Shown piece by piece: positions 1 to 57,874 of a DNA stretch of 57,874 nt. Under the pieces are notes generated by a model. It was not told where the DNA came from and did no database searches. It saw only the letters and a list, made by a program, of their open reading frames with translations. Both the position numbers and the translations under genes were made by a program. Position 1 is the first letter of the stretch; every line of letters starts with the position of its first letter. This stretch comes from Geminocystis sp. NIES-3708 (GTDB taxonomy: Bacteria > Cyanobacteriota > Cyanobacteriia > Cyanobacteriales > Cyanobacteriaceae), in assembly GCF_001548095.1 (NCBI RefSeq), contig NZ_AP014817.1, positions 1 to 57,874 on the forward strand, written 5' to 3'.

Positions 1-37
1 GGCGGAAACATAGGGTTCGTGCAACCAAGTGCAACTT
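1..37 (+). repeat. Left terminal inverted repeat of transposon A
   Basis: The 37 bases match the reverse complement of 4129-4165 exactly and then diverge. The length and role fit Tn3-family terminal repeats (about 38 bp), which are bound by the transposase. Confidence 0.93.
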
Positions 38-97
38 CAAAAAACTTGGTTAAAATCGGTCATTTTTTAGCCCTAATTGATAAGTTATTTAAATCTA

Positions 98-129
98 ACT
101 TGCCCATTTTCACCTATTTATAGGCAAGT
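98..129. other. Putative tyrosine-recombinase core site of transposon A
   Basis: An imperfect dyad with outer arms ACTTGCC and GGCAAGT, 32 bp overall, lying between the terminal repeat and the recombinase start. The other transposons here have equivalent 33-bp dyads with ACWTTGCC arms in the same relative place. By analogy with the TnpI/IRS system of Tn4430, this is probably where the recombinase resolves cointegrates. The assignment rests on position and symmetry only. Confidence 0.6.
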
Positions 130-213
130 CATTTAAAATAGGTAGTATGAGGAGTTAATTTTCCGTCCCTGAATAGAGTCCAACCAAACATTATTTATGA
201 GCAAGTTTAAATT

Positions 214-798
214 ATGTCACCCTCAGCACCCCCTCTACCAATACCTAATAGTCAAAAACGCACTCGTGAATATCTTTTCCCACAAGAAGTATCTGCCATG
301 ATCCAAGCCGCAAAAAGAATTGGACGACATGGACTGCGAGATTCTACTCTTATTTTAATGGCTTATCGACACGGATTACGAGTGTCAGAGTTAATAAGTC
401 TGCAATGGGAGCAAATTGATTTTACTAATGCAACCATCCACATTAATCGGCTCAAACATGGTGTTAGCTCAATTCATCCTCTTAGAGGTATTGAATTAAG
501 AGCCTTACGGCAGCTACAACGTCAATATCCCCATTCATCATATTTATTTGTGTCCGAACATAAAACAGTTATAGCAGCAGCTACTGCTAGAGGAATTATT
601 GAACGTGCGGGAAAGGAAGCCAACTTACCTTTTAGTGTTCATCCTCATATGTTACGTCATAGCTGTGGTTTTTATTTAGCGAGTCAAGGTTATGATACCA
701 GAGTAATTCAGGCTTACTTAGGGCATAAAAACATTCAGCATACAGTTCGTTATACCGAAATCTCACCAAAACGTTTTCAGAGTTTCTGGATGGATTAA
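214..798 (+). CDS. Small tyrosine recombinase of transposon A
   Basis: This 194-residue protein consists almost only of the catalytic domain of tyrosine recombinases, like FimB/FimE-size enzymes. The first catalytic Arg is in the MAYRHGLRVSEL segment (about residue 55). The HPHMLRHSCG box (about residues 143-152) supplies His and Arg, LGHKN the second His, and VRYTE the nucleophilic Tyr (about residue 180). It probably acts on the dyad at 98-129 to resolve transposition cointegrates or plasmid dimers. It is divergent from the copies at 7496, 11594 and 44755. Start ATG at 214; the recombinase fold is clear, the role is inferred. Confidence 0.9.
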   Translation: MSPSAPPLPIPNSQKRTREYLFPQEVSAMIQAAKRIGRHGLRDSTLILMAYRHGLRVSELISLQWEQIDFTNATIHINRLKHGVSSIHPLRGIELRALRQLQRQYPHSSYLFVSEHKTVIAAATARGIIERAGKEANLPFSVHPHMLRHSCGFYLASQGYDTRVIQAYLGHKNIQHTVRYTEISPKRFQSFWMD

Positions 799-954
799 AA
801 CAGATTAGTGATAATAATTTAGACTTCTCCAGAAAAGATTTTGGCGTTGTCTGGTAGTAAGGGTTTCAACCCTCCTAAATTGTCAATTATTGGAGATGTC
901 TATTGATTCAAATGATAAATACAAAAAATGAGTTGATGAGGGCATTATAAACGC

Positions 955-3573
955 CTAAGAAAGTAATACTATACGTTCATTAAGATCTAACTTAAACGTA
1001 CCATAGGGATTAACATGACTAAAAATCAAAGGGGTAATTGCCCGTAAATCACCTTGATGAAGCCTTGAATGCCAATGAGATTGAGCTAAAACCTGTTGAA
1101 TCATTAAAGTATTAACATAGACTAAACAAATTTGTAATAAATGTAGAGACAATACTGATAACTCTTGACTTTCCAAGCGATTAGAGGCAAATTCACCACC
1201 TTTACCGTAGAAGATAAAATCATTAACACCATTCCATCTTTCCACCACATTCAAACCTTCATTAATTTCCCTTCTAATAGCTTCTGAATTCAAATATTCA
1301 CTCAGGAAAATGGTTTTCACTGCCCTACCTAACTCCAACAAAGCCAAATAAGTAGGATGTTTCAAGGCTGAGCGATTAAATCGTTTTAAAATAGCTTCAG
1401 TTTCTGCTGTACCTAATCTTAAGGCTGTAGCATATTTTACCATCTGGTCATATTGTTGGCGAATTAAATCCCAATTAATTGGGCGAGTCAGAATCGGTTG
1501 TAAATGAGAATAGCTATTACTTTGACCAACATCAGGAAGATATAACCTTTGTACCTTAATCCTCTTGAGTCGAGGCATTAACTGAAATCCTAGTAAATGA
1601 CTAAAAGCAAACGCTACTTCACTTTGTCCATGACTATCAACATAGTTTTTCTTGACATCCATATCAGTACAATGACGTAAAACCCCTTCAATCATGGCTG
1701 CCACTTCCGATGAAGATACGGTTTTTAACTGAGAATAAATGCAAGTAGATTTCTTTTCCACGTGCCAATAAATCATAACCCCACGTCCACCATAACGCAG
1801 ATGATATTGACTCATTAAGTTTTGCTCCCATGAACCGAAATGCTTACTATCACTCGCACAAGTGGTAGTTCCTTCTCCCCAGATTTCAGGATTACGAATC
1901 TCAAAAATAGCATTAACCACCGAGGCTATAGCACTTCTAAGTTGGTCTTTTTGAATGTAGCGACGGCGTACATAAAGTAAATCATGATAATTTTCGCCAT
2001 TTATACCCGTATTAATGCGTTTTAAACCAGTATTCGTTCCCATGCCATAAATACAGAGCAATAATCGTTTTTGCAAACTTTCTCTCTCAATAATCTCTCT
2101 TGTTCCCATACTCTTAAAGTTTTGGGTAAAATTAACTCGTAAGTCAGTTTCTTTGAGAATGTCTAGTAAACTGGTATTGTGCCATTGGTTATTGATTTCT
2201 CCTTTAATATGTTGTAGGTTAGGAGGTTCATCGACTGGTTCAAAGGGACTAACTCTAATTAAGCCATTTTTATCACCGATAATTTTAACGCCTGTATTGT
2301 TAGGCATATCTTGGTTAAGTTTTTCTAATCCAAATCTCATTTGCTGTTGTAGTCCAGTAATAAAGGATTCAACATTTTCAGGAAGTTTTAATGCTTGATA
2401 GTATAAGATACGATTGTGTTCAAAATCCGTGGGTAAATCTTCATCGGGGTTACGGTAACGATCTGCTTCTACTACCCAAATTTCTTTACAGGTTAGTCTT
2501 TCTTTAAGGGCTTGTAGAACAATAATTTCATAGTTAATGCGGTTAATCCTTTCTTTGCCGTCATCGGTTTTTTCAATAATAATATCTTTCCAACCTACTT
2601 TTAATACACCTTCAATGGGTATTTTTTCTTCCAAATCGTAATATTTAGTTTTACTATCAGTGTATTTTTTAAGCAGTTCTAAGGCTAAAATTATGGGGCG
2701 GTGGATGTCATTATTAGAGCGAAATTCCAGCACTTCTAATAATTGGGGTATCATCCGACGATAATGGGTAGCAAAGGAACTACGCATAACAGTATGAACT
2801 TTTTGGCGATATGCTGTATTGGTGGATTTATATTCTTTGACGAGGTTTAAGAGAGTTTCTTGACTGACAACGGGATAAACTACGGTTTGAATGACTCCTT
2901 CTGGATTAGCTAGGGCTACTTCGGCAATACGAAAAAGGATATTAGTTTTTCCATTTACCAGTTTAAAGTCTTCAATCAGTTCTTTTTGGATGCGTTTTTC
3001 AGCTCTCGTGCCAATGCGTTTAATAATTGAGATGAGAATTTCAATAAGATTATCGGTAATTTCTTGACTACGTTGATGACAAAAAGCACTCATTAATGTG
3101 TAGCGTATTGGTTCAGAATGTTGTCGTAAGTCATAGGGAGATTCTGTGGCGGCTCTTTGACGGTATTTTTGAATGATTTTGGCGGATATTCCTTGAAATA
3201 AATCTGTGGATAATCCTACGGCTCGAATTCGTTTTAGTTTTTCAATTTCTGTGAGAAAGGTATCTAAGCCCACTGGACCTGGATCTGTTTTAATAAATGC
3301 AAAGTCGGAGGTTTTTAGTTTTGGCGAAGATGTTGATTCATCTTCATTATTGTCATCGGTTTTGAGAAGAATATCAATTTGCTCTTTGATTATCGTGGTT
3401 AATTTTGATGTTACCTGATTACAGCATTGACTTTCCGATACTGATAAAGCATGACGAATTAAGCGTTCAATTTGTTTTTCTGTAGGTGATTCAAGTAGTA
3501 ATTCACGAAACTTTTTATAAACAATTTCTTTAATAGACTCAAATTTTTGCTCGCCCTTGAATAATTTCCGCAA
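955..3573 (-). CDS. tnpA: Tn3-family transposase, main part (separated by a frameshift)
   Basis: These 872 residues contain the body and catalytic core of a Tn3 transposase. Acidic catalytic residues are visible in [14 protein letters not shown], in [12 protein letters not shown] and in FLSEYLN near the C-terminus, matching the DDE arrangement of the family. The amino-terminal part (about 120 residues) is encoded by the overlapping frame 3539-3913. The two together make about 995 residues, the usual full length. This frame opens with a TTG codon and no convincing ribosome site, so it is probably not translated alone. Removing one A from the A5 run on the coding strand near 3545 would join the frames. 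It may be a decayed gene, a +1 slippage product or a sequence error. Confidence 0.88.
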
Positions 3574-3913
3574 TCAGCCAATCACTTATAGTAGAACAAT
3601 CTTCAAGGGTAGCAATTTTAAAGTTGAATAAAATACGAATTTCAACTCTATAAGCTTTAGCAGAACGCCCTTGCCAATTATAATCGAAATAAGTTTTGGG
3701 GGAAATATTTAACTGATTAGAAATGTAAGCGATGACCTGCTCTGGTATTTCGGAGGGATAATCGGGAAAATGAGCCATTAATTGGAAATATTTGAGAAAA
3801 ACAACAAATCCGATTTTATTTGCTTCTCGTTTTTGGTTAACCAGTTCTAATTCGGAAGGAATTAAAGTCCAATTTTCAATTAACTCTTCTGTTTTCCAGT
3901 TTTTCTTAAGCAT
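3539..3913 (-). CDS. tnpA: Tn3-family transposase, amino-terminal part (DUF4158-like)
   Basis: 124 residues beginning [18 protein letters not shown], matching the amino-terminal DNA-binding region (DUF4158) of Tn3 transposases. It ends at a TGA just after an A5T3 run on the coding strand, where the next reading frame (+1) carries the rest of the transposase. The two frames overlap by 35 bases. Without a frame change only this fragment would be made, and it lacks the catalytic centre. ATG start at 3913. Confidence 0.85.
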
Positions 3914-4128
3914 TCATTCTTTTGTAACTAAGCAATCAATAAGAATAGTAGAAAAAGGGATCATGTTTCTTTTTCTATCAATTTTTGTTAATTGCATAGT
4001 ACGTCTTATTTGTCAAATGTACTTTTATATTTATATATGTAAAACTTATTAATAAGTCATAATACTCTATGAAATAAAAAATGAAGATAAAATGGCTGAA
4101 ATACCTCCATTTCAATAGCTAAAGTTGT

Positions 4129-4165
4129 AAGTTGCACTTGGTTGCACGAACCCTATGTTTCCGCC
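4129..4165 (-). repeat. Right terminal inverted repeat of transposon A
   Basis: Exact 37-bp inverted match to bases 1-37, followed directly by AAGAA, the right copy of the inferred target duplication. Confidence 0.93.
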
Positions 4166-4360
4166 AAGAAATAAAAATCACATACTTTGCCGAGTTGGTT
4201 TCATTTTCGGCAATGTTTATTATTTTACATATGTATTTACAATACTTCGATGGCATGGTTTTTCACTTTACAAACTTCTATTTTAGGCAAAGATTTTTTT
4301 GTAAATATTATGTTTTTAAACTGAGGGGGCGACAGAACATTCAGAATGCAGATTGGATAG
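4166..4360. mobile_element. Remnant left end of an older Tn3-like element
   Basis: This 195-bp stretch between transposons A and B1 has no gene. Joined to the end of the window it reads terminal repeat (57789), then about 100 bp, then a 33-bp core recombination site (4184). In transposon A the same spacing is 97 bp. The junction sequences also align with transposon A (AATTGATAAG shared). It is therefore the broken end of an element related to A, split by A and truncated on the right by B1. Confidence 0.7.
4184..4216. other. Orphan tyrosine-recombinase core site
   Basis: A 33-bp dyad, ACTTTGCCGA, 13-bp spacer, TCGGCAATGT. It is nearly the same as the sites at 8152 and 11523, with a spacer of similar sequence. 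No recombinase gene remains beside it. Confidence 0.6.
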
Positions 4361-4456
4361 GGGGGGAAGCCGAGATACGCGCGAAATCGGACACCAATGT
4401 CAATAAACCATGACATTTACAGTTGAAACGCTGATTCTGCTTACGGTTCAGTAAAT

Positions 4457-6085
4457 CTATTTTTGTAACAAAGAGCCAATTTGAAATTGCTCTAAGGAAG
4501 GAAGTACTTCAGCAAGATTAAGAAGATAATCACCAAATCTTTTCACATGACTGGTTAAATAAGGACTTAGACAAGCTACATCTTTTTTATCGATTAAATA
4601 ACCTTCTTTTTGTAATTGCTGTAAAATATTAGTTAACTCGACAACATTATGAAAAATAACAGCATTAGAAACTAAATCATTGTATTTAATTCTTTTTTCC
4701 ATTTCTTCTCTATCATTGGTGGCAATAATCTTATCTCCACCAAAAAATAACCATTTAGAAAAGCCATTATAAGCCTCAACTTTATTTGTCGCCGCCGTAA
4801 TTTGTTGCTTTAATTCTAAATCAGAAATATATTCGAGTAAAAAGATAGTTCTAATCACTCTTCCTAACTCCCTAAAGGCTTTATATAATCGATTTTTTCT
4901 ACTATAATTACTTAACTTTCTTAATAAACTAACACTGGATATTTTGCCCGTATAAATAGATAAAACTACTTGCATTAAATCTTGCCAATGAGTCTCAATT
5001 AACTGCCAATTAATTGTATCTGTAAATAATGAATCTATATGTTGATAAACGGTATTTTTATCATAACGATAAAAGACTAAATCTTTCCAATTTCTAATGC
5101 GAGGCATTAACTTAATACCCAATAAGTACGATAGAGCAAAAACAGGAGTACTTTGTCCTTGAGTATCACTATGAATTGTATCAGGTTTAATGTTAGATTT
5201 ATTTTCAAATAAACCCTCAATAATATATACTGCTTCCCATGTTCCACAAGGAATAAAATGACTAAATAAGGCAATATATTTATCCGCTACATGATGATAA
5301 GCAATGCCACCATAACCACCATATCTGATATGATATTCTGAGAGTAAATTTTGTTCTCTTACATCATATTTAGTACCATCAGCCGCCGCCACATTTCCGT
5401 TACCCCAAACTTTGGGTAAATCTAATACATTATAACGATTAATAATGTCATTTATTGCCTTATTTAAACTATCAGTATTTATATGACGGCGATTAATAAA
5501 AGAGATTAATTTTGAGGAAATAATCTCTCTCATGTGTTTTTCTGCTTGAGACGGACCTAAATTACAACCATAAGTAAAAGTAGTTAATAAATAACGTTCA
5601 GTAGGATTATCAATTTTAGGATCACTACCACTCAGAGGTGCAAAATGTCTGGTAAAATTAGTCCAATAATTTACATTTTTAAGAATATCTATTAAGTTAT
5701 AATTAGGCATTCTTTCTTCTATGATAACTTCAAGATTTTTGAGAGTAGAACTAACTTCATTTTTCGTAACTTTCTTTAAAATGGGTTCTCCTTCATCATT
5801 AATAATTAAACTCGAATTATTAGGATAGTTTAAATCAACTTTTTCAGCTGTTTGAATTAAGAAACTTTTTAAATTATTAACAAAAATTTGAGCCGTTTTT
5901 GGTAAACCTAAATTTTCACAATAATTATCTACAATAACTTCACATTCATCCCAACTTAATAATTGTGTTCGCCAATCGGCATATTCAGAACTTCCTTTGA
6001 GACAAATATCTCCTGATTTTAATTCAAAAGCTAGATAAGAAAAAATACAAGTCTCAAAGTGACGGCGAAAAATTTTTATGCCCAT
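4457..6085 (-). CDS. tnpA: Tn3 transposase catalytic half (transposon B, copy 1)
   Basis: 542 residues carrying the DDE core: [28 protein letters not shown] and [10 protein letters not shown] hold the acidic residues. It aligns end to end with the carboxy half of the intact 993-residue transposase at 41644-44625. The coding frame is open upstream of the first ATG to about 6170, where it meets the amino-terminal frame, so the ATG at 6085 is probably not a real start. One extra A in an A4 run on the coding strand near 6184 separates the halves. Confidence 0.87.
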   Translation of the reverse strand: MGIKIFRRHFETCIFSYLAFELKSGDICLKGSSEYADWRTQLLSWDECEVIVDNYCENLGLPKTAQIFVNNLKSFLIQTAEKVDLNYPNNSSLIINDEGEPILKKVTKNEVSSTLKNLEVIIEERMPNYNLIDILKNVNYWTNFTRHFAPLSGSDPKIDNPTERYLLTTFTYGCNLGPSQAEKHMREIISSKLISFINRRHINTDSLNKAINDIINRYNVLDLPKVWGNGNVAAADGTKYDVREQNLLSEYHIRYGGYGGIAYHHVADKYIALFSHFIPCGTWEAVYIIEGLFENKSNIKPDTIHSDTQGQSTPVFALSYLLGIKLMPRIRNWKDLVFYRYDKNTVYQHIDSLFTDTINWQLIETHWQDLMQVVLSIYTGKISSVSLLRKLSNYSRKNRLYKAFRELGRVIRTIFLLEYISDLELKQQITAATNKVEAYNGFSKWLFFGGDKIIATNDREEMEKRIKYNDLVSNAVIFHNVVELTNILQQLQKEGYLIDKKDVACLSPYLTSHVKRFGDYLLNLAEVLPSLEQFQIGSLLQK

Positions 6086-6167
6086 TTCATTCTGATAAAT
6101 TACTAACTTTTGCCACTGTTGAGAAGCAAAAGAAAGATCTACTTCACTCGATAAATATTCTCCTTTT

Positions 6168-7439
6168 TTATGTTGATTTTAAAGATAAAAAATTTACGGC
6201 ATCTATCAATCTCTTATCAGTACTGGTAGATTCTAATTGTAAAATATTAAGTAACCTAAAAAATGCACTGCGATGACTTTTATAAAAACGCCAAATAAAA
6301 GGCAAATAATTATTCCCTTTATAAGCACTTATAGCTTGGTATTCTTCTAATAATTGTTCATATCCACCATAAGTTTTGAGTAAAGAATATATTTGATTAA
6401 AGAGTGTATCATTATGATTTTCTTGCTTATCTTTTTCCAACCCAAATAACATCAATATTTCCCCAAAAGCTGAAATCAACTTTTCCATTATTTCTTGTTG
6501 TCTTTCTTTTTGTTTTTGTAGTTCTAACTCAGCTAAGTTCTGAATTTTTTTCATTCTTTTTAAGAACATTTCTCCCAAATCATCCCAAGTTTTTTCTTGT
6601 TTTCGATGAATTAAACATATTAAAAGTGTCAATCTTTTTAGTTCATTAATATCTTTTAATTCTGAAGCATCTAAAGAATTTGCTACACTGGCAAAATAAC
6701 TAATTAATGATTTGTTTATTTCTGATAAAAACTGTTCTACATTACCAAAAGTATTTAACCATTTTTGATGTAATAATAAATCATTTAGATGATTTCTTGT
6801 GGCTTTTTTGGTGACTTTTTTTAGCTGATTATAAGGACTTCTTTGTTCGACTGGGTGAATTAGTAGTAAACTGTTTAAGGTTTCTCTATATTCAGGAGAT
6901 AATTGATTATTCACTTGTTCATAAATTAGAGCATGAACTAATGTTCGGATTCGGGCTATTTGTCGCTCTAAGAAGGAAAAAGAGGGTAATTCATATCTTT
7001 CTTTGACTAATTCTTCAATGGCTACATTAATTAAGTCCGCAGGATTTCCCATTAAATAAGCCTTTTCTTTTACCTTTATTTCTAAATATTCTTGGGCTTT
7101 GTTGTCAAATTTTTTGACTTTTATTTTCTCTCTAATTAAATGTTGATGGCGATGATAAGTTCTCGGATTTATATAACCAATTGTTAGTTCTTCAGATAAA
7201 CACAATATTTTTTTTATATGATTTATTATTGATAAGGGAATCTGTTCAAGTTTGGGGAAATATCCTAATCTTTGAAAACTTTTTAGTGCAACTAATAAAT
7301 TCAAATAATTATTATCATTTCTTGTATATTCAGTAGCGAAAAGTTTATCTTCTGTGGTTGGCGTATAAATATTTTTTAGCTCATTTGGAGTATAATAACG
7401 TTTGAAGCGAGGATAAGCAGTTCTTTCAATTGAGGTCAC
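6168..7439 (-). CDS. tnpA: Tn3 transposase amino-terminal half (transposon B, copy 1)
   Basis: Amino half of the transposase, matching residues 1 to about 425 of the intact homologue at 44625. The open frame runs up to 7508, but the homologue begins [11 protein letters not shown], so I chose the GTG at 7439 that begins [12 protein letters not shown]. The frame stops at TAA six codons after the alignment breaks, at the A4 run. The catalytic residues are all in the next frame. Confidence 0.82.
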   Translation of the reverse strand: MTSIERTAYPRFKRYYTPNELKNIYTPTTEDKLFATEYTRNDNNYLNLLVALKSFQRLGYFPKLEQIPLSIINHIKKILCLSEELTIGYINPRTYHRHQHLIREKIKVKKFDNKAQEYLEIKVKEKAYLMGNPADLINVAIEELVKERYELPSFSFLERQIARIRTLVHALIYEQVNNQLSPEYRETLNSLLLIHPVEQRSPYNQLKKVTKKATRNHLNDLLLHQKWLNTFGNVEQFLSEINKSLISYFASVANSLDASELKDINELKRLTLLICLIHRKQEKTWDDLGEMFLKRMKKIQNLAELELQKQKERQQEIMEKLISAFGEILMLFGLEKDKQENHNDTLFNQIYSLLKTYGGYEQLLEEYQAISAYKGNNYLPFIWRFYKSHRSAFFRLLNILQLESTSTDKRLIDAVNFLSLKST

Positions 7440-7495
7440 TTTTTTTTGTTTAATTATTAATTGCAAAACTCCAATATTATAAACATGACTTGTCA

Positions 7496-8113
7496 CTAAT
7501 CTTGCCAAAAAGATTCAAATCTCTGGGGAGATATATCTGTATAACGAACGGTGTAATGAATATTTTTATGCCCTAGATAAGCCTGAATTGCTCTGGTATC
7601 ATGTCCTTGAGATGCCAAATAATAACCACAAGCATGACGTAATTGGTGTGGATGTACTGGAAAGGGGATAGATGCTAATTTCCCAGCCCTCGCAATAATA
7701 TGACGAATAGTACGGGTAGTTAAGGGTGCGTGACGCTCAGAAACAAAGACATAACTGCTTTCTGGATACTTGCGTTTAAGTTCATGTAAAGCTCTTAGTT
7801 CTGGAGAACGTAATGGATGTATCGTATCATGTCCATGTTTTACTCGATGTATGTCAATATGCCCTCCTTTTGAATCTATATAATCCCATCTTAATGCTAC
7901 CAATTCGGCTGTCCTTAGTCCATGACGAAACATCTCAAGAATAATCGTTGAATCTCTGACTCCATGCCTTCCTACTTTTCGTGCTACTTTGATCATGGCG
8001 TTAATTTCATCAAGACGTAAATATTCCCTTTCACCGTCTGATTTTTTCTTCACTGGAGGTGGTGAAAAATGATACTTTGCTGAAAACAGAAGTGGAGTGG
8101 TTAAATTTAACAT
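7496..8113 (-). CDS. Small tyrosine recombinase (transposon B, copy 1)
   Basis: 205 residues, catalytic domain only. Catalytic positions are visible: Arg in MFRHGLRTAEL, His/Arg in HPHQLRHACG, His in LGHKNI, Tyr in VRYTDIS. The protein is identical to the copy at 11594-12211 and similar to the one at 44755. It ends just upstream of the transposase gene, with which it is co-directional. A 33-bp dyad (8152-8184) lies directly upstream of its start and is its likely target. Confidence 0.9.
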   Translation of the reverse strand: MLNLTTPLLFSAKYHFSPPPVKKKSDGEREYLRLDEINAMIKVARKVGRHGVRDSTIILEMFRHGLRTAELVALRWDYIDSKGGHIDIHRVKHGHDTIHPLRSPELRALHELKRKYPESSYVFVSERHAPLTTRTIRHIIARAGKLASIPFPVHPHQLRHACGYYLASQGHDTRAIQAYLGHKNIHYTVRYTDISPQRFESFWQD

Positions 8114-8151
8114 CTCTCTAACCCTTTAAAAATTATACTACTTTCTATTGT

Positions 8152-8184
8152 ACTTTGCCGAAAATATGATTAACTCGGCAATGT
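8152..8184. other. Putative core recombination site (transposon B, copy 1)
   Basis: Dyad ACTTTGCCGA, 13-bp spacer, TCGGCAATGT, the mirror image of 11523-11555. The pair is in inverted orientation, so recombination between them would invert about 3.3 kb rather than delete it. Confidence 0.62.
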
Positions 8185-8407
8185 TTTTTCCGTCTATAGT
8201 TTATTTAGTTATCTAAACGTTCTTATTGAAGTATTCTGTTGATTAAATCAGTTATGTAGTATTTAGTTTTGTTAAAATAGATTTTTGGAAACCTAACGGG
8301 AATAAGCGTTTCAACTATAAATGTCATGGTTTCTTGATATTGGTGTCCGATTTCGCACGTATCTCGGCTCTACGCCAATATATACTCTCTCAAGGAGATA
8401 AATTAGT

Positions 8408-9037
8408 TCACTCTAAAAGACCATTATCGATGTCTTCTTGAATGCTGATACCAATTTGTAATGCTTGGTTAAAAAGAGCCGCATACTCGCTAGATTGTTC
8501 GCTTATTTGTAAACTTTGAATAGAGGTAATATCTACAGAAAAACTATCAGCTTCAAATCCTGGATTTTCTCTAAGAATCCTATTGGTTTTTAGTGCTTTG
8601 ACCAAATTTTCTCTAGTTATCTTTAATGCTTTTAAGACATTCTTTCTGTCGTTCAAATCTACTTGATTTCCTACAGATTTCAATTGATCCATCACATTAA
8701 TTTTGTAAACAATTTTATTATGATTTTTCACATCAATTAAGAGATTAGTCAAGCTATTTTTTGCTTTTTTTCTAATGAAATCTGTAAGTTTTAGAGATTG
8801 AACTATGCTTAAAATTATTTTAAATATAGACTCTAAGATAGTCGATATTTTTCTATCTCCAAATGCTTGGATAGAAGCATTTAATTCTCTAGGTCTTTCG
8901 GCAACAGAAGTTTCTATTAAAACAACTAAAATGGTAAAATATATAATCAAAGAAAAACGAAATGAATCAAAGCCTGTTAGATGTCTTAGTTCACCTTTGG
9001 TTATTACAAGTTCTTGCAAATCGGATTCCATACTCAT
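8408..9037 (-). CDS. Hypothetical protein with one membrane segment
   Basis: 209 residues with no family I recognise. One hydrophobic stretch (about residues 27-42, FRFSLIIYFTILVVLI) could span the membrane; the rest is charged and helical with amphipathic segments. It lies in the 2.95-kb segment flanked by the inverted B transposons and ends 32 bp from copy 1, so it appears intact. An ATG at 9031 (second Met) is an equally good start. Confidence 0.6.
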   Translation of the reverse strand: MSMESDLQELVITKGELRHLTGFDSFRFSLIIYFTILVVLIETSVAERPRELNASIQAFGDRKISTILESIFKIILSIVQSLKLTDFIRKKAKNSLTNLLIDVKNHNKIVYKINVMDQLKSVGNQVDLNDRKNVLKALKITRENLVKALKTNRILRENPGFEADSFSVDITSIQSLQISEQSSEYAALFNQALQIGISIQEDIDNGLLE

Positions 9038-9113
9038 AATTTCTATCTAATAATTAAACCTTATAGTATTAAATAGCTATAATCGTATATTAAGGATTAC
9101 CATAAGGATAATA

Positions 9114-9181
9114 TTGATAATAAAACTTAATTGATAATAAAACTTAATTGATAATAAAACTTAATTGATAATAAAACTTAA
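9114..9181. repeat. Four tandem 17-bp repeats
   Basis: Unit TTGATAATAAAACTTAA repeated four times without a mismatch, in the gap between two minus-strand genes. The very AT-rich perfect array looks like a variable-number tandem repeat. Confidence 0.92.
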
Positions 9182-9193
9182 TTAAGAACACCC

Positions 9194-9718
9194 CTATCGA
9201 GATACGGGTTTAAAATTCTTGGCAAAATTAATCCATTTCTGCTCTTTTCCACCATTTAGATTAAGAGTAGGAATAGGAAGATTTTCAGTTCTAGGAGGAC
9301 CATAGTCTCCGCCTCCTTGATCAAAAGTTATTTTTGTATTTTGAGGTGTACCTAAGCCATAGGCACTAACAATATCCCTCGCTAAGTCACAGGTAATATA
9401 GAAAGTTCCCATATTGATATTACCGTTACCGGCATAATAATACCATTCTCTAGCCGCATTAGGAAACTGAAGACAATCTTGATAAGTAACTTCAAACATT
9501 TTGGCAATGTGAGCATCATAGATTCTTAACTTACCACCATAAGCAGAGCGTGTTGTTTGAGTATCGGGTACCGTCAATTCATAGATACCTTCGTAAGTGA
9601 AAATATTCATTGGTAATGACTTTCGGGCATTTTGTGCCTGTACACCGATAGATGTTAGTAACGCTGTTAAAAGTGTTAGGAGTAAAGACAATTTGAAAGT
9701 TTTTTGTGGTGTCATCAT
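9194..9718 (-). CDS. Predicted secreted protein of unknown function
   Basis: About 174 residues from the Met-Met at 9718 (the open frame extends to 9751). It begins with a clear signal peptide: basic start MMTPQKTFK, a Leu-rich core, then a VQA-Q cleavage site near residue 28. The mature part is rich in Gly, Tyr and Asn with two Cys residues (TYQDCLQF and YITCDLA) that could form a disulphide outside the cytoplasm. No known family is recognised. Confidence 0.65.
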   Translation of the reverse strand: MMTPQKTFKLSLLLTLLTALLTSIGVQAQNARKSLPMNIFTYEGIYELTVPDTQTTRSAYGGKLRIYDAHIAKMFEVTYQDCLQFPNAAREWYYYAGNGNINMGTFYITCDLARDIVSAYGLGTPQNTKITFDQGGGDYGPPRTENLPIPTLNLNGGKEQKWINFAKNFKPVSR

Positions 9719-9937
9719 AACTATTGTTCTTATCCAAATAATGGTCATCATTTTATATTACGACATACTTTATACTGCTAATACTCCTAAAGTTACAAAA
9801 GTATAAATTAATCCAGCCTATTGACTTTATGTAATTATATCAATGGTATTTTGGTTCATTAATGTAAAAATAAATAGCATTTATTCTAGGTTCTTTTAAT
9901 AACTAATAAGCTATAAAAGTCGAGTTATTAATAGTAA

Positions 9938-9982
9938 ATGAAAAGAGAATAAGCCTTTGCTAGTCAGCTTTTCTCTTTTCAT
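9938..9982. terminator. Strong hairpin, possible bidirectional terminator or regulatory dyad
   Basis: A perfect 12-bp inverted repeat (ATGAAAAGAGAA and its complement) continues, after a one-base bulge, into an inner 4-bp stem with a 12-base loop. It sits between the divergent genes at 9718 (minus) and 10009 (plus), 27 bp before the latter. That position suits control of the plus-strand gene better than termination, so the class is uncertain. Confidence 0.55.
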
Positions 9983-10008
9983 GACCAAATAATCTATTAA
10001 TTTACATT

Positions 10009-10317
10009 ATGGCAAAAAATTTTGAGCATAACCAAAATGTCTGGACAAAAATTGAAGTCCATCGCATGGAATTTTTCCTCTTAATTTTTGAAAATATAAG
10101 AATGCACCCATCGGTATTCTTGAATAAATGGCGAGGAATAAAAGTGAGTGAATTAGCGGAATTATTGGGGGTTGAGGATAGCAAAATCTATCTCTGGTGT
10201 TCCCCTAAAAAGCCTAATATCAGTGAGTATTATTTACTCAAAATTGCTTTACTTGACATATTCTTTGAACATTTTGAGAATATCCCCGATGTAATTTGGA
10301 AAAGACTTATGAGTTAA
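10009..10317 (+). CDS. Small putative HTH protein
   Basis: 102 residues. The middle contains a helix-turn-helix-like stretch (VSELAELLGVEDSKIYLWC, residues 46-64). I do not recognise the family. It may be a small plasmid regulator. A short hairpin follows at 10383. It lies inside the segment between the inverted B transposons. Confidence 0.55.
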   Translation: MAKNFEHNQNVWTKIEVHRMEFFLLIFENIRMHPSVFLNKWRGIKVSELAELLGVEDSKIYLWCSPKKPNISEYYLLKIALLDIFFEHFENIPDVIWKRLMS

Positions 10318-10382
10318 CGAAATATCCTATGGCTAACTTTGCCGATAAATTGTGCATTTGGACATAGTGAAGACTCAAGTAG

Positions 10383-10403
10383 GGGTTGAATATTCTTCAA
10401 CCC
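10383..10403 (+). terminator. Short hairpin after the 10009 gene
   Basis: GGGTTGAA, five bases, TTCAACCC. It has no U-tract, so it is at best a weak terminator; it lies 65 bp after the stop codon. Confidence 0.4.
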
Positions 10404-10508
10404 TTGCTCTCAATTATTACAGCGAAAGTAGAATCCATACCTCAAAAGGTGAAAAAAAGCAAGGTTGTCACGTCATATTTTTCAACTAAAAACCAAGTGA
10501 GAATCTAA

Positions 10509-11330
10509 ATGTTATTTTCATTTGGTATATTGCTTATGAAATTAAAAATAGGACAAAGATTAAAAGTACCCTATCAAGATAAAGTCTTGTCTGTGGAAGT
10601 TATCTCTCCTCATCAATTTGGTTATAACAAACCATCGATAGGAGTTAATTTCAGTATGCAGGAGAAATATACGGGGTTGTCTTCAACTACTTTAACACAA
10701 TGGTCTAAGGGTGCGAAAAAACGAGAACCCGATTTATTTATCGATGATGTTACAATGCCCAAAATTGAGCATCTAAGATTGCCTAAATCCAAGAATTTGT
10801 ATCCTGTTTACTCTACTCCAATCTATAGCAATGATCCTCACTCTGATGAACCCTACAGGGTTGAAAAGGTCATTGAAATTAGTGATTTCATTGATCTATG
10901 TTTTACCGCAATCTGTGAGGAAGAAATTAACCGTAGTACAAAACGTGAAATTAAGAAATTCTTACAATGGTTCACAGTTACTGGTTTTTACGCCCAAGTA
11001 TTCGTCTATATTAAAGGTAGTTTCAATAAAGCGGATAACGAACAGTTACAACAATGGTTAGCATCTCGTCTCGCTAACAAAGAAAACCGCAAATCTTACG
11101 CTAGTCTTATTGTCGAGCTTCGAGAAAATCCCGCTTTTTATAGTAATTTGACCTACCTTAACTTGTTTGGTAAACTAGCCAGTCAGATGAGGAAAGAGTG
11201 GAAGACTGTGGCGGGAGAAGAGGCGATCGCCCGCAATCATATCCCTGAAGCGATCGCTCTCGAAGCTATTGGCTTTGTAGAAAGAACAGTAGTTGACTTA
11301 TATACAGGTGATTTACGAGAAGCTCATATT
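10509..11330 (+). pseudogene. Putative HTH protein, 5' part (interrupted by transposon B copy 2)
   Basis: Codes for 274 residues up to REAHI, then runs into the terminal repeat of transposon B. Removing the transposon and one copy of the ATATT duplication joins it in frame to 15352-15582, giving about 350 residues. The family is not recognised. The rejoined protein ends in a helix-turn-helix like that of invertase-type recombinases and regulators. Two HIP1 octamers (11223, 11250) occur near the end. The first Met may be at 10509 or 10536. In the present state translation would end 22 residues into the transposon. Confidence 0.78.
11326..11330. repeat. Target-site duplication ATATT, left copy of transposon B2
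   Basis: ATATT immediately precedes the element and is repeated at 15347-15351 directly after it; the interrupted gene reads in frame when one copy and the element are removed. Confidence 0.9.
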
Positions 11331-11522
11331 GGCGTAGAGCCGAGATACGTGCGAAATCGGACACCAATATCAAGAAACCATGACATTTATAGTTGAAACG
11401 CTTATTCCCGTTAGGTTTCCAAAAATCTATTTTAACAAAACTAAATACTACATAACTGATTTAATCAACAGAATACTTCAATAAGAACGTTTAGATAACT
11501 AAATAAACTATAGACGGAAAAA

Positions 11523-11555
11523 ACATTGCCGAGTTAATCATATTTTCGGCAAAGT
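11523..11555. other. Putative core recombination site (transposon B, copy 2)
   Basis: Dyad ACATTGCCGA, 13-bp spacer, TCGGCAAAGT, 38 bp before the recombinase start. It matches the orphan site at 4184 and resembles 45411. Confidence 0.62.
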
Positions 11556-11593
11556 ACAATAGAAAGTAGTATAATTTTTAAAGGGTTAGAGAG

Positions 11594-12211
11594 ATGTTAA
11601 ATTTAACCACTCCACTTCTGTTTTCAGCAAAGTATCATTTTTCACCACCTCCAGTGAAGAAAAAATCAGACGGTGAAAGGGAATATTTACGTCTTGATGA
11701 AATTAACGCCATGATCAAAGTAGCACGAAAAGTAGGAAGGCATGGAGTCAGAGATTCAACGATTATTCTTGAGATGTTTCGTCATGGACTAAGGACAGCC
11801 GAATTGGTAGCATTAAGATGGGATTATATAGATTCAAAAGGAGGGCATATTGACATACATCGAGTAAAACATGGACATGATACGATACATCCATTACGTT
11901 CTCCAGAACTAAGAGCTTTACATGAACTTAAACGCAAGTATCCAGAAAGCAGTTATGTCTTTGTTTCTGAGCGTCACGCACCCTTAACTACCCGTACTAT
12001 TCGTCATATTATTGCGAGGGCTGGGAAATTAGCATCTATCCCCTTTCCAGTACATCCACACCAATTACGTCATGCTTGTGGTTATTATTTGGCATCTCAA
12101 GGACATGATACCAGAGCAATTCAGGCTTATCTAGGGCATAAAAATATTCATTACACCGTTCGTTATACAGATATATCTCCCCAGAGATTTGAATCTTTTT
12201 GGCAAGATTAG
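11594..12211 (+). CDS. Small tyrosine recombinase (transposon B, copy 2)
   Basis: 205 residues identical to the protein at 7496-8113. It has the catalytic pattern Arg (MFRHGLRTAEL), His-x-x-Arg (HPHQLRHACG), His (LGHKNI) and Tyr (VRYTDIS). It lacks the amino-terminal core-binding domain of XerC/D-size enzymes. It probably resolves cointegrates at 11523-11555. The start ATG follows a weak purine-rich site (GAGAG). Confidence 0.9.
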   Translation: MLNLTTPLLFSAKYHFSPPPVKKKSDGEREYLRLDEINAMIKVARKVGRHGVRDSTIILEMFRHGLRTAELVALRWDYIDSKGGHIDIHRVKHGHDTIHPLRSPELRALHELKRKYPESSYVFVSERHAPLTTRTIRHIIARAGKLASIPFPVHPHQLRHACGYYLASQGHDTRAIQAYLGHKNIHYTVRYTDISPQRFESFWQD

Positions 12212-12267
12212 TGACAAGTCATGTTTATAATATTGGAGTTTTGCAATTAATAATTAAACAAAAAAAA

Positions 12268-13539
12268 GTGACCTCAATTGAAAGAACTGCTTATCCTCGC
12301 TTCAAACGTTATTATACTCCAAATGAGCTAAAAAATATTTATACGCCAACCACAGAAGATAAACTTTTCGCTACTGAATATACAAGAAATGATAATAATT
12401 ATTTGAATTTATTAGTTGCACTAAAAAGTTTTCAAAGATTAGGATATTTCCCCAAACTTGAACAGATTCCCTTATCAATAATAAATCATATAAAAAAAAT
12501 ATTGTGTTTATCTGAAGAACTAACAATTGGTTATATAAATCCGAGAACTTATCATCGCCATCAACATTTAATTAGAGAGAAAATAAAAGTCAAAAAATTT
12601 GACAACAAAGCCCAAGAATATTTAGAAATAAAGGTAAAAGAAAAGGCTTATTTAATGGGAAATCCTGCGGACTTAATTAATGTAGCCATTGAAGAATTAG
12701 TCAAAGAAAGATATGAATTACCCTCTTTTTCCTTCTTAGAGCGACAAATAGCCCGAATCCGAACATTAGTTCATGCTCTAATTTATGAACAAGTGAATAA
12801 TCAATTATCTCCTGAATATAGAGAAACCTTAAACAGTTTACTACTAATTCACCCAGTCGAACAAAGAAGTCCTTATAATCAGCTAAAAAAAGTCACCAAA
12901 AAAGCCACAAGAAATCATCTAAATGATTTATTATTACATCAAAAATGGTTAAATACTTTTGGTAATGTAGAACAGTTTTTATCAGAAATAAACAAATCAT
13001 TAATTAGTTATTTTGCCAGTGTAGCAAATTCTTTAGATGCTTCAGAATTAAAAGATATTAATGAACTAAAAAGATTGACACTTTTAATATGTTTAATTCA
13101 TCGAAAACAAGAAAAAACTTGGGATGATTTGGGAGAAATGTTCTTAAAAAGAATGAAAAAAATTCAGAACTTAGCTGAGTTAGAACTACAAAAACAAAAA
13201 GAAAGACAACAAGAAATAATGGAAAAGTTGATTTCAGCTTTTGGGGAAATATTGATGTTATTTGGGTTGGAAAAAGATAAGCAAGAAAATCATAATGATA
13301 CACTCTTTAATCAAATATATTCTTTACTCAAAACTTATGGTGGATATGAACAATTATTAGAAGAATACCAAGCTATAAGTGCTTATAAAGGGAATAATTA
13401 TTTGCCTTTTATTTGGCGTTTTTATAAAAGTCATCGCAGTGCATTTTTTAGGTTACTTAATATTTTACAATTAGAATCTACCAGTACTGATAAGAGATTG
13501 ATAGATGCCGTAAATTTTTTATCTTTAAAATCAACATAA
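12268..13539 (+). CDS. tnpA: Tn3 transposase amino-terminal half (transposon B, copy 2)
   Basis: Amino half of the transposase. The open frame begins at 12199, overlapping the recombinase by 13 bp, but alignment with the intact homologue ([11 protein letters not shown]) favours the GTG at 12268. It ends at TAA (13537) just past the run TTTAAAAT (about 13520-13527). Deleting one A there gives LNQHKKGEYLS, matching [11 protein letters not shown] of the homologue. Confidence 0.82.
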   Translation: MTSIERTAYPRFKRYYTPNELKNIYTPTTEDKLFATEYTRNDNNYLNLLVALKSFQRLGYFPKLEQIPLSIINHIKKILCLSEELTIGYINPRTYHRHQHLIREKIKVKKFDNKAQEYLEIKVKEKAYLMGNPADLINVAIEELVKERYELPSFSFLERQIARIRTLVHALIYEQVNNQLSPEYRETLNSLLLIHPVEQRSPYNQLKKVTKKATRNHLNDLLLHQKWLNTFGNVEQFLSEINKSLISYFASVANSLDASELKDINELKRLTLLICLIHRKQEKTWDDLGEMFLKRMKKIQNLAELELQKQKERQQEIMEKLISAFGEILMLFGLEKDKQENHNDTLFNQIYSLLKTYGGYEQLLEEYQAISAYKGNNYLPFIWRFYKSHRSAFFRLLNILQLESTSTDKRLIDAVNFLSLKST

Positions 13540-13621
13540 AAAAGGAGAATATTTATCGAGTGAAGTAGATCTTTCTTTTGCTTCTCAACAGTGGCAAAAG
13601 TTAGTAATTTATCAGAATGAA

Positions 13622-15250
13622 ATGGGCATAAAAATTTTTCGCCGTCACTTTGAGACTTGTATTTTTTCTTATCTAGCTTTTGAATTAAAATCAGGAGATA
13701 TTTGTCTCAAAGGAAGTTCTGAATATGCCGATTGGCGAACACAATTATTAAGTTGGGATGAATGTGAAGTTATTGTAGATAATTATTGTGAAAATTTAGG
13801 TTTACCAAAAACGGCTCAAATTTTTGTTAATAATTTAAAAAGTTTCTTAATTCAAACAGCTGAAAAAGTTGATTTAAACTATCCTAATAATTCGAGTTTA
13901 ATTATTAATGATGAAGGAGAACCCATTTTAAAGAAAGTTACGAAAAATGAAGTTAGTTCTACTCTCAAAAATCTTGAAGTTATCATAGAAGAAAGAATGC
14001 CTAATTATAACTTAATAGATATTCTTAAAAATGTAAATTATTGGACTAATTTTACCAGACATTTTGCACCTCTGAGTGGTAGTGATCCTAAAATTGATAA
14101 TCCTACTGAACGTTATTTATTAACTACTTTTACTTATGGTTGTAATTTAGGTCCGTCTCAAGCAGAAAAACACATGAGAGAGATTATTTCCTCAAAATTA
14201 ATCTCTTTTATTAATCGCCGTCATATAAATACTGATAGTTTAAATAAGGCAATAAATGACATTATTAATCGTTATAATGTATTAGATTTACCCAAAGTTT
14301 GGGGTAACGGAAATGTGGCGGCGGCTGATGGTACTAAATATGATGTAAGAGAACAAAATTTACTCTCAGAATATCATATCAGATATGGTGGTTATGGTGG
14401 CATTGCTTATCATCATGTAGCGGATAAATATATTGCCTTATTTAGTCATTTTATTCCTTGTGGAACATGGGAAGCAGTATATATTATTGAGGGTTTATTT
14501 GAAAATAAATCTAACATTAAACCTGATACAATTCATAGTGATACTCAAGGACAAAGTACTCCTGTTTTTGCTCTATCGTACTTATTGGGTATTAAGTTAA
14601 TGCCTCGCATTAGAAATTGGAAAGATTTAGTCTTTTATCGTTATGATAAAAATACCGTTTATCAACATATAGATTCATTATTTACAGATACAATTAATTG
14701 GCAGTTAATTGAGACTCATTGGCAAGATTTAATGCAAGTAGTTTTATCTATTTATACGGGCAAAATATCCAGTGTTAGTTTATTAAGAAAGTTAAGTAAT
14801 TATAGTAGAAAAAATCGATTATATAAAGCCTTTAGGGAGTTAGGAAGAGTGATTAGAACTATCTTTTTACTCGAATATATTTCTGATTTAGAATTAAAGC
14901 AACAAATTACGGCGGCGACAAATAAAGTTGAGGCTTATAATGGCTTTTCTAAATGGTTATTTTTTGGTGGAGATAAGATTATTGCCACCAATGATAGAGA
15001 AGAAATGGAAAAAAGAATTAAATACAATGATTTAGTTTCTAATGCTGTTATTTTTCATAATGTTGTCGAGTTAACTAATATTTTACAGCAATTACAAAAA
15101 GAAGGTTATTTAATCGATAAAAAAGATGTAGCTTGTCTAAGTCCTTATTTAACCAGTCATGTGAAAAGATTTGGTGATTATCTTCTTAATCTTGCTGAAG
15201 TACTTCCTTCCTTAGAGCAATTTCAAATTGGCTCTTTGTTACAAAAATAG
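13622..15250 (+). CDS. tnpA: Tn3 transposase catalytic half (transposon B, copy 2)
   Basis: 542 residues with the DDE core ([38 protein letters not shown]). The same frame is open upstream of the ATG and encodes [20 protein letters not shown], as in the intact transposase, so the coding sequence really continues from the previous frame. A working protein would need a +1 frame change, or transposase supplied by transposon C, whose outer terminal repeats are closely related. Confidence 0.87.
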   Translation: MGIKIFRRHFETCIFSYLAFELKSGDICLKGSSEYADWRTQLLSWDECEVIVDNYCENLGLPKTAQIFVNNLKSFLIQTAEKVDLNYPNNSSLIINDEGEPILKKVTKNEVSSTLKNLEVIIEERMPNYNLIDILKNVNYWTNFTRHFAPLSGSDPKIDNPTERYLLTTFTYGCNLGPSQAEKHMREIISSKLISFINRRHINTDSLNKAINDIINRYNVLDLPKVWGNGNVAAADGTKYDVREQNLLSEYHIRYGGYGGIAYHHVADKYIALFSHFIPCGTWEAVYIIEGLFENKSNIKPDTIHSDTQGQSTPVFALSYLLGIKLMPRIRNWKDLVFYRYDKNTVYQHIDSLFTDTINWQLIETHWQDLMQVVLSIYTGKISSVSLLRKLSNYSRKNRLYKAFRELGRVIRTIFLLEYISDLELKQQITAATNKVEAYNGFSKWLFFGGDKIIATNDREEMEKRIKYNDLVSNAVIFHNVVELTNILQQLQKEGYLIDKKDVACLSPYLTSHVKRFGDYLLNLAEVLPSLEQFQIGSLLQK

Positions 15251-15346
15251 ATTTACTGAACCGTAAGCAGAATCAGCGTTTCAACTGTAAATGTCATGGT
15301 TTATTGACATTGGTGTCCGATTTCGCGCGTATCTCGGCTTCCCCCC

Positions 15347-15351
15347 ATATT
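15347..15351. repeat. Target-site duplication ATATT, right copy of transposon B2
   Basis: Same five bases as 11326-11330, directly after the terminal CCCCCC of the element. Confidence 0.9.
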
Positions 15352-15582
15352 TTGGCGATGGAGGTTGCTCGTAAAAAGTTTAAGCTACCCCCAGTCAGAA
15401 AAATTGACGAAAGCCTTATTTACCAAGATTACCCAACCCTCAAACTTTCTAAGAAAGATGTTAATAACATCATCGAATTAATTGAAGGTGGTTTTTCAGT
15501 CAAAGAGATAGCAGAAGCATACGATGTTACTGAATCTACTATCCGCTACCATCTACAACGTCGAAATCAAAAGATAGCGTAA
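15352..15582 (+). pseudogene. Putative HTH protein, 3' part (interrupted by transposon B copy 2)
   Basis: 76 residues continuing in frame from 11330. It includes a helix-turn-helix, LSKKDVNNIIELIEGGFSV followed by KEIAEAYDVTESTIRYHL, close to Hin/resolvase-type HTH segments. A longer open frame starts inside the transposon end at 15304 and could give a short fusion carrying only this domain. Confidence 0.75.
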
Positions 15583-15996
15583 ATAATTTAATTAGGTTTG
15601 AGGTTTTAGGTATTAGAGTCTGATATTTGCTAAAACTTCCATATCATATCGGGTAAGGTTTGCCTTACCCGATATAAGCACCACTTTTTTATTCCACAGA
15701 CAAAAAAAAAGAGGCTCTATAGCCCCCAAAACTTAGATACCTTAAGCATTTTCAAGGAAACAAGCGTTCAGTTACTTTTGCTACATAAACGTATAGGTTT
15801 TAAGAACTCCTGCCCTGTTTTCTAAAATTTTTTTAAAAGTACTTGAAAAATCGCCCAAAGCGATCTAAGGTTAAAAGTGTTACAAAAAACATCAAATCAT
15901 CAGAACTGAGTAACTCAGAACGAGATGAGATGAAACGTGAATCAAAGACTACCAATCAAAAATTCACAGTAAGGTCAGTAAAGACCTGTAAAGGAA
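15583..15996. other. Rep upstream region without a gene; possible origin
   Basis: A 414-bp gap ahead of the replication gene. It contains a 13-bp hairpin (15646-15675), an A9 run near 15700, a short palindrome CTGAGT-A-ACTCAG (15906-15918) and a GGTC/GACC pair near 15973. I see no clear tandem iterons. Its place directly before rep makes it a candidate for the replication origin or copy control. Confidence 0.4.
15646..15675. terminator. Perfect 13-bp hairpin before rep
   Basis: ATATCGGGTAAGG, four-base loop, and its exact complement. It could end transcription of the upstream HTH gene, although the following T-run is 11 bp away. It could equally be an origin-associated dyad. Confidence 0.5.
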
Positions 15997-18900
15997 ATGA
16001 TAATAGAAAACGGTAAATTTGTCGCCCCCCCTCTCAAAAAAATTATCGCCTCGCCCGAATTTGCCCCCTCTGAGCAAGGGTCAAAGCCTTATGGTGGTTT
16101 AAATCAGTCCAATGGTCAAAATTTTTGGTCTTCACAAAACTTAACAATGTGTCAGGAAATCTTGACAAAAAAAAGACCCCTGCGAACAGATATATCATTC
16201 TCCTACTGTTCCGAGTTGATTAATAAACCTGTCACAAATTCCGACAAGGCTAAAACTAATTTTCACTCCATGTCAGGAAATGTTGATAATATTATTGACA
16301 TATTCTGTAAAGGTTTCGCCGTTAGTCCTTTTCACTATACCAATAACCACAGAAGTAGTGATAATGCGACCGTTGCGGGTTTATTAATCGTCGATATTGA
16401 TAACCAAGAATGGGTTGAACCAGAAATCATTGATGGCAATAAGCCTCAAAATAATAATGGGCATGGCGATAACAACCAGAATGGCAATGACAATAACGAG
16501 GGAAAAATTGTTAAACAGAAGGTATATAAACACCAATTAACTTTAGAAGAGTACCAGTCGATCGATTTCTGCCGTAAATATACTTTTGCCATTACCACAG
16601 CAAGTCATACAGAAACATGGCACAGATTTCGAGTTTTTATGCCCTTACCCATGGATATTGATAAAACTACCTATGAGGTAGCTGTAAGGCATTTAAACGC
16701 CATTTTAAAGGGTGCTGTTGATATAAATGCCACTAACCCTAGTATCGGCTTTTATGGCAATAGTAACGGTATCCTCTACAAAGCTGATGAGTTTCAAGCC
16801 TTAGACTATGACTGGTTATCTCAATTACAACCCGAAGTTGACAAGATTAAGAAAAAACAGGAAAAACAAAAGCGTAAATTAGCCCGAAAAATAGCTAAAA
16901 ATCAGAAAAAATTAGCTAAAAGTGCTACTGCTAAGGATATTGTTGAAGCTCTATCTTATATACCATGTGATGATTATGATACTTGGACTAAAGTAGGTTT
17001 TGCTTTACATCATACTTTTAATGGTAGTGATGAAGGGCTAGAAATCTACGATAATTGGTCGTCTCAAGCTAATAATTACGACGGTAGAAAAGCTATTGAG
17101 TACAAATGGCTCTCATTTAACAAATCACGCACCGACAAGCCTATAACCATTGCTACGGTGTTTAAGTTGGCGATCGATCAAGGGTATAAACCACCAAGAA
17201 AGATTAGAAGAAGACTGGAGGCACGAGATTATTTTGAAGACTATAAAACCTTCTCTTATCCCATATCTCTGGAGTGTCATAAAAATTATGATAAAGGTGA
17301 AATAAGTCAAGAAATTCCCGCCGATAATCTCGATTATTTGAAGGATGAAATTAAGAATATTAACTCCTCTAAAAAAGGTTATTTCCCAGAGGAGATAATC
17401 GCCCAAATTCCCCGTCAAGGATTAGTTTTTATTCAGGGAGACATGGGCACTGGTAAAACTTACTTAGCAGAGAAAATTGTCGCCGAGTTTAAAGCTCAAG
17501 GTAAATATGTATTGTCTCCTGATAGTACCCGAAGCCTCTGCCAACAGTCGGCTAATCGCTATGGTATTTATTACAAAACCCATGATGATACTACCCCCAT
17601 TCAAAATTTAAGAAGTCAGGGCATTAAAACTACCTATGACAGCTTTGCTAAATACAAGGATGAAGCTCCTGATTGTATTATTTTTGATGAAATTTTGTCT
17701 AGTGAAAACCATTTATTATTAGGTGATACGGAGTTAAAACATAATCGAGAAGAAGTACTCTATGCCGTTAGAAATGTGGTGAAAAACTGCATTGATAAAG
17801 GTGGTTTAGTTATTTGTCTGGATGAAATGTTGGTGGATTTTTGCATCGATTTAATGAAGGATTTTGCAGGTGGTATTGAGCCTTTTATTATTGTTAATCA
17901 TTACCGTAATAACAACTATGAAACTTATCAATTACTTAATCCCGATGAGCCGAAAAAAATCCTCTTTACCATGCCGATATTGGGTTTAAAACCTTTTTAT
18001 TGTTGCGATAGCCAAAAAGAAGTTATCTCTCTTTATCAAGAATTATCGAAGACTTTCTCTGATAAAGTATTTAAACATATTCATCAAGGTAATGCTAATT
18101 TGCCAGAAAATCAGGAATTACTCAAGAATCCTACCCTCTGGTTACAACAGAATAAATGTGATGGTTTAATTGTTAGCCCGACTATTGTCTGTGGCTTCTC
18201 TATTGAGGGTAATTTCTTTGATGCGGTTATCGGTAATTTCTGCGGGGTTTTACCTGTTAACCAATGTCGTCAAATGTTACGACGCATCCGTAGTGATATT
18301 CCTCGTTATGTCTATGCTAGTAGTCATGGGTTGAATTATAGCAATGAGTTTGATTTTCAGGAAATCGCTGATAAGGCTATCTTGAAGAAAAAGAATAAGT
18401 TAGATTTACTCAAGTTGTCTTCTCTCATTGCTAAAAGCACTCTCCCTTCTGAATACATAAAAGTAGCGTTAAGTATGATGAATCCTGACACGGGCAAATG
18501 GGAAAATATTGAGCTTATCACCCAATCGAAATATATTGGTTTTACTAATGCGGGTAAGGCTAACTATCGGGAAAATATTTTTAATGAGTTGAGGGATAGT
18601 GGTAGCACCATCATTTATGGTTATAATTATGAGGAATTTATGGCAGAATTTGTGGAGGTAGGATTTACGGAAGAATCTTTACACGAGCATAGTCAAAAGG
18701 ATTTCAAGACTATTATTAAAACTCATAATGATGAGCGAATGAATCATCAGGCAGTATCTATCTCTTCTGGGGATACTACGGGCTTCGATTTGGATTCGGC
18801 TCAATATGTCTTAAAAAATCGCCATGGTATCAACCCTGAAACTCACCTGCCTTTACACTCGGAGGAGAAGATTGCGGGCGCTCAAAAATTTATCTATCAA

Positions 18901-19812
18901 GATTTATTCCCTACGGTGGAGTTAACCCTTGATTTTATTAAGGAATACTTACTCAAAGATAAGACAAAACTGAGAACGATCGAGCGATATTTTTGGTTTA
19001 ATAATTTTAGCTTATTGAAGAAGAAGGAAACCATTAAAGCTCTTAATTGGTTATCTAATTCCCGTCGCTTTGTCTATTTGGAGAAGGATTATGATGATTT
19101 ACTCCTAGAGATTCATCTGTTAAAGGTGCTAGAGGTGCAAAAATTCATCGATTTAGAGGGTTATTTTACCCGAAAGGATAAATGTGTCAAGAGCTTCTTT
19201 AAACGTGCCTTAAAACACAAGCAAGAGTTACGAGATTATTTCAACATTATCGTTACCGCCGACAGTAATCCTATTATCATCTTGAAAAATTTACTCAAGT
19301 CGATTGGTATTAAGTTGAAGTCAAGCGTTAGAAAAGTCAATAAGGTTAATACTAGAGTCTATCTGATCGATCAATCATATCTTGATGATGATATAAGACA
19401 ATCGGTATTAACATCTTATCAAATGCGTAATGCTGGGTTAAAAACTGTCAAAGGAAAAATGAAAAAAATTAGTGAAGGTTTTGAGGAAAACAAAAACTCT
19501 GAAACTACTATCAATAAAGGGTTAGTGGGTGATAGCAACGGCTATAAAAACGACTCTATATCCTATAATAATCAAGCTAATTCTGTAGCGGGTTTAAAGG
19601 TAACAACAAAGATTTCAACTGAGGGGTTAAAACAAGGGGAAATTTTCCAAACAGAAAGAGGAATTATCGAAGGTAATAAAAATGCTAAAACTGTTATCAA
19701 AAATGAATTTGAAGCCAATAACAACAGCTATGAAAACCCTTCTATATCCTATAATAATCAAACGGATTCTGTAGTTACTCAAGCTCAAACTCAAGACGAT
19801 GACAAATACTGA
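15997..19812 (+). CDS. Plasmid replication protein, CyRepA1-like (primase-helicase)
   Basis: 1271 residues. The amino part resembles an archaeo-eukaryotic primase (LLIVDIDNQEW about residues 127-137, then HTETWHRFRVFMPL about 205-220). It is followed by a PriCT-2 domain (about 308-400). A helicase-type ATPase has Walker A GDMGTGKT (about 485) and Walker B DCIIFDEI (about 560). This architecture fits the cyanobacterial CyRepA1 plasmid replication family, so it is the likely initiator of this replicon. The last 100 residues are Asn/Ser-rich with a duplicated DSISYNNQ/PSISYNNQ block, encoded by identical 21-bp DNA repeats at 19555 and 19741. Confidence 0.85.
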   Translation: MIIENGKFVAPPLKKIIASPEFAPSEQGSKPYGGLNQSNGQNFWSSQNLTMCQEILTKKRPLRTDISFSYCSELINKPVTNSDKAKTNFHSMSGNVDNIIDIFCKGFAVSPFHYTNNHRSSDNATVAGLLIVDIDNQEWVEPEIIDGNKPQNNNGHGDNNQNGNDNNEGKIVKQKVYKHQLTLEEYQSIDFCRKYTFAITTASHTETWHRFRVFMPLPMDIDKTTYEVAVRHLNAILKGAVDINATNPSIGFYGNSNGILYKADEFQALDYDWLSQLQPEVDKIKKKQEKQKRKLARKIAKNQKKLAKSATAKDIVEALSYIPCDDYDTWTKVGFALHHTFNGSDEGLEIYDNWSSQANNYDGRKAIEYKWLSFNKSRTDKPITIATVFKLAIDQGYKPPRKIRRRLEARDYFEDYKTFSYPISLECHKNYDKGEISQEIPADNLDYLKDEIKNINSSKKGYFPEEIIAQIPRQGLVFIQGDMGTGKTYLAEKIVAEFKAQGKYVLSPDSTRSLCQQSANRYGIYYKTHDDTTPIQNLRSQGIKTTYDSFAKYKDEAPDCIIFDEILSSENHLLLGDTELKHNREEVLYAVRNVVKNCIDKGGLVICLDEMLVDFCIDLMKDFAGGIEPFIIVNHYRNNNYETYQLLNPDEPKKILFTMPILGLKPFYCCDSQKEVISLYQELSKTFSDKVFKHIHQGNANLPENQELLKNPTLWLQQNKCDGLIVSPTIVCGFSIEGNFFDAVIGNFCGVLPVNQCRQMLRRIRSDIPRYVYASSHGLNYSNEFDFQEIADKAILKKKNKLDLLKLSSLIAKSTLPSEYIKVALSMMNPDTGKWENIELITQSKYIGFTNAGKANYRENIFNELRDSGSTIIYGYNYEEFMAEFVEVGFTEESLHEHSQKDFKTIIKTHNDERMNHQAVSISSGDTTGFDLDSAQYVLKNRHGINPETHLPLHSEEKIAGAQKFIYQDLFPTVELTLDFIKEYLLKDKTKLRTIERYFWFNNFSLLKKKETIKALNWLSNSRRFVYLEKDYDDLLLEIHLLKVLEVQKFIDLEGYFTRKDKCVKSFFKRALKHKQELRDYFNIIVTADSNPIIILKNLLKSIGIKLKSSVRKVNKVNTRVYLIDQSYLDDDIRQSVLTSYQMRNAGLKTVKGKMKKISEGFEENKNSETTINKGLVGDSNGYKNDSISYNNQANSVAGLKVTTKISTEGLKQGEIFQTERGIIEGNKNAKTVIKNEFEANNNSYENPSISYNNQTDSVVTQAQTQDDDKY

Positions 19813-19929
19813 AACCCTGCTAATCATTTAATCATTTAGTGGAATTTACACACTAAAAAATTAGTCGGAGTTGAAAAATCGATCGATTAGAAATCAATCA
19901 GATGAAGGTTATTATTAAATTAATTGGTG

Positions 19930-20961
19930 ATGAAGAAACTAACTTTCAATTTTTCCCAAAGATTAACAGCATTAGCAATCTTCTCTCTAATTTGTATTTC
20001 ATGGATTCCAGTACAATCACAAGAGCAGTCTAAGCCTTTTAAAATTTTAACTGGTCATAGTGATAAGGTCGAACAGATTGTTTTCAGTGCAGATAATAAA
20101 ACATTAATTAGTGCTAGTAGAGATAAAAATATTCAAGTTTGGGATATTGATAGTAACAAAGTTTTACGGACATTATCCACACAATCGGAAGGAGTTACTT
20201 CGATCGCTTTGAGTAGAGATAATCAGATTTTAGTCAGTGGCGATATTGATCATAGCGTGAAAATTTGGGATTTACCAACAGGAAAATTATTAATAACCCT
20301 CAATGGACATTCCCAACCAGTGGAAGCCGTTGCAATTAGTCCCAATAGTAAATTAGTTGTCAGTGGTAGCGACGATCGTACGATTAATATTTGGGATATT
20401 AGTTCGGGCAAACTTTTACATACATTGACAGGACACCCCGATTATATCAGCGATTTAACGATTAGTTCTGATGGCAAAACTCTTGTTAGTAGTAGTGGTG
20501 ATGCTGATTATATGGCTAAACTTTACGGTAATATTAAGGTTTGGGACTTAGAAACGGGAAAGTTAGTTTATAGTCTAAAACAAGCAAGTCCAGTGGCTAA
20601 CATCATTATCAGTCCAGATGGAAAAACTTTATTTAGTGGCAGTTTTGGGCAAATAGAATCGGCAAATTCTGCAATTAATACAATTATGCTCTGGGATTTA
20701 AAAGAAGGTAAATTAATCCGTAACTTTACAGAAAATACAGAATCTGTAGAGTCAATGACTTTAAGTTCAAATGGTAAAACTCTTATAACAGGTAACTTTC
20801 GGGGCAATATCAATTTTTGGGATTGGGAAAATGGTCAATTATTGCAAACCTTTAATAATGATTCAAATTCGATTAATACGATCGCTATCAGCCCAGATTT
20901 AAAATATATTGCTAGTAGCTCTGACAACACAATTAAACTGTGGAAAATTCCCCCAATTTAA
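19930..20961 (+). CDS. Exported WD40-repeat protein
   Basis: About 343 residues from the ATG at 19930 (the open frame starts two codons earlier at TTG-GTG). A signal peptide covers about residues 1-31 (LTALAIFSLICISWIPVQSQ). Seven WD40 repeats follow, with repeated IxVWDI / VKIWDL / IKVWDL ends and GHS or GHP starts, enough for one closed beta-propeller. It probably acts as a periplasmic or membrane-attached binding scaffold; the partner is unknown. Similar proteins are abundant in cyanobacteria. Confidence 0.85.
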   Translation: MKKLTFNFSQRLTALAIFSLICISWIPVQSQEQSKPFKILTGHSDKVEQIVFSADNKTLISASRDKNIQVWDIDSNKVLRTLSTQSEGVTSIALSRDNQILVSGDIDHSVKIWDLPTGKLLITLNGHSQPVEAVAISPNSKLVVSGSDDRTINIWDISSGKLLHTLTGHPDYISDLTISSDGKTLVSSSGDADYMAKLYGNIKVWDLETGKLVYSLKQASPVANIIISPDGKTLFSGSFGQIESANSAINTIMLWDLKEGKLIRNFTENTESVESMTLSSNGKTLITGNFRGNINFWDWENGQLLQTFNNDSNSINTIAISPDLKYIASSSDNTIKLWKIPPI

Positions 20962-21030
20962 AGGTTTTGCTTAATCTTACAATCAACTTCTAAGCAGGGG
21001 ATTCAAGTAGTAAGATAAAGAGATTAGACA

Positions 21031-21052
21031 CTGTATATTTTAAACTAGACAG
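21031..21052. promoter_or_regulatory. Dyad operator touching the start codon of the 21053 gene
   Basis: A 22-bp imperfect palindrome from CTGTATA to CTAGACAG ends directly before the ATG. Its AGACA half-site (21047) lies 21 bp from another AGACA at 21026. The same half-site recurs inside the gene. The paralogue at 45973 has a matching dyad in the same place, which points to autoregulation. Confidence 0.6.
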
Positions 21053-21667
21053 ATGAAAAAGTATTATATTAATGACTTGCAAGAAAGATATAATCTCAAG
21101 ACTAGACAATCTGTGTACGATAGACTTAAAGCCATAGAAATACAAGTAGAGAAGGAAGGGAATAAAAGCTATGTAACCGAGACTGTGTTAGAGAAATTAG
21201 ACCAACTGCAAGAACATTTAAACTTAGGGGGAAGCATCAAAACCTTTACTCCGACTGTTAAAACTACTGTCCATTCCAAAATAGACAATGAAAATTTTGA
21301 GTCACCAATAGACAGTATAAATTCTGTACTAGACAAGGCAAATTCTTCCCCAGACAGTGTAAATTCTGCACTAGACAAAGCTAATTCCTTCCTAGACAGT
21401 AATATCCAATATGTACAGCTAGACTTATTTGAAACTCTGATGGAGAGAGTGGAAGAAGTAGTGGAAAAAATGATACCGATTAACCCCATTAGTCATTGGG
21501 AGAAATTAGATATAGCAGTAGAAAGAGGATATATACTCAGTAGCCAAGAAGTAAAAAACCTAGTGGGTACTAAACCTAATGGTACAAAATGGACAAGGGG
21601 AGCATTCGTTTTTACCCGAACTGGAAAGATAGGTAATCAAGCAGGATGGACGATTAGTCGGCTTTGA
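21053..21667 (+). CDS. Putative DNA-binding protein with an internal half-site array
   Basis: 204 residues, paralogous to 45973-46596. The amino part (residues 1-65, YYINDLQERYNLKTRQSVYD onward) is strongly conserved between the two and looks like a DNA-binding domain. A variable Ser/Asn/Asp-rich linker follows (about 78-125, repeats of the type IDSINSVLDKANS). The carboxy part (about 145-204) has EVKNLVGTKPNG and KIGNQAGW conserved in both. The linker is encoded by the AGACA array at 21283-21427. No known family is recognised. A role in plasmid segregation or copy control is only an inference. Confidence 0.75.
   Translation: MKKYYINDLQERYNLKTRQSVYDRLKAIEIQVEKEGNKSYVTETVLEKLDQLQEHLNLGGSIKTFTPTVKTTVHSKIDNENFESPIDSINSVLDKANSSPDSVNSALDKANSFLDSNIQYVQLDLFETLMERVEEVVEKMIPINPISHWEKLDIAVERGYILSSQEVKNLVGTKPNGTKWTRGAFVFTRTGKIGNQAGWTISRL
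21283..21427. repeat. Half-site array inside the coding region (AGACA, 21/27-bp spacing)
   Basis: Seven AGACA/AGAC motifs start at 21283, 21310, 21331, 21352, 21373, 21394 and 21421. The spacings are 27, 21, 21, 21, 21 and 27. Around them AATTCT recurs 9-10 bp downstream in the central four units. Each motif places an Asp codon written GAC. Confidence 0.85.
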
Positions 21668-21774
21668 GGGTAAGGTTGTCGAGAAGACTGTGCCAATACC
21701 ACCGAATCTTTCCCCGACACAAAACACAATGTTGTAATTACCAACGCAACAATACTATTAAATTTAATTTTCAT
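21637..21774 (-). CDS. Short ORF with a signal peptide, possibly a gene remnant
   Basis: 45 residues starting at ATG 21774: a basic start, a hydrophobic core (IVALVITTLCFV) and a possible VLA-Q cleavage site. It stops soon after, inside the 3' end of the convergent 21053 gene. It lies 18 bp downstream of another signal-peptide gene (21793). It could be a truncated secreted protein or a chance frame. Confidence 0.35.
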   Translation of the reverse strand: MKIKFNSIVALVITTLCFVSGKDSVVLAQSSRQPYPQSRLIVHPA

Positions 21775-21792
21775 ATTTAGGTAAAAGTAAAA

Positions 21793-22203
21793 TTAAGGAC
21801 AACTATTGGCTAAATCAGGACGTTTGATTTCCAATTCATCCCAATAAGCTCGGAATGCAATGTTTTCTATCTCTTGAGCTTTTTTCAGTGTAGTAGAGTT
21901 TAAACCTTGCTCTTTAAGATAACTCTTTGCAGCCTGTGCGCCTTGAATGTTTGCCATAGCACCTGCTAGTCCACAATCTCTTAAAGTTGTATCAGTTAAA
22001 TTTTTTGCAGCTTCAGCCGCTCTTTGGTAATTAATAATAGCAGTATCGTAATCTCCCTTCCGTGTGGCAGACCAAGCCTTTTCATTATATCCATTGATTA
22101 ATGGTCCATAAGGGGGAACTTGGCTTAACAAAGGGCTTATCTCGATCACCGAAAAAGTTAAACCTATAGAAAGACTGAGACAAATTTGCTTTATTAATTT
22201 CAT
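21793..22203 (-). CDS. Predicted secreted TPR-like protein
   Basis: 136 residues with a signal peptide (about residues 1-28, ending PLLSQ). One tetratricopeptide-like unit is visible (AWSATRKGDYDTAIINYQRA), plus a second helical region. Two Cys residues in the mature part. Function unknown; probably a small periplasmic helical-repeat protein. Confidence 0.65.
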   Translation of the reverse strand: MKLIKQICLSLSIGLTFSVIEISPLLSQVPPYGPLINGYNEKAWSATRKGDYDTAIINYQRAAEAAKNLTDTTLRDCGLAGAMANIQGAQAAKSYLKEQGLNSTTLKKAQEIENIAFRAYWDELEIKRPDLANSCP

Positions 22204-22343
22204 CTATACTTAACAATTACTAGGTAGTTAAAAATTGATACAGTAACCGTAACATAAAAATAACTAAACAAACAGCTTTACCCCATCAGGGTAAAAACAA
22301 AAATAAAAATAACAGAGACTATGATATTTAAGTGTTTCATGGA

Positions 22344-22610
22344 TTAGAGATTAAGAGATAATTGATCGATCGAAATATTACCCTTTCTTCCCCGATGATA
22401 TTCTAAATGACAGACATTGCATAAAGCTACTAAATTTTCTGGTCTATTATCTTCAGGTATTCTATTCCAATGGTGGACTTGGAGACAATTACCTTTTCTT
22501 GAACTTTTCTTATCTTTGAAGTCCGCACCACATTTAGCACACTTCCAATCGGCTTTTTCTTTGACTTCCATCGATATTTCTCTCCAATCTTTGCTATATC
22601 TGCTCATCAT
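22344..22610 (-). CDS. HNH endonuclease domain protein
   Basis: 88 residues forming a compact HNH nuclease. There are two Cys-x-x-Cys knuckles (CAKC and CNVC), the catalytic His pair QVHHWNR, Asn in NRPENLVALC, and a terminal HLEYH. It lies 39 bp downstream of the MmcB-like nuclease gene on the same strand, so the two may be co-transcribed. It may be a free-standing nicking or defence nuclease; the target is unknown. Confidence 0.85.
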   Translation of the reverse strand: MMSRYSKDWREISMEVKEKADWKCAKCGADFKDKKSSRKGNCLQVHHWNRIPEDNRPENLVALCNVCHLEYHRGRKGNISIDQLSLNL

Positions 22611-22648
22611 CTATCCCCCCTAACTCTGTTTTTATCGAGCGTGTAACT

Positions 22649-23803
22649 TTATTCATTTATATAAATTTTTTCACCTTCACCTTCACCTTCACCTCCAGCT
22701 ACAGAATCAGAATCAGAAGCAGAAGCAGAACCAGAACCAGAAGCAGACCAATTTAAGACTCTCTCATACAAAGTCTCATAGATTAAACTGACAGATGATG
22801 GTTTTAGCTTTATCGGATAACGATATACTTCTACTGGATAACTAAGATTTTCTCTTACCCCTCCCTTAAAATCAATTAGTAATATACCCACTTTGTCATT
22901 CGTTGTTTGGGAGATCGTTTTGATTAAATCAAGATCATCAGAGGGAATAGCAAAACAGAAATAATGACAGAAATGTAAATACTTTTGCCATTTATGATCT
23001 GAAGCAAAATCCTGTTGACTTGATTTTATTTCCACCACAAAAACATCTTTCGGACGTTTATAGCTCCATCGAATTACCGCCATAAAATCGATCCTTAATC
23101 TTTTCTTTTCAAAGTTTATCCTTACCTCTGTATGGTCTTGATAATGTTTCGGAGGGTAACGCATTTCAGCACAAGTTTTAGTCCAGTTAACTAGATTTAT
23201 TTTTAAAGAGTGGGCTATACTTGGGGCTATTTGTTCTTTTGATATTTCCCTCTGCCTCTCCGTCTCCGTCTCCGTCTCATTGGAATCGCTGTTTATCTCT
23301 TCTGCTACCAGTCCTAAATGCTCATATTTCCCCTCGTTACCTTTTGTCGGTCTTCCCCGATTAGTTTTACCATTAATAGGTCTGTACTGTTGCTCGATTT
23401 GTCTTGTTTCTTTTACGGTTATATTACCTTGTAAAACCTGTTCTTTCAGCTTTTCATAGACAGGCGCTGGTGCATTTCGTTCTACTTTCTCTAAGTTTTC
23501 AAGGGCTTCGGGGGATGCTACCGCATTATCAATCTCGTCAATTTCCTTACTTCCTACAGTATAGAGATAATATTTCCCCGCTTTAATATATCTCCAAATT
23601 AAGGAGGGTTGACGGTCACATTTCTTGGCGATATGGTGAACCCATGCCGTAAATGATGTTTGTCCAGACTGTTTAAATAACTCCTTCTCTCTAACGGCAA
23701 TAGCTATCTTAGCAACTTCTCGCCAACTAGATTCCGGGGTAATTAACAGTTGTTCTATCTGTTTTTCCGCTTTTTCTAGTTTGTCAATATCAATCATTAG
23801 CAC
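22649..23803 (-). CDS. MmcB-like nuclease with an added amino-terminal domain
   Basis: 384 residues. The carboxy half has the MmcB-family nuclease pattern: RIDFMAVIRW supplies Asp and VVEIKSSQQDF supplies the Glu-x-Lys of a PD-(D/E)xK site, followed by the family's KWQKYLHFCHYFCFAIP motif. The amino part (about residues 1-150) is helical and resembles plasmid DNA-binding segments. A Ser/Gly/Asp/Glu tail is encoded by hexanucleotide repeats (22670-22747); another set occurs at 23258-23278. MmcB proteins are tied to DNA repair, but here a plasmid or defence role is possible. Confidence 0.75.
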   Translation of the reverse strand: MLMIDIDKLEKAEKQIEQLLITPESSWREVAKIAIAVREKELFKQSGQTSFTAWVHHIAKKCDRQPSLIWRYIKAGKYYLYTVGSKEIDEIDNAVASPEALENLEKVERNAPAPVYEKLKEQVLQGNITVKETRQIEQQYRPINGKTNRGRPTKGNEGKYEHLGLVAEEINSDSNETETETERQREISKEQIAPSIAHSLKINLVNWTKTCAEMRYPPKHYQDHTEVRINFEKKRLRIDFMAVIRWSYKRPKDVFVVEIKSSQQDFASDHKWQKYLHFCHYFCFAIPSDDLDLIKTISQTTNDKVGILLIDFKGGVRENLSYPVEVYRYPIKLKPSSVSLIYETLYERVLNWSASGSGSASASDSDSVAGGEGEGEGEKIYINE

Positions 23804-23969
23804 ATATTAAGTCTAGTTAACTAGATTATAGTCTAAAGAGTGAAAGAATAACATTTCTTTGTGATTAACCCTTAGCGATCGTTCCTAAATAAATATCAGG
23901 AAATCCTCCCATCCCCCTGCATTAGTGTCTTTTAGGCGTAATATGCCTTCCAATAATCCTCTCTAAATT

Positions 23970-24004
23970 TTGGTACTGACATAAAGTTAATACATCAGTA
24001 CCAA
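23970..24004 (-). terminator. Hairpin after the integrase gene
   Basis: A perfect 10-bp stem (TTGGTACTGA and its complement) with a 15-base loop, 7 bp downstream of the integrase stop. It lacks a U-tract, so terminator strength is uncertain. Confidence 0.45.
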
Positions 24005-24010
24005 TTCAAG

Positions 24011-25315
24011 TTAGACAGCGATGGGGACAAAGTTTTCTTTGCCTTGGTAATAATAAGATAAGACAGTTTCTACATTATCGCCGATATAGTCAGCCACAGT
24101 ACGAGGATCTACACCAGCCTGAATTTGCAGGGAAGCAAAAGTTCTACGAGTAGAATAAGCATCGATATAGTTAGGTAATTTATCTTTCTTAGCTAATTCA
24201 CTTACTATTCCTTTACGTTTAATTTTGCCATCAGGGGTCATTTTAGTTAACCACGATGTGATTAGCAAACCACTATTATAAGGGCGTTTTTCGCTATTGA
24301 GAAAAATAAAATCATTATTGCCAGTACCAATACCTAAATCCTTATAGGCGGCTTTAATTTCTTGGAGAATCTCCACTGCACGTTGACTCAATTTGATAGT
24401 TCTAGTTTTATGATTTTTTGTATCCTTAATCAGTTTACTTTTGGAACTATAAGACTCATTAATTAACAGTTCCGTAAAAACTCCTTCAGGAGTAATAACT
24501 TGCCATCTTACTTTACCCCAACGCAAACCAAAAGCCTCTCCATGTCTCATACCAGTACAAAATAGAAATTCTATGATTAAACTTGGAATATCTATTTTTT
24601 TATAGAAACTATTTTTGATTAGTCTTTCATGGTAACTTTTGATAATCAAGTCTTTCTGTTCTTTTGTCCAGGCTTTTTTATTACAATCTTTTTCGATGTC
24701 ACTAAGAACTTTGACTTGTGGTCTTTTTGTTAGAGGTAACTTACGAGCTTTAGTAAGATGGGAGGAAAAATTATTAGGAGTATTCGGTGGCAATATACCA
24801 TTCTCTATTGCCCAGTCCATACTATTTTTCAGTACACTTAAAACTTTAATTTGGGTGTATCTTCCTCTTGTTTGTCTTAAATGTTGAGCAATCTTGAGTT
24901 GCCCTATATCTCTAATAATATTTATTTCTTCACAGCCTTTGAGACTATTTCGATATAATTTCTTGTACTGATTTTCTAAAGTCGTAATAGCTAAGTTAGG
25001 AGCGTGATATTCGGTGAATTTATCTAATAATTCCACAGGATTAAGATCCTCGTAGTTAAAGATATTTACCTCTGTTTTTTTTGAAGAATGCTTATACTTA
25101 TCCAAATTATGGGGATTAAATGTACCCTTTTCTAAATCTTCTTGTAGTTGATTTCTAGCTTGATAGGCTTCCGCCATATTGGAGGGATCTGCTTTAACTC
25201 CAAAACTTATATAGTATTGTTTTTTACCAAAATATTTCTGAGCAAAAAAGCTAGGGAAACTAAGTCTAATATATTCCCTTGCATCTTGTTGTACTTTAAC
25301 TTGATGACTTGCCAT
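24011..25315 (-). CDS. Tyrosine recombinase/integrase
   Basis: 434 residues with a phage-integrase layout: an amino-terminal arm domain, a core-binding region (about 90-200) and a catalytic domain. Arg is in FCTGMRHGEAFGLRW (about 257), STRRTFASLQ (about 390) gives the second Arg, and SYYYQ holds the Tyr (about 421). The usual His before the second Arg is replaced (YSTR), and the GH/GW box reads IGDN, both known variations. It is much longer than the transposon recombinases here. It could be a plasmid dimer-resolution enzyme or a remnant of an integrated element; no att site was identified. Confidence 0.85.
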   Translation of the reverse strand: MASHQVKVQQDAREYIRLSFPSFFAQKYFGKKQYYISFGVKADPSNMAEAYQARNQLQEDLEKGTFNPHNLDKYKHSSKKTEVNIFNYEDLNPVELLDKFTEYHAPNLAITTLENQYKKLYRNSLKGCEEINIIRDIGQLKIAQHLRQTRGRYTQIKVLSVLKNSMDWAIENGILPPNTPNNFSSHLTKARKLPLTKRPQVKVLSDIEKDCNKKAWTKEQKDLIIKSYHERLIKNSFYKKIDIPSLIIEFLFCTGMRHGEAFGLRWGKVRWQVITPEGVFTELLINESYSSKSKLIKDTKNHKTRTIKLSQRAVEILQEIKAAYKDLGIGTGNNDFIFLNSEKRPYNSGLLITSWLTKMTPDGKIKRKGIVSELAKKDKLPNYIDAYSTRRTFASLQIQAGVDPRTVADYIGDNVETVLSYYYQGKENFVPIAV

Positions 25316-25346
25316 AATTTTTCTATTATTCTTAAGTTGTTTGTGG

Positions 25347-25385
25347 TGCAGTAAGGTACTTTTTTGTGACCAAGACCTTACTGCA
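25347..25385. promoter_or_regulatory. Inverted repeat upstream of the integrase
   Basis: TGCAGTAAGGT, 17-bp spacer, and its exact complement, starting 32 bp before the integrase start. It could be an operator, a recombination core or a hairpin. Confidence 0.5.
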
Positions 25386-25576
25386 TTTATTCTATTATAT
25401 CAACCTGCTGTTCGTTGGGGGAAGCAGAGTTAAGTGCCTATAATTATTATAGATAAAGGCTTTTAACGAAAAAGTATTTATCAATTTAGGAATTTTTCTA
25501 GTACTTTTTCTATATTAGGATGGTTTGAGGTAGTTTCAACCCCTGAAAATAGGTACATAGGTGCAATAGGTACTCT

Positions 25577-25774
25577 CTATTTTTTTGCTCTTCGACAACG
25601 AATTTCTTCGATCTCTTCATGAGCTTTTTGAACCACATTTTCTAAAGTTTGTGTTACCAGTTTGGTCATAGTAACACCTTTGATATAAGCAAGAATTTTA
25701 ATATCCTCTTTTAATGGTTCAGAAATTTTGATTTTGAGTATTTCCATATTGTTTCGGTGGGAATTATTGTTCAT
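25577..25774 (-). CDS. Ribbon-helix-helix DNA-binding protein
   Basis: 65 residues from ATG 25774. EILKIKISEPLKEDIKILAY, then KGVTMTKLVTQTLENVV, has the strand-helix-helix pattern of CopG/Arc-type regulators. It starts two bases after the stop of the methylase-like gene, so it is probably its operon partner and may regulate it. The open frame extends to 25840, but that part overlaps the upstream gene and is less likely coding. Confidence 0.68.
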   Translation of the reverse strand: MNNNSHRNNMEILKIKISEPLKEDIKILAYIKGVTMTKLVTQTLENVVQKAHEEIEEIRCRRAKK

Positions 25775-25776
25775 AG

Positions 25777-27587
25777 TTAGATTGACCAGTGTTTTTTGTG
25801 TAATTCTTGTTGTTTTTCTGCCAACTTCCTTGTAAGACAATTGATTTTCACCATACGGTTAAAGGTTTTTTCAATGTCTTGGGATTCTTGAGTCGTTGGT
25901 AGTAAGATAGGTAATTCCTTGAGTTCCCCCAGTCGAATTAGAGGTCTTGTCGCCTTTGAAACTAGCCTCGAAATGGCTGTTTGCCCTACTTCAGAAATAA
26001 GATACATATACAAACTAATGGCACTTATTTCTTGTCCCGCTCTAAGAATAAAATAAGATTGATTGACTACCCAACCTCCTTCACCTATTGGGGGGACATT
26101 TGGAGAAACGATGCCCACTTTGCCTACACTTCCTTTTGTCACAATAACAATGTCATAGGGACGTAAAAAGTGTTGATTTTGCTTGTAATTAATCGTCTCT
26201 ACCTCTTTAGTAGGGGGAGATAAATAACCATAATCAGGAAATTGATCAATAGTAATTTCCTTGGCTTTTATTTTGTTCGATGAGTTATTACGGATATGGG
26301 TATTAGAAAGGGGGGAAACAATATTCGCTACTTTTTCCAATGGGGTGGTTATTTTAGTTGAGAGTAGTTGCTGAACTTTTTTCTCTTTAGAGGAATATAT
26401 GTATTGAGCAACTTCTAAACTACTTTTGTTTTCTAGTACCTTTTCTTTACTAACATCAATAACAATAAACTCATCAGCGTCAGAGCGACTAACCTTATAT
26501 AAGGACTGCCATTCAACTAATTTAGGTTGATGGTTTTCTCGAACCGAAAACAAATCATTTGCACCATCGACAAAACGAATATTGTCATTCTTTTTACTTT
26601 TGTTGAATACTACTATGGAGAATTGAGATATAACATAAGGAATGATTCCAGAGGGCAAACTGATAACTGTCTCAACAATCTTTCTCTCAACCAAACTTTC
26701 ACGAAATTCTTGAGCTTTCTCACTTAATAATAATGTACTATTAAGGAGAATAATGGCACGGTTTTTCGTACGAGCTAAAAGATGTTCAAGGGCATAGACA
26801 TCTCGATCGATCCAACTTTTGAAAGGTCGTGAACTTTGTTGACTAATAAAGGTTTCGTTGTATTTTACTCCAGGGGGAGAAATACAAATGGTTAACTTAT
26901 GTTGTTTTGGTTCAAGGCTTTCATTCTGAGTAGGAGCATTGAGAGGATGACTATAACTAACTTGAATATCAACTTCGTTGAGGATGTTAAGCAGATAAAT
27001 AAGGGGAATATTGCCTAATATCTCTAGGTAGGGATGTCCACCTTTTTTGATGATTTCGAGGGCGAATTTAGCTACAGAGTCATAAGGACAATAAATTTCA
27101 TCTCCTTTGTCTATCTCAGCTAATTGAATCATTAGCTTGATCAATTCCCCAGGGATGAGAAATTCTCCTTCTTCCCGAAAAATATCTAAAATATCTTCTG
27201 TTATTCGGAATTGGCTAATTTCTTCGTTCTTAAATTTACTTAAATTCTCTAAGGCTTGAGCCAAAGAGTTATCGCTAATATTCAACTTCAGTGGTGCAAA
27301 TGCTGTGTAATTAGGATTCTTGTGTTTGAGTTCAACAAGAGTTCCAAAACACTTTTCCAGTTTTTGATAATTTAGAGGTATGTCCCAAACAATATTAGAT
27401 TTTACTGAAGTAGTTTGGGGGAATACTTCCCTCAAAATAGGATCATTTACTAATAGTTTCTTAGATAATGCTATTAGTTGTAAACAAAAAAAAATGTCTC
27501 TTGTCTTTTGTTAGGCTCTGTTTGAAAACAAGAAACTAAGGCATTTAGTAGTTTTTGCTCATTGCCATCAGTTAAATTTTCCTGCAT
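25777..27587 (-). pseudogene. Methylase-like/specificity fusion, frameshifted at a T9 tract
   Basis: A strong ribosome site (GGAGGT) precedes ATG 27587, which opens MQENLTDGNEQKLL and stops at codon 39. One extra T in the T9 run (27486-27494, minus strand) would join it to the 552-residue frame starting at 27435, giving about 604 residues. The middle resembles HsdM (GEFLIPGELIKLMIQLAE) but its SAM motif is lost (YCPYDSVAKF instead of DPxxGxG) and the NPPF motif reads SPPG. The last 200 residues look like a HsdS target-recognition domain (PYDIVIVTKGSVGKVGI). The tract could make it phase-variable, slippage-expressed or simply broken. Confidence 0.72.
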
Positions 27588-27829
27588 TTTTGATACCTCC
27601 TTTTTTTCTCATTGCAAGACTTCTGTTCACCCCTCAAGTATGGCGTACTAATAATAGAGGTGTCAAGGGGGTTAGTTATTTTTTTTTTTCATTCCAGAGA
27701 TGAAATGGGCATTGTGTGTCATGGTGTCTTGAGAATACCTAATGACTAGCAGCAACAACATAAGTGGTAAGAGGTCATATTTTTTCTAATGTGGGCAAGG
27801 TATCGATTACCAACTTTTGTTATTATCTA

Positions 27830-27850
27830 GTTAGTAATAAAGTTAAGACC
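27830..27850 (+). promoter_or_regulatory. Upstream motif echoed inside the 27855 gene
   Basis: GTTAGTAATAAAG followed by TTAAGACC ends five bases before the ATG. GTTAGTAATAAAG recurs at 28434 and AATAAGTTAAGACC at 28140, both in the coding region. It may be a binding site for the gene's own product. Confidence 0.45.
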
Positions 27851-27854
27851 TACT

Positions 27855-29285
27855 ATGCCTAGTTCGTTGCCGAAATATTCTGGTTTGATTACTGAGCATC
27901 AGCTTTCAATCCTCGATGAGTTTATTAGTCTCCATGAGGGAATTTCTAAGGCGAGGGTGTTAGGACGCTTATTGGAGGCTTGGCAGGATGCTGGTAAGCC
28001 CATTTTGGGAGACAGGGATACGACTTTGCACGATCGTCTCTTGCAGTTTGAGCAGTTAGATTTAGATGCTTTGGTGGTAGAAAAGGTACGGGAATATTTA
28101 GATATTCATTTAGATTATTTGGTTAATAACTTAGTAGAGAATAAGTTAAGACCCATATCAACTATAGACAATAAGGAAATAGTAATAGATAATAACTTAG
28201 TTAATAATGAGTTAGTAACTAATGATTCGGAAGATGATGAAAGTTTGGCGGAGGGTAATATTGCTGATAAGCCAGAGTCAAAAGTAGTGACTGACAAAGA
28301 CAATGACAAGAATGAGGACAAGGACAAGGATGAGGACAACGATAGGGATGAGAATGAGAATGAGGGGGAAGTTTTGTCTCTACCAGTGCAGGGTAAGCAA
28401 CTGGGGGATAAAGAGAAAAAGCAATCTGAGGTGGTTAGTAATAAAGATATTAACCAAGATAATAACTTGCCTGAAGATGATAGTAATAAGGATGTTGAGT
28501 TAATTGATAATTTAAACAAGAAGGATACTAATAAAGATATTAACTCAGTTGATAACTTAACCGAAGGTCATATTAATAAGGATATAACCCCAGTTGATGA
28601 ATTAGAACAAGAAGATATTAACAAGGATATTAACCAAGTTGATAACGTAAGTGACGAAGATATTAGTAACGTTGATCAGTTAAAAGAAGAAGATATTACT
28701 AAAGATAATAACCAAGGTGATAACTTAACGGAAGATGATATTAATAACGGCATAACCCCAGTTGATGAGGTAAGGGAAGAGGATAGTAATAAAAATATTA
28801 ACCAAGTTCATAACTTAGGTTTTGAGGACATTTCTTCAGAATCAGAATCAGAATCAGAATCAGAATCACAACAAAAAGGTCATAATAAAGTTAGTAACAA
28901 AGTTAGCAATAAAGTTAGTAACAAGATAATTGATAATGATGAAGCCAAACAAGAAGTTAAGGATTCTTCCACTTCAACGGTTACAGAGGAAAATCCTGCT
29001 TCTCAATTAGTTATTACTTTAGATAAGAGTCAAGTTAATAACCAAGCTGATGTGAGTCATATTCCTGCGAAGTTTTTGGCGTTATCACAAGGGAGCGTGG
29101 AAACTAAGATATTGGCTGAGGCTCTCGGTTTCAGTTCTTCAGCAAGGGTAACTGACTTGGGTAGTGGGAAAAATAAAACTCTACTTTTTCCAGAGTTTTG
29201 GGATTATATGAAGGTAGAAAAAACTACCAAAACTGATAAGAATGGTAAGGAAGTCAATTCTTATAAATGGACTAAGAGGAAGTAA
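27855..29285 (+). CDS. Repeat-rich acidic protein with putative DNA-binding ends
   Basis: 476 residues. The amino part (1-90, ITEHQLSILDEFISLHEGIS onward) is helical and basic enough to bind DNA. Residues about 95-345 are very acidic and Asn-rich, including eight units of about 15 residues of the type EDINKDINQVDNLTE and a (SE)5 stretch. The carboxy 100 residues have a compact domain (ETKILAEALGFSSSARVTDL). The family is not recognised. It shares with the 21053/45973 proteins the plan of conserved ends plus a repeat linker whose DNA echoes the promoter. Confidence 0.7.
   Translation: MPSSLPKYSGLITEHQLSILDEFISLHEGISKARVLGRLLEAWQDAGKPILGDRDTTLHDRLLQFEQLDLDALVVEKVREYLDIHLDYLVNNLVENKLRPISTIDNKEIVIDNNLVNNELVTNDSEDDESLAEGNIADKPESKVVTDKDNDKNEDKDKDEDNDRDENENEGEVLSLPVQGKQLGDKEKKQSEVVSNKDINQDNNLPEDDSNKDVELIDNLNKKDTNKDINSVDNLTEGHINKDITPVDELEQEDINKDINQVDNVSDEDISNVDQLKEEDITKDNNQGDNLTEDDINNGITPVDEVREEDSNKNINQVHNLGFEDISSESESESESESQQKGHNKVSNKVSNKVSNKIIDNDEAKQEVKDSSTSTVTEENPASQLVITLDKSQVNNQADVSHIPAKFLALSQGSVETKILAEALGFSSSARVTDLGSGKNKTLLFPEFWDYMKVEKTTKTDKNGKEVNSYKWTKRK
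28440..28830. repeat. 45-bp tandem repeats within the 27855 gene
   Basis: Units begin at about 28440, 28485, 28530, 28575, 28620, 28698, 28743 and 28788; one unit near 28665 is shortened by 12 bp. The core is AATAARGATATTAACC, then a GTTGATAACTTA-like segment. Confidence 0.82.
28836..28868. repeat. Hexanucleotide repeat (TCAGAA)5
   Basis: Perfect hexamer run encoding alternating Ser-Glu; prone to slippage in whole codon pairs. Confidence 0.9.
28887..28922. repeat. Three tandem 12-bp repeats
   Basis: AAAGTTAGTAAC, AAAGTTAGCAAT, AAAGTTAGTAAC. They share GTTAGTAA with the upstream motif at 27830. Confidence 0.8.
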
Positions 29286-29308
29286 TAAACTATCTGATTT
29301 GTTGGGAA

Positions 29309-29749
29309 TTGAAGATAGAGTTTTTAGAACGATTCATGTTTAGTTCGCTTGAACTGGGCAAGTTAAAAGAATATGTTGATTTTTACTTAAATAATTCTCC
29401 TTCTCCTTATGTCGGCACTGATTCCGACTTAACTAAATATGGGTTTATTTTCATTAAAAGTAGCTACTTACATTATTTTCATTTCAATCATTTAGCATAT
29501 AAAATCATTGTTACTGGTAATAATTGCCAATGGAGTTTAACTTTAGTAAGAAATGGTAAACATTATGACTACACAGAAGAAAATAGAAATATTCTTGAGA
29601 CATCTTCTGTCTTAACACCTGAGTTTGACCTGCTGATAGAAGAAATACAGAAAAAATATCCCGTACAATTCATTTTTGATGATCTCAGAAAAGTAATTGA
29701 ACTCAAAGAGAAATTACTAGAATTACATAATGTTATTATTCCTTTCTAA
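29309..29749 (+). CDS. Hypothetical protein
   Basis: 146 residues, soluble, rich in aromatic residues and charged helices at the end (LIEEIQKKYPVQFIFDDLRK). No known family recognised. The first Met may be at 29336 (MFSSLELGKL), which gives 137 residues. It lies before the defence operon but is separated from it by a promoter region. Confidence 0.55.
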   Translation: MKIEFLERFMFSSLELGKLKEYVDFYLNNSPSPYVGTDSDLTKYGFIFIKSSYLHYFHFNHLAYKIIVTGNNCQWSLTLVRNGKHYDYTEENRNILETSSVLTPEFDLLIEEIQKKYPVQFIFDDLRKVIELKEKLLELHNVIIPF

Positions 29750-29880
29750 TAATCAGATTATGCAAATTATCCGTGATGAATTTTGGGAATTTTGGTAACT
29801 GCCGAGGTCAAAACAAAATAGACGCAGTCTTAGAGTAAAATATTTAATCTTGGTTACTCTACATTCCGCACGTCAAAGTG

Positions 29881-29927
29881 TATAATTTGAGATGATGAGA
29901 TTAATTACTTAGGAAACATTAATCTCA
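29881..29927 (+). promoter_or_regulatory. Promoter and operator dyad of the defence operon
   Basis: A consensus -10 box TATAAT (29881-29886) is followed, 9 bp later, by a perfect 10-bp inverted repeat TGAGATTAAT / ATTAATCTCA (29896-29927) where transcription would begin. It ends 15 bp before the helicase GTG start. I see no good -35 box. A repressor binding this dyad would silence the helicase gene; which protein does so is unknown. Confidence 0.55.
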
Positions 29928-29942
29928 GAAAATCGGATTACC

Positions 29943-32900
29943 GTGGCTAATGTAATATTTAGGGTGATAACGATGTCTCAAGTTCGGGGAATAGCAGATA
30001 AATTACAACCAGAGGTAATTGTCAAGGGTTCATTATTCCCCGAACCAATCAAGATTATAACAACGATCGCGCTCGGAGAATCCCTGAAAGTAATTGGTAG
30101 TGGGGTAAAAAGTCAAAAGACTTACCAACCCATACTGAATTTAGAGCAGTTATTACAGTTGGAGATAAGTCCTGAAACAGAGCCATTTGACGGTAAAGCA
30201 GAGCATTTTCGTCTCGGTATAGAGGCTTTTAGATGGGGATTAGCCTATGAATACGATCCCTATTTTTCCTTGGCGATCGCCCGTGTGGATCCATTACCCC
30301 ACCAATTAGAAGCCGTTTACGATTACTTTTTAAAGTTAGCTAGAGTACGTTTTCTCCTCGCCGATGATCCTGGGGCGGGTAAAACCATTATGGCAGGATT
30401 GTTAATCAAAGAGCTGAAAATTAGGGGTTTAGCCCAACGTATTTTAATTGTAGCCCCTGCTAATCTTACTTTTCAGTGGCAGAGGGAGTTAAAGGATAAA
30501 TTTAGAGAAGACTTTGATGTGATTAAAGGGGATATTTTACGGGCTAACTACGGCAAAAACCCCTGGCAGGAAAACAATCAGGTGGTGACTTCCATCTCTT
30601 GGGTATCCCGTATCGAAGATGCTAAAGAAAGTTTATTGCGTAGTCATTGGGATTTGGTTATCGTGGATGAAGCCCATAAAATGAGTGCTTATAGTAGTGA
30701 TAAGAAAACACTAGCTTACCAACTAGGGGAAAGACTATCCCAAATGACAGATCATTATCTGTTAATGACGGCAACTCCCCATAAAGGAGATCCAGCTAAC
30801 TTCTGTCTCTTCTTAGAGTTACTGGATAAAGATGTCTATGGCGATGTTAAAAGTCTGGAAGAAGCGATGCAACGTAATACTGCTCTCTTTTACCTCAGAC
30901 GTACCAAAGAAGCCCTCGTTACCTTCCCAGATCCCCATACAGGAGAAGTGACAAAGTTATTTACCAATCGCAGAGTAGAGACGATCGAGTTTTTCATCGA
31001 TAATGATGAAAAACATTTCTACGATGCTTTAAGCCGTTATGTGGAAGATAAATCCATTAAAGCCTCTCATGATGACTCTGCCAGAGGTAGGGCTTTAGGT
31101 TTCACTATGGCAATGTTGCAAAGACGTTTTGCTTCGAGTATTTACGCTGTACGTCGTAGTTTGGAACGGATGAAAGATAAAAGGGAAGGCATTTTAGAGA
31201 ATCCCGAAGCCTATCGCCGAGAGCAAATCAGTCGGAAACTACCAGAGGATTTTAACGACTTAACCGAAGCAGAACAACAACGTATTATCGAAGATTTGGA
31301 ATCAGTCGTAGCATCTGTTGAACCAGAAGACTTACGGGATGAGATTGCCCAGTTATCTCGTCTCATTACCTTAGCGTTAGACCTAGAAAAACGAGAAGTA
31401 GAGTCCAAATTGGTTAAATTAAGGGATGTGATTAATCAACAGGGAATGTTTACTAATGAAGGAAAGAAAGATCGCACCTATGTACCGATGAAGTTGTTAA
31501 TTTTCACCGAACATAAGGATACCCTAGACTATCTGGTAGAAAAGTTAAGGGGGTGGGGCTTGTCTGTTACCCAAATCCATGGGGGGATGAAAATTGGAGA
31601 TAGGGATATTCCTAATACCCGTATTTATGCCGAAAGGGAATTTCGAGAAAGTGCACAGGTATTAGTCGCCACAGAAGCTGCAGGAGAGGGCATTAATTTA
31701 CAATTTTGCTGGTTTATGATTAACTACGATATTCCTTGGAATCCCATTCGTTTAGAGCAACGTATGGGGCGTATTCACCGTTATGGGCAAGAAAAAGACT
31801 GTCTGATTTTCAACTTTGTCTCCATGAATACCCGTGAAGGTAGGGTGTTATGGAAATTATTTGAACGCATCCATGCCATAGAAAGTGATTTAGATCCTAA
31901 TGGTACTGGTTTTATCTTTAACGTATTGGGAGATATTTTTCCTGCTAACCAGTTAGAGCGTTTGATTAGGGATATGTATGTAAATAATCAAACGGAAGAC
32001 TCCATCAAAGCTCGTATTGTTGAACAAGTGGATAAAAAGCATTTTCAGCAAATCACTGACTCAGCCCTGGAAGGATTAGTCAAACGAGAGTTAAACTTAT
32101 CGAAAATCATTGGACAAACCGCCGAGGCAAAGGAAAAACGATTAGTGCCAGAAGCTATCGCTGACTTTTTCCTTCAAGCTGCCCCCCTAGCAGGTATTCA
32201 GCCGAAGGAAGTCAAAAAACAACATCATACTTACCGTATTGGTAAATTACCCCGTACCCTTTGGAGTATCGGTGATGAATTAGAAACACGATTTGGTAAA
32301 CTGGGCAGGGAATATAAGACTATTTGTTTTGACCAAAAATTATTACAAGACGATCCTACTTTAGAATGGGTAACACCGGGGCATCCCCTCTTTGAAACCG
32401 TCAGAGAATCCGTTATTCGTCAAACCCAAGAGGCTTTGGCAAGGGGAGCGGTATTTTATGACTTAAAACGGACTTCCCCTAGTTGTTTGGATGTTTTCAG
32501 TGCTTCTATTACCGATGGAAAGGCGAGATCGCTCCATCAACGCTTATTTGTGGTAGAAACCACAGACACAGGGGAAATGTATATTCGTCAACCAACCATC
32601 TTCCTTGATTTAACCTTACCCGATGGAGAAGTTAACATACCCGATAAAAACCTTTTACCGAACCGTCAACAAGTAGAACAAGCCTTGTTAGAGAAAGCCT
32701 TAGAGTCTTTTTTAACCGAAATCAAAGCCCAAAGAGAAAAAGAAATAACTACCATTGAAAATCATTTAGAAATCAGTCTAAATACCGTGATCGATCGAGT
32801 ACAATGTCAGTTTGCGGAATTAATTATGCAGAAGGAATCAGGTTCAACAGAAACAGGATTAGACGGCAGAATCCAACAGTTTGAAAATAGACTATTTGAA

Positions 32901-33428
32901 TTAAATGGGCGTTTAGAGTCTCGTCGAGAGGCATTACAGCAAGAAAAAAATTGTACCATCGGCAATATTCATCATCATGGTAGAGCATGGGTAATACCCC
33001 ACCCAGAACGTCATTCTCCCGAAATAGCGAAAATGGTTAGTAATGCTGAAATTGAACGTATTGCCATCGAGAAGGCGATCGAATTTGAACAACAGAGAGG
33101 TTGGAAGGTTGAAAGTGTGGAAACCCAAAACAGGGGGTTTGATTTAATTTCCCGTAAACCCCACACAGAAGACGAACAAACCGCAGTAGCAGTAAGGTTT
33201 ATCGAGGTAAAAGGAAGGGCAGGGGTTGATGGAGTAGCTTTAACCAATAACGAATATAAGAAAGCTAGTCAACTAAAGGATGATTATTGGCTATATGTAG
33301 TTTTTAACTGTGCTACTAATCCCGAAATACACTTAATTCAAAATCCTGTTAAGTTGGGGTGGAAACCATTAATTAAAGTTGAACATTATCAGGTGGATGC
33401 TAAGGAAATCTTAGAATTTAGAATGTAA
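29943..33428 (+). CDS. SNF2-type helicase with DUF3883 domain (Hma helicase)
   Basis: 1161 residues from GTG 29943; the ATG at 29973 (MSQVRGIADK) is an alternative. The SF2 helicase core has Walker A DDPGAGKT (about 142), the DEAH box VDEAHK (about 240), TATPHKGD, and the carboxy lobe motifs EAAGEGINLQ and QRMGRIHRYGQ. The last 130 residues are a DUF3883-type domain (IEVKGRAGVDGVALTNNE) that resembles a nuclease-fold module and carries a Glu-x-Lys. Similar helicases act in DISARM and other anti-phage systems. Next come a DUF1156 methylase and a DUF499 ATPase, so it is read as the helicase of an Hma-type defence system. Confidence 0.88.
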   Translation: MANVIFRVITMSQVRGIADKLQPEVIVKGSLFPEPIKIITTIALGESLKVIGSGVKSQKTYQPILNLEQLLQLEISPETEPFDGKAEHFRLGIEAFRWGLAYEYDPYFSLAIARVDPLPHQLEAVYDYFLKLARVRFLLADDPGAGKTIMAGLLIKELKIRGLAQRILIVAPANLTFQWQRELKDKFREDFDVIKGDILRANYGKNPWQENNQVVTSISWVSRIEDAKESLLRSHWDLVIVDEAHKMSAYSSDKKTLAYQLGERLSQMTDHYLLMTATPHKGDPANFCLFLELLDKDVYGDVKSLEEAMQRNTALFYLRRTKEALVTFPDPHTGEVTKLFTNRRVETIEFFIDNDEKHFYDALSRYVEDKSIKASHDDSARGRALGFTMAMLQRRFASSIYAVRRSLERMKDKREGILENPEAYRREQISRKLPEDFNDLTEAEQQRIIEDLESVVASVEPEDLRDEIAQLSRLITLALDLEKREVESKLVKLRDVINQQGMFTNEGKKDRTYVPMKLLIFTEHKDTLDYLVEKLRGWGLSVTQIHGGMKIGDRDIPNTRIYAEREFRESAQVLVATEAAGEGINLQFCWFMINYDIPWNPIRLEQRMGRIHRYGQEKDCLIFNFVSMNTREGRVLWKLFERIHAIESDLDPNGTGFIFNVLGDIFPANQLERLIRDMYVNNQTEDSIKARIVEQVDKKHFQQITDSALEGLVKRELNLSKIIGQTAEAKEKRLVPEAIADFFLQAAPLAGIQPKEVKKQHHTYRIGKLPRTLWSIGDELETRFGKLGREYKTICFDQKLLQDDPTLEWVTPGHPLFETVRESVIRQTQEALARGAVFYDLKRTSPSCLDVFSASITDGKARSLHQRLFVVETTDTGEMYIRQPTIFLDLTLPDGEVNIPDKNLLPNRQQVEQALLEKALESFLTEIKAQREKEITTIENHLEISLNTVIDRVQCQFAELIMQKESGSTETGLDGRIQQFENRLFELNGRLESRREALQQEKNCTIGNIHHHGRAWVIPHPERHSPEIAKMVSNAEIERIAIEKAIEFEQQRGWKVESVETQNRGFDLISRKPHTEDEQTAVAVRFIEVKGRAGVDGVALTNNEYKKASQLKDDYWLYVVFNCATNPEIHLIQNPVKLGWKPLIKVEHYQVDAKEILEFRM

Positions 33429-33484
33429 CATTCAGAATCTATCGCAGTTCTAACACTACCCTGAAACCTGCCGTATGATATGAC

Positions 33485-33796
33485 CTAATAGAAGTTCTCA
33501 TAACTATCTTCATCTAAGATACCTTCATCATCATAATAGTCATCATCCGGTTCATTATAGGTTTCATCATAATAGTCATCTTCCCAATTATCTTCCGAGT
33601 CTTCTTTATAATTGTTATTCTGTGTTACTGGTTGTTGATAGGCATAATTAGCACCATAACTGGGTGTAGTTTGATTATTATTGATCCAGCTATTTTGACA
33701 TTTAGGACATTTAATTGTTGCCGTATTGCTTAAAGTGTTAGGAATGCGGAGTTTTTGGCTACAATAACGACAGTCGATAATTATTTTACTATTCAT
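33485..33796 (-). CDS. Small zinc-ribbon protein with acidic tail
   Basis: 103 residues on the opposite strand to the defence genes. The amino part has CRYC and CPKC, a four-Cys zinc ribbon like MJ0042-type domains. The rest is Asn/Gln then Asp/Glu/Tyr-rich and probably disordered. Its role is unknown. It separates helicase and methylase genes, so the methylase may need its own promoter. Confidence 0.65.
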   Translation of the reverse strand: MNSKIIIDCRYCSQKLRIPNTLSNTATIKCPKCQNSWINNNQTTPSYGANYAYQQPVTQNNNYKEDSEDNWEDDYYDETYNEPDDDYYDDEGILDEDSYENFY

Positions 33797-33947
33797 ATAC
33801 TACTATACGTATCTAATTGAAAATATTAATAGTTAGAATATATCACATTTCTAACATATATATAGATTAAGATTTACTAACCAATAGTGAATATTTGTTA
33901 CAAAATGAGGTAAAACTAATATCTAGTAAGGTATTAATAAGCAATCC

Positions 33948-36900
33948 ATGACCAGCTATCCTAAGCGACTAATTGAAGTTGATCTCCCCATTAAACAAAT
34001 ATCTGCCCATGCGAGACGGGAAAAATCCATTCGTCACGGGCATATCTCTACTTTACATATTTGGTGGGCTAGACGACCATTAGCGGCTTGTCGGGCGGTG
34101 ATTTGTGCCTCTTTATGGTTAGATCCTGCGGACGAAAATTGTCCTCCCTATTTCCGTGAGGAAGCCATTAAAATCATTACAGATTTTGCTAAGAAAGTAG
34201 ATAGGAATGAGAATAATTTAGCTAGTAAGCATTGCAGTACGGAAAACTGGGAGAAATGGCAAGTTTTAGCCAAAGACGACAATAAATTAGCTCCTAATAA
34301 TCCTAGTCATCTAAATATATTACGGTATCGGTTATTGGATTTTATCGCTGATTTTGCTAACTGGGATAATTCCACCCAACCCGATTATTTAGAAACCAGT
34401 CGCCTGTTAACCCAAGTCGCCCACGAGGCTAATGGTGGTATTCCCGATACTAAACCTTTGGTAGTAGATCCCTTTGCAGGGGGTGGTGCGATACCCTTAG
34501 AGGCTTTACGGGTGGGGGCGGATGCCTTTGCTTCGGACTTAAATCCAGTGGCGGTGTTACTGAATAAGGTAGTGTTGGAATATATCCCCAAGTATGGGCA
34601 AACTTTAGCCGATGAGGTGCGTAAATGGGGGCAGTGGGTGAAGCAGGAGGCGGAAAAGGAGTTAAGTCAGTTTTATCCTACCGATGAGGATGGCAGTACA
34701 CCCATTGCTTATTTATGGGCAAGGACAATTATTTCGGAAGCACCAGACGATGGTACGGGGATACCTGTGGAAGTGCCGTTAATGCGGAGTATGTGGTTAG
34801 CGAAGAAGAAGGGTAAGAATAAGGCTTTGCGGTGGGTTAGGGATGCTCAGGGTATGGTAGTTACGGAAACGGTGGAAAAAACATACAGTGATGGTGTCAC
34901 AAGGAAAGTAAGACAACCTTTGTTAGAGATATTTGAACCGAAAAGTGCTAAGGAAGTGGCAGAGGGTACGGTTAAACGGGGTTCGGCTACTTGTCCAGTA
35001 ACAGGGTTTACTACTCCTGTAGCTTCGGTGCGAAGTCAATTAAAACCGAGAAAAGGCGGTGCTAATGATGCTCGTTTATTCTGTGTGGTAAGTACGAAGG
35101 AAACACAACAGGGGCGGTTTTATCGTTTACCTAATAACCAAGATTTAGAAGCAGTTAATCAGGCAAGTTTGGAGTTAGAAAAAAGGCTTACTTCATCTAA
35201 TATTAAAAAAGGACAAAAAGAACAATCTGAATTAAGTTTAATACCGAATGAACCAACACCAAAAGGTGGAGGCAGTGGTGCTGGTAGAGCTTTTTCTCAA
35301 CGTAATTATGGCATGGATACCTTTGATAATTTATTTACTAATCGTCAATTGTTAGCCTTAACAACCTTAGTAAATTTGGTGAATAAGGTAGGGGAAATGT
35401 TGGCTAATGGCTATGATTTAGAGTTAAATGAAAGTGGTAAATATAAAGTTATTAAACAGTCTAAAAATAATAATATTAACGACAATTTGGGGAATAATTT
35501 ATATATTGATAATTTAGGTTTAGCTGAAGCAGTACAAACTTGTTTAAGTTTCATAATTGATAAATTAGCAGATAAAAATAGTTCTGTTTGTCGTTGGAAA
35601 TCATCAGCCGAATATATGGCAGGAAATACATTTAGTCGTCAAGCATTACCCATTGTATTTGACTTTTGCGAGTCTAATCTTTTTGGTAATGTTACAGGTG
35701 ATATTTATTCCGAAGTTGAATGGGTTGTAAAATTACTTTTACACGGGACAAATTCATTAAAATATATTGGACAAACTCAACAGTCATCAGCAACACACCA
35801 TCCTTTACCAGATGACTTTATTCAAGCCTTTATTTCAGATCCTCCTTATTATGATGCAGTACCTTATTCCGACTTATCCGATTTCTTCTATGTGTGGTTG
35901 AAAAGGACTTTACCACCATCTTTAAAATCTACTTTTGCCGATGAATTAACACCGAAAGAAGAAGAATGTATCGTAGATCCAGTTAAGGGAAAAGATAAAG
36001 CCTATTTTGAAAAGCAAATGGGTTTAGCTATGAATGAAGGTTGTCGTATTCTAAGCCCTAACGGTATCGGGGTAATTGTATTTGCCCATAAATCCACCGC
36101 AGGATGGGAAGCACAACTACAGGCGATGGTGGATGCAGGATGGACTATTACCGCCTCTTGGGCAATAGATACGGAAATGGGATCTCGACTTCGTGCCATG
36201 AATTCCGCCGCCCTTGCTTCCTCTATTCACCTAGTGTGTCGCCCTAGAACCCCTGTGGATAATGGGGGAATAATCTCTAATATTGGGGATTGGCGAGACA
36301 TATTGCAGGAATTACCCGTGAGAATTAGAGAATGGCTACCACGATTAGCTAGTGAAGGAGTAGTGGGTGCAGATGCCATTTTTGCCTGTTTAGGACCTGC
36401 TTTAGAGATATATTCCCGTTATGACAGTGTGGAAAAAGCATCGGGGGATATGGTGACTTTGCGAGAATACCTTGAACAAGTTTGGGCGGTGGTATCCCAA
36501 GAAGCCCTAACTATGATATTTAGCGATGTGGATACCTCTGGTTTGGAAGAAGATGCCCGACTTACGGCGATGTGGTTATGGACTCTTTCCACCGATACCA
36601 CCGATAGCAGTGATGACTCTGCTGGTGATAATGATAGTCAGGAGGAGGAAGAAGAAGAAAACAGTAGTAAGAGTAAGAAAATTAGCGGATTTAGTCTGGA
36701 ATACGATGCCGCGCGTAAAATTGCTCAGGGTTTAGGAGTTTATTTAGAGGCATTAACTACCCTTGTGGAAATCAAAGGGGATAAAGCCCGTTTACTACCT
36801 GTTACAGAACGCTCTGAGGTGTTATTAGGGAATAAAAAAGTCGAGATTAAGCCCAAACAGAAGAAAAAGCAAGGTAATCCCACTATTACGGGTATGGAAG

Positions 36901-37169
36901 ACTATATTCCCGAAGATACCACCGATAATGATGGTTTAGAGTTCACTAATTTGGGTAATACTGTTTTAGACCAAATTCATCTGGCGATGTTACTCTTTGC
37001 TAGTGGACGCAGTGAAGCCTTGAAAACCTTTTTAGTGGATGAAGGTGTGGGAGGAGTCGATCGTTTCTGGAAACTAGCAAATGCTTTATCTGCCTTATAC
37101 CCTAGTAGTAGCGATGAGAAAAGGTGGGTTGATGGGGTATTAGCACGGAAAAAAGGCTTAGGGTTTTAA
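33948..37169 (+). CDS. DUF1156 adenine-type DNA methyltransferase (Hma methylase)
   Basis: 1073 residues. The amino end (LIEVDLPIKQISAHARREKS then HISTLHIWWARRPLAACRAV) is the DUF1156 signature. The SAM-binding motif is DPFAGGGAIPLEAL (about 174) and the catalytic motif DPPYYDAVPY (about 630). These belong to COG1743 adenine-specific methylases. A large insert lies between the motifs, and an acidic stretch near residue 905 links to a carboxy domain. It should protect self DNA or act directly in the defence mechanism with the helicase and the DUF499 ATPase. Confidence 0.9.
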   Translation: MTSYPKRLIEVDLPIKQISAHARREKSIRHGHISTLHIWWARRPLAACRAVICASLWLDPADENCPPYFREEAIKIITDFAKKVDRNENNLASKHCSTENWEKWQVLAKDDNKLAPNNPSHLNILRYRLLDFIADFANWDNSTQPDYLETSRLLTQVAHEANGGIPDTKPLVVDPFAGGGAIPLEALRVGADAFASDLNPVAVLLNKVVLEYIPKYGQTLADEVRKWGQWVKQEAEKELSQFYPTDEDGSTPIAYLWARTIISEAPDDGTGIPVEVPLMRSMWLAKKKGKNKALRWVRDAQGMVVTETVEKTYSDGVTRKVRQPLLEIFEPKSAKEVAEGTVKRGSATCPVTGFTTPVASVRSQLKPRKGGANDARLFCVVSTKETQQGRFYRLPNNQDLEAVNQASLELEKRLTSSNIKKGQKEQSELSLIPNEPTPKGGGSGAGRAFSQRNYGMDTFDNLFTNRQLLALTTLVNLVNKVGEMLANGYDLELNESGKYKVIKQSKNNNINDNLGNNLYIDNLGLAEAVQTCLSFIIDKLADKNSSVCRWKSSAEYMAGNTFSRQALPIVFDFCESNLFGNVTGDIYSEVEWVVKLLLHGTNSLKYIGQTQQSSATHHPLPDDFIQAFISDPPYYDAVPYSDLSDFFYVWLKRTLPPSLKSTFADELTPKEEECIVDPVKGKDKAYFEKQMGLAMNEGCRILSPNGIGVIVFAHKSTAGWEAQLQAMVDAGWTITASWAIDTEMGSRLRAMNSAALASSIHLVCRPRTPVDNGGIISNIGDWRDILQELPVRIREWLPRLASEGVVGADAIFACLGPALEIYSRYDSVEKASGDMVTLREYLEQVWAVVSQEALTMIFSDVDTSGLEEDARLTAMWLWTLSTDTTDSSDDSAGDNDSQEEEEEENSSKSKKISGFSLEYDAARKIAQGLGVYLEALTTLVEIKGDKARLLPVTERSEVLLGNKKVEIKPKQKKKQGNPTITGMEDYIPEDTTDNDGLEFTNLGNTVLDQIHLAMLLFASGRSEALKTFLVDEGVGGVDRFWKLANALSALYPSSSDEKRWVDGVLARKKGLGF

Positions 37170-37213
37170 GAATTAAGAATTTTCAATAAACTGAATTAAA
37201 AGAGGAAAAAATT

Positions 37214-37459
37214 ATGAGAGCTTATGAATTTACTACTGAAATAACCGATGGCAATATTCGTATTCCTATAGATTATTTAAACAACCTAAATAGAGGGAGA
37301 AATGTCAAAGTTATAATCTTGACAGAAGATGAAACTTTACCTAAACAAAAATCTGACGAAAAAGAGAAATTATCAGATTATCTTCTCATGCCCGAAATTG
37401 AAGATAATGAGGATTTATTTATCAGAGATAAAGACACAGGGAGAGAGATTAATTTATGA
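37214..37459 (+). CDS. vapB: Antitoxin of a VapBC-type pair
   Basis: 81 residues. It starts with an AbrB/DUF2281-like amino domain (YEFTTEITDGNIRIPIDYLN) and has a charged tail that would wrap the toxin. Its stop overlaps the toxin start (ATGA). It lies 44 bp after the methylase gene, preceded by AGAGGA, and is probably co-transcribed with the defence genes. Confidence 0.78.
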   Translation: MRAYEFTTEITDGNIRIPIDYLNNLNRGRNVKVIILTEDETLPKQKSDEKEKLSDYLLMPEIEDNEDLFIRDKDTGREINL

Positions 37460-37890
37460 CTTATTTACTTGATACTTGTGTGATTTCTGAATATATAAAA
37501 AAGAAGCCCAATCCCTTAGTAATAGAATGGTTAGACAACCAAGCAAAAGATAATTTATGGCTGAGTATTTTAACAATTGCGGAACTTAAAAAAGGGATTT
37601 TTAAGATTAGAAACAACCAACCAAAACGTTATCAAAAACTAAGTCAATGGCTGGAATTTGTCAAAACAAAATTCGATGGTCATATCTTACCTTTAAATGA
37701 AGAAGTTTTAAATACATGGGCAGAAATCACAGGGGAATCTGAAGCCTGTGGCAAGAAATTATCTGTTATTGATAGTTTAATTGGAGCAACCGCACAACAA
37801 TATAATTTAATAATTGTTACTCGTAATATTAATGATTTTAACTTCTCCTCTTTACCAATTTTTAACCCGTGGGGAAATGAAAACCCATAA
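37456..37890 (+). CDS. vapC: PIN-domain toxin (VapC/FitB type)
   Basis: 144 residues with a PIN nuclease fold: YLLDTCVISEY gives the first Asp, IAELKKGI the Glu, and VIDSLIGATAQQ plus VTRNINDF further acidic residues. It is expected to be an RNase blocked by the preceding antitoxin. It is embedded between the methylase and ATPase of the defence operon and may act as a guard that punishes loss of the locus. Confidence 0.88.
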   Translation: MTYLLDTCVISEYIKKKPNPLVIEWLDNQAKDNLWLSILTIAELKKGIFKIRNNQPKRYQKLSQWLEFVKTKFDGHILPLNEEVLNTWAEITGESEACGKKLSVIDSLIGATAQQYNLIIVTRNINDFNFSSLPIFNPWGNENP

Positions 37891-37995
37891 TGAAGTACAA
37901 TAATTTACCTATAAATATTCCCACTTCCCATTACCATCAACAAAACCTAACATCAACATATTTTGCTGTAATTCTTAGACTTTTCTAAATTGTAA

Positions 37996-40900
37996 ATGCT
38001 TATGAAACCGTGGTATCAGATAGATGGATTAACCCCCCGTGCGGATTTAAGAGAAGGAAAACCCTTAGATGCGGCGGAATTTGCCGTACATTTAGACCAA
38101 GTGAGAGACGATCGCGCTCCCGAAGATTATCAAAACCCAGAAGTATTCTTTGAAAGAACCTATCTTACCAAATATTTAACAGATTTAGCCGCCCAAGTAA
38201 TTCGCAGACTAACAGGGAAGAAAACAGGCACATCGGCAATATTTAACCTTTCCACCCAATTTGGTGGCGGTAAAACCCATACTTTAACCCTGTTATATCA
38301 TCTTGCCCAAAATGGTAGTAAAGCAGATAAATGGACAGGGGTTAATAAGATATTAAACCAAGCCGAGATTAATAGTGTACCAGAAGCGGCAGTTGCCGTG
38401 TTTGTGGGTACTGAATTTGATTCTATTAGAGGCAGAGGGGGAGATGATGGCACACCCTTAAGAAAAACTCCTTGGGGGGAAATTGCTTACCAGTTAGGGG
38501 GAGAAGAAGCCTTCGAGAAAGTAAGCATCCACGAAGCCGAATTTACCGAACCCAAAGGGGATGTAATTCGTTCATTCTTACCCCAAGATAAACCCTGTTT
38601 AATCCTGATGGACGAGATTATTAACTATGTCTCCACCTATCGCCATAAAGGCTACCATAACAAACTCTACAACTTCATCCAAGCCTTATCCGAAACCGCT
38701 AGGGGGTTAGATAACGTTGTCTTAGTTATCTCTATCCCTGCTTCAGAAATGGAATATACCGCCGATGACGAAGGGGATGAACAAAGACTGAAGAAAATGT
38801 TAGACAGACTTGGGAAAGCGGTAATCATGTCCGCCGAATCCGAAACCTCGGAAATCATCCGCCGCCGTCTATTTGAATGGGAAGAAAGGGCTGTTACCAG
38901 TGATGGTAAGATTATGTTACCCAAAGAAGCGATCGCCTCCTGTAATGAATATGCCCATTGGGTATTAGAACATCGACAATCATTACCCAGTTGGTTTCCC
39001 GTAGATAACGCCAAAGAAGCCTTCCAAGCCACCTATCCCTTCCATCCTTCAGTGTTATCAGTATTTGAACGGAAATGGCAAGTATTGCCCCGTTTTCAGC
39101 GTACGAGGGGAGTTTTAAGGTTACTAGCCCTGTGGGTAGCCAATGCTTATCAAGAAGGGTATAAAGGCAACCATCGAGATAGTTTAATTAGCTTAGGTAC
39201 AGCCCCTCTCGATGACCCCATGTTTCGTACTGCTGTACTAGAACAGTTAGGGGAAAATAGATTAGAAGGGGCGATAACCACCGACATCTGTGGTAAAAAC
39301 GATGCCCATGCCCTGCGTTTAGATAAAGAAGCCCCCAAAGAATTAAAAAAAGTGCGTTTACATAGTAAAGTAGCTACTACCATCTTTTTTGAATCCAATG
39401 GTGGACAAGCCAGAGGTGAAGCTACCATACCCGAAATTAGGTTAGCTGTGGGTGAACCAGACTTTGATATTGCCAACGTAGAAACCGCCTTAGATGCCTT
39501 AAACAGTCAAAGCTATTACCTACTGATTAATCAAAACAAATATCGCTATAACATCTCTCCTAACCTAAATAAAATCCTTGCTGACAGAAAAGCTAATATC
39601 GCAGAAAACCGCATTTCTGAACTAATTAAAGACCAAATCGAGAAAATCTTTAAAAATGCTAATAATAACAACCTAAATCTCATTTTCTTTCCCAAAAACA
39701 GTAATAACATCCCCAATCAACCCCTATTAAATCTAGTTATTCTCAGCCCAGATTACTACTATTCCCTACCCGAAACCACCAACTTGATTAATACCTTAAT
39801 TCAAGAATCGGGTAATAGTTCTCGCACCTATAAAAGTTGTCTGTTGTTTGCCGTAGCCGATGACAATAGCCCCTTATCTTTAGAAGCCCGTAAAGTCTTG
39901 GCATGGCAGGATATAAGGGAACAGGAAACGGACTTAAATGACGAACAAACCAAATCCTTGAAGGAAAATCTTCTCTTAGCGGAAAGAGACTTAAAAGAAG
40001 CCGTCTGGCGTACCTACAACTATTTAGCTTTACTAGGCAGAGATAACCAATTACAATTTATCGATTTAGGACAAGTTAACTCCTCCCAAGCCTCCTCCCT
40101 AGTTCAATTATTCGTTAATCGTTTAAAAGCTAACGGTGAAATCGAGAATGAAATCGCCCCTCGTTTTCTGGTACGCAATTGGAGCCCAGCCTTCAAAGAA
40201 TGGAGTACCAAAAATATCCGTGATGCCTTTTATGCCTCCCCCCGTTTCCCCCGTTTACTTAATCCCCATGCTGTAAAAGAGTCGATCGCCCGTGGCATAA
40301 GAGAGGGTTATTTTGCTTATGTAGCAAAGACAAAGGATGATAAATATCAACCCTTTGAATATAAAAATAGCAACTTTCAGGGTAAAGATGTAGAGATAGC
40401 AGATGATGTATATATAATCAAAGCGGAAGAAGCGGAAAACTACTTAATCCGAATTACAGAACCCCCTAAACTAAAGAAATTGGTAATTTCCCCAGCACAA
40501 ATCAAATTAGAACCAGAAACCGCCTATAGCTTTAAAGTTGAAGGATTTGACCAATACGAAGAGTCATTCCCCGTCAATAATGTTACTTGGACAAGTACGG
40601 GAGGAGAGATAAATGAACAGGGAGTGTTACAAACTAAAAACGATATAGGTACTTTTATTATTACAGCTAGTGTGAATGAAGTTACAGGAGAAGCTAATTT
40701 CAGTGTAGTAAAACCAAGCTCTAGTGCCACAGAAAATACAAATAGTGTTAAAGAGAAAACAACTAACAACTATGGTGAAGATGAGGAATCAATAGAAAAA
40801 GAAAATCTGCCCGAAGGCGTTACATGGCAAGGAGAAATAACACCCCAGAAATGGATGCAGTTTTACACAAAGGTACTTAGTGGATTTGCCACAGACAAAC

Positions 40901-41019
40901 AATTAAGCCTAAAACTAGAAGTACAGTTTGAAATTACAGGAGATATACCAGAAGGGAAAGTAAATAATTTAAACGTAGCCCTTCAGGAATTAGGTTTGCC
41001 ACCAGCGAGAGATTTATAG
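37996..41019 (+). CDS. DUF499 ATPase (Hma ATPase) with an Ig-like insert
   Basis: 1007 residues. The amino end (MKPWYQIDGLTPRADLREGK) and Walker A FGGGKTHTL (about 90), with LILMDEIINYV as Walker B (about 203), identify a DUF499/COG1483 ATPase. These are linked with DUF1156 methylases in defence islands. Residues about 825-905 form a bacterial Ig-like (BIG2-type) module (ISPAQIKLEPETAYSFKVEG, then VTWTSTGGEINEQGVLQT), usually found in cell-surface proteins. The last 60 residues resemble a small helical cap. There is no signal peptide, so it acts in the cytoplasm. Confidence 0.88.
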   Translation: MLMKPWYQIDGLTPRADLREGKPLDAAEFAVHLDQVRDDRAPEDYQNPEVFFERTYLTKYLTDLAAQVIRRLTGKKTGTSAIFNLSTQFGGGKTHTLTLLYHLAQNGSKADKWTGVNKILNQAEINSVPEAAVAVFVGTEFDSIRGRGGDDGTPLRKTPWGEIAYQLGGEEAFEKVSIHEAEFTEPKGDVIRSFLPQDKPCLILMDEIINYVSTYRHKGYHNKLYNFIQALSETARGLDNVVLVISIPASEMEYTADDEGDEQRLKKMLDRLGKAVIMSAESETSEIIRRRLFEWEERAVTSDGKIMLPKEAIASCNEYAHWVLEHRQSLPSWFPVDNAKEAFQATYPFHPSVLSVFERKWQVLPRFQRTRGVLRLLALWVANAYQEGYKGNHRDSLISLGTAPLDDPMFRTAVLEQLGENRLEGAITTDICGKNDAHALRLDKEAPKELKKVRLHSKVATTIFFESNGGQARGEATIPEIRLAVGEPDFDIANVETALDALNSQSYYLLINQNKYRYNISPNLNKILADRKANIAENRISELIKDQIEKIFKNANNNNLNLIFFPKNSNNIPNQPLLNLVILSPDYYYSLPETTNLINTLIQESGNSSRTYKSCLLFAVADDNSPLSLEARKVLAWQDIREQETDLNDEQTKSLKENLLLAERDLKEAVWRTYNYLALLGRDNQLQFIDLGQVNSSQASSLVQLFVNRLKANGEIENEIAPRFLVRNWSPAFKEWSTKNIRDAFYASPRFPRLLNPHAVKESIARGIREGYFAYVAKTKDDKYQPFEYKNSNFQGKDVEIADDVYIIKAEEAENYLIRITEPPKLKKLVISPAQIKLEPETAYSFKVEGFDQYEESFPVNNVTWTSTGGEINEQGVLQTKNDIGTFIITASVNEVTGEANFSVVKPSSSATENTNSVKEKTTNNYGEDEESIEKENLPEGVTWQGEITPQKWMQFYTKVLSGFATDKQLSLKLEVQFEITGDIPEGKVNNLNVALQELGLPPARDL

Positions 41020-41211
41020 TATCGATCGCCCTCCCCGAAAATACCTGAATTCACCTGATTTCGGAGTAAATATATTAAAAGCCAAACCTACCAGAGAAAA
41101 CAGAATCAGAGGGGATAGGAGAGGATTTCATACTTTAACTCAGGGTAAGTAAATAAATGTAAAGAGGAACTGGACGAAGGAAGTGGGAGGATATACATTA
41201 TTTATGAACAA

Positions 41212-41251
41212 GGCGTAAAGCTAGGGAAGCTGCAAAATCGGCAAAGTAGCT
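41212..41251 (+). repeat. Solitary 40-bp repeat (partner at 57738)
   Basis: Starts GGCGTAAAGCTAGGG and contains TCGGCAAAGT, an arm of the core recombination sites. It matches 57738-57777 at 37 of 40 positions, in the same direction. It looks like a leftover transposon end. Confidence 0.7.
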
Positions 41252-41260
41252 AAAAAGCTA

Positions 41261-41552
41261 TCACAGAGGGAACTTAGGCATAACTGTATCATAAGCAGAC
41301 TGTGCTTCATTTAAACTTAAGCGAGAATAAACTTCTAATGACTGTCGGGAAGAATGACCAGAATAGGGTTGAATTAAAGCATCATCAATCCCTTGTTTTT
41401 TCAGCCATGTCAGCAAAAAATGTCGTAGTTGATGGGGTGAAATGGAATGATCTAATTCCGCCATATCTGCATACTTTGTCAAAATCTTTCTAATTCCACG
41501 ATCGCTATATTTTTGATGTCGATTAGACTCGAATAAATAATTAGCCCTTTTA
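41261..41552 (-). pseudogene. Tyrosine recombinase, carboxy-terminal fragment
   Basis: About 97 codons of a XerC/D-like recombinase: [17 protein letters not shown] has the His and Arg, SGHSSRQ the second His, EVYSRL the Tyr. The amino half, including the first catalytic Arg, is missing because transposon C abuts the gene at 41553. It reads open into the transposon end up to 41608. Non-functional. Confidence 0.8.
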
Positions 41553-41643
41553 GGGGTAGAGCCGAGATACGCGCAAAATCGGACATTTGTGTAAAGAAAT
41601 GTCAACATAGACTGATTAAATTGTGGAAAATCGCCTCTGACAC

Positions 41644-44625
41644 TTATTTCTCATTAAAAGATAAAACGGCAAACTCATCTAATGATTGCGGTACTTCATT
41701 TAAGTCGAGAAAGTAATCACCAAATCTTTTGATATGACTGGTTAAATAAGGACTAAGAAAAACTACATCTTTTTGATCCATAAAATAACCTTCTTTTTGT
41801 AACTGCTGTAAAATATTAGTTAATTCCACTACATTATGAAAAATTACCGCATTTGCTACTAAATCATTGTACTTAATTCTTTTTTCCATTTCTTCAATAT
41901 CATTAGTAGTAATAATTTGTTCTCCACCAAAAAATAACCACTTAGAAAAACCATTATAAGCTTCAACTTTATTTGTCGTAGCCGTAATTTGTTGTCTTAA
42001 TTTTAAATCAGAAATATATTCCAATAAAAAAATAGTTCTAATTACTCTACCCAACTCACGAAATGCCTTATATAATCGATTTTTAAGACTATAATTACCT
42101 AACTTTCTTAGTAAAGTAACACTGGATATTTTTCCAGTATAAATAGATAAAACTACCTGCATTAAATCTTGAAAATGAGTTTCTATTAATTGCCAATTAA
42201 TAGTATCTTTAAAAAGAGAATCTATATGGCTATAAATCACACTTTTATCAGGACGATAAAAAACTAAATCCTGCCAATTTCGGATACGAGGCATTAACTT
42301 AATTCCTAACAAATAAGATAACGCAAAAACTGGTGTACTTTGCCCCTGAGTATCAGCATGAATAAACTCTGGTTGTAAATCAGATTTATTTTTTAATAAA
42401 CCCTCAATAATATAAACCGCTTCCCATGTTCCACAAGGAATAAAATGACTAAATAAAGCAATATATTTATCGGCTACATGATGATAAGCAATGCCACCAT
42501 AACCACCATATCTAATATGATATTCAGACAATAAATTTTGTTCTCTCACATCAAATTTAGTACCATCAGCTGCCGCCACATTTCCTTTACCCCAAAGTTT
42601 CGGTAAATCGAGTATATTATAACGATTAATAACATCATTAATTGCTTTATTTAAACTATTGGTACTGATATGATGATGATGAATAAAAGAGATTAATCTA
42701 GCCGAAATTACATCTTTCATATGCTTAGATGCTTGGTTCGGTTCTAAATTACAGCCATAAGTAAAAGTAGTTAATAGATAACGTTGCGTTGGATTCTCTA
42801 TTTTCGGATCACTGCCACTAATTGGCGTAAAATGTCTAGTAAAATTAGTCCAATAATCGACATTTTTCAGTATATCAATTAAATTATAATTAGGCATTCT
42901 TTCTGTTATGATAGCTTCGAGATTTTTTAGCTCTCGACTAACTTCATTTTTAGTAACTTTCTTTAAAAGAGGTTCTCCTTGTTCATTAATAATTAGAGTC
43001 GCATTTTGAGGATATTTAAAATCAACTTTTTCGCCAGTTTTAGATAAAGAATTTTTCAGAGTATTTACTAGACTTTCAGCAGTATTAGGTAACTCTAAAT
43101 CTTGACAATATTTATCTAGTATAATTTGACATTCATTCCAACTTAATAATTGTTTTCGCCAATCAGCATATTCAGAGCTCCCTTTAATACAAATATCCCC
43201 TGATTTTAATTCCCACGCCAAGTAAGAAAAAACACAAACTTCAAAATAACGACGAACAAATTTAGTGCCAGATTGATGCTCATAAAATACCAACTTTTGC
43301 CATTGTTGAGAAGCAAAAGAAATATCAACTTCGGCTGATAAGTATTCACCTTTTTTCGACTGATTTATTAATAAGAAATTAACAGCATCCATTAATCTAT
43401 TATTAATAGTGGTAGATTCCAGTTGTAAACTATTCAGTAATCGAAAAAAGGCACTTCGATGACTTTTATAAAAACGCCAAATAAAGGGTAAATAATTATT
43501 TCCTTTATAGGCATTTATAGTTTTATATTCTTCTAATAATTGTTCATAACCACCATAAGTTTTTATCAGAGAATATATTTGATTAAATACTTGTTCATAA
43601 TTATTAGTTTTTAGCTCATTTTCATAGCCAAATATACTCAGTATTTCACCAAAAGCCGCAATTAATTTTTCGATTATTTCTTGTTGTTTTTCTTTTTGCT
43701 TTTGTAATTCTAATTCAGCTAAATTATGTATTTTTTTCATTCTTTTTAAGAACATTTCGCCCAAGTCATCCCAAGTTTTTATTTGTTTTTGATAAATTAA
43801 GCATAGTAAGAGTGTTAATCTTTTTTTTTCATTAATATCTTTTAATTCACTGGCATCTAAACAATTAGCTTGACTAACGAAATAATTAATTAATGAGTTA
43901 TTTATTCCTGATAAAAATTGTTCTATATTGCCAAATGTTTCCAACCATTTTTGATGTACTAATAAATCATTTAGATGATTTCTAGTTGCTTTTTTAGTTA
44001 CTTGTTTAAGTTGATTATATGGACTTCTTTGTTCAAGGGGATGAATTAATAATAAATCATTTAAAATTTTAATATATTCCAGAGATAATTGAGTATAAAC
44101 TTGTTGATATATTAAATTGTGAACTTGTGTTCTAATTCGATTTATTTCTCGTTCTAAGAAGGAAAAAGAGGGTAATTCGTATCTTTCTTTGACTAATTCT
44201 TCAATACCAACATTAATTAAATCGGCAGGATTTCCCATTAAATAGGCTTTATCTCTGATTTTTTCAGCTAAATATTCTTTCCCTATTTCTTCAAATTGTT
44301 TTACATTTATTTTTTGTCTAATTAAATCTCGATGTCGATGATAAGTACGAGGATTTTGATAACCTATTTTTATTTCTTCTGGTAATGATAATACTTCTTT
44401 TAAATGTTTTATTATTATCAGAGGTATTAAGTCAATTTTGGGAAAGTATCCTAATCTTTGGAAAGTTTTTAAATTGACTAATAAATTAAGATAATTAGTT
44501 TGGTTATTACTATGGTTATTGGCAAATAATTTTTCTTCTGAAATGGGAGTATAAATCTTGTTTAACTCATCGGTGGTATAATAACGTTTGAATCGAGGAT
44601 AAGCGGTTCTTTCTATAGATGTCAA
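41644..44625 (-). CDS. tnpA: Full-length Tn3-family transposase (transposon C)
   Basis: 993 residues in one open frame, the normal Tn3 transposase length. The DDE core is visible: [28 protein letters not shown] and [12 protein letters not shown]. The amino end [19 protein letters not shown] is the DUF4158-type binding domain; the start codon is TTG at 44625. It is closely similar along its whole length to the split transposases of transposon B, which makes the one-base frameshift there easy to locate. Confidence 0.93.
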
Positions 44626-44754
44626 TGGTTTGATAATATAATTGTGGTAATGTTAGACCAAAAAAAAGATTAAGTTATCTCCCTTTTTATATTTCACAAA
44701 TTAGCTTATTATTTTTTATCTTGAGACAACGCCTATATTATCTCTTTTAATGGG

Positions 44755-45414
44755 CTAATCCTGCCAAAAAGATTCAAATCTTGTGGGGGAAATTTGCGTA
44801 TAACGTACTGTGTGATGAATATTTTTGTGTCCTAGATAGTCTTGAATGGCTCTGGTATCATGCCCACGGGATGCTAGATAATAACCGCAACCATGACGCA
44901 GTTGATGTGGGTGTACTGGAAATGGTATTTCGGCTAATTTTCCCGCTCTTGCTATAATATGGCGAATTGTACGAGTGGCAATAGGTGTTTTACGCTCAGA
45001 AACAAAAATATAACTGCTTTCAGGATAGTTGCGTTTTAGTTGATGTAATGCTCTTAATTCTATTTCTCGTAAAGGATGTGTCGTATTATGTCCATGTTTT
45101 ACTCGATGTATTTCGATATAACCTTCTTTTAAATCAACATAGCTCCATTTTAAAGCGATTAATTCGGCTGTTCGTAGTCCGTGACGAAACATTAATAAAA
45201 TGATAGTGGAATCCCTGAGTCCATGCCTTCCTATTTTCCGTGCTATCTGAATCATTGTCTTGATTTCATCAAGCCGTAAATATTCTCTTTCTCTATTCGA
45301 TTTTTGTTTGACTGGAGGTTGATTTAATTTAGACATTGCCGAAAATAGAAGTTGAGTGGTTAAATTTAACATAGCTATAACCCTCGAAAAATCATATCTA
45401 ATTCCATTATACAT
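44755..45414 (-). CDS. Small tyrosine recombinase (transposon C)
   Basis: 219 residues from the first start, or about 204 from MLNLTTQLLFSA at 45372, which aligns with the B copies and is the better start. It has the catalytic pattern Arg (MFRHGLRTAEL), His-x-x-Arg (HPHQLRHGCG), His (LGHKNI), Tyr (VRYTQIS). The likely target site is the dyad at 45411-45443, which overlaps the extended start. Confidence 0.9.
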   Translation of the reverse strand: MYNGIRYDFSRVIAMLNLTTQLLFSAMSKLNQPPVKQKSNREREYLRLDEIKTMIQIARKIGRHGLRDSTIILLMFRHGLRTAELIALKWSYVDLKEGYIEIHRVKHGHNTTHPLREIELRALHQLKRNYPESSYIFVSERKTPIATRTIRHIIARAGKLAEIPFPVHPHQLRHGCGYYLASRGHDTRAIQDYLGHKNIHHTVRYTQISPTRFESFWQD

Positions 45415-45443
45415 TGCCTAAAATAAAACTTTTTAGGCAATGT
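45411..45443. other. Putative core recombination site (transposon C)
   Basis: The most symmetric of the set: ACATTGCCTA, 13-bp spacer, TAGGCAATGT, 39 bp upstream of the preferred recombinase start. Confidence 0.65.
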
Positions 45444-45520
45444 ATTCACACTTCTACATTAATATTGTTAATTTTTTTTAACATGAATGTCCGATTTCGC
45501 GCGTATCTCGGCTCTACCCC

Positions 45521-45694
45521 ATCTTCGCTACCTACATCAATGAATGTGAAGAAGCGGGAGAAAATGTGAAAGCATCGGCAGCTCACCGTATGCGCCATAG
45601 TGTCAATATGTTTAATACTATTTACAATCATCAGAGTCAGGCTAGTAAAAGCAAGAGTATCAATTCTTTCTTACTAACGGCTGTCAATCTTTAA
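45521..45694 (+). pseudogene. Carboxy-terminal fragment of an unknown gene
   Basis: 57 codons open from the transposon edge to TAA (45692): IFATYINECEEAGENVKASA and onward. It has no start of its own. It is not the missing half of the truncated recombinase at 41261. Family not recognised. Confidence 0.55.
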
Positions 45695-45748
45695 ATGATC
45701 GTTTCTCTAATATTCAACCTCAGTGAAGCATAAAGAAAATGATGAAAA

Positions 45749-45853
45749 CTAGACAAGTGGACAGGTAGAAAAATTGGTAGAGTCGATGCACTTTAAAGTA
45801 ATTTTATTCACTAACAAAAAAATACAATCTCCCTGTCTGCCTGTCTCCCTGTC
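45749..45853. promoter_or_regulatory. Cluster of AGACA/TGTCT motifs upstream of the 45973 gene
   Basis: CTAGACAAGTGGACAGG near 45749, and three TGTC motifs with 8-bp period (about 45834, 45842, 45850). They are the same half-site as the operator and the coding array. No gene lies in 45695-45972. Confidence 0.45.
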
Positions 45854-45951
45854 AGTCGTCACCTATTTTTATAGTTCACGGATGGTGTAATTGAGGGGGA
45901 GCTTCTTCTTTTTCCCTGCTTCTGAATTAAGATAAACTGATATGAATATAA

Positions 45952-45971
45952 TGTCTATTTTAAAACAGACA
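45952..45971. promoter_or_regulatory. Dyad operator touching the start codon of the 45973 gene
   Basis: A 20-bp near-perfect palindrome, TGTCTATTTT against AAAACAGACA, ending one base before the ATG. It corresponds in place and half-site to the dyad at 21031-21052. Confidence 0.65.
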
Positions 45972-45972
45972 A

Positions 45973-46596
45973 ATGCAAAAGTATTCAATTAAAGAATTAC
46001 AGGATAGATACGAACTTAAAACTCGACAGTCCGTGTACGACCGCCTAAACGCTGTCAAAGCTGAAGTTTTGAAAGAAGGTAATAGAAGCTACGTCACTGA
46101 AGATGTAATTACTATACTTGATCAATTACAGGAACACTTAAAGTTAGGAGGAAGTATTAAAACCTTTACTCCCACTATTAAAGCAGCTGTCTATACACAA
46201 ATAGACAGTGTCAATTCTAATTCAGACAATTTAACTGTTAATTCAGAAATAGACAGTGTCAATTCTAATTCAGACAATTTAACTGTTAATTCAGAAATAG
46301 ACAGTATCAGTTCTCCACTAGACAGTGACGTTAAATATCTCCAATTAGACTTATCTGAGTTTACACTGGAAAAAATAGTCCTGAAAATTATAAAACAAAT
46401 TCAACCCTCAAATCCTATTAATCATTGGGAAAAATTAGATCAAGCAGTGGAACGTGGTTACATTCTTAGTACCAAAGAGGTGACAGAGTTGTTAGGAACT
46501 AAACCTAACGGTAAAGAATGGACTAGAGGTGCTTTTAAATTTATCCGTTTTGGTAAAATCGGCAATCAGGCTGGGTGGCAGGTTACTCGTATTTAA
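45973..46596 (+). CDS. Putative DNA-binding protein with an internal half-site array (paralogue)
   Basis: 207 residues. Residues 1-70 are about 65% identical by eye to the protein at 21053 (shared LKTRQSVYDRL and LGGSIKTFTP). The linker (77-122) has a perfect 16-residue duplication (IDSVNSNSDNLTVNSE twice) encoded by 48-bp DNA repeats. The carboxy domain has NHWEKLDQAVERGYILS and KIGNQAGW, conserved with the paralogue. Linker sequences differ between paralogues but the AGACA DNA motif is kept, suggesting that the DNA, not the peptide, is under selection. Function unknown. Confidence 0.75.
   Translation: MQKYSIKELQDRYELKTRQSVYDRLNAVKAEVLKEGNRSYVTEDVITILDQLQEHLKLGGSIKTFTPTIKAAVYTQIDSVNSNSDNLTVNSEIDSVNSNSDNLTVNSEIDSISSPLDSDVKYLQLDLSEFTLEKIVLKIIKQIQPSNPINHWEKLDQAVERGYILSTKEVTELLGTKPNGKEWTRGAFKFIRFGKIGNQAGWQVTRI
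46203..46351. repeat. Half-site array inside the coding region (AGACA, 21/27-bp alternation)
   Basis: Motifs start at 46203, 46224, 46251, 46272, 46299, 46320 and 46347, with spacings 21, 27, 21, 27, 21, 27. Two 48-bp units are identical. Every Asp codon in the array is GAC. Confidence 0.87.
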
Positions 46597-46654
46597 GCCG
46601 TTAGTTATCTCTATGGGAAAAATATTATTTTGGTGAGATCGATCGTAACGGACA

Positions 46655-46680
46655 GGGGTAGAGCCGAGATACGCGCGAAA
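46655..46680 (+). repeat. Solitary terminal repeat of the B/C transposon family
   Basis: 26 bases starting GGGGTAGAGCCGAGATACGC, the same as the left end of transposon C, followed by unrelated sequence. It is a leftover end without an element. Confidence 0.82.
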
Positions 46681-46782
46681 AAGGTAACGATTGTATTTAA
46701 AGTGGCTGAAACAACGCAAATCTCGATTTCATCATTTTGACTATGCTCATTTCATCATTTTAGTTATATCGATATTAGCAAA

Positions 46783-47094
46783 ATGATTATTGATGCTAGT
46801 AATGATTATGAGGACGGTAAAAATCAAAATCGTCTCCGTCAAGAGGATATAGAGAAAATAGTCAGCACTTGGCGCAAGCGGGAAAATGTCCATAAGTACG
46901 TCTATCTTGCGACTTTTAATAAGTTAAAGGAAAATGACTTTAATCTCAATATCCTTCTCTATGTCGATACCTTTGAGGAGGAGGAAGATATTGATATAAA
47001 AGCGGTGCAGGAGGAAATTAAAGCTATTGAAGGGGAGTTAGTGGAAGTTAGGGGCAAAATGGACGCTTATTTGCAAGAATTAGGCTTGATTTGA
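46783..47094 (+). pseudogene. HsdM carboxy-terminal fragment
   Basis: 103 residues matching only the end of type I methylases: DASNDYEDGKNQNRLRQEDI, then YVDTFEEEEDIDI and a coiled-coil tail. Catalytic motifs are absent. It belongs to a different HsdM subfamily from the gene at 50746. The solitary transposon end 100 bp upstream suggests deletion by transposition. Confidence 0.75.
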
Positions 47095-47217
47095 GTAATG
47101 AGTAAGGCATTTAGACTTGTTGATGAGCGTAGTCGAATCACGATCGATAACCGTAAGGAGTAAAAACTGTTATTATGAAATTATGAAAATCATAAGGCAC
47201 AATTTAATTATTTTCCT

Positions 47218-47499
47218 ATGGCACAAATAAAAACGATCGGCAATAATGGACAAATTTCCTTAGGTAAAGAGTTTGCAGGTCAAAATGTTTTAATTGATAA
47301 CTCTGAATATGGTGTTTGGACTATTAAAATCGGTACATTTATCCCCCATAATGAACAATGGTTATTAGAAAAAGATAACGCCACTAAACTGGATGAGGCT
47401 TTGGATTGGGCTAGTAAGAATCAACCTGCTTCCACTGATTTAACGGAGTTAGAAAATTCTTTATCTTCTCATTTCAATAGTAATAATGATAATGCTTAG
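47218..47499 (+). CDS. Putative AbrB-like antitoxin
   Basis: 93 residues. The amino part (AQIKTIGNNGQISLGKEFAG) resembles a swapped-hairpin AbrB domain. The Asp/Glu/Ser-rich tail is typical of toxin-binding antitoxins. It lies 24 bp before a RelE-like toxin gene. Confidence 0.65.
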   Translation: MAQIKTIGNNGQISLGKEFAGQNVLIDNSEYGVWTIKIGTFIPHNEQWLLEKDNATKLDEALDWASKNQPASTDLTELENSLSSHFNSNNDNA

Positions 47500-47523
47500 G
47501 GAGTCTTTTAAATATTAATTAAA

Positions 47524-47823
47524 ATGCCTAATATTTTGCTTGATTTAAACTCTCCTATTTTCCAAAAAAATTTATTTTCTTTGAGTAAGGAAGATGCCTA
47601 TAGTGTCTTAAATACTTTAAAGAAAATCACTAAAATAGACTGGGATAGTCTCTATAAAAGTCAAGGGTTAAAATGGGAGTTAATTTATTCTAAGAAGGGA
47701 AATAACGGCGAAAATATTTATAGTTTTCGTATTAATAAAAAGTATAGGGCGACTGCTTTAAGGGATGGTAATTATTTGAGAGTGCTTAGTTTACATTTAG
47801 ACCACGATTCAACTTATAAATAA
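47524..47823 (+). CDS. RelE/ParE-like toxin
   Basis: 99 residues with the size and ending of RelE-superfamily toxins: SFRINKKYRATALRDGNYLR, then VLSLHLDHDSTYK with the usual terminal basic/aromatic pattern. It probably cleaves ribosome-bound mRNA, neutralised by the preceding protein. The exact subfamily is not clear. Confidence 0.72.
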   Translation: MPNILLDLNSPIFQKNLFSLSKEDAYSVLNTLKKITKIDWDSLYKSQGLKWELIYSKKGNNGENIYSFRINKKYRATALRDGNYLRVLSLHLDHDSTYK

Positions 47824-47834
47824 GGTAGGAGGTA

Positions 47835-48137
47835 ATGATCAATATAACTGTCCCTAAAGAGTCGATCGTTAGTTTCTGCCAAAAACACTATATTCAAAGA
47901 TTTTCCTTATTTGGTTCGGTGTTAAGGTCAGATTTTAATGAACAAAGTGATATAGATGTATTAGTTGAGTTCTCTCCTGAGCATATACCGGGGTTAATTA
48001 CCCTTGCCAAAATGGAGTTAGAATTATCGTCAATATTTAAGCGTACGGTGGATTTACGCACTCCCGAAGATTTGAGTCGCTATTTTCGGCAACAGGTATT
48101 AGATTTGGCAGAGGTGCAATATGATACAAAAAAGTGA
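47835..48137 (+). CDS. mntA: MntA-type nucleotidyltransferase antitoxin
   Basis: 100 residues with the minimal nucleotidyltransferase signature GSVLRSDFNEQSDIDVLVEF (Gly-Ser then Asp-x-Asp). MntA enzymes neutralise the HEPN toxin HepT by adding AMP near its active site. It overlaps the next gene by 17 bp, as is common for mntA-hepT. An AGGTAGGAGG ribosome site precedes it. Confidence 0.85.
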   Translation: MINITVPKESIVSFCQKHYIQRFSLFGSVLRSDFNEQSDIDVLVEFSPEHIPGLITLAKMELELSSIFKRTVDLRTPEDLSRYFRQQVLDLAEVQYDTKK

Positions 48138-48396
48138 TGTAATTAGACTACGGCATATGTTAGATGCCAGTCTTAAAGCTATGGCTTTCATTGAGGGAAA
48201 AAATGAGTCTGATTTAGATGATGATGATTTATTGGTTTTTGCTTTGGTTAAAGCTGTTGAAATTGTGGGAGAGGCGGCGGGAAAAGTGTCGAAGGAATAT
48301 CAAGCTAATCATCCAGAAATACATTGGTCTGCGATGATTAGTATGCGTAATCGTTTAGTTCATGCCTATTTTGATATTAATAAAAAAATACTATGA
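48121..48396 (+). CDS. hepT: HepT toxin, shortened by a nonsense codon
   Basis: 91 residues, HEPN fold, with the RNase motif RNRLVHAY (Arg-x4-His) near residue 80. It stops at TGA (48394) within DINKKIL, where family members usually read DINxxxLW. The same frame continues in a HepT-like tail (QTLQKDLPELIVVLELLL) to TAA at 48508-48510. A TGG-to-TGA change therefore removed about 38 residues. The catalytic motif is kept, but stability and MntA binding may be lost. Confidence 0.82.
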   Translation: MIQKSDVIRLRHMLDASLKAMAFIEGKNESDLDDDDLLVFALVKAVEIVGEAAGKVSKEYQANHPEIHWSAMISMRNRLVHAYFDINKKIL

Positions 48397-48543
48397 CAAA
48401 CCCTCCAAAAAGATTTACCTGAGTTAATCGTTGTCTTAGAGTTACTGCTACAAGGAGGAGGTAAGGTTAAATATTATGAGGATTTAACTTCTCCTACTAC
48501 GGAAGAATAAATTTATTTAAAACATTAATGGAGTTAAAAATAT

Positions 48544-48792
48544 ATGAATACTCAATTAGTCAATTATTTAGTAGGGGTAATTAATCATCTTACTAGGGAA
48601 GAAAAATCTTTATTAAAAGAAAAATTAACTGATAACAATATTAATTCTTCTCCTGAAAAATCTTATCAAGAGTTATTATAACTAAAGGCAAATATTTGTA
48701 ATCGCCGTCAAGGTAAGCCTTTAAATATTAGTCCTGATGAGCTTCTTTTTCAGTTACGCAATGAAAGAGATGAACAATTAAACTTTATGTAA
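48544..48792 (+). pseudogene. Decayed small antitoxin-like gene
   Basis: MNTQLVNYLVGVINHLTREE onward reaches TAA at 48679 after 45 codons. The frame then continues with a conserved-looking tail (ICNRRQGKPLNISPDELLFQ) to TAA at 48790. The joined product of about 80 residues resembles cyanobacterial VapB-like antitoxins. Confidence 0.55.
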
Positions 48793-48837
48793 TAAATATA
48801 AAAACAAGTATTTTAATTAACTTTTACTAAGGTGAAT

Positions 48838-49011
48838 ATGTGCTTAATTATTGAAATTGAAAATGAAAGGGATTTGCTAAAAGCTCAATCTTTAATAGGT
48901 GATAAAAGTCTTAATTTACTGGATAAAGCTAAGACAAAAAAACGCACTAGACAAGATTTTGCTCAATGGTGTAGAGAAAATAGTACCCCTAAAAAAAGGA
49001 GAAATTATTGA
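48838..49011 (+). CDS. Short ORF, possible remnant
   Basis: 57 residues (MCLIIEIENERDLLKAQSLI onward, Lys/Arg-rich end). No family recognised. It follows decayed toxin-antitoxin genes and precedes a convergent gene; probably a remnant. Confidence 0.3.
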   Translation: MCLIIEIENERDLLKAQSLIGDKSLNLLDKAKTKKRTRQDFAQWCRENSTPKKRRNY

Positions 49012-49083
49012 AAGAATTGGTATATTGTTTTTTAGAAAGTACCTTAGTATGAAACAATTAAAAATCTTTTCTGGAAAAGTCTA

Positions 49084-50175
49084 TTATTCAACGGATAAAA
49101 ATTGAAAAGATGGTGCTGAAAAAAGATTTTTAGTGGCATCCCCTGCATAAAAAGTTCCATCGGTTAAGGACAGTTTTTTCACAGAAGCAGTGGGGTTAAA
49201 ATCTAGCTGTTTCATGTCAATCCAAAAAACATTCGGGCTAGTAGCTGAATCAAAATAGTATATCTTGTTTTTCTGATTTGCCACCACTCGCCATATAGTA
49301 GAAGCTATATTCGGTTGATCTGGAGTGGTTATTCCCAAAGGAACAGATACACTACGAACCACGCTTAAAACACTTGCAAGAGCTTGATTGTCGTACTTTT
49401 GTTCAGGAACTGCACTGATATAGTTAGAAACTGTTTTTGTGGGAATAGAATTGAGCAGAAAATGGGCACGAGCAAATCGATCGGCAGCTCGATTTGTACC
49501 AGGTAGAAAGTTTAAACCGCCTATATTTTGCCAGTATTCATTTAAAGCCAGTTGTTGCTCAAAAGTAGGGGAGTTGGTTACAACTTTATATTCTTTGCTG
49601 TGATGAATGACTAACTTGCCGTCAATATATTCAAAGATAGCGGAATCACCGCTACTATCAGATATAGAAAGATGTAATTGAGCGGGTGCACCATTAGGTA
49701 AAGTCGATGTAACCACTCGGAAAGGCTCTTTTTTCATATCTTCCACTCCTTCGGCAACGGTGGCATAGTTATCTAAAAAATATTGTGCCCAAAGACTCAT
49801 GGAAAGAGTCGCTTTTCCTTCGGTTGTACCGTAGTCGGATTCTGCTAAATAGAGAAGATTGGCTACTAAACCTTCTTCATTCATCCCATCGGCAGTGCCA
49901 ATATCATAACCTGTTATTACCACACTACCGTATTTAGATTTCCATTCAATAGAGTTTTTTCCTGCCAGTCCATTTCGATCAATTCCCCTCGGCAAAACCC
50001 ACAAATTAGAACGAATATCCTCTTTCCAATCCATTGATCGACCCGTTACAACTATATTTTCACTTCCTGAGTATAAAACACGGGTACAGGCTAAAACACT
50101 GAGGTTAAAAAGTCCAGAAAAAGTTAAAATTGTCGGTATAGCAAAAGCAAAATGTTTAAGAATATCTAAAGTCAT
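49084..50175 (-). CDS. Exported choloylglycine-hydrolase family (Ntn) amidase
   Basis: 363 residues. A signal peptide ends at VLA, and the next residue is Cys of CTRVLY, the nucleophile exposed after cleavage. SMDWKED, YDIGTADGMNEEGLVANLL and SGDSAIFEY fit the penicillin V acylase/bile salt hydrolase family. The enzyme should hydrolyse a linear amide, possibly a signalling N-acyl compound, in the periplasm. It is a stand-alone minus-strand gene unrelated to the neighbouring defence genes. Confidence 0.88.
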   Translation of the reverse strand: MTLDILKHFAFAIPTILTFSGLFNLSVLACTRVLYSGSENIVVTGRSMDWKEDIRSNLWVLPRGIDRNGLAGKNSIEWKSKYGSVVITGYDIGTADGMNEEGLVANLLYLAESDYGTTEGKATLSMSLWAQYFLDNYATVAEGVEDMKKEPFRVVTSTLPNGAPAQLHLSISDSSGDSAIFEYIDGKLVIHHSKEYKVVTNSPTFEQQLALNEYWQNIGGLNFLPGTNRAADRFARAHFLLNSIPTKTVSNYISAVPEQKYDNQALASVLSVVRSVSVPLGITTPDQPNIASTIWRVVANQKNKIYYFDSATSPNVFWIDMKQLDFNPTASVKKLSLTDGTFYAGDATKNLFSAPSFQFLSVE

Positions 50176-50325
50176 GGATTTAATTAGGAATAAAGAATTG
50201 TAATTGTATTATTGTTTAGTCAAATAAATTGTTTCCTGGAAAAGGTGTTAAGTTAAATTAAAACATTTTATGAATAGGTGATGATCTAAGGTCATTTTTG
50301 TTGCACAGTTAAGTATTCAATGGGA

Positions 50326-50568
50326 TTAAGCTAAGGATATTGATAATTCAGTTTTGGGGATGTTAAGAGTTTGTTGTTTAGTGAATAAATAGGGGATAAG
50401 AATAAGGAAAAGAAACCACCAAAGACAGATAATTATAAAAAACAAAGCAGTTAGCCAAATTAGGTGAAATAACAACCAACTACCAGCGATAATAACGATT
50501 CCAGTGAGTATAATTGTCCAAGGTTGACACCACCAAGGCTTGTACTTCCAGATTGATGACGATGACAT
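50326..50568 (-). CDS. Small membrane protein
   Basis: 80 residues with two hydrophobic segments (about 18-33, IILTGIVIIAGSWLLF, and 36-62, rich in Trp, Ile, Leu). No family recognised. Gly/Trp-rich small membrane proteins of this kind are common on cyanobacterial plasmids. Confidence 0.55.
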   Translation of the reverse strand: MSSSSIWKYKPWWCQPWTIILTGIVIIAGSWLLFHLIWLTALFFIIICLWWFLFLILIPYLFTKQQTLNIPKTELSISLA

Positions 50569-50745
50569 AAGTTACCTTAATAAGAGTGAGTTAGTGAAAT
50601 TACAACGGTTAAAGTTTCAATAACAGTAATTAGTTTATCCCACATGAGGGGTATAGTGTAGCTGTGGATAAGTGCGATCGCAGACTATGACTAGACATGG
50701 TTAAGAGGTAATGGTAAAATCATTAAACAATAGCTAGTAGTGTGA

Positions 50746-52179
50746 ATGTTTGAACAGACCTTTAAGAATATTGATGATGTCCTCCGCAAAGAGGCGGGAT
50801 GTGCCAGTGAGCTTGACTACACAGAACAAACCTCATGGCTATTATTTTTGAAATATTTAGATGATCTTGAACAAGAAAGGGCGTTAAAGGCTGAGTTTGA
50901 CGAAGAGAAATATCAGTTTATCTTAGATGAAGAGCATCGTTGGTCAAGTTGGGCTGTTCCTCAAGATAAGGATAAGTTATTAACGGGTGATGATTTAATT
51001 GATTATATTAATGACCATTTATTTACCTACCTTAAAGGGTTTAAGCAAAGGGCTACTTCTGCTGATACCATTGAATATAAGATAGGTGAGATATTTAGTG
51101 AGATTAAGAATAAGTTTCAAAGTGGTTATAATCTCAGGGAGGCGATCGACCTCATTGATGAGTTGAGCTTTAAGTCTCAAGAACAGAAACACGAATTGTC
51201 AGACTTGTATGAGACACGCATTAAGAATATGGGTAACGCTGGACGTAATGGCGGTGAGTATTATACCCCTCGTCCTTTGATTAGAGCCATGATTGCGGTT
51301 ATTAAACCCCAAGTTGGTGAGAAGATTTATGATGGGGCTTGTGGTTCAGCAGGTTTCTTATGTGAGGCTTATGAGCATTTACGCAAAGGTAAGTTAACCA
51401 CCAGTCAGCTTGAGCAGTTACAGACTTCTACCTTTTATGGTAAGGAGAAGAAGAGCTTGGCTTATGTCATTGCCATTATGAATATGATTCTTCATGGTAT
51501 CTCTGCCCCTAATATCGTTCATACCAACACCCTCGCTGAGAATATCAATGATATACAGGAAAAGGATAGAGTTGATGTCATTTTAGCTAATCCCCCTTTT
51601 GGTGCCAGGGAAAGGGATGAGATTAAGAACAATTTTACTATTAGGACTGGGGAGACTGCTTTCTTATTCCTTCAGCATTTTATTAAGATGTTAAAGAAAG
51701 GCGGTAGAGGGGCGATCGTCATCAAGAATACTTTTCTCTCTAATGCTGACAACGCTTCTAGGGAGTTAAGAAAGGAGTTATTAACCAGTTGCTACCTTCA
51801 TACTATCTTGGATTGTCCTAGCGGTACTTTTCAGGGGGCTGGAGTTAAAACGGTAGTGTTATTCTTTGAAAAGGGTAAAGCAACCGAGAAGATTTGGTAT
51901 TATCAATTAGATCCGGGTAGGAACTTGGGTAAGACTAATCCTCTTAACGATGATGATTTGGCTGAGTTTGTGGAGTTTCAGCAGTCGTTTAAGGTGTCGG
52001 AGAAATCTTGGTTAGTGGATATAGACAAGGTTGATAAGGAGTCCTATGATTTATCGGTTAAGAATCCTCACGCCCCCGAAGAAGACACCCTTAGAAGTCC
52101 TGCTGAGATACTTAATCAGATTGCTTCTCTTGATGCTGAGTCGGCTGAGATTCTTGAGTCTATAGGAGGGTTGATATGA
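50746..52179 (+). CDS. hsdM: Type I restriction-modification methyltransferase subunit
   Basis: 477 residues. An amino helical domain (1-140) is followed by the N6-adenine methylase core: GEYYTPRPLIRAMI, SAM motif YDGACGSAGFL (about 195) and catalytic NPPF (about 283, ILANPPFGARE). The carboxy end couples to HsdS. It is of the EcoEI-like class. Its stop overlaps the hsdS start (ATGA). The start at 50746 is 2 bp after a TAG/TGTG context without a strong ribosome site. Confidence 0.95.
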   Translation: MFEQTFKNIDDVLRKEAGCASELDYTEQTSWLLFLKYLDDLEQERALKAEFDEEKYQFILDEEHRWSSWAVPQDKDKLLTGDDLIDYINDHLFTYLKGFKQRATSADTIEYKIGEIFSEIKNKFQSGYNLREAIDLIDELSFKSQEQKHELSDLYETRIKNMGNAGRNGGEYYTPRPLIRAMIAVIKPQVGEKIYDGACGSAGFLCEAYEHLRKGKLTTSQLEQLQTSTFYGKEKKSLAYVIAIMNMILHGISAPNIVHTNTLAENINDIQEKDRVDVILANPPFGARERDEIKNNFTIRTGETAFLFLQHFIKMLKKGGRGAIVIKNTFLSNADNASRELRKELLTSCYLHTILDCPSGTFQGAGVKTVVLFFEKGKATEKIWYYQLDPGRNLGKTNPLNDDDLAEFVEFQQSFKVSEKSWLVDIDKVDKESYDLSVKNPHAPEEDTLRSPAEILNQIASLDAESAEILESIGGLI

Positions 52180-53402
52180 CTTTACCAGAAGGATGGCAGA
52201 TAAAAACCCTAGAAGAATTATCAGAAAAGATAACAAAAGGAACAACACCAACATCTATTGGCTTTCAATTTACTAATGAAGGGATAAATTTTATAAAGGT
52301 TGAAACAATAAGTTCAAATGGTCAATTTATAAACTCAAAACTTGCTTATATTAATTCAGATTGTCATGAAGCACTAAAACGTTCTCAATTACATAAAGGC
52401 GATATATTATTTTCAATTGCAGGAGCATTAGGTAGAACAGCTATAGTAACATCTAAAATTTTACCTGCTAATACTAATCAAGCCTTAGCAATTATTAGAC
52501 TTAAATCATCTGATAAAATAGATAAAAATTTTATTTTAATAGCTTTATCATCTGGTTTCTTATTAGAACAAATAGAAAAAAATAGGGGTGGTGTTGCTCA
52601 ACAAAACTTATCATTAACTCAGATTAAAAGTTTTCAAATACCCATTCCTCCTATTGAGGTACAGAAAAGGATAGTAGAGATATTAGACGAGGCGTTTGAG
52701 GGCATAGACAGGGCGATCGCACTCACCAAACAAAACCTCCTCAATGCCCGTGAACTATTTAACTCCTACCTTAATAACATCTTTACTAACAAGGGTGATG
52801 ATTGGGTAGAGAAGAAGTTAGGGGATATAGCCAACATTTATTATGGTTATACAGCAAAAGCATCACAAGAACCAAAAGGTAAAAAGTTTCTAAGAATAAC
52901 AGATATACAAAATAATAAAGTAGATTGGACTACAGTACCTTATTGTGATATATCAGACGAAGATTATGTCAAACATAAATTAAGAACAGGTGATATAGTA
53001 TTTGCCCGAACAGGTGCAACAACTGGTAAAAGTTTTCTTGTGAAAAATCCTCCAGAAGCTGTATCAGCATCTTATTTAATTCGTTTATCTATAAAAAAAA
53101 TAGATATAATACCAGAATTTTTAATACTATTTTTTCAAACTAATGAATATTGGAATTTAATTAATTTAGGAATCTCAGGAAGTGCGCAAGGTGGCTTTAA
53201 CGCTTCTAAATTAAAGACTTTAAATATTCCAATACCTCTTAAAAATAGCATTCAATTAAACATTATAAATAAACTAAATAAACTATCAGCAGAAGTAGCA
53301 AGATTAGAGGAGATATATCAGAAAAAAATAGAACTATTAGAGGAGTTAAAACAGTCCATATTAGAGAGAGCATTTAGAGGAGAATTAACAGCTAATAAGT
53401 AG
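52176..53402 (+). CDS. hsdS: Type I restriction-modification specificity subunit
   Basis: 408 residues with two target-recognition domains (about 1-150 and 205-365), each followed by a long helical spacer (about 155-200 and 370-405). TLPEGWQIKTLEELSEKITK opens the first and WVEKKLGDIANIYYGYTAKA the second. QIKSFQIPIPPIEVQKRIVE marks the first conserved region. It determines the bipartite DNA site. Translationally coupled to hsdM. Confidence 0.94.
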   Translation: MTLPEGWQIKTLEELSEKITKGTTPTSIGFQFTNEGINFIKVETISSNGQFINSKLAYINSDCHEALKRSQLHKGDILFSIAGALGRTAIVTSKILPANTNQALAIIRLKSSDKIDKNFILIALSSGFLLEQIEKNRGGVAQQNLSLTQIKSFQIPIPPIEVQKRIVEILDEAFEGIDRAIALTKQNLLNARELFNSYLNNIFTNKGDDWVEKKLGDIANIYYGYTAKASQEPKGKKFLRITDIQNNKVDWTTVPYCDISDEDYVKHKLRTGDIVFARTGATTGKSFLVKNPPEAVSASYLIRLSIKKIDIIPEFLILFFQTNEYWNLINLGISGSAQGGFNASKLKTLNIPIPLKNSIQLNIINKLNKLSAEVARLEEIYQKKIELLEELKQSILERAFRGELTANK

Positions 53403-53474
53403 GAGGAAAAATGATTATTAAATATAAACAAAAACAGACTCAAGATTATTATTGCTAAACTAAAAAAAACGTAA

Positions 53475-54088
<614 letters not shown>

Positions 54089-54166
54089 AGAAAGCGACAA
54101 ATCAAAACAGACAAGACAAATTATACTAAATTAGGTATAAAAGCAAAATAAGTTAATTAATAACAA

Positions 54167-54463
54167 ATGGCTAATTCTCAATCAGTACAAATTACTAAAG
54201 GTAGTGATAATGTCTTTAAAGACTTGGGCTTTGAAGCCGAAGAAGCCATGAATCTCAAGATTAGAGCGGACTTAATGTTACAGTTACGCTCTTACATCGA
54301 AGCACAGGGATGGACACAACAACAAGCCGCCGCCTTTTTTGAGGAAACTCAGCCCCGAATTAGTAACCTTCTCAATGGTGACATTACTCGTTTTAGTATC
54401 GATAAACTCATTAATATGTTAGCCAAAACGGGTATGAAGATTAAAGTTGAGCTTTACAGGTAA
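54167..54463 (+). CDS. XRE-family HTH protein (HigA-like)
   Basis: 98 residues. The HTH is LRSYIEAQGWTQQQAAAFFE followed by TQPRISNLLNGDI. The short amino extension and GMKIKVELYR ending match XRE antitoxin-like proteins. No RelE-like toxin is beside it, so it may be an orphan antitoxin or regulate the restriction operon. Confidence 0.8.
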   Translation: MANSQSVQITKGSDNVFKDLGFEAEEAMNLKIRADLMLQLRSYIEAQGWTQQQAAAFFEETQPRISNLLNGDITRFSIDKLINMLAKTGMKIKVELYR

Positions 54464-54494
54464 AATTAAAACCAAAGAATAATCAGGATAAACA

Positions 54495-54677
54495 ATGGAA
54501 AAAACCTATCAAAAAATATCTCTAAAACAACAATCAAGCGACTTTAACTATTGGCAAACTCAAACCTATCAACAAAGATTACAAGCCTTAGAAGAAATCC
54601 GTCAAGAATACCATTTATGGAAATATCAAAATGTTGAATCAAGACTTCAAAGAATTTATACAGTTTCTCAACGCTAA
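54495..54677 (+). CDS. Small partner of the nucleotidyltransferase
   Basis: 60 residues, Gln/Tyr-rich and helical (YWQTQTYQQRLQALEEIRQE). It overlaps the next gene by 47 bp. Such short proteins often precede this kind of nucleotidyltransferase in toxin-antitoxin-like pairs; the role is not established. Confidence 0.6.
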   Translation: MEKTYQKISLKQQSSDFNYWQTQTYQQRLQALEEIRQEYHLWKYQNVESRLQRIYTVSQR

Positions 54678-55068
54678 TCAAGTGCGTTATTTAATTGTTG
54701 GTGGTTATGCAGTAGCAATTCATGGGCATCCTCGTTATACCAAAGATATTGATATTTGGATTGAAATGAGTAACGACAATGCTACTAATATCATCAAAGC
54801 CTTAAATGATTTTGGTTTTGGTTCTCTAGGCTTAAAAAGGGAAGATTTTGTGACACCAGATCAGATAATTCAACTGGGTTATCCTCCTCATCGTATCGAT
54901 ATTCTAACCACCATTGATGGCGTTGATTTTGCCTCCTGTTATCCTTCAAAAATAGAAATTATCATAGATAATATAGTAGTAAATTTTATTGACCTAGATA
55001 ATCTTAAGAAAAATAAGAAAGCCTCTGGCAGATTACAAGATTTAGCAGACTTAGAAAACCTACAATAA
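54631..55068 (+). CDS. Nucleotidyltransferase (AbiEii/DUF6036-like)
   Basis: 145 residues with the nucleotidyltransferase site VGGYAVAIHGHPRYTKDIDI (Gly-Gly then Asp-x-Asp). Related enzymes act as toxins (AbiEii, MenT) or antitoxins. It lies between hsdS and hsdR, 22 bp before hsdR, probably in one transcript. Confidence 0.82.
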   Translation: MLNQDFKEFIQFLNANQVRYLIVGGYAVAIHGHPRYTKDIDIWIEMSNDNATNIIKALNDFGFGSLGLKREDFVTPDQIIQLGYPPHRIDILTTIDGVDFASCYPSKIEIIIDNIVVNFIDLDNLKKNKKASGRLQDLADLENLQ

Positions 55069-55090
55069 AAGATAAAGATGTTCACAGCCA

Positions 55091-57466
55091 ATGAATGAAG
55101 CCGAAACCAGAGCCGAATTAATTGACCCCAAATTAAAAGAAGCAGGTTGGGGAGTTGTTGCCCATAGTGTCATTAAAAGGGAAGTTATTGCCCCTGGGCG
55201 ACTGTTAGGAGGGGGAAAGAGAGCTAAACCTTTAATTGCTGATTATGTCTTGGTTTACCGTAACCAGAAATTAGCCGTCATCGAAGCTAAAAGAAGAGAT
55301 TTACCTGATACCGAAGGACTCCAACAAGCCAAAGAATATGCCCAACGGTTACAAACTCCTTTCACTTATTCTACCAATGGTGTCGGTATTTATCAAGTGG
55401 ACATGAGAACCGCCCAAGAAGGTTATGTCGATCGTTTCCCTTCCCCCGAAGAGTTGTGGCATTGCATCCATGCAATAGATAATCAATGGCTAGATAGATT
55501 TGCAGACATACCCTTTGAGGATAAAAGTGGTACTTGGCAACCCCGTTATTATCAGCATAATGCCATCAATGCCGTATTGGAGAAGATAGTTCAAGGAGAA
55601 CAACGTATCCTATTAACATTAGCTACGGGAACTGGTAAGACAGCGATCGCTTTCCAAATAACATGGAAGCTGTTTCATAGCCGTTGGAATTCAACAGGCA
55701 AACAGACACGCCGTCCTCGTATCTTATTTTTAGCAGATCGTAATATCTTAGCAACTCAAGCCTTTAACGCCTTTAGTGCCTTTCCTAATGATGCCCTAGT
55801 CAGAATCGAACCCACCCAAATTAAGAAACTAGGACGAGTACCGAAAAACGGTAGTATATTCTTTACCATCTTTCAAACCTTCATGACTAAACCAGTCAAT
55901 GAAGATGAGGAGGATAATTCTGAAACCTCTAATGAAATAAACTCCAGTCCTGATGAATCCCCATTCAGATTTTATGACTACGCTCCTGACTTCTTTGACC
56001 TTATTATAGTTGATGAATGTCATCGAGGAGGTGCTAAAGATGAGAGTCGATGGCGAGGTATTTTAGAATATTTCTCCCCTGCTGTACAACTAGGATTAAC
56101 CGCTACCCCCAAACGAGAGAATAACGCCGATACTTACGCCTATTTTGGTGAGCCTGTTTACACCTATGCCCTTCGTGAAGGTATTAACGATGGCTACCTT
56201 ACTCCTTTCAAAGTAAAACAAATCGAAACTACCCTTGATCAATACGCCTATAACGAAGAAGACATAATTTTAGCGGGTACGATCGACCAAGATAAAACCT
56301 ATACTGAGACTGACTTTAACCGTATTATTGAAATGCGTCCCCGTGAAGCCTTTAGAATCAAGCTACTACTAGAAAATATTGCCCCTGATGAAAAAACCCT
56401 TATTTTCTGTGCTACTCAAAGTCATGCTTTGATGATTAGGGATTTAGTTAACCAGATGTCCTCTAGTAATGACCCCAATTACTGCGTCAGAGTTACCGCC
56501 AATGATGGAGAGTTAGGAGAACAAATGCTCAGAGCCTTTCAAGATAACGAGAAAACTATCCCCACCATCCTAACTACCTCCCGTAAACTCTCCACAGGGG
56601 TTGACGCTCGTAATATACGCAATATTGTCTTACTGCGTCCCATTAACTCCATGATTGAGTTTAAGCAAATAATTGGTCGAGGTACTAGGTTATTTGACAA
56701 TAGGGATTATTTTACTATATATGACTTTGTAAGAGCTTATCAACTTTTCTCTGACCCTCAATGGGATGGTGAACCTGAAGCCCCTACCCCTATTACCCCC
56801 AGAAAGAATAATGACTCACTGCCCAACAATCAGGATAGTCAAACATCTAATAATGACTCATCTTTAGCAATCCCCAGTAAAATAATTATTCACTTAGGAG
56901 ACGGCAGAGAAAGAGAAATAGAGTATATTCAAAAGACTACCTTTTGGAGTCCTGATGGTTTCCCTATCACTGCCACTGAATTTATTGAACGCTTATATGG
57001 TGATATTCCTGAACTATTCACTAACGAAGCCGAATTAAGAAAGCTATGGAGTCGTCCAGATACCCGTAAATCATTACTCGATGGTTTAGCCCAAAGAGGT
57101 TATGGAGACGAACAATTAAAGGAAGTTAGCCGTATTATTGATGCCGATAAAAGCGACATTTATGATGTTCTCGGTTATATTGCCTATGCCCATAAACCCA
57201 TTACCCGTCAAGAGAGAGTTATTCGACATCAACACCTTATCTTCTCCCGTTATAAAGGTAAACAACAGGAGTTCTTAGACTTTGTGCTAAACCATTATAT
57301 TGCTGAGGGAGTGGGAGAATTGGAGCAAGGCAAACTTCCTAAACTGTTAGAACTAAAGTATCATAGTTTAAATGATGCGATCGCCAATCTTGGGGATGTT
57401 AAAGATATAAAAGAAGTATTTATAAGCTTTCAAAAGTACCTTTATAATAATGAAGAAGTAGCTTAA
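55091..57466 (+). CDS. hsdR: Type I restriction endonuclease subunit
   Basis: 791 residues. An amino nuclease domain has Asp in ADYVLVYRN (about 51) and Glu-x-Lys in AVIEAKRRD (about 64). The translocase follows with Walker A LATGTGKTA (about 177), DECHRGG (about 307), TATPKRENNADT and GRGTRLF. The end matches EcoEI-type HsdR carboxy domains. With hsdM and hsdS it should cut unmethylated DNA after translocation. Overall length is normal for this class, with no visible truncation. Confidence 0.95.
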   Translation: MNEAETRAELIDPKLKEAGWGVVAHSVIKREVIAPGRLLGGGKRAKPLIADYVLVYRNQKLAVIEAKRRDLPDTEGLQQAKEYAQRLQTPFTYSTNGVGIYQVDMRTAQEGYVDRFPSPEELWHCIHAIDNQWLDRFADIPFEDKSGTWQPRYYQHNAINAVLEKIVQGEQRILLTLATGTGKTAIAFQITWKLFHSRWNSTGKQTRRPRILFLADRNILATQAFNAFSAFPNDALVRIEPTQIKKLGRVPKNGSIFFTIFQTFMTKPVNEDEEDNSETSNEINSSPDESPFRFYDYAPDFFDLIIVDECHRGGAKDESRWRGILEYFSPAVQLGLTATPKRENNADTYAYFGEPVYTYALREGINDGYLTPFKVKQIETTLDQYAYNEEDIILAGTIDQDKTYTETDFNRIIEMRPREAFRIKLLLENIAPDEKTLIFCATQSHALMIRDLVNQMSSSNDPNYCVRVTANDGELGEQMLRAFQDNEKTIPTILTTSRKLSTGVDARNIRNIVLLRPINSMIEFKQIIGRGTRLFDNRDYFTIYDFVRAYQLFSDPQWDGEPEAPTPITPRKNNDSLPNNQDSQTSNNDSSLAIPSKIIIHLGDGREREIEYIQKTTFWSPDGFPITATEFIERLYGDIPELFTNEAELRKLWSRPDTRKSLLDGLAQRGYGDEQLKEVSRIIDADKSDIYDVLGYIAYAHKPITRQERVIRHQHLIFSRYKGKQQEFLDFVLNHYIAEGVGELEQGKLPKLLELKYHSLNDAIANLGDVKDIKEVFISFQKYLYNNEEVA

Positions 57467-57594
57467 GAAAAGTATTTTAAAAAGTATAAAAGAAGTAAGT
57501 AAATAAGAGTAATTTAAAAGAAATTAAACTAAAAAAATATAGATTATTAAAGAAGAAAATATAAATGGCTGAAAAGGTATTAATAGATATGTTT

Positions 57595-57694
57595 ACCCAC
57601 TTTGTCAAATTACAAGTTTAAGAGGGGATAAGTAAGTAAAAAAATGAAATTGAAATAAAGTAAGATGAGAGGAGTCAAAATTGACAAAGTGAGT
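57595..57694. repeat. Distant inverted repeat
   Basis: ACCCACTTTGTCAA (57595-57608) pairs with TTGACAAAGTGAGT (57681-57694) at 13 of 14 positions across a 72-bp gap. The purpose is unknown; it may be a remnant of transposon ends. Confidence 0.5.
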
Positions 57695-57737
57695 ATCACC
57701 ATAGTTAAAATGTACAAGTCGATGATCAATTCTATTC

Positions 57738-57777
57738 GGCGTAAAGCTAGGAAAACTGCAAAATCGGCAAAGTAACT
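57738..57777 (+). repeat. Solitary 40-bp repeat (partner at 41212)
   Basis: 37 of 40 bases match 41212-41251 in the same direction, including a TCGGCAAAGT arm. Confidence 0.7.
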
Positions 57778-57788
57778 GAAATCAAATC

Positions 57789-57874
57789 GGCGAAAACATA
57801 AGGTTCGTGTCATGAGGGGTAATCAATTCATCAGTACTACAAAAAGTTGTAAAATAAGGCTTAATTGATAAGAA
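57789..57874 (+). mobile_element. Terminal repeat of the older element split by transposon A
   Basis: The first 22 bases (GGCGAAAACATAAGG onward) match the end of transposon A at 19 positions. The last bases TTAATTGATAAGAA align with the region before A's core site, and the final AAGAA is the left copy of A's target duplication. It continues at 4166 once the circle is closed. Confidence 0.72.

Follow-up and report, generated by a model that had tools for sequence, protein, structure and literature searches.

Can the DNA that encodes the linker of a small plasmid protein serve at the same time as an array of binding sites for that protein, and what would such an arrangement do for the molecule that carries it? 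The question is raised by a gene for a protein of 204 aa (P0001), which lies in a stretch of 57,874 bp comprising the entire contig G000:C3 and is referred to here as the window. The original prediction had described operator half-sites within the coding sequence, set in helical register, and had taken the gene product to bind them. We examined the sites themselves, their persistence among relatives and the roles that they might serve.

The molecule, the gene and its family

The window molecule is very probably a plasmid, since the contig is entire, a CyRepA1-family replication gene is present and no AAA_31 ParA was detected on it at E values up to 0.1. The features on which the argument draws are the following.

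15997–19812, forward strand: CyRepA1-family replication gene (NF042913; 203 bits against a cut-off of 200)
21025–21052, forward strand: candidate non-coding operator, with TAGACA at 21025 and 21046 and an imperfect dyad (21031–21052) adjoining the ATG
21053–21667, forward strand: family gene P0001, an open reading frame of 204 aa with relatives in 15 of 60 related genomes and in 38 plasmid records
21053–21247, forward strand: N-terminal winged helix, predicted MerR/RacA type (residues 1–65)
21257–21481, forward strand: linker (residues 69–143), predicted to be disordered (pLDDT under 50), which holds the site array
21282–21424, forward strand: array of seven (T/C)AGAC(A) sites with start-to-start spacings of 27, 21, 21, 21, 21 and 27 bp (recoding p = 2e-4)
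21482–21664, forward strand: conserved C-terminal domain (residues 144–204)
45952–45971, no strand assigned: dyad TGTCTATTTTAAAACAGACA immediately before the second gene copy
45973–46596, forward strand: second gene copy, with a protein 61% identical
46188–46351, forward strand: linker array of the second copy, with six YAGACA on the forward strand, one TGTCTA on the reverse strand and one TAGACT, the forward-strand sites being spaced by 21, 27, 21, 27 and 21 bp

The family is predicted to consist of a MerR/RacA-type winged helix, a disordered linker and a small folded C-terminal domain. The MerR-type winged helix is present at the level of the fold: among solved structures, RacA (5i44) is the best match to the N-terminus and pSK1 Par (8csh) is among the best, and these closest folds include both proteins on centromere DNA. 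Pfam searches of 24 N-termini at E values up to 0.01 gave a MerR_1 match for one and HTH_17 matches for two. The window protein has no DUF536, RepA_N (PF06970) or ParB-like Pfam match at E values up to 1 and no NCBIfam match at E values up to 0.01, and it is not a large helicase-type protein such as CyRepA1 or CyRepX.

Other parts of the molecule have features of their own. A Tn3-family element of 4,025 bp with an integrase gene is present as two inverted copies (4357–8381 and 11326–15350; 99.98% identical), and a related copy, 82% identical, occupies 41711–44624. A defence-like cluster (29943–41019) contains matches to the DISARM DrmD, DUF1156 and DUF499 anti-phage NCBIfam models, each below its cut-off, and is followed by type I restriction genes (HsdM-like at 50746 and HsdR at 55091). 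The nucleotidyltransferase and HepT-like pair at 47835–48396 is a probable toxin–antitoxin module, in which the HepT profile match ends at position 102 of 120.

Among 386 genomes from the phylum, 46 have profile matches to the family; matches are also present in 38 of 72,556 plasmid records, all 38 of which are cyanobacterial by organism name. From these 38 we fetched 18 and searched them for replication and partition genes; each carries one to four family matches in differing neighbourhoods. Some members are located on large contigs that are probably chromosomal. Identical proteins were collapsed to a single entry, and twelve members added later brought the set to 46, of which 35 remained after a 70% identity cut. 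The set leaves out 21 partial matches (some of them one gene at two loci) and the pSYSM copy L037, which has no start codon. The partial matches include the two broken copies on pGM3709_07 of Geminocystis NIES-3709 (L033, 3384 and 8067), which have the same short frame-breaking insertion at the same codon and keep their upstream and linker sites. The C-terminal domain also occurs towards the end of open frames ∼300–340 aa long (G042:C1, G129:C1 and others), some on large contigs. The plasmid pANACY.06 (L073, 405–1439) has, in addition to the family gene, a gene annotated as a protelomerase, although the record is given as circular. We found no paper on the family in the open-licence literature, a scope outside which most subscription papers fall.

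The site array and its persistence among relatives

The seven motifs predicted within the gene are found with exactly the expected spacings, as AGACA at 21283, 21310, 21331, 21352, 21373 and 21394 and as AGAC at 21421, and the second upstream AGACA (21026) does precede that of the dyad (21047) by 21 bp. The dyad abuts the ATG as described, but it is imperfect, with a left arm of TGTAT instead of TGTCT. Half-sites are perfect in the dyad of the second copy and in pDongsha4b, both of which have a layout similar to that of the window gene. The gene contains further sites that the original prediction did not name: one AGACA, at 21104, is in a different reading frame, and AGAC is present at 21099, 21122, 21180 and 21199. 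The sites do not keep to a fixed helical register, since 27 bp corresponds to ∼2.6 turns and relatives have spacings of 12, 21, 24, 33 and 36 bp, among others.

All seven linker aspartates are encoded by GAC, as predicted. The accompanying claim that aspartate elsewhere in the gene is often GAT has a thin basis in the gene itself (two GAC and two GAT outside the linker), but agrees with the window, where GAC accounts for 141 of 640 aspartate codons across 16 open reading frames. The linker has five TAGACA sites, whereas 5000 synonymous recodings average 0.42 and never exceed 4 (p = 2e-4); this null draws codons at window usage and ignores codon copying by tandem duplication, which inflates the apparent strength of the test, and relatives were therefore brought in as the test. 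The window has 61 YAGACA sites, and these form clusters of at least four per 200 bp solely in the two linkers, for a motif chosen after the sequences had been seen. The motif ranks first among its 120 permutations, with a best count of 7 per 200 bp, and is followed by a single permutation with 6 and by four with 5.

Two comparisons among the relatives are independent of the choice of motif. In 35 non-redundant members, the upstream DNA (150 bp) of each gene and its own linker share 441 7-mer positions, compared with 166 when the linkers are recoded (a 2.7-fold excess) and 151 when the upstream DNA is shuffled; mismatched pairs of upstream DNA and linker give a mean of 175 and a maximum of 315 over 10,000 permutations. 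The corresponding values for the domain-coding parts are 193 against 155 recoded for the N-terminal domain and 172 against 164 for the C-terminal domain. Taken singly, 21 of the 35 members reach p ≤ 0.05 and ten reach p ≤ 0.01 against recoding, while the window gene alone gives p = 0.17. In the upstream non-coding DNA of 33 relatives (L003 and L006 excluded), the top 6-mers by z-score (13.8 to 9.9) are CTGGAC, TGGACA, ATAGAC and TAGACA. Each of these has 18 to 22 copies where 2 to 3 would be expected (TGGACA 21 against 2.7; TAGACA 21 against 3.0); in shuffled DNA the most frequent 6-mer averages 12.6 copies and reaches up to 24.

In the survey of spacings and frames, the aspartate count and the clade-motif recoding test, the motif was likewise chosen with the sequences in view. 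Clade motifs are found on both strands of the linkers and in more than one frame in L017, L038, L074, L075 and L078. Among 23 members, some of them close relatives, recoding gave p < 0.05 for 16 linkers and 0.055 for one; the linkers of the other six (L010, L047, L025, L052, L028 and L029) contain no clade-motif site. In 14 members chosen by motif, linker aspartates comprise 68 GAC and 19 GAT, compared with 26 and 47 in the remaining parts of the genes (Fisher p = 6.5e-8, a value that is too small owing to kinship among the members), and L009 runs against the trend with two GAC to five GAT. Homologues that used GAT freely and lost the motif would have spoken against the original prediction; the relatives mostly show the opposite, with many diverged members keeping the motif in both linker and upstream DNA.

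The motif shifts between lineages, with upstream DNA and linker in step and partly together with residues of the recognition helix. Most members with TRQS or VRQS at residues 17–20 have TAGACA, while SRQA accompanies TGGACA at two separate places in the tree: in the group of L051, L055, L057, L071 and L073 and, independently, in L036, which is nested among TRQS/TAGACA members (support 91/82, not starred). In L008, compared with its close relative L021 (two contigs of one genome assembly), the change Q19K accompanies a changed third base, such that TAAACA or TATACA replaces TAGACA in linker and upstream DNA alike; Asn or Tyr replaces Asp within the sites and the site pattern is kept. L038, likewise with Lys19, has a different site, ACGACA/CTACACA. 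Exceptions are some TAGACA sites in L051, L055 and L073, the presence of both motifs in L010 and L047 (TRQS), and TAGACA with different helix residues in L017. This co-variation, although it comprises few events, suggests that the array is read by the winged helix. The family offers a predicted protein–site code that relates residues 19–20 to motif bases 2–3.

Taken together, the excess of 7-mers shared between upstream DNA and linker in 35 members and the joint change of motif by lineage indicate, from sequence comparison, that the linker DNA very probably serves the product of its own gene as a binding array, as had been proposed. That the protein itself binds these sites is, in our judgement, highly probable.

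Possible roles of the array

We moderately favour a reading of the family gene as a self-contained, autoregulated plasmid-maintenance gene with an in-gene site array. The winged-helix N-terminus would bind a short motif that differs between lineages and is TAGACA in the window gene. One set of copies is placed at the promoter and ATG; a second set forms an array within the linker-coding DNA, where a disordered peptide would be loose enough for its DNA to hold sites. Promoter and in-gene sites may be bound jointly in one nucleoprotein complex, which would repress the gene and mark the plasmid; the marking would most likely serve ParA-less segregation, after the manner of pSK1 Par, RacA or StbA. 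Autorepression is a probable part of this scheme; partition as the main role is suggested more tentatively, and the centromere-like or copy-control role named in the original prediction is plausible. A partition-like role suits the self-binding arrays, the RacA/Par-like domain, the plasmid setting, the solo gene and the lack of an AAA_31 ParA on 12 of the 18 plasmid records, a count from an AAA_31 search only that has no base rate for cyanobacterial plasmids alongside it; the other six have such a gene. Genes for ParA and ParB adjoin the family gene on pMIC7113.01, and a ParA-type ATPase and a ribbon-helix-helix gene lie near it in Tolypothrix, which argues against a partition-like role. It is rather doubtful that the family constitutes an ATPase-free segregation module widespread on cyanobacterial plasmids, in which one gene would provide both the centromere-binding protein and, in its linker codons, the centromere, with helix changes matched by concerted site changes that give the replicons of one cell different specificities, L008 and L021 being an example.

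Three other explanations have to be weighed against plasmid maintenance of this kind. The DNA motif could be a by-product of a peptide repeat or minisatellite, in which 7-aa and 9-aa units arose by tandem duplication. A 42-bp/21-bp tandem repeat is detected, 80 bp of the second array form a repeat with 92.5% identity, and duplication copies codons; diverged relatives, however, have the same motif in their upstream non-coding DNA, it occurs on either strand and in differing frames, and the site persists while the linker peptide varies, as in the aspartate replacements of L008 relative to L021. A by-product would be expected to be lost where the peptide is kept, and the relatives mostly show the reverse, so that this account is very improbable. 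More serious, although still unlikely, is a replication initiator or regulator, for which the linker DNA would provide an origin or a set of iterons and host factors would be recruited by the C-terminal domain. The three-part layout is that of pSK41 Rep (PMC5703833), an oriV lies within repC of repABC plasmids (PMC3155836), and four of the 18 plasmid records (pDongsha4b, pSYSM, Nostoc unnamed1 and pMIC7113.01) have neither a CyRepA1 nor a CyRepX match. Autonomous replication by the family gene is nevertheless unnecessary on the window molecule, which has its own CyRepA1 gene. CyRepA1 scores above the cut-off on eight of the 18 plasmids and a CyRepX-like match is present on six (one of them weak), and the family gene is no closer to CyRepA1 than random (combined p = 0.67, ten molecules), which together make a replication role less likely. 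Some plasmids, moreover, bear at least two copies of the gene, and the window protein has no RepA_N match.

Comparably unlikely is a plain autoregulator or plasmid-wide repressor resembling KfrA, for which the in-gene sites would serve only as additional operators, as a roadblock or as a titration store through which copy number is sensed. Dyads adjoin the ATG and MerR-type folds are frequent in regulators, and KfrA of RA3, which occupies five 9-bp repeats spanning the promoter of its gene, has an effect on stability as well (PMC7783346). On the other hand, the confinement of YAGACA clusters to the two linkers means that no array-type regulon is visible on the molecule, and the number of in-gene sites appears to exceed the needs of repression.

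The replication and inheritance of cyanobacterial plasmids are poorly known, and the family represents a small, testable element in which one stretch of DNA would be, in a clear case, protein linker and multi-site binding array together. Its natural specificity switches would be useful for dissecting incompatibility and the gene may provide a part for cyanobacterial vectors.

Comparison with known systems

Par of the staphylococcal plasmid pSK1 has a repeat centromere and is autoregulated. The family gene resembles it, as well as RacA and RocS, in being a solo gene with a MerR-type winged helix, and resembles Par further in lacking a partner NTPase (AAA_31) on the window molecule and most of the plasmids examined. 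Par differs in having a coiled coil in its central part, DUF536 and an amphipathic stretch at the C-terminus, in place of which the window protein has a predicted disordered linker and a folded C-terminal domain; the window family, unlike Par, also has sites inside the gene. The pSK1 protein has been termed a single protein partition system (PMC11500499).

StbA of R388, with its stbDRs, and KfrA of RA3 are plasmid stability proteins that bind short direct repeats arrayed at the promoters of their own genes (PMC3098194, PMC7783346). The repeats described for them are at promoters, and the likeness to the window family drawn here is one of site layout.

That a one-gene system of this kind would be without precedent is not supported, since in-gene sites are known for the plasmid-maintenance genes pSK41 rep and SCP2 parT. 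Four Rep boxes are situated within the pSK41 gene, in linker-coding DNA (PMC5703833), and pSK41-type RepA_N proteins share with the window family a winged-helix N-terminus, sites in linker-coding DNA (sequence sites here) and a conserved C-terminus. The window protein is unlike them in having no RepA_N match, another predicted C-terminal fold and a separate replication gene on its molecule. On SCP2 of Streptomyces, parS sits inside the coding sequence of its binding protein ParT (PMC12260392); the site there is one 18-bp inverted repeat and the system has a ParA partner, whereas the window family has a multi-site array, no ParA detected on the window molecule and no ParB-like match. What is new here is the unnamed family itself, its multi-site array and the agreement of upstream DNA and linker across lineages.
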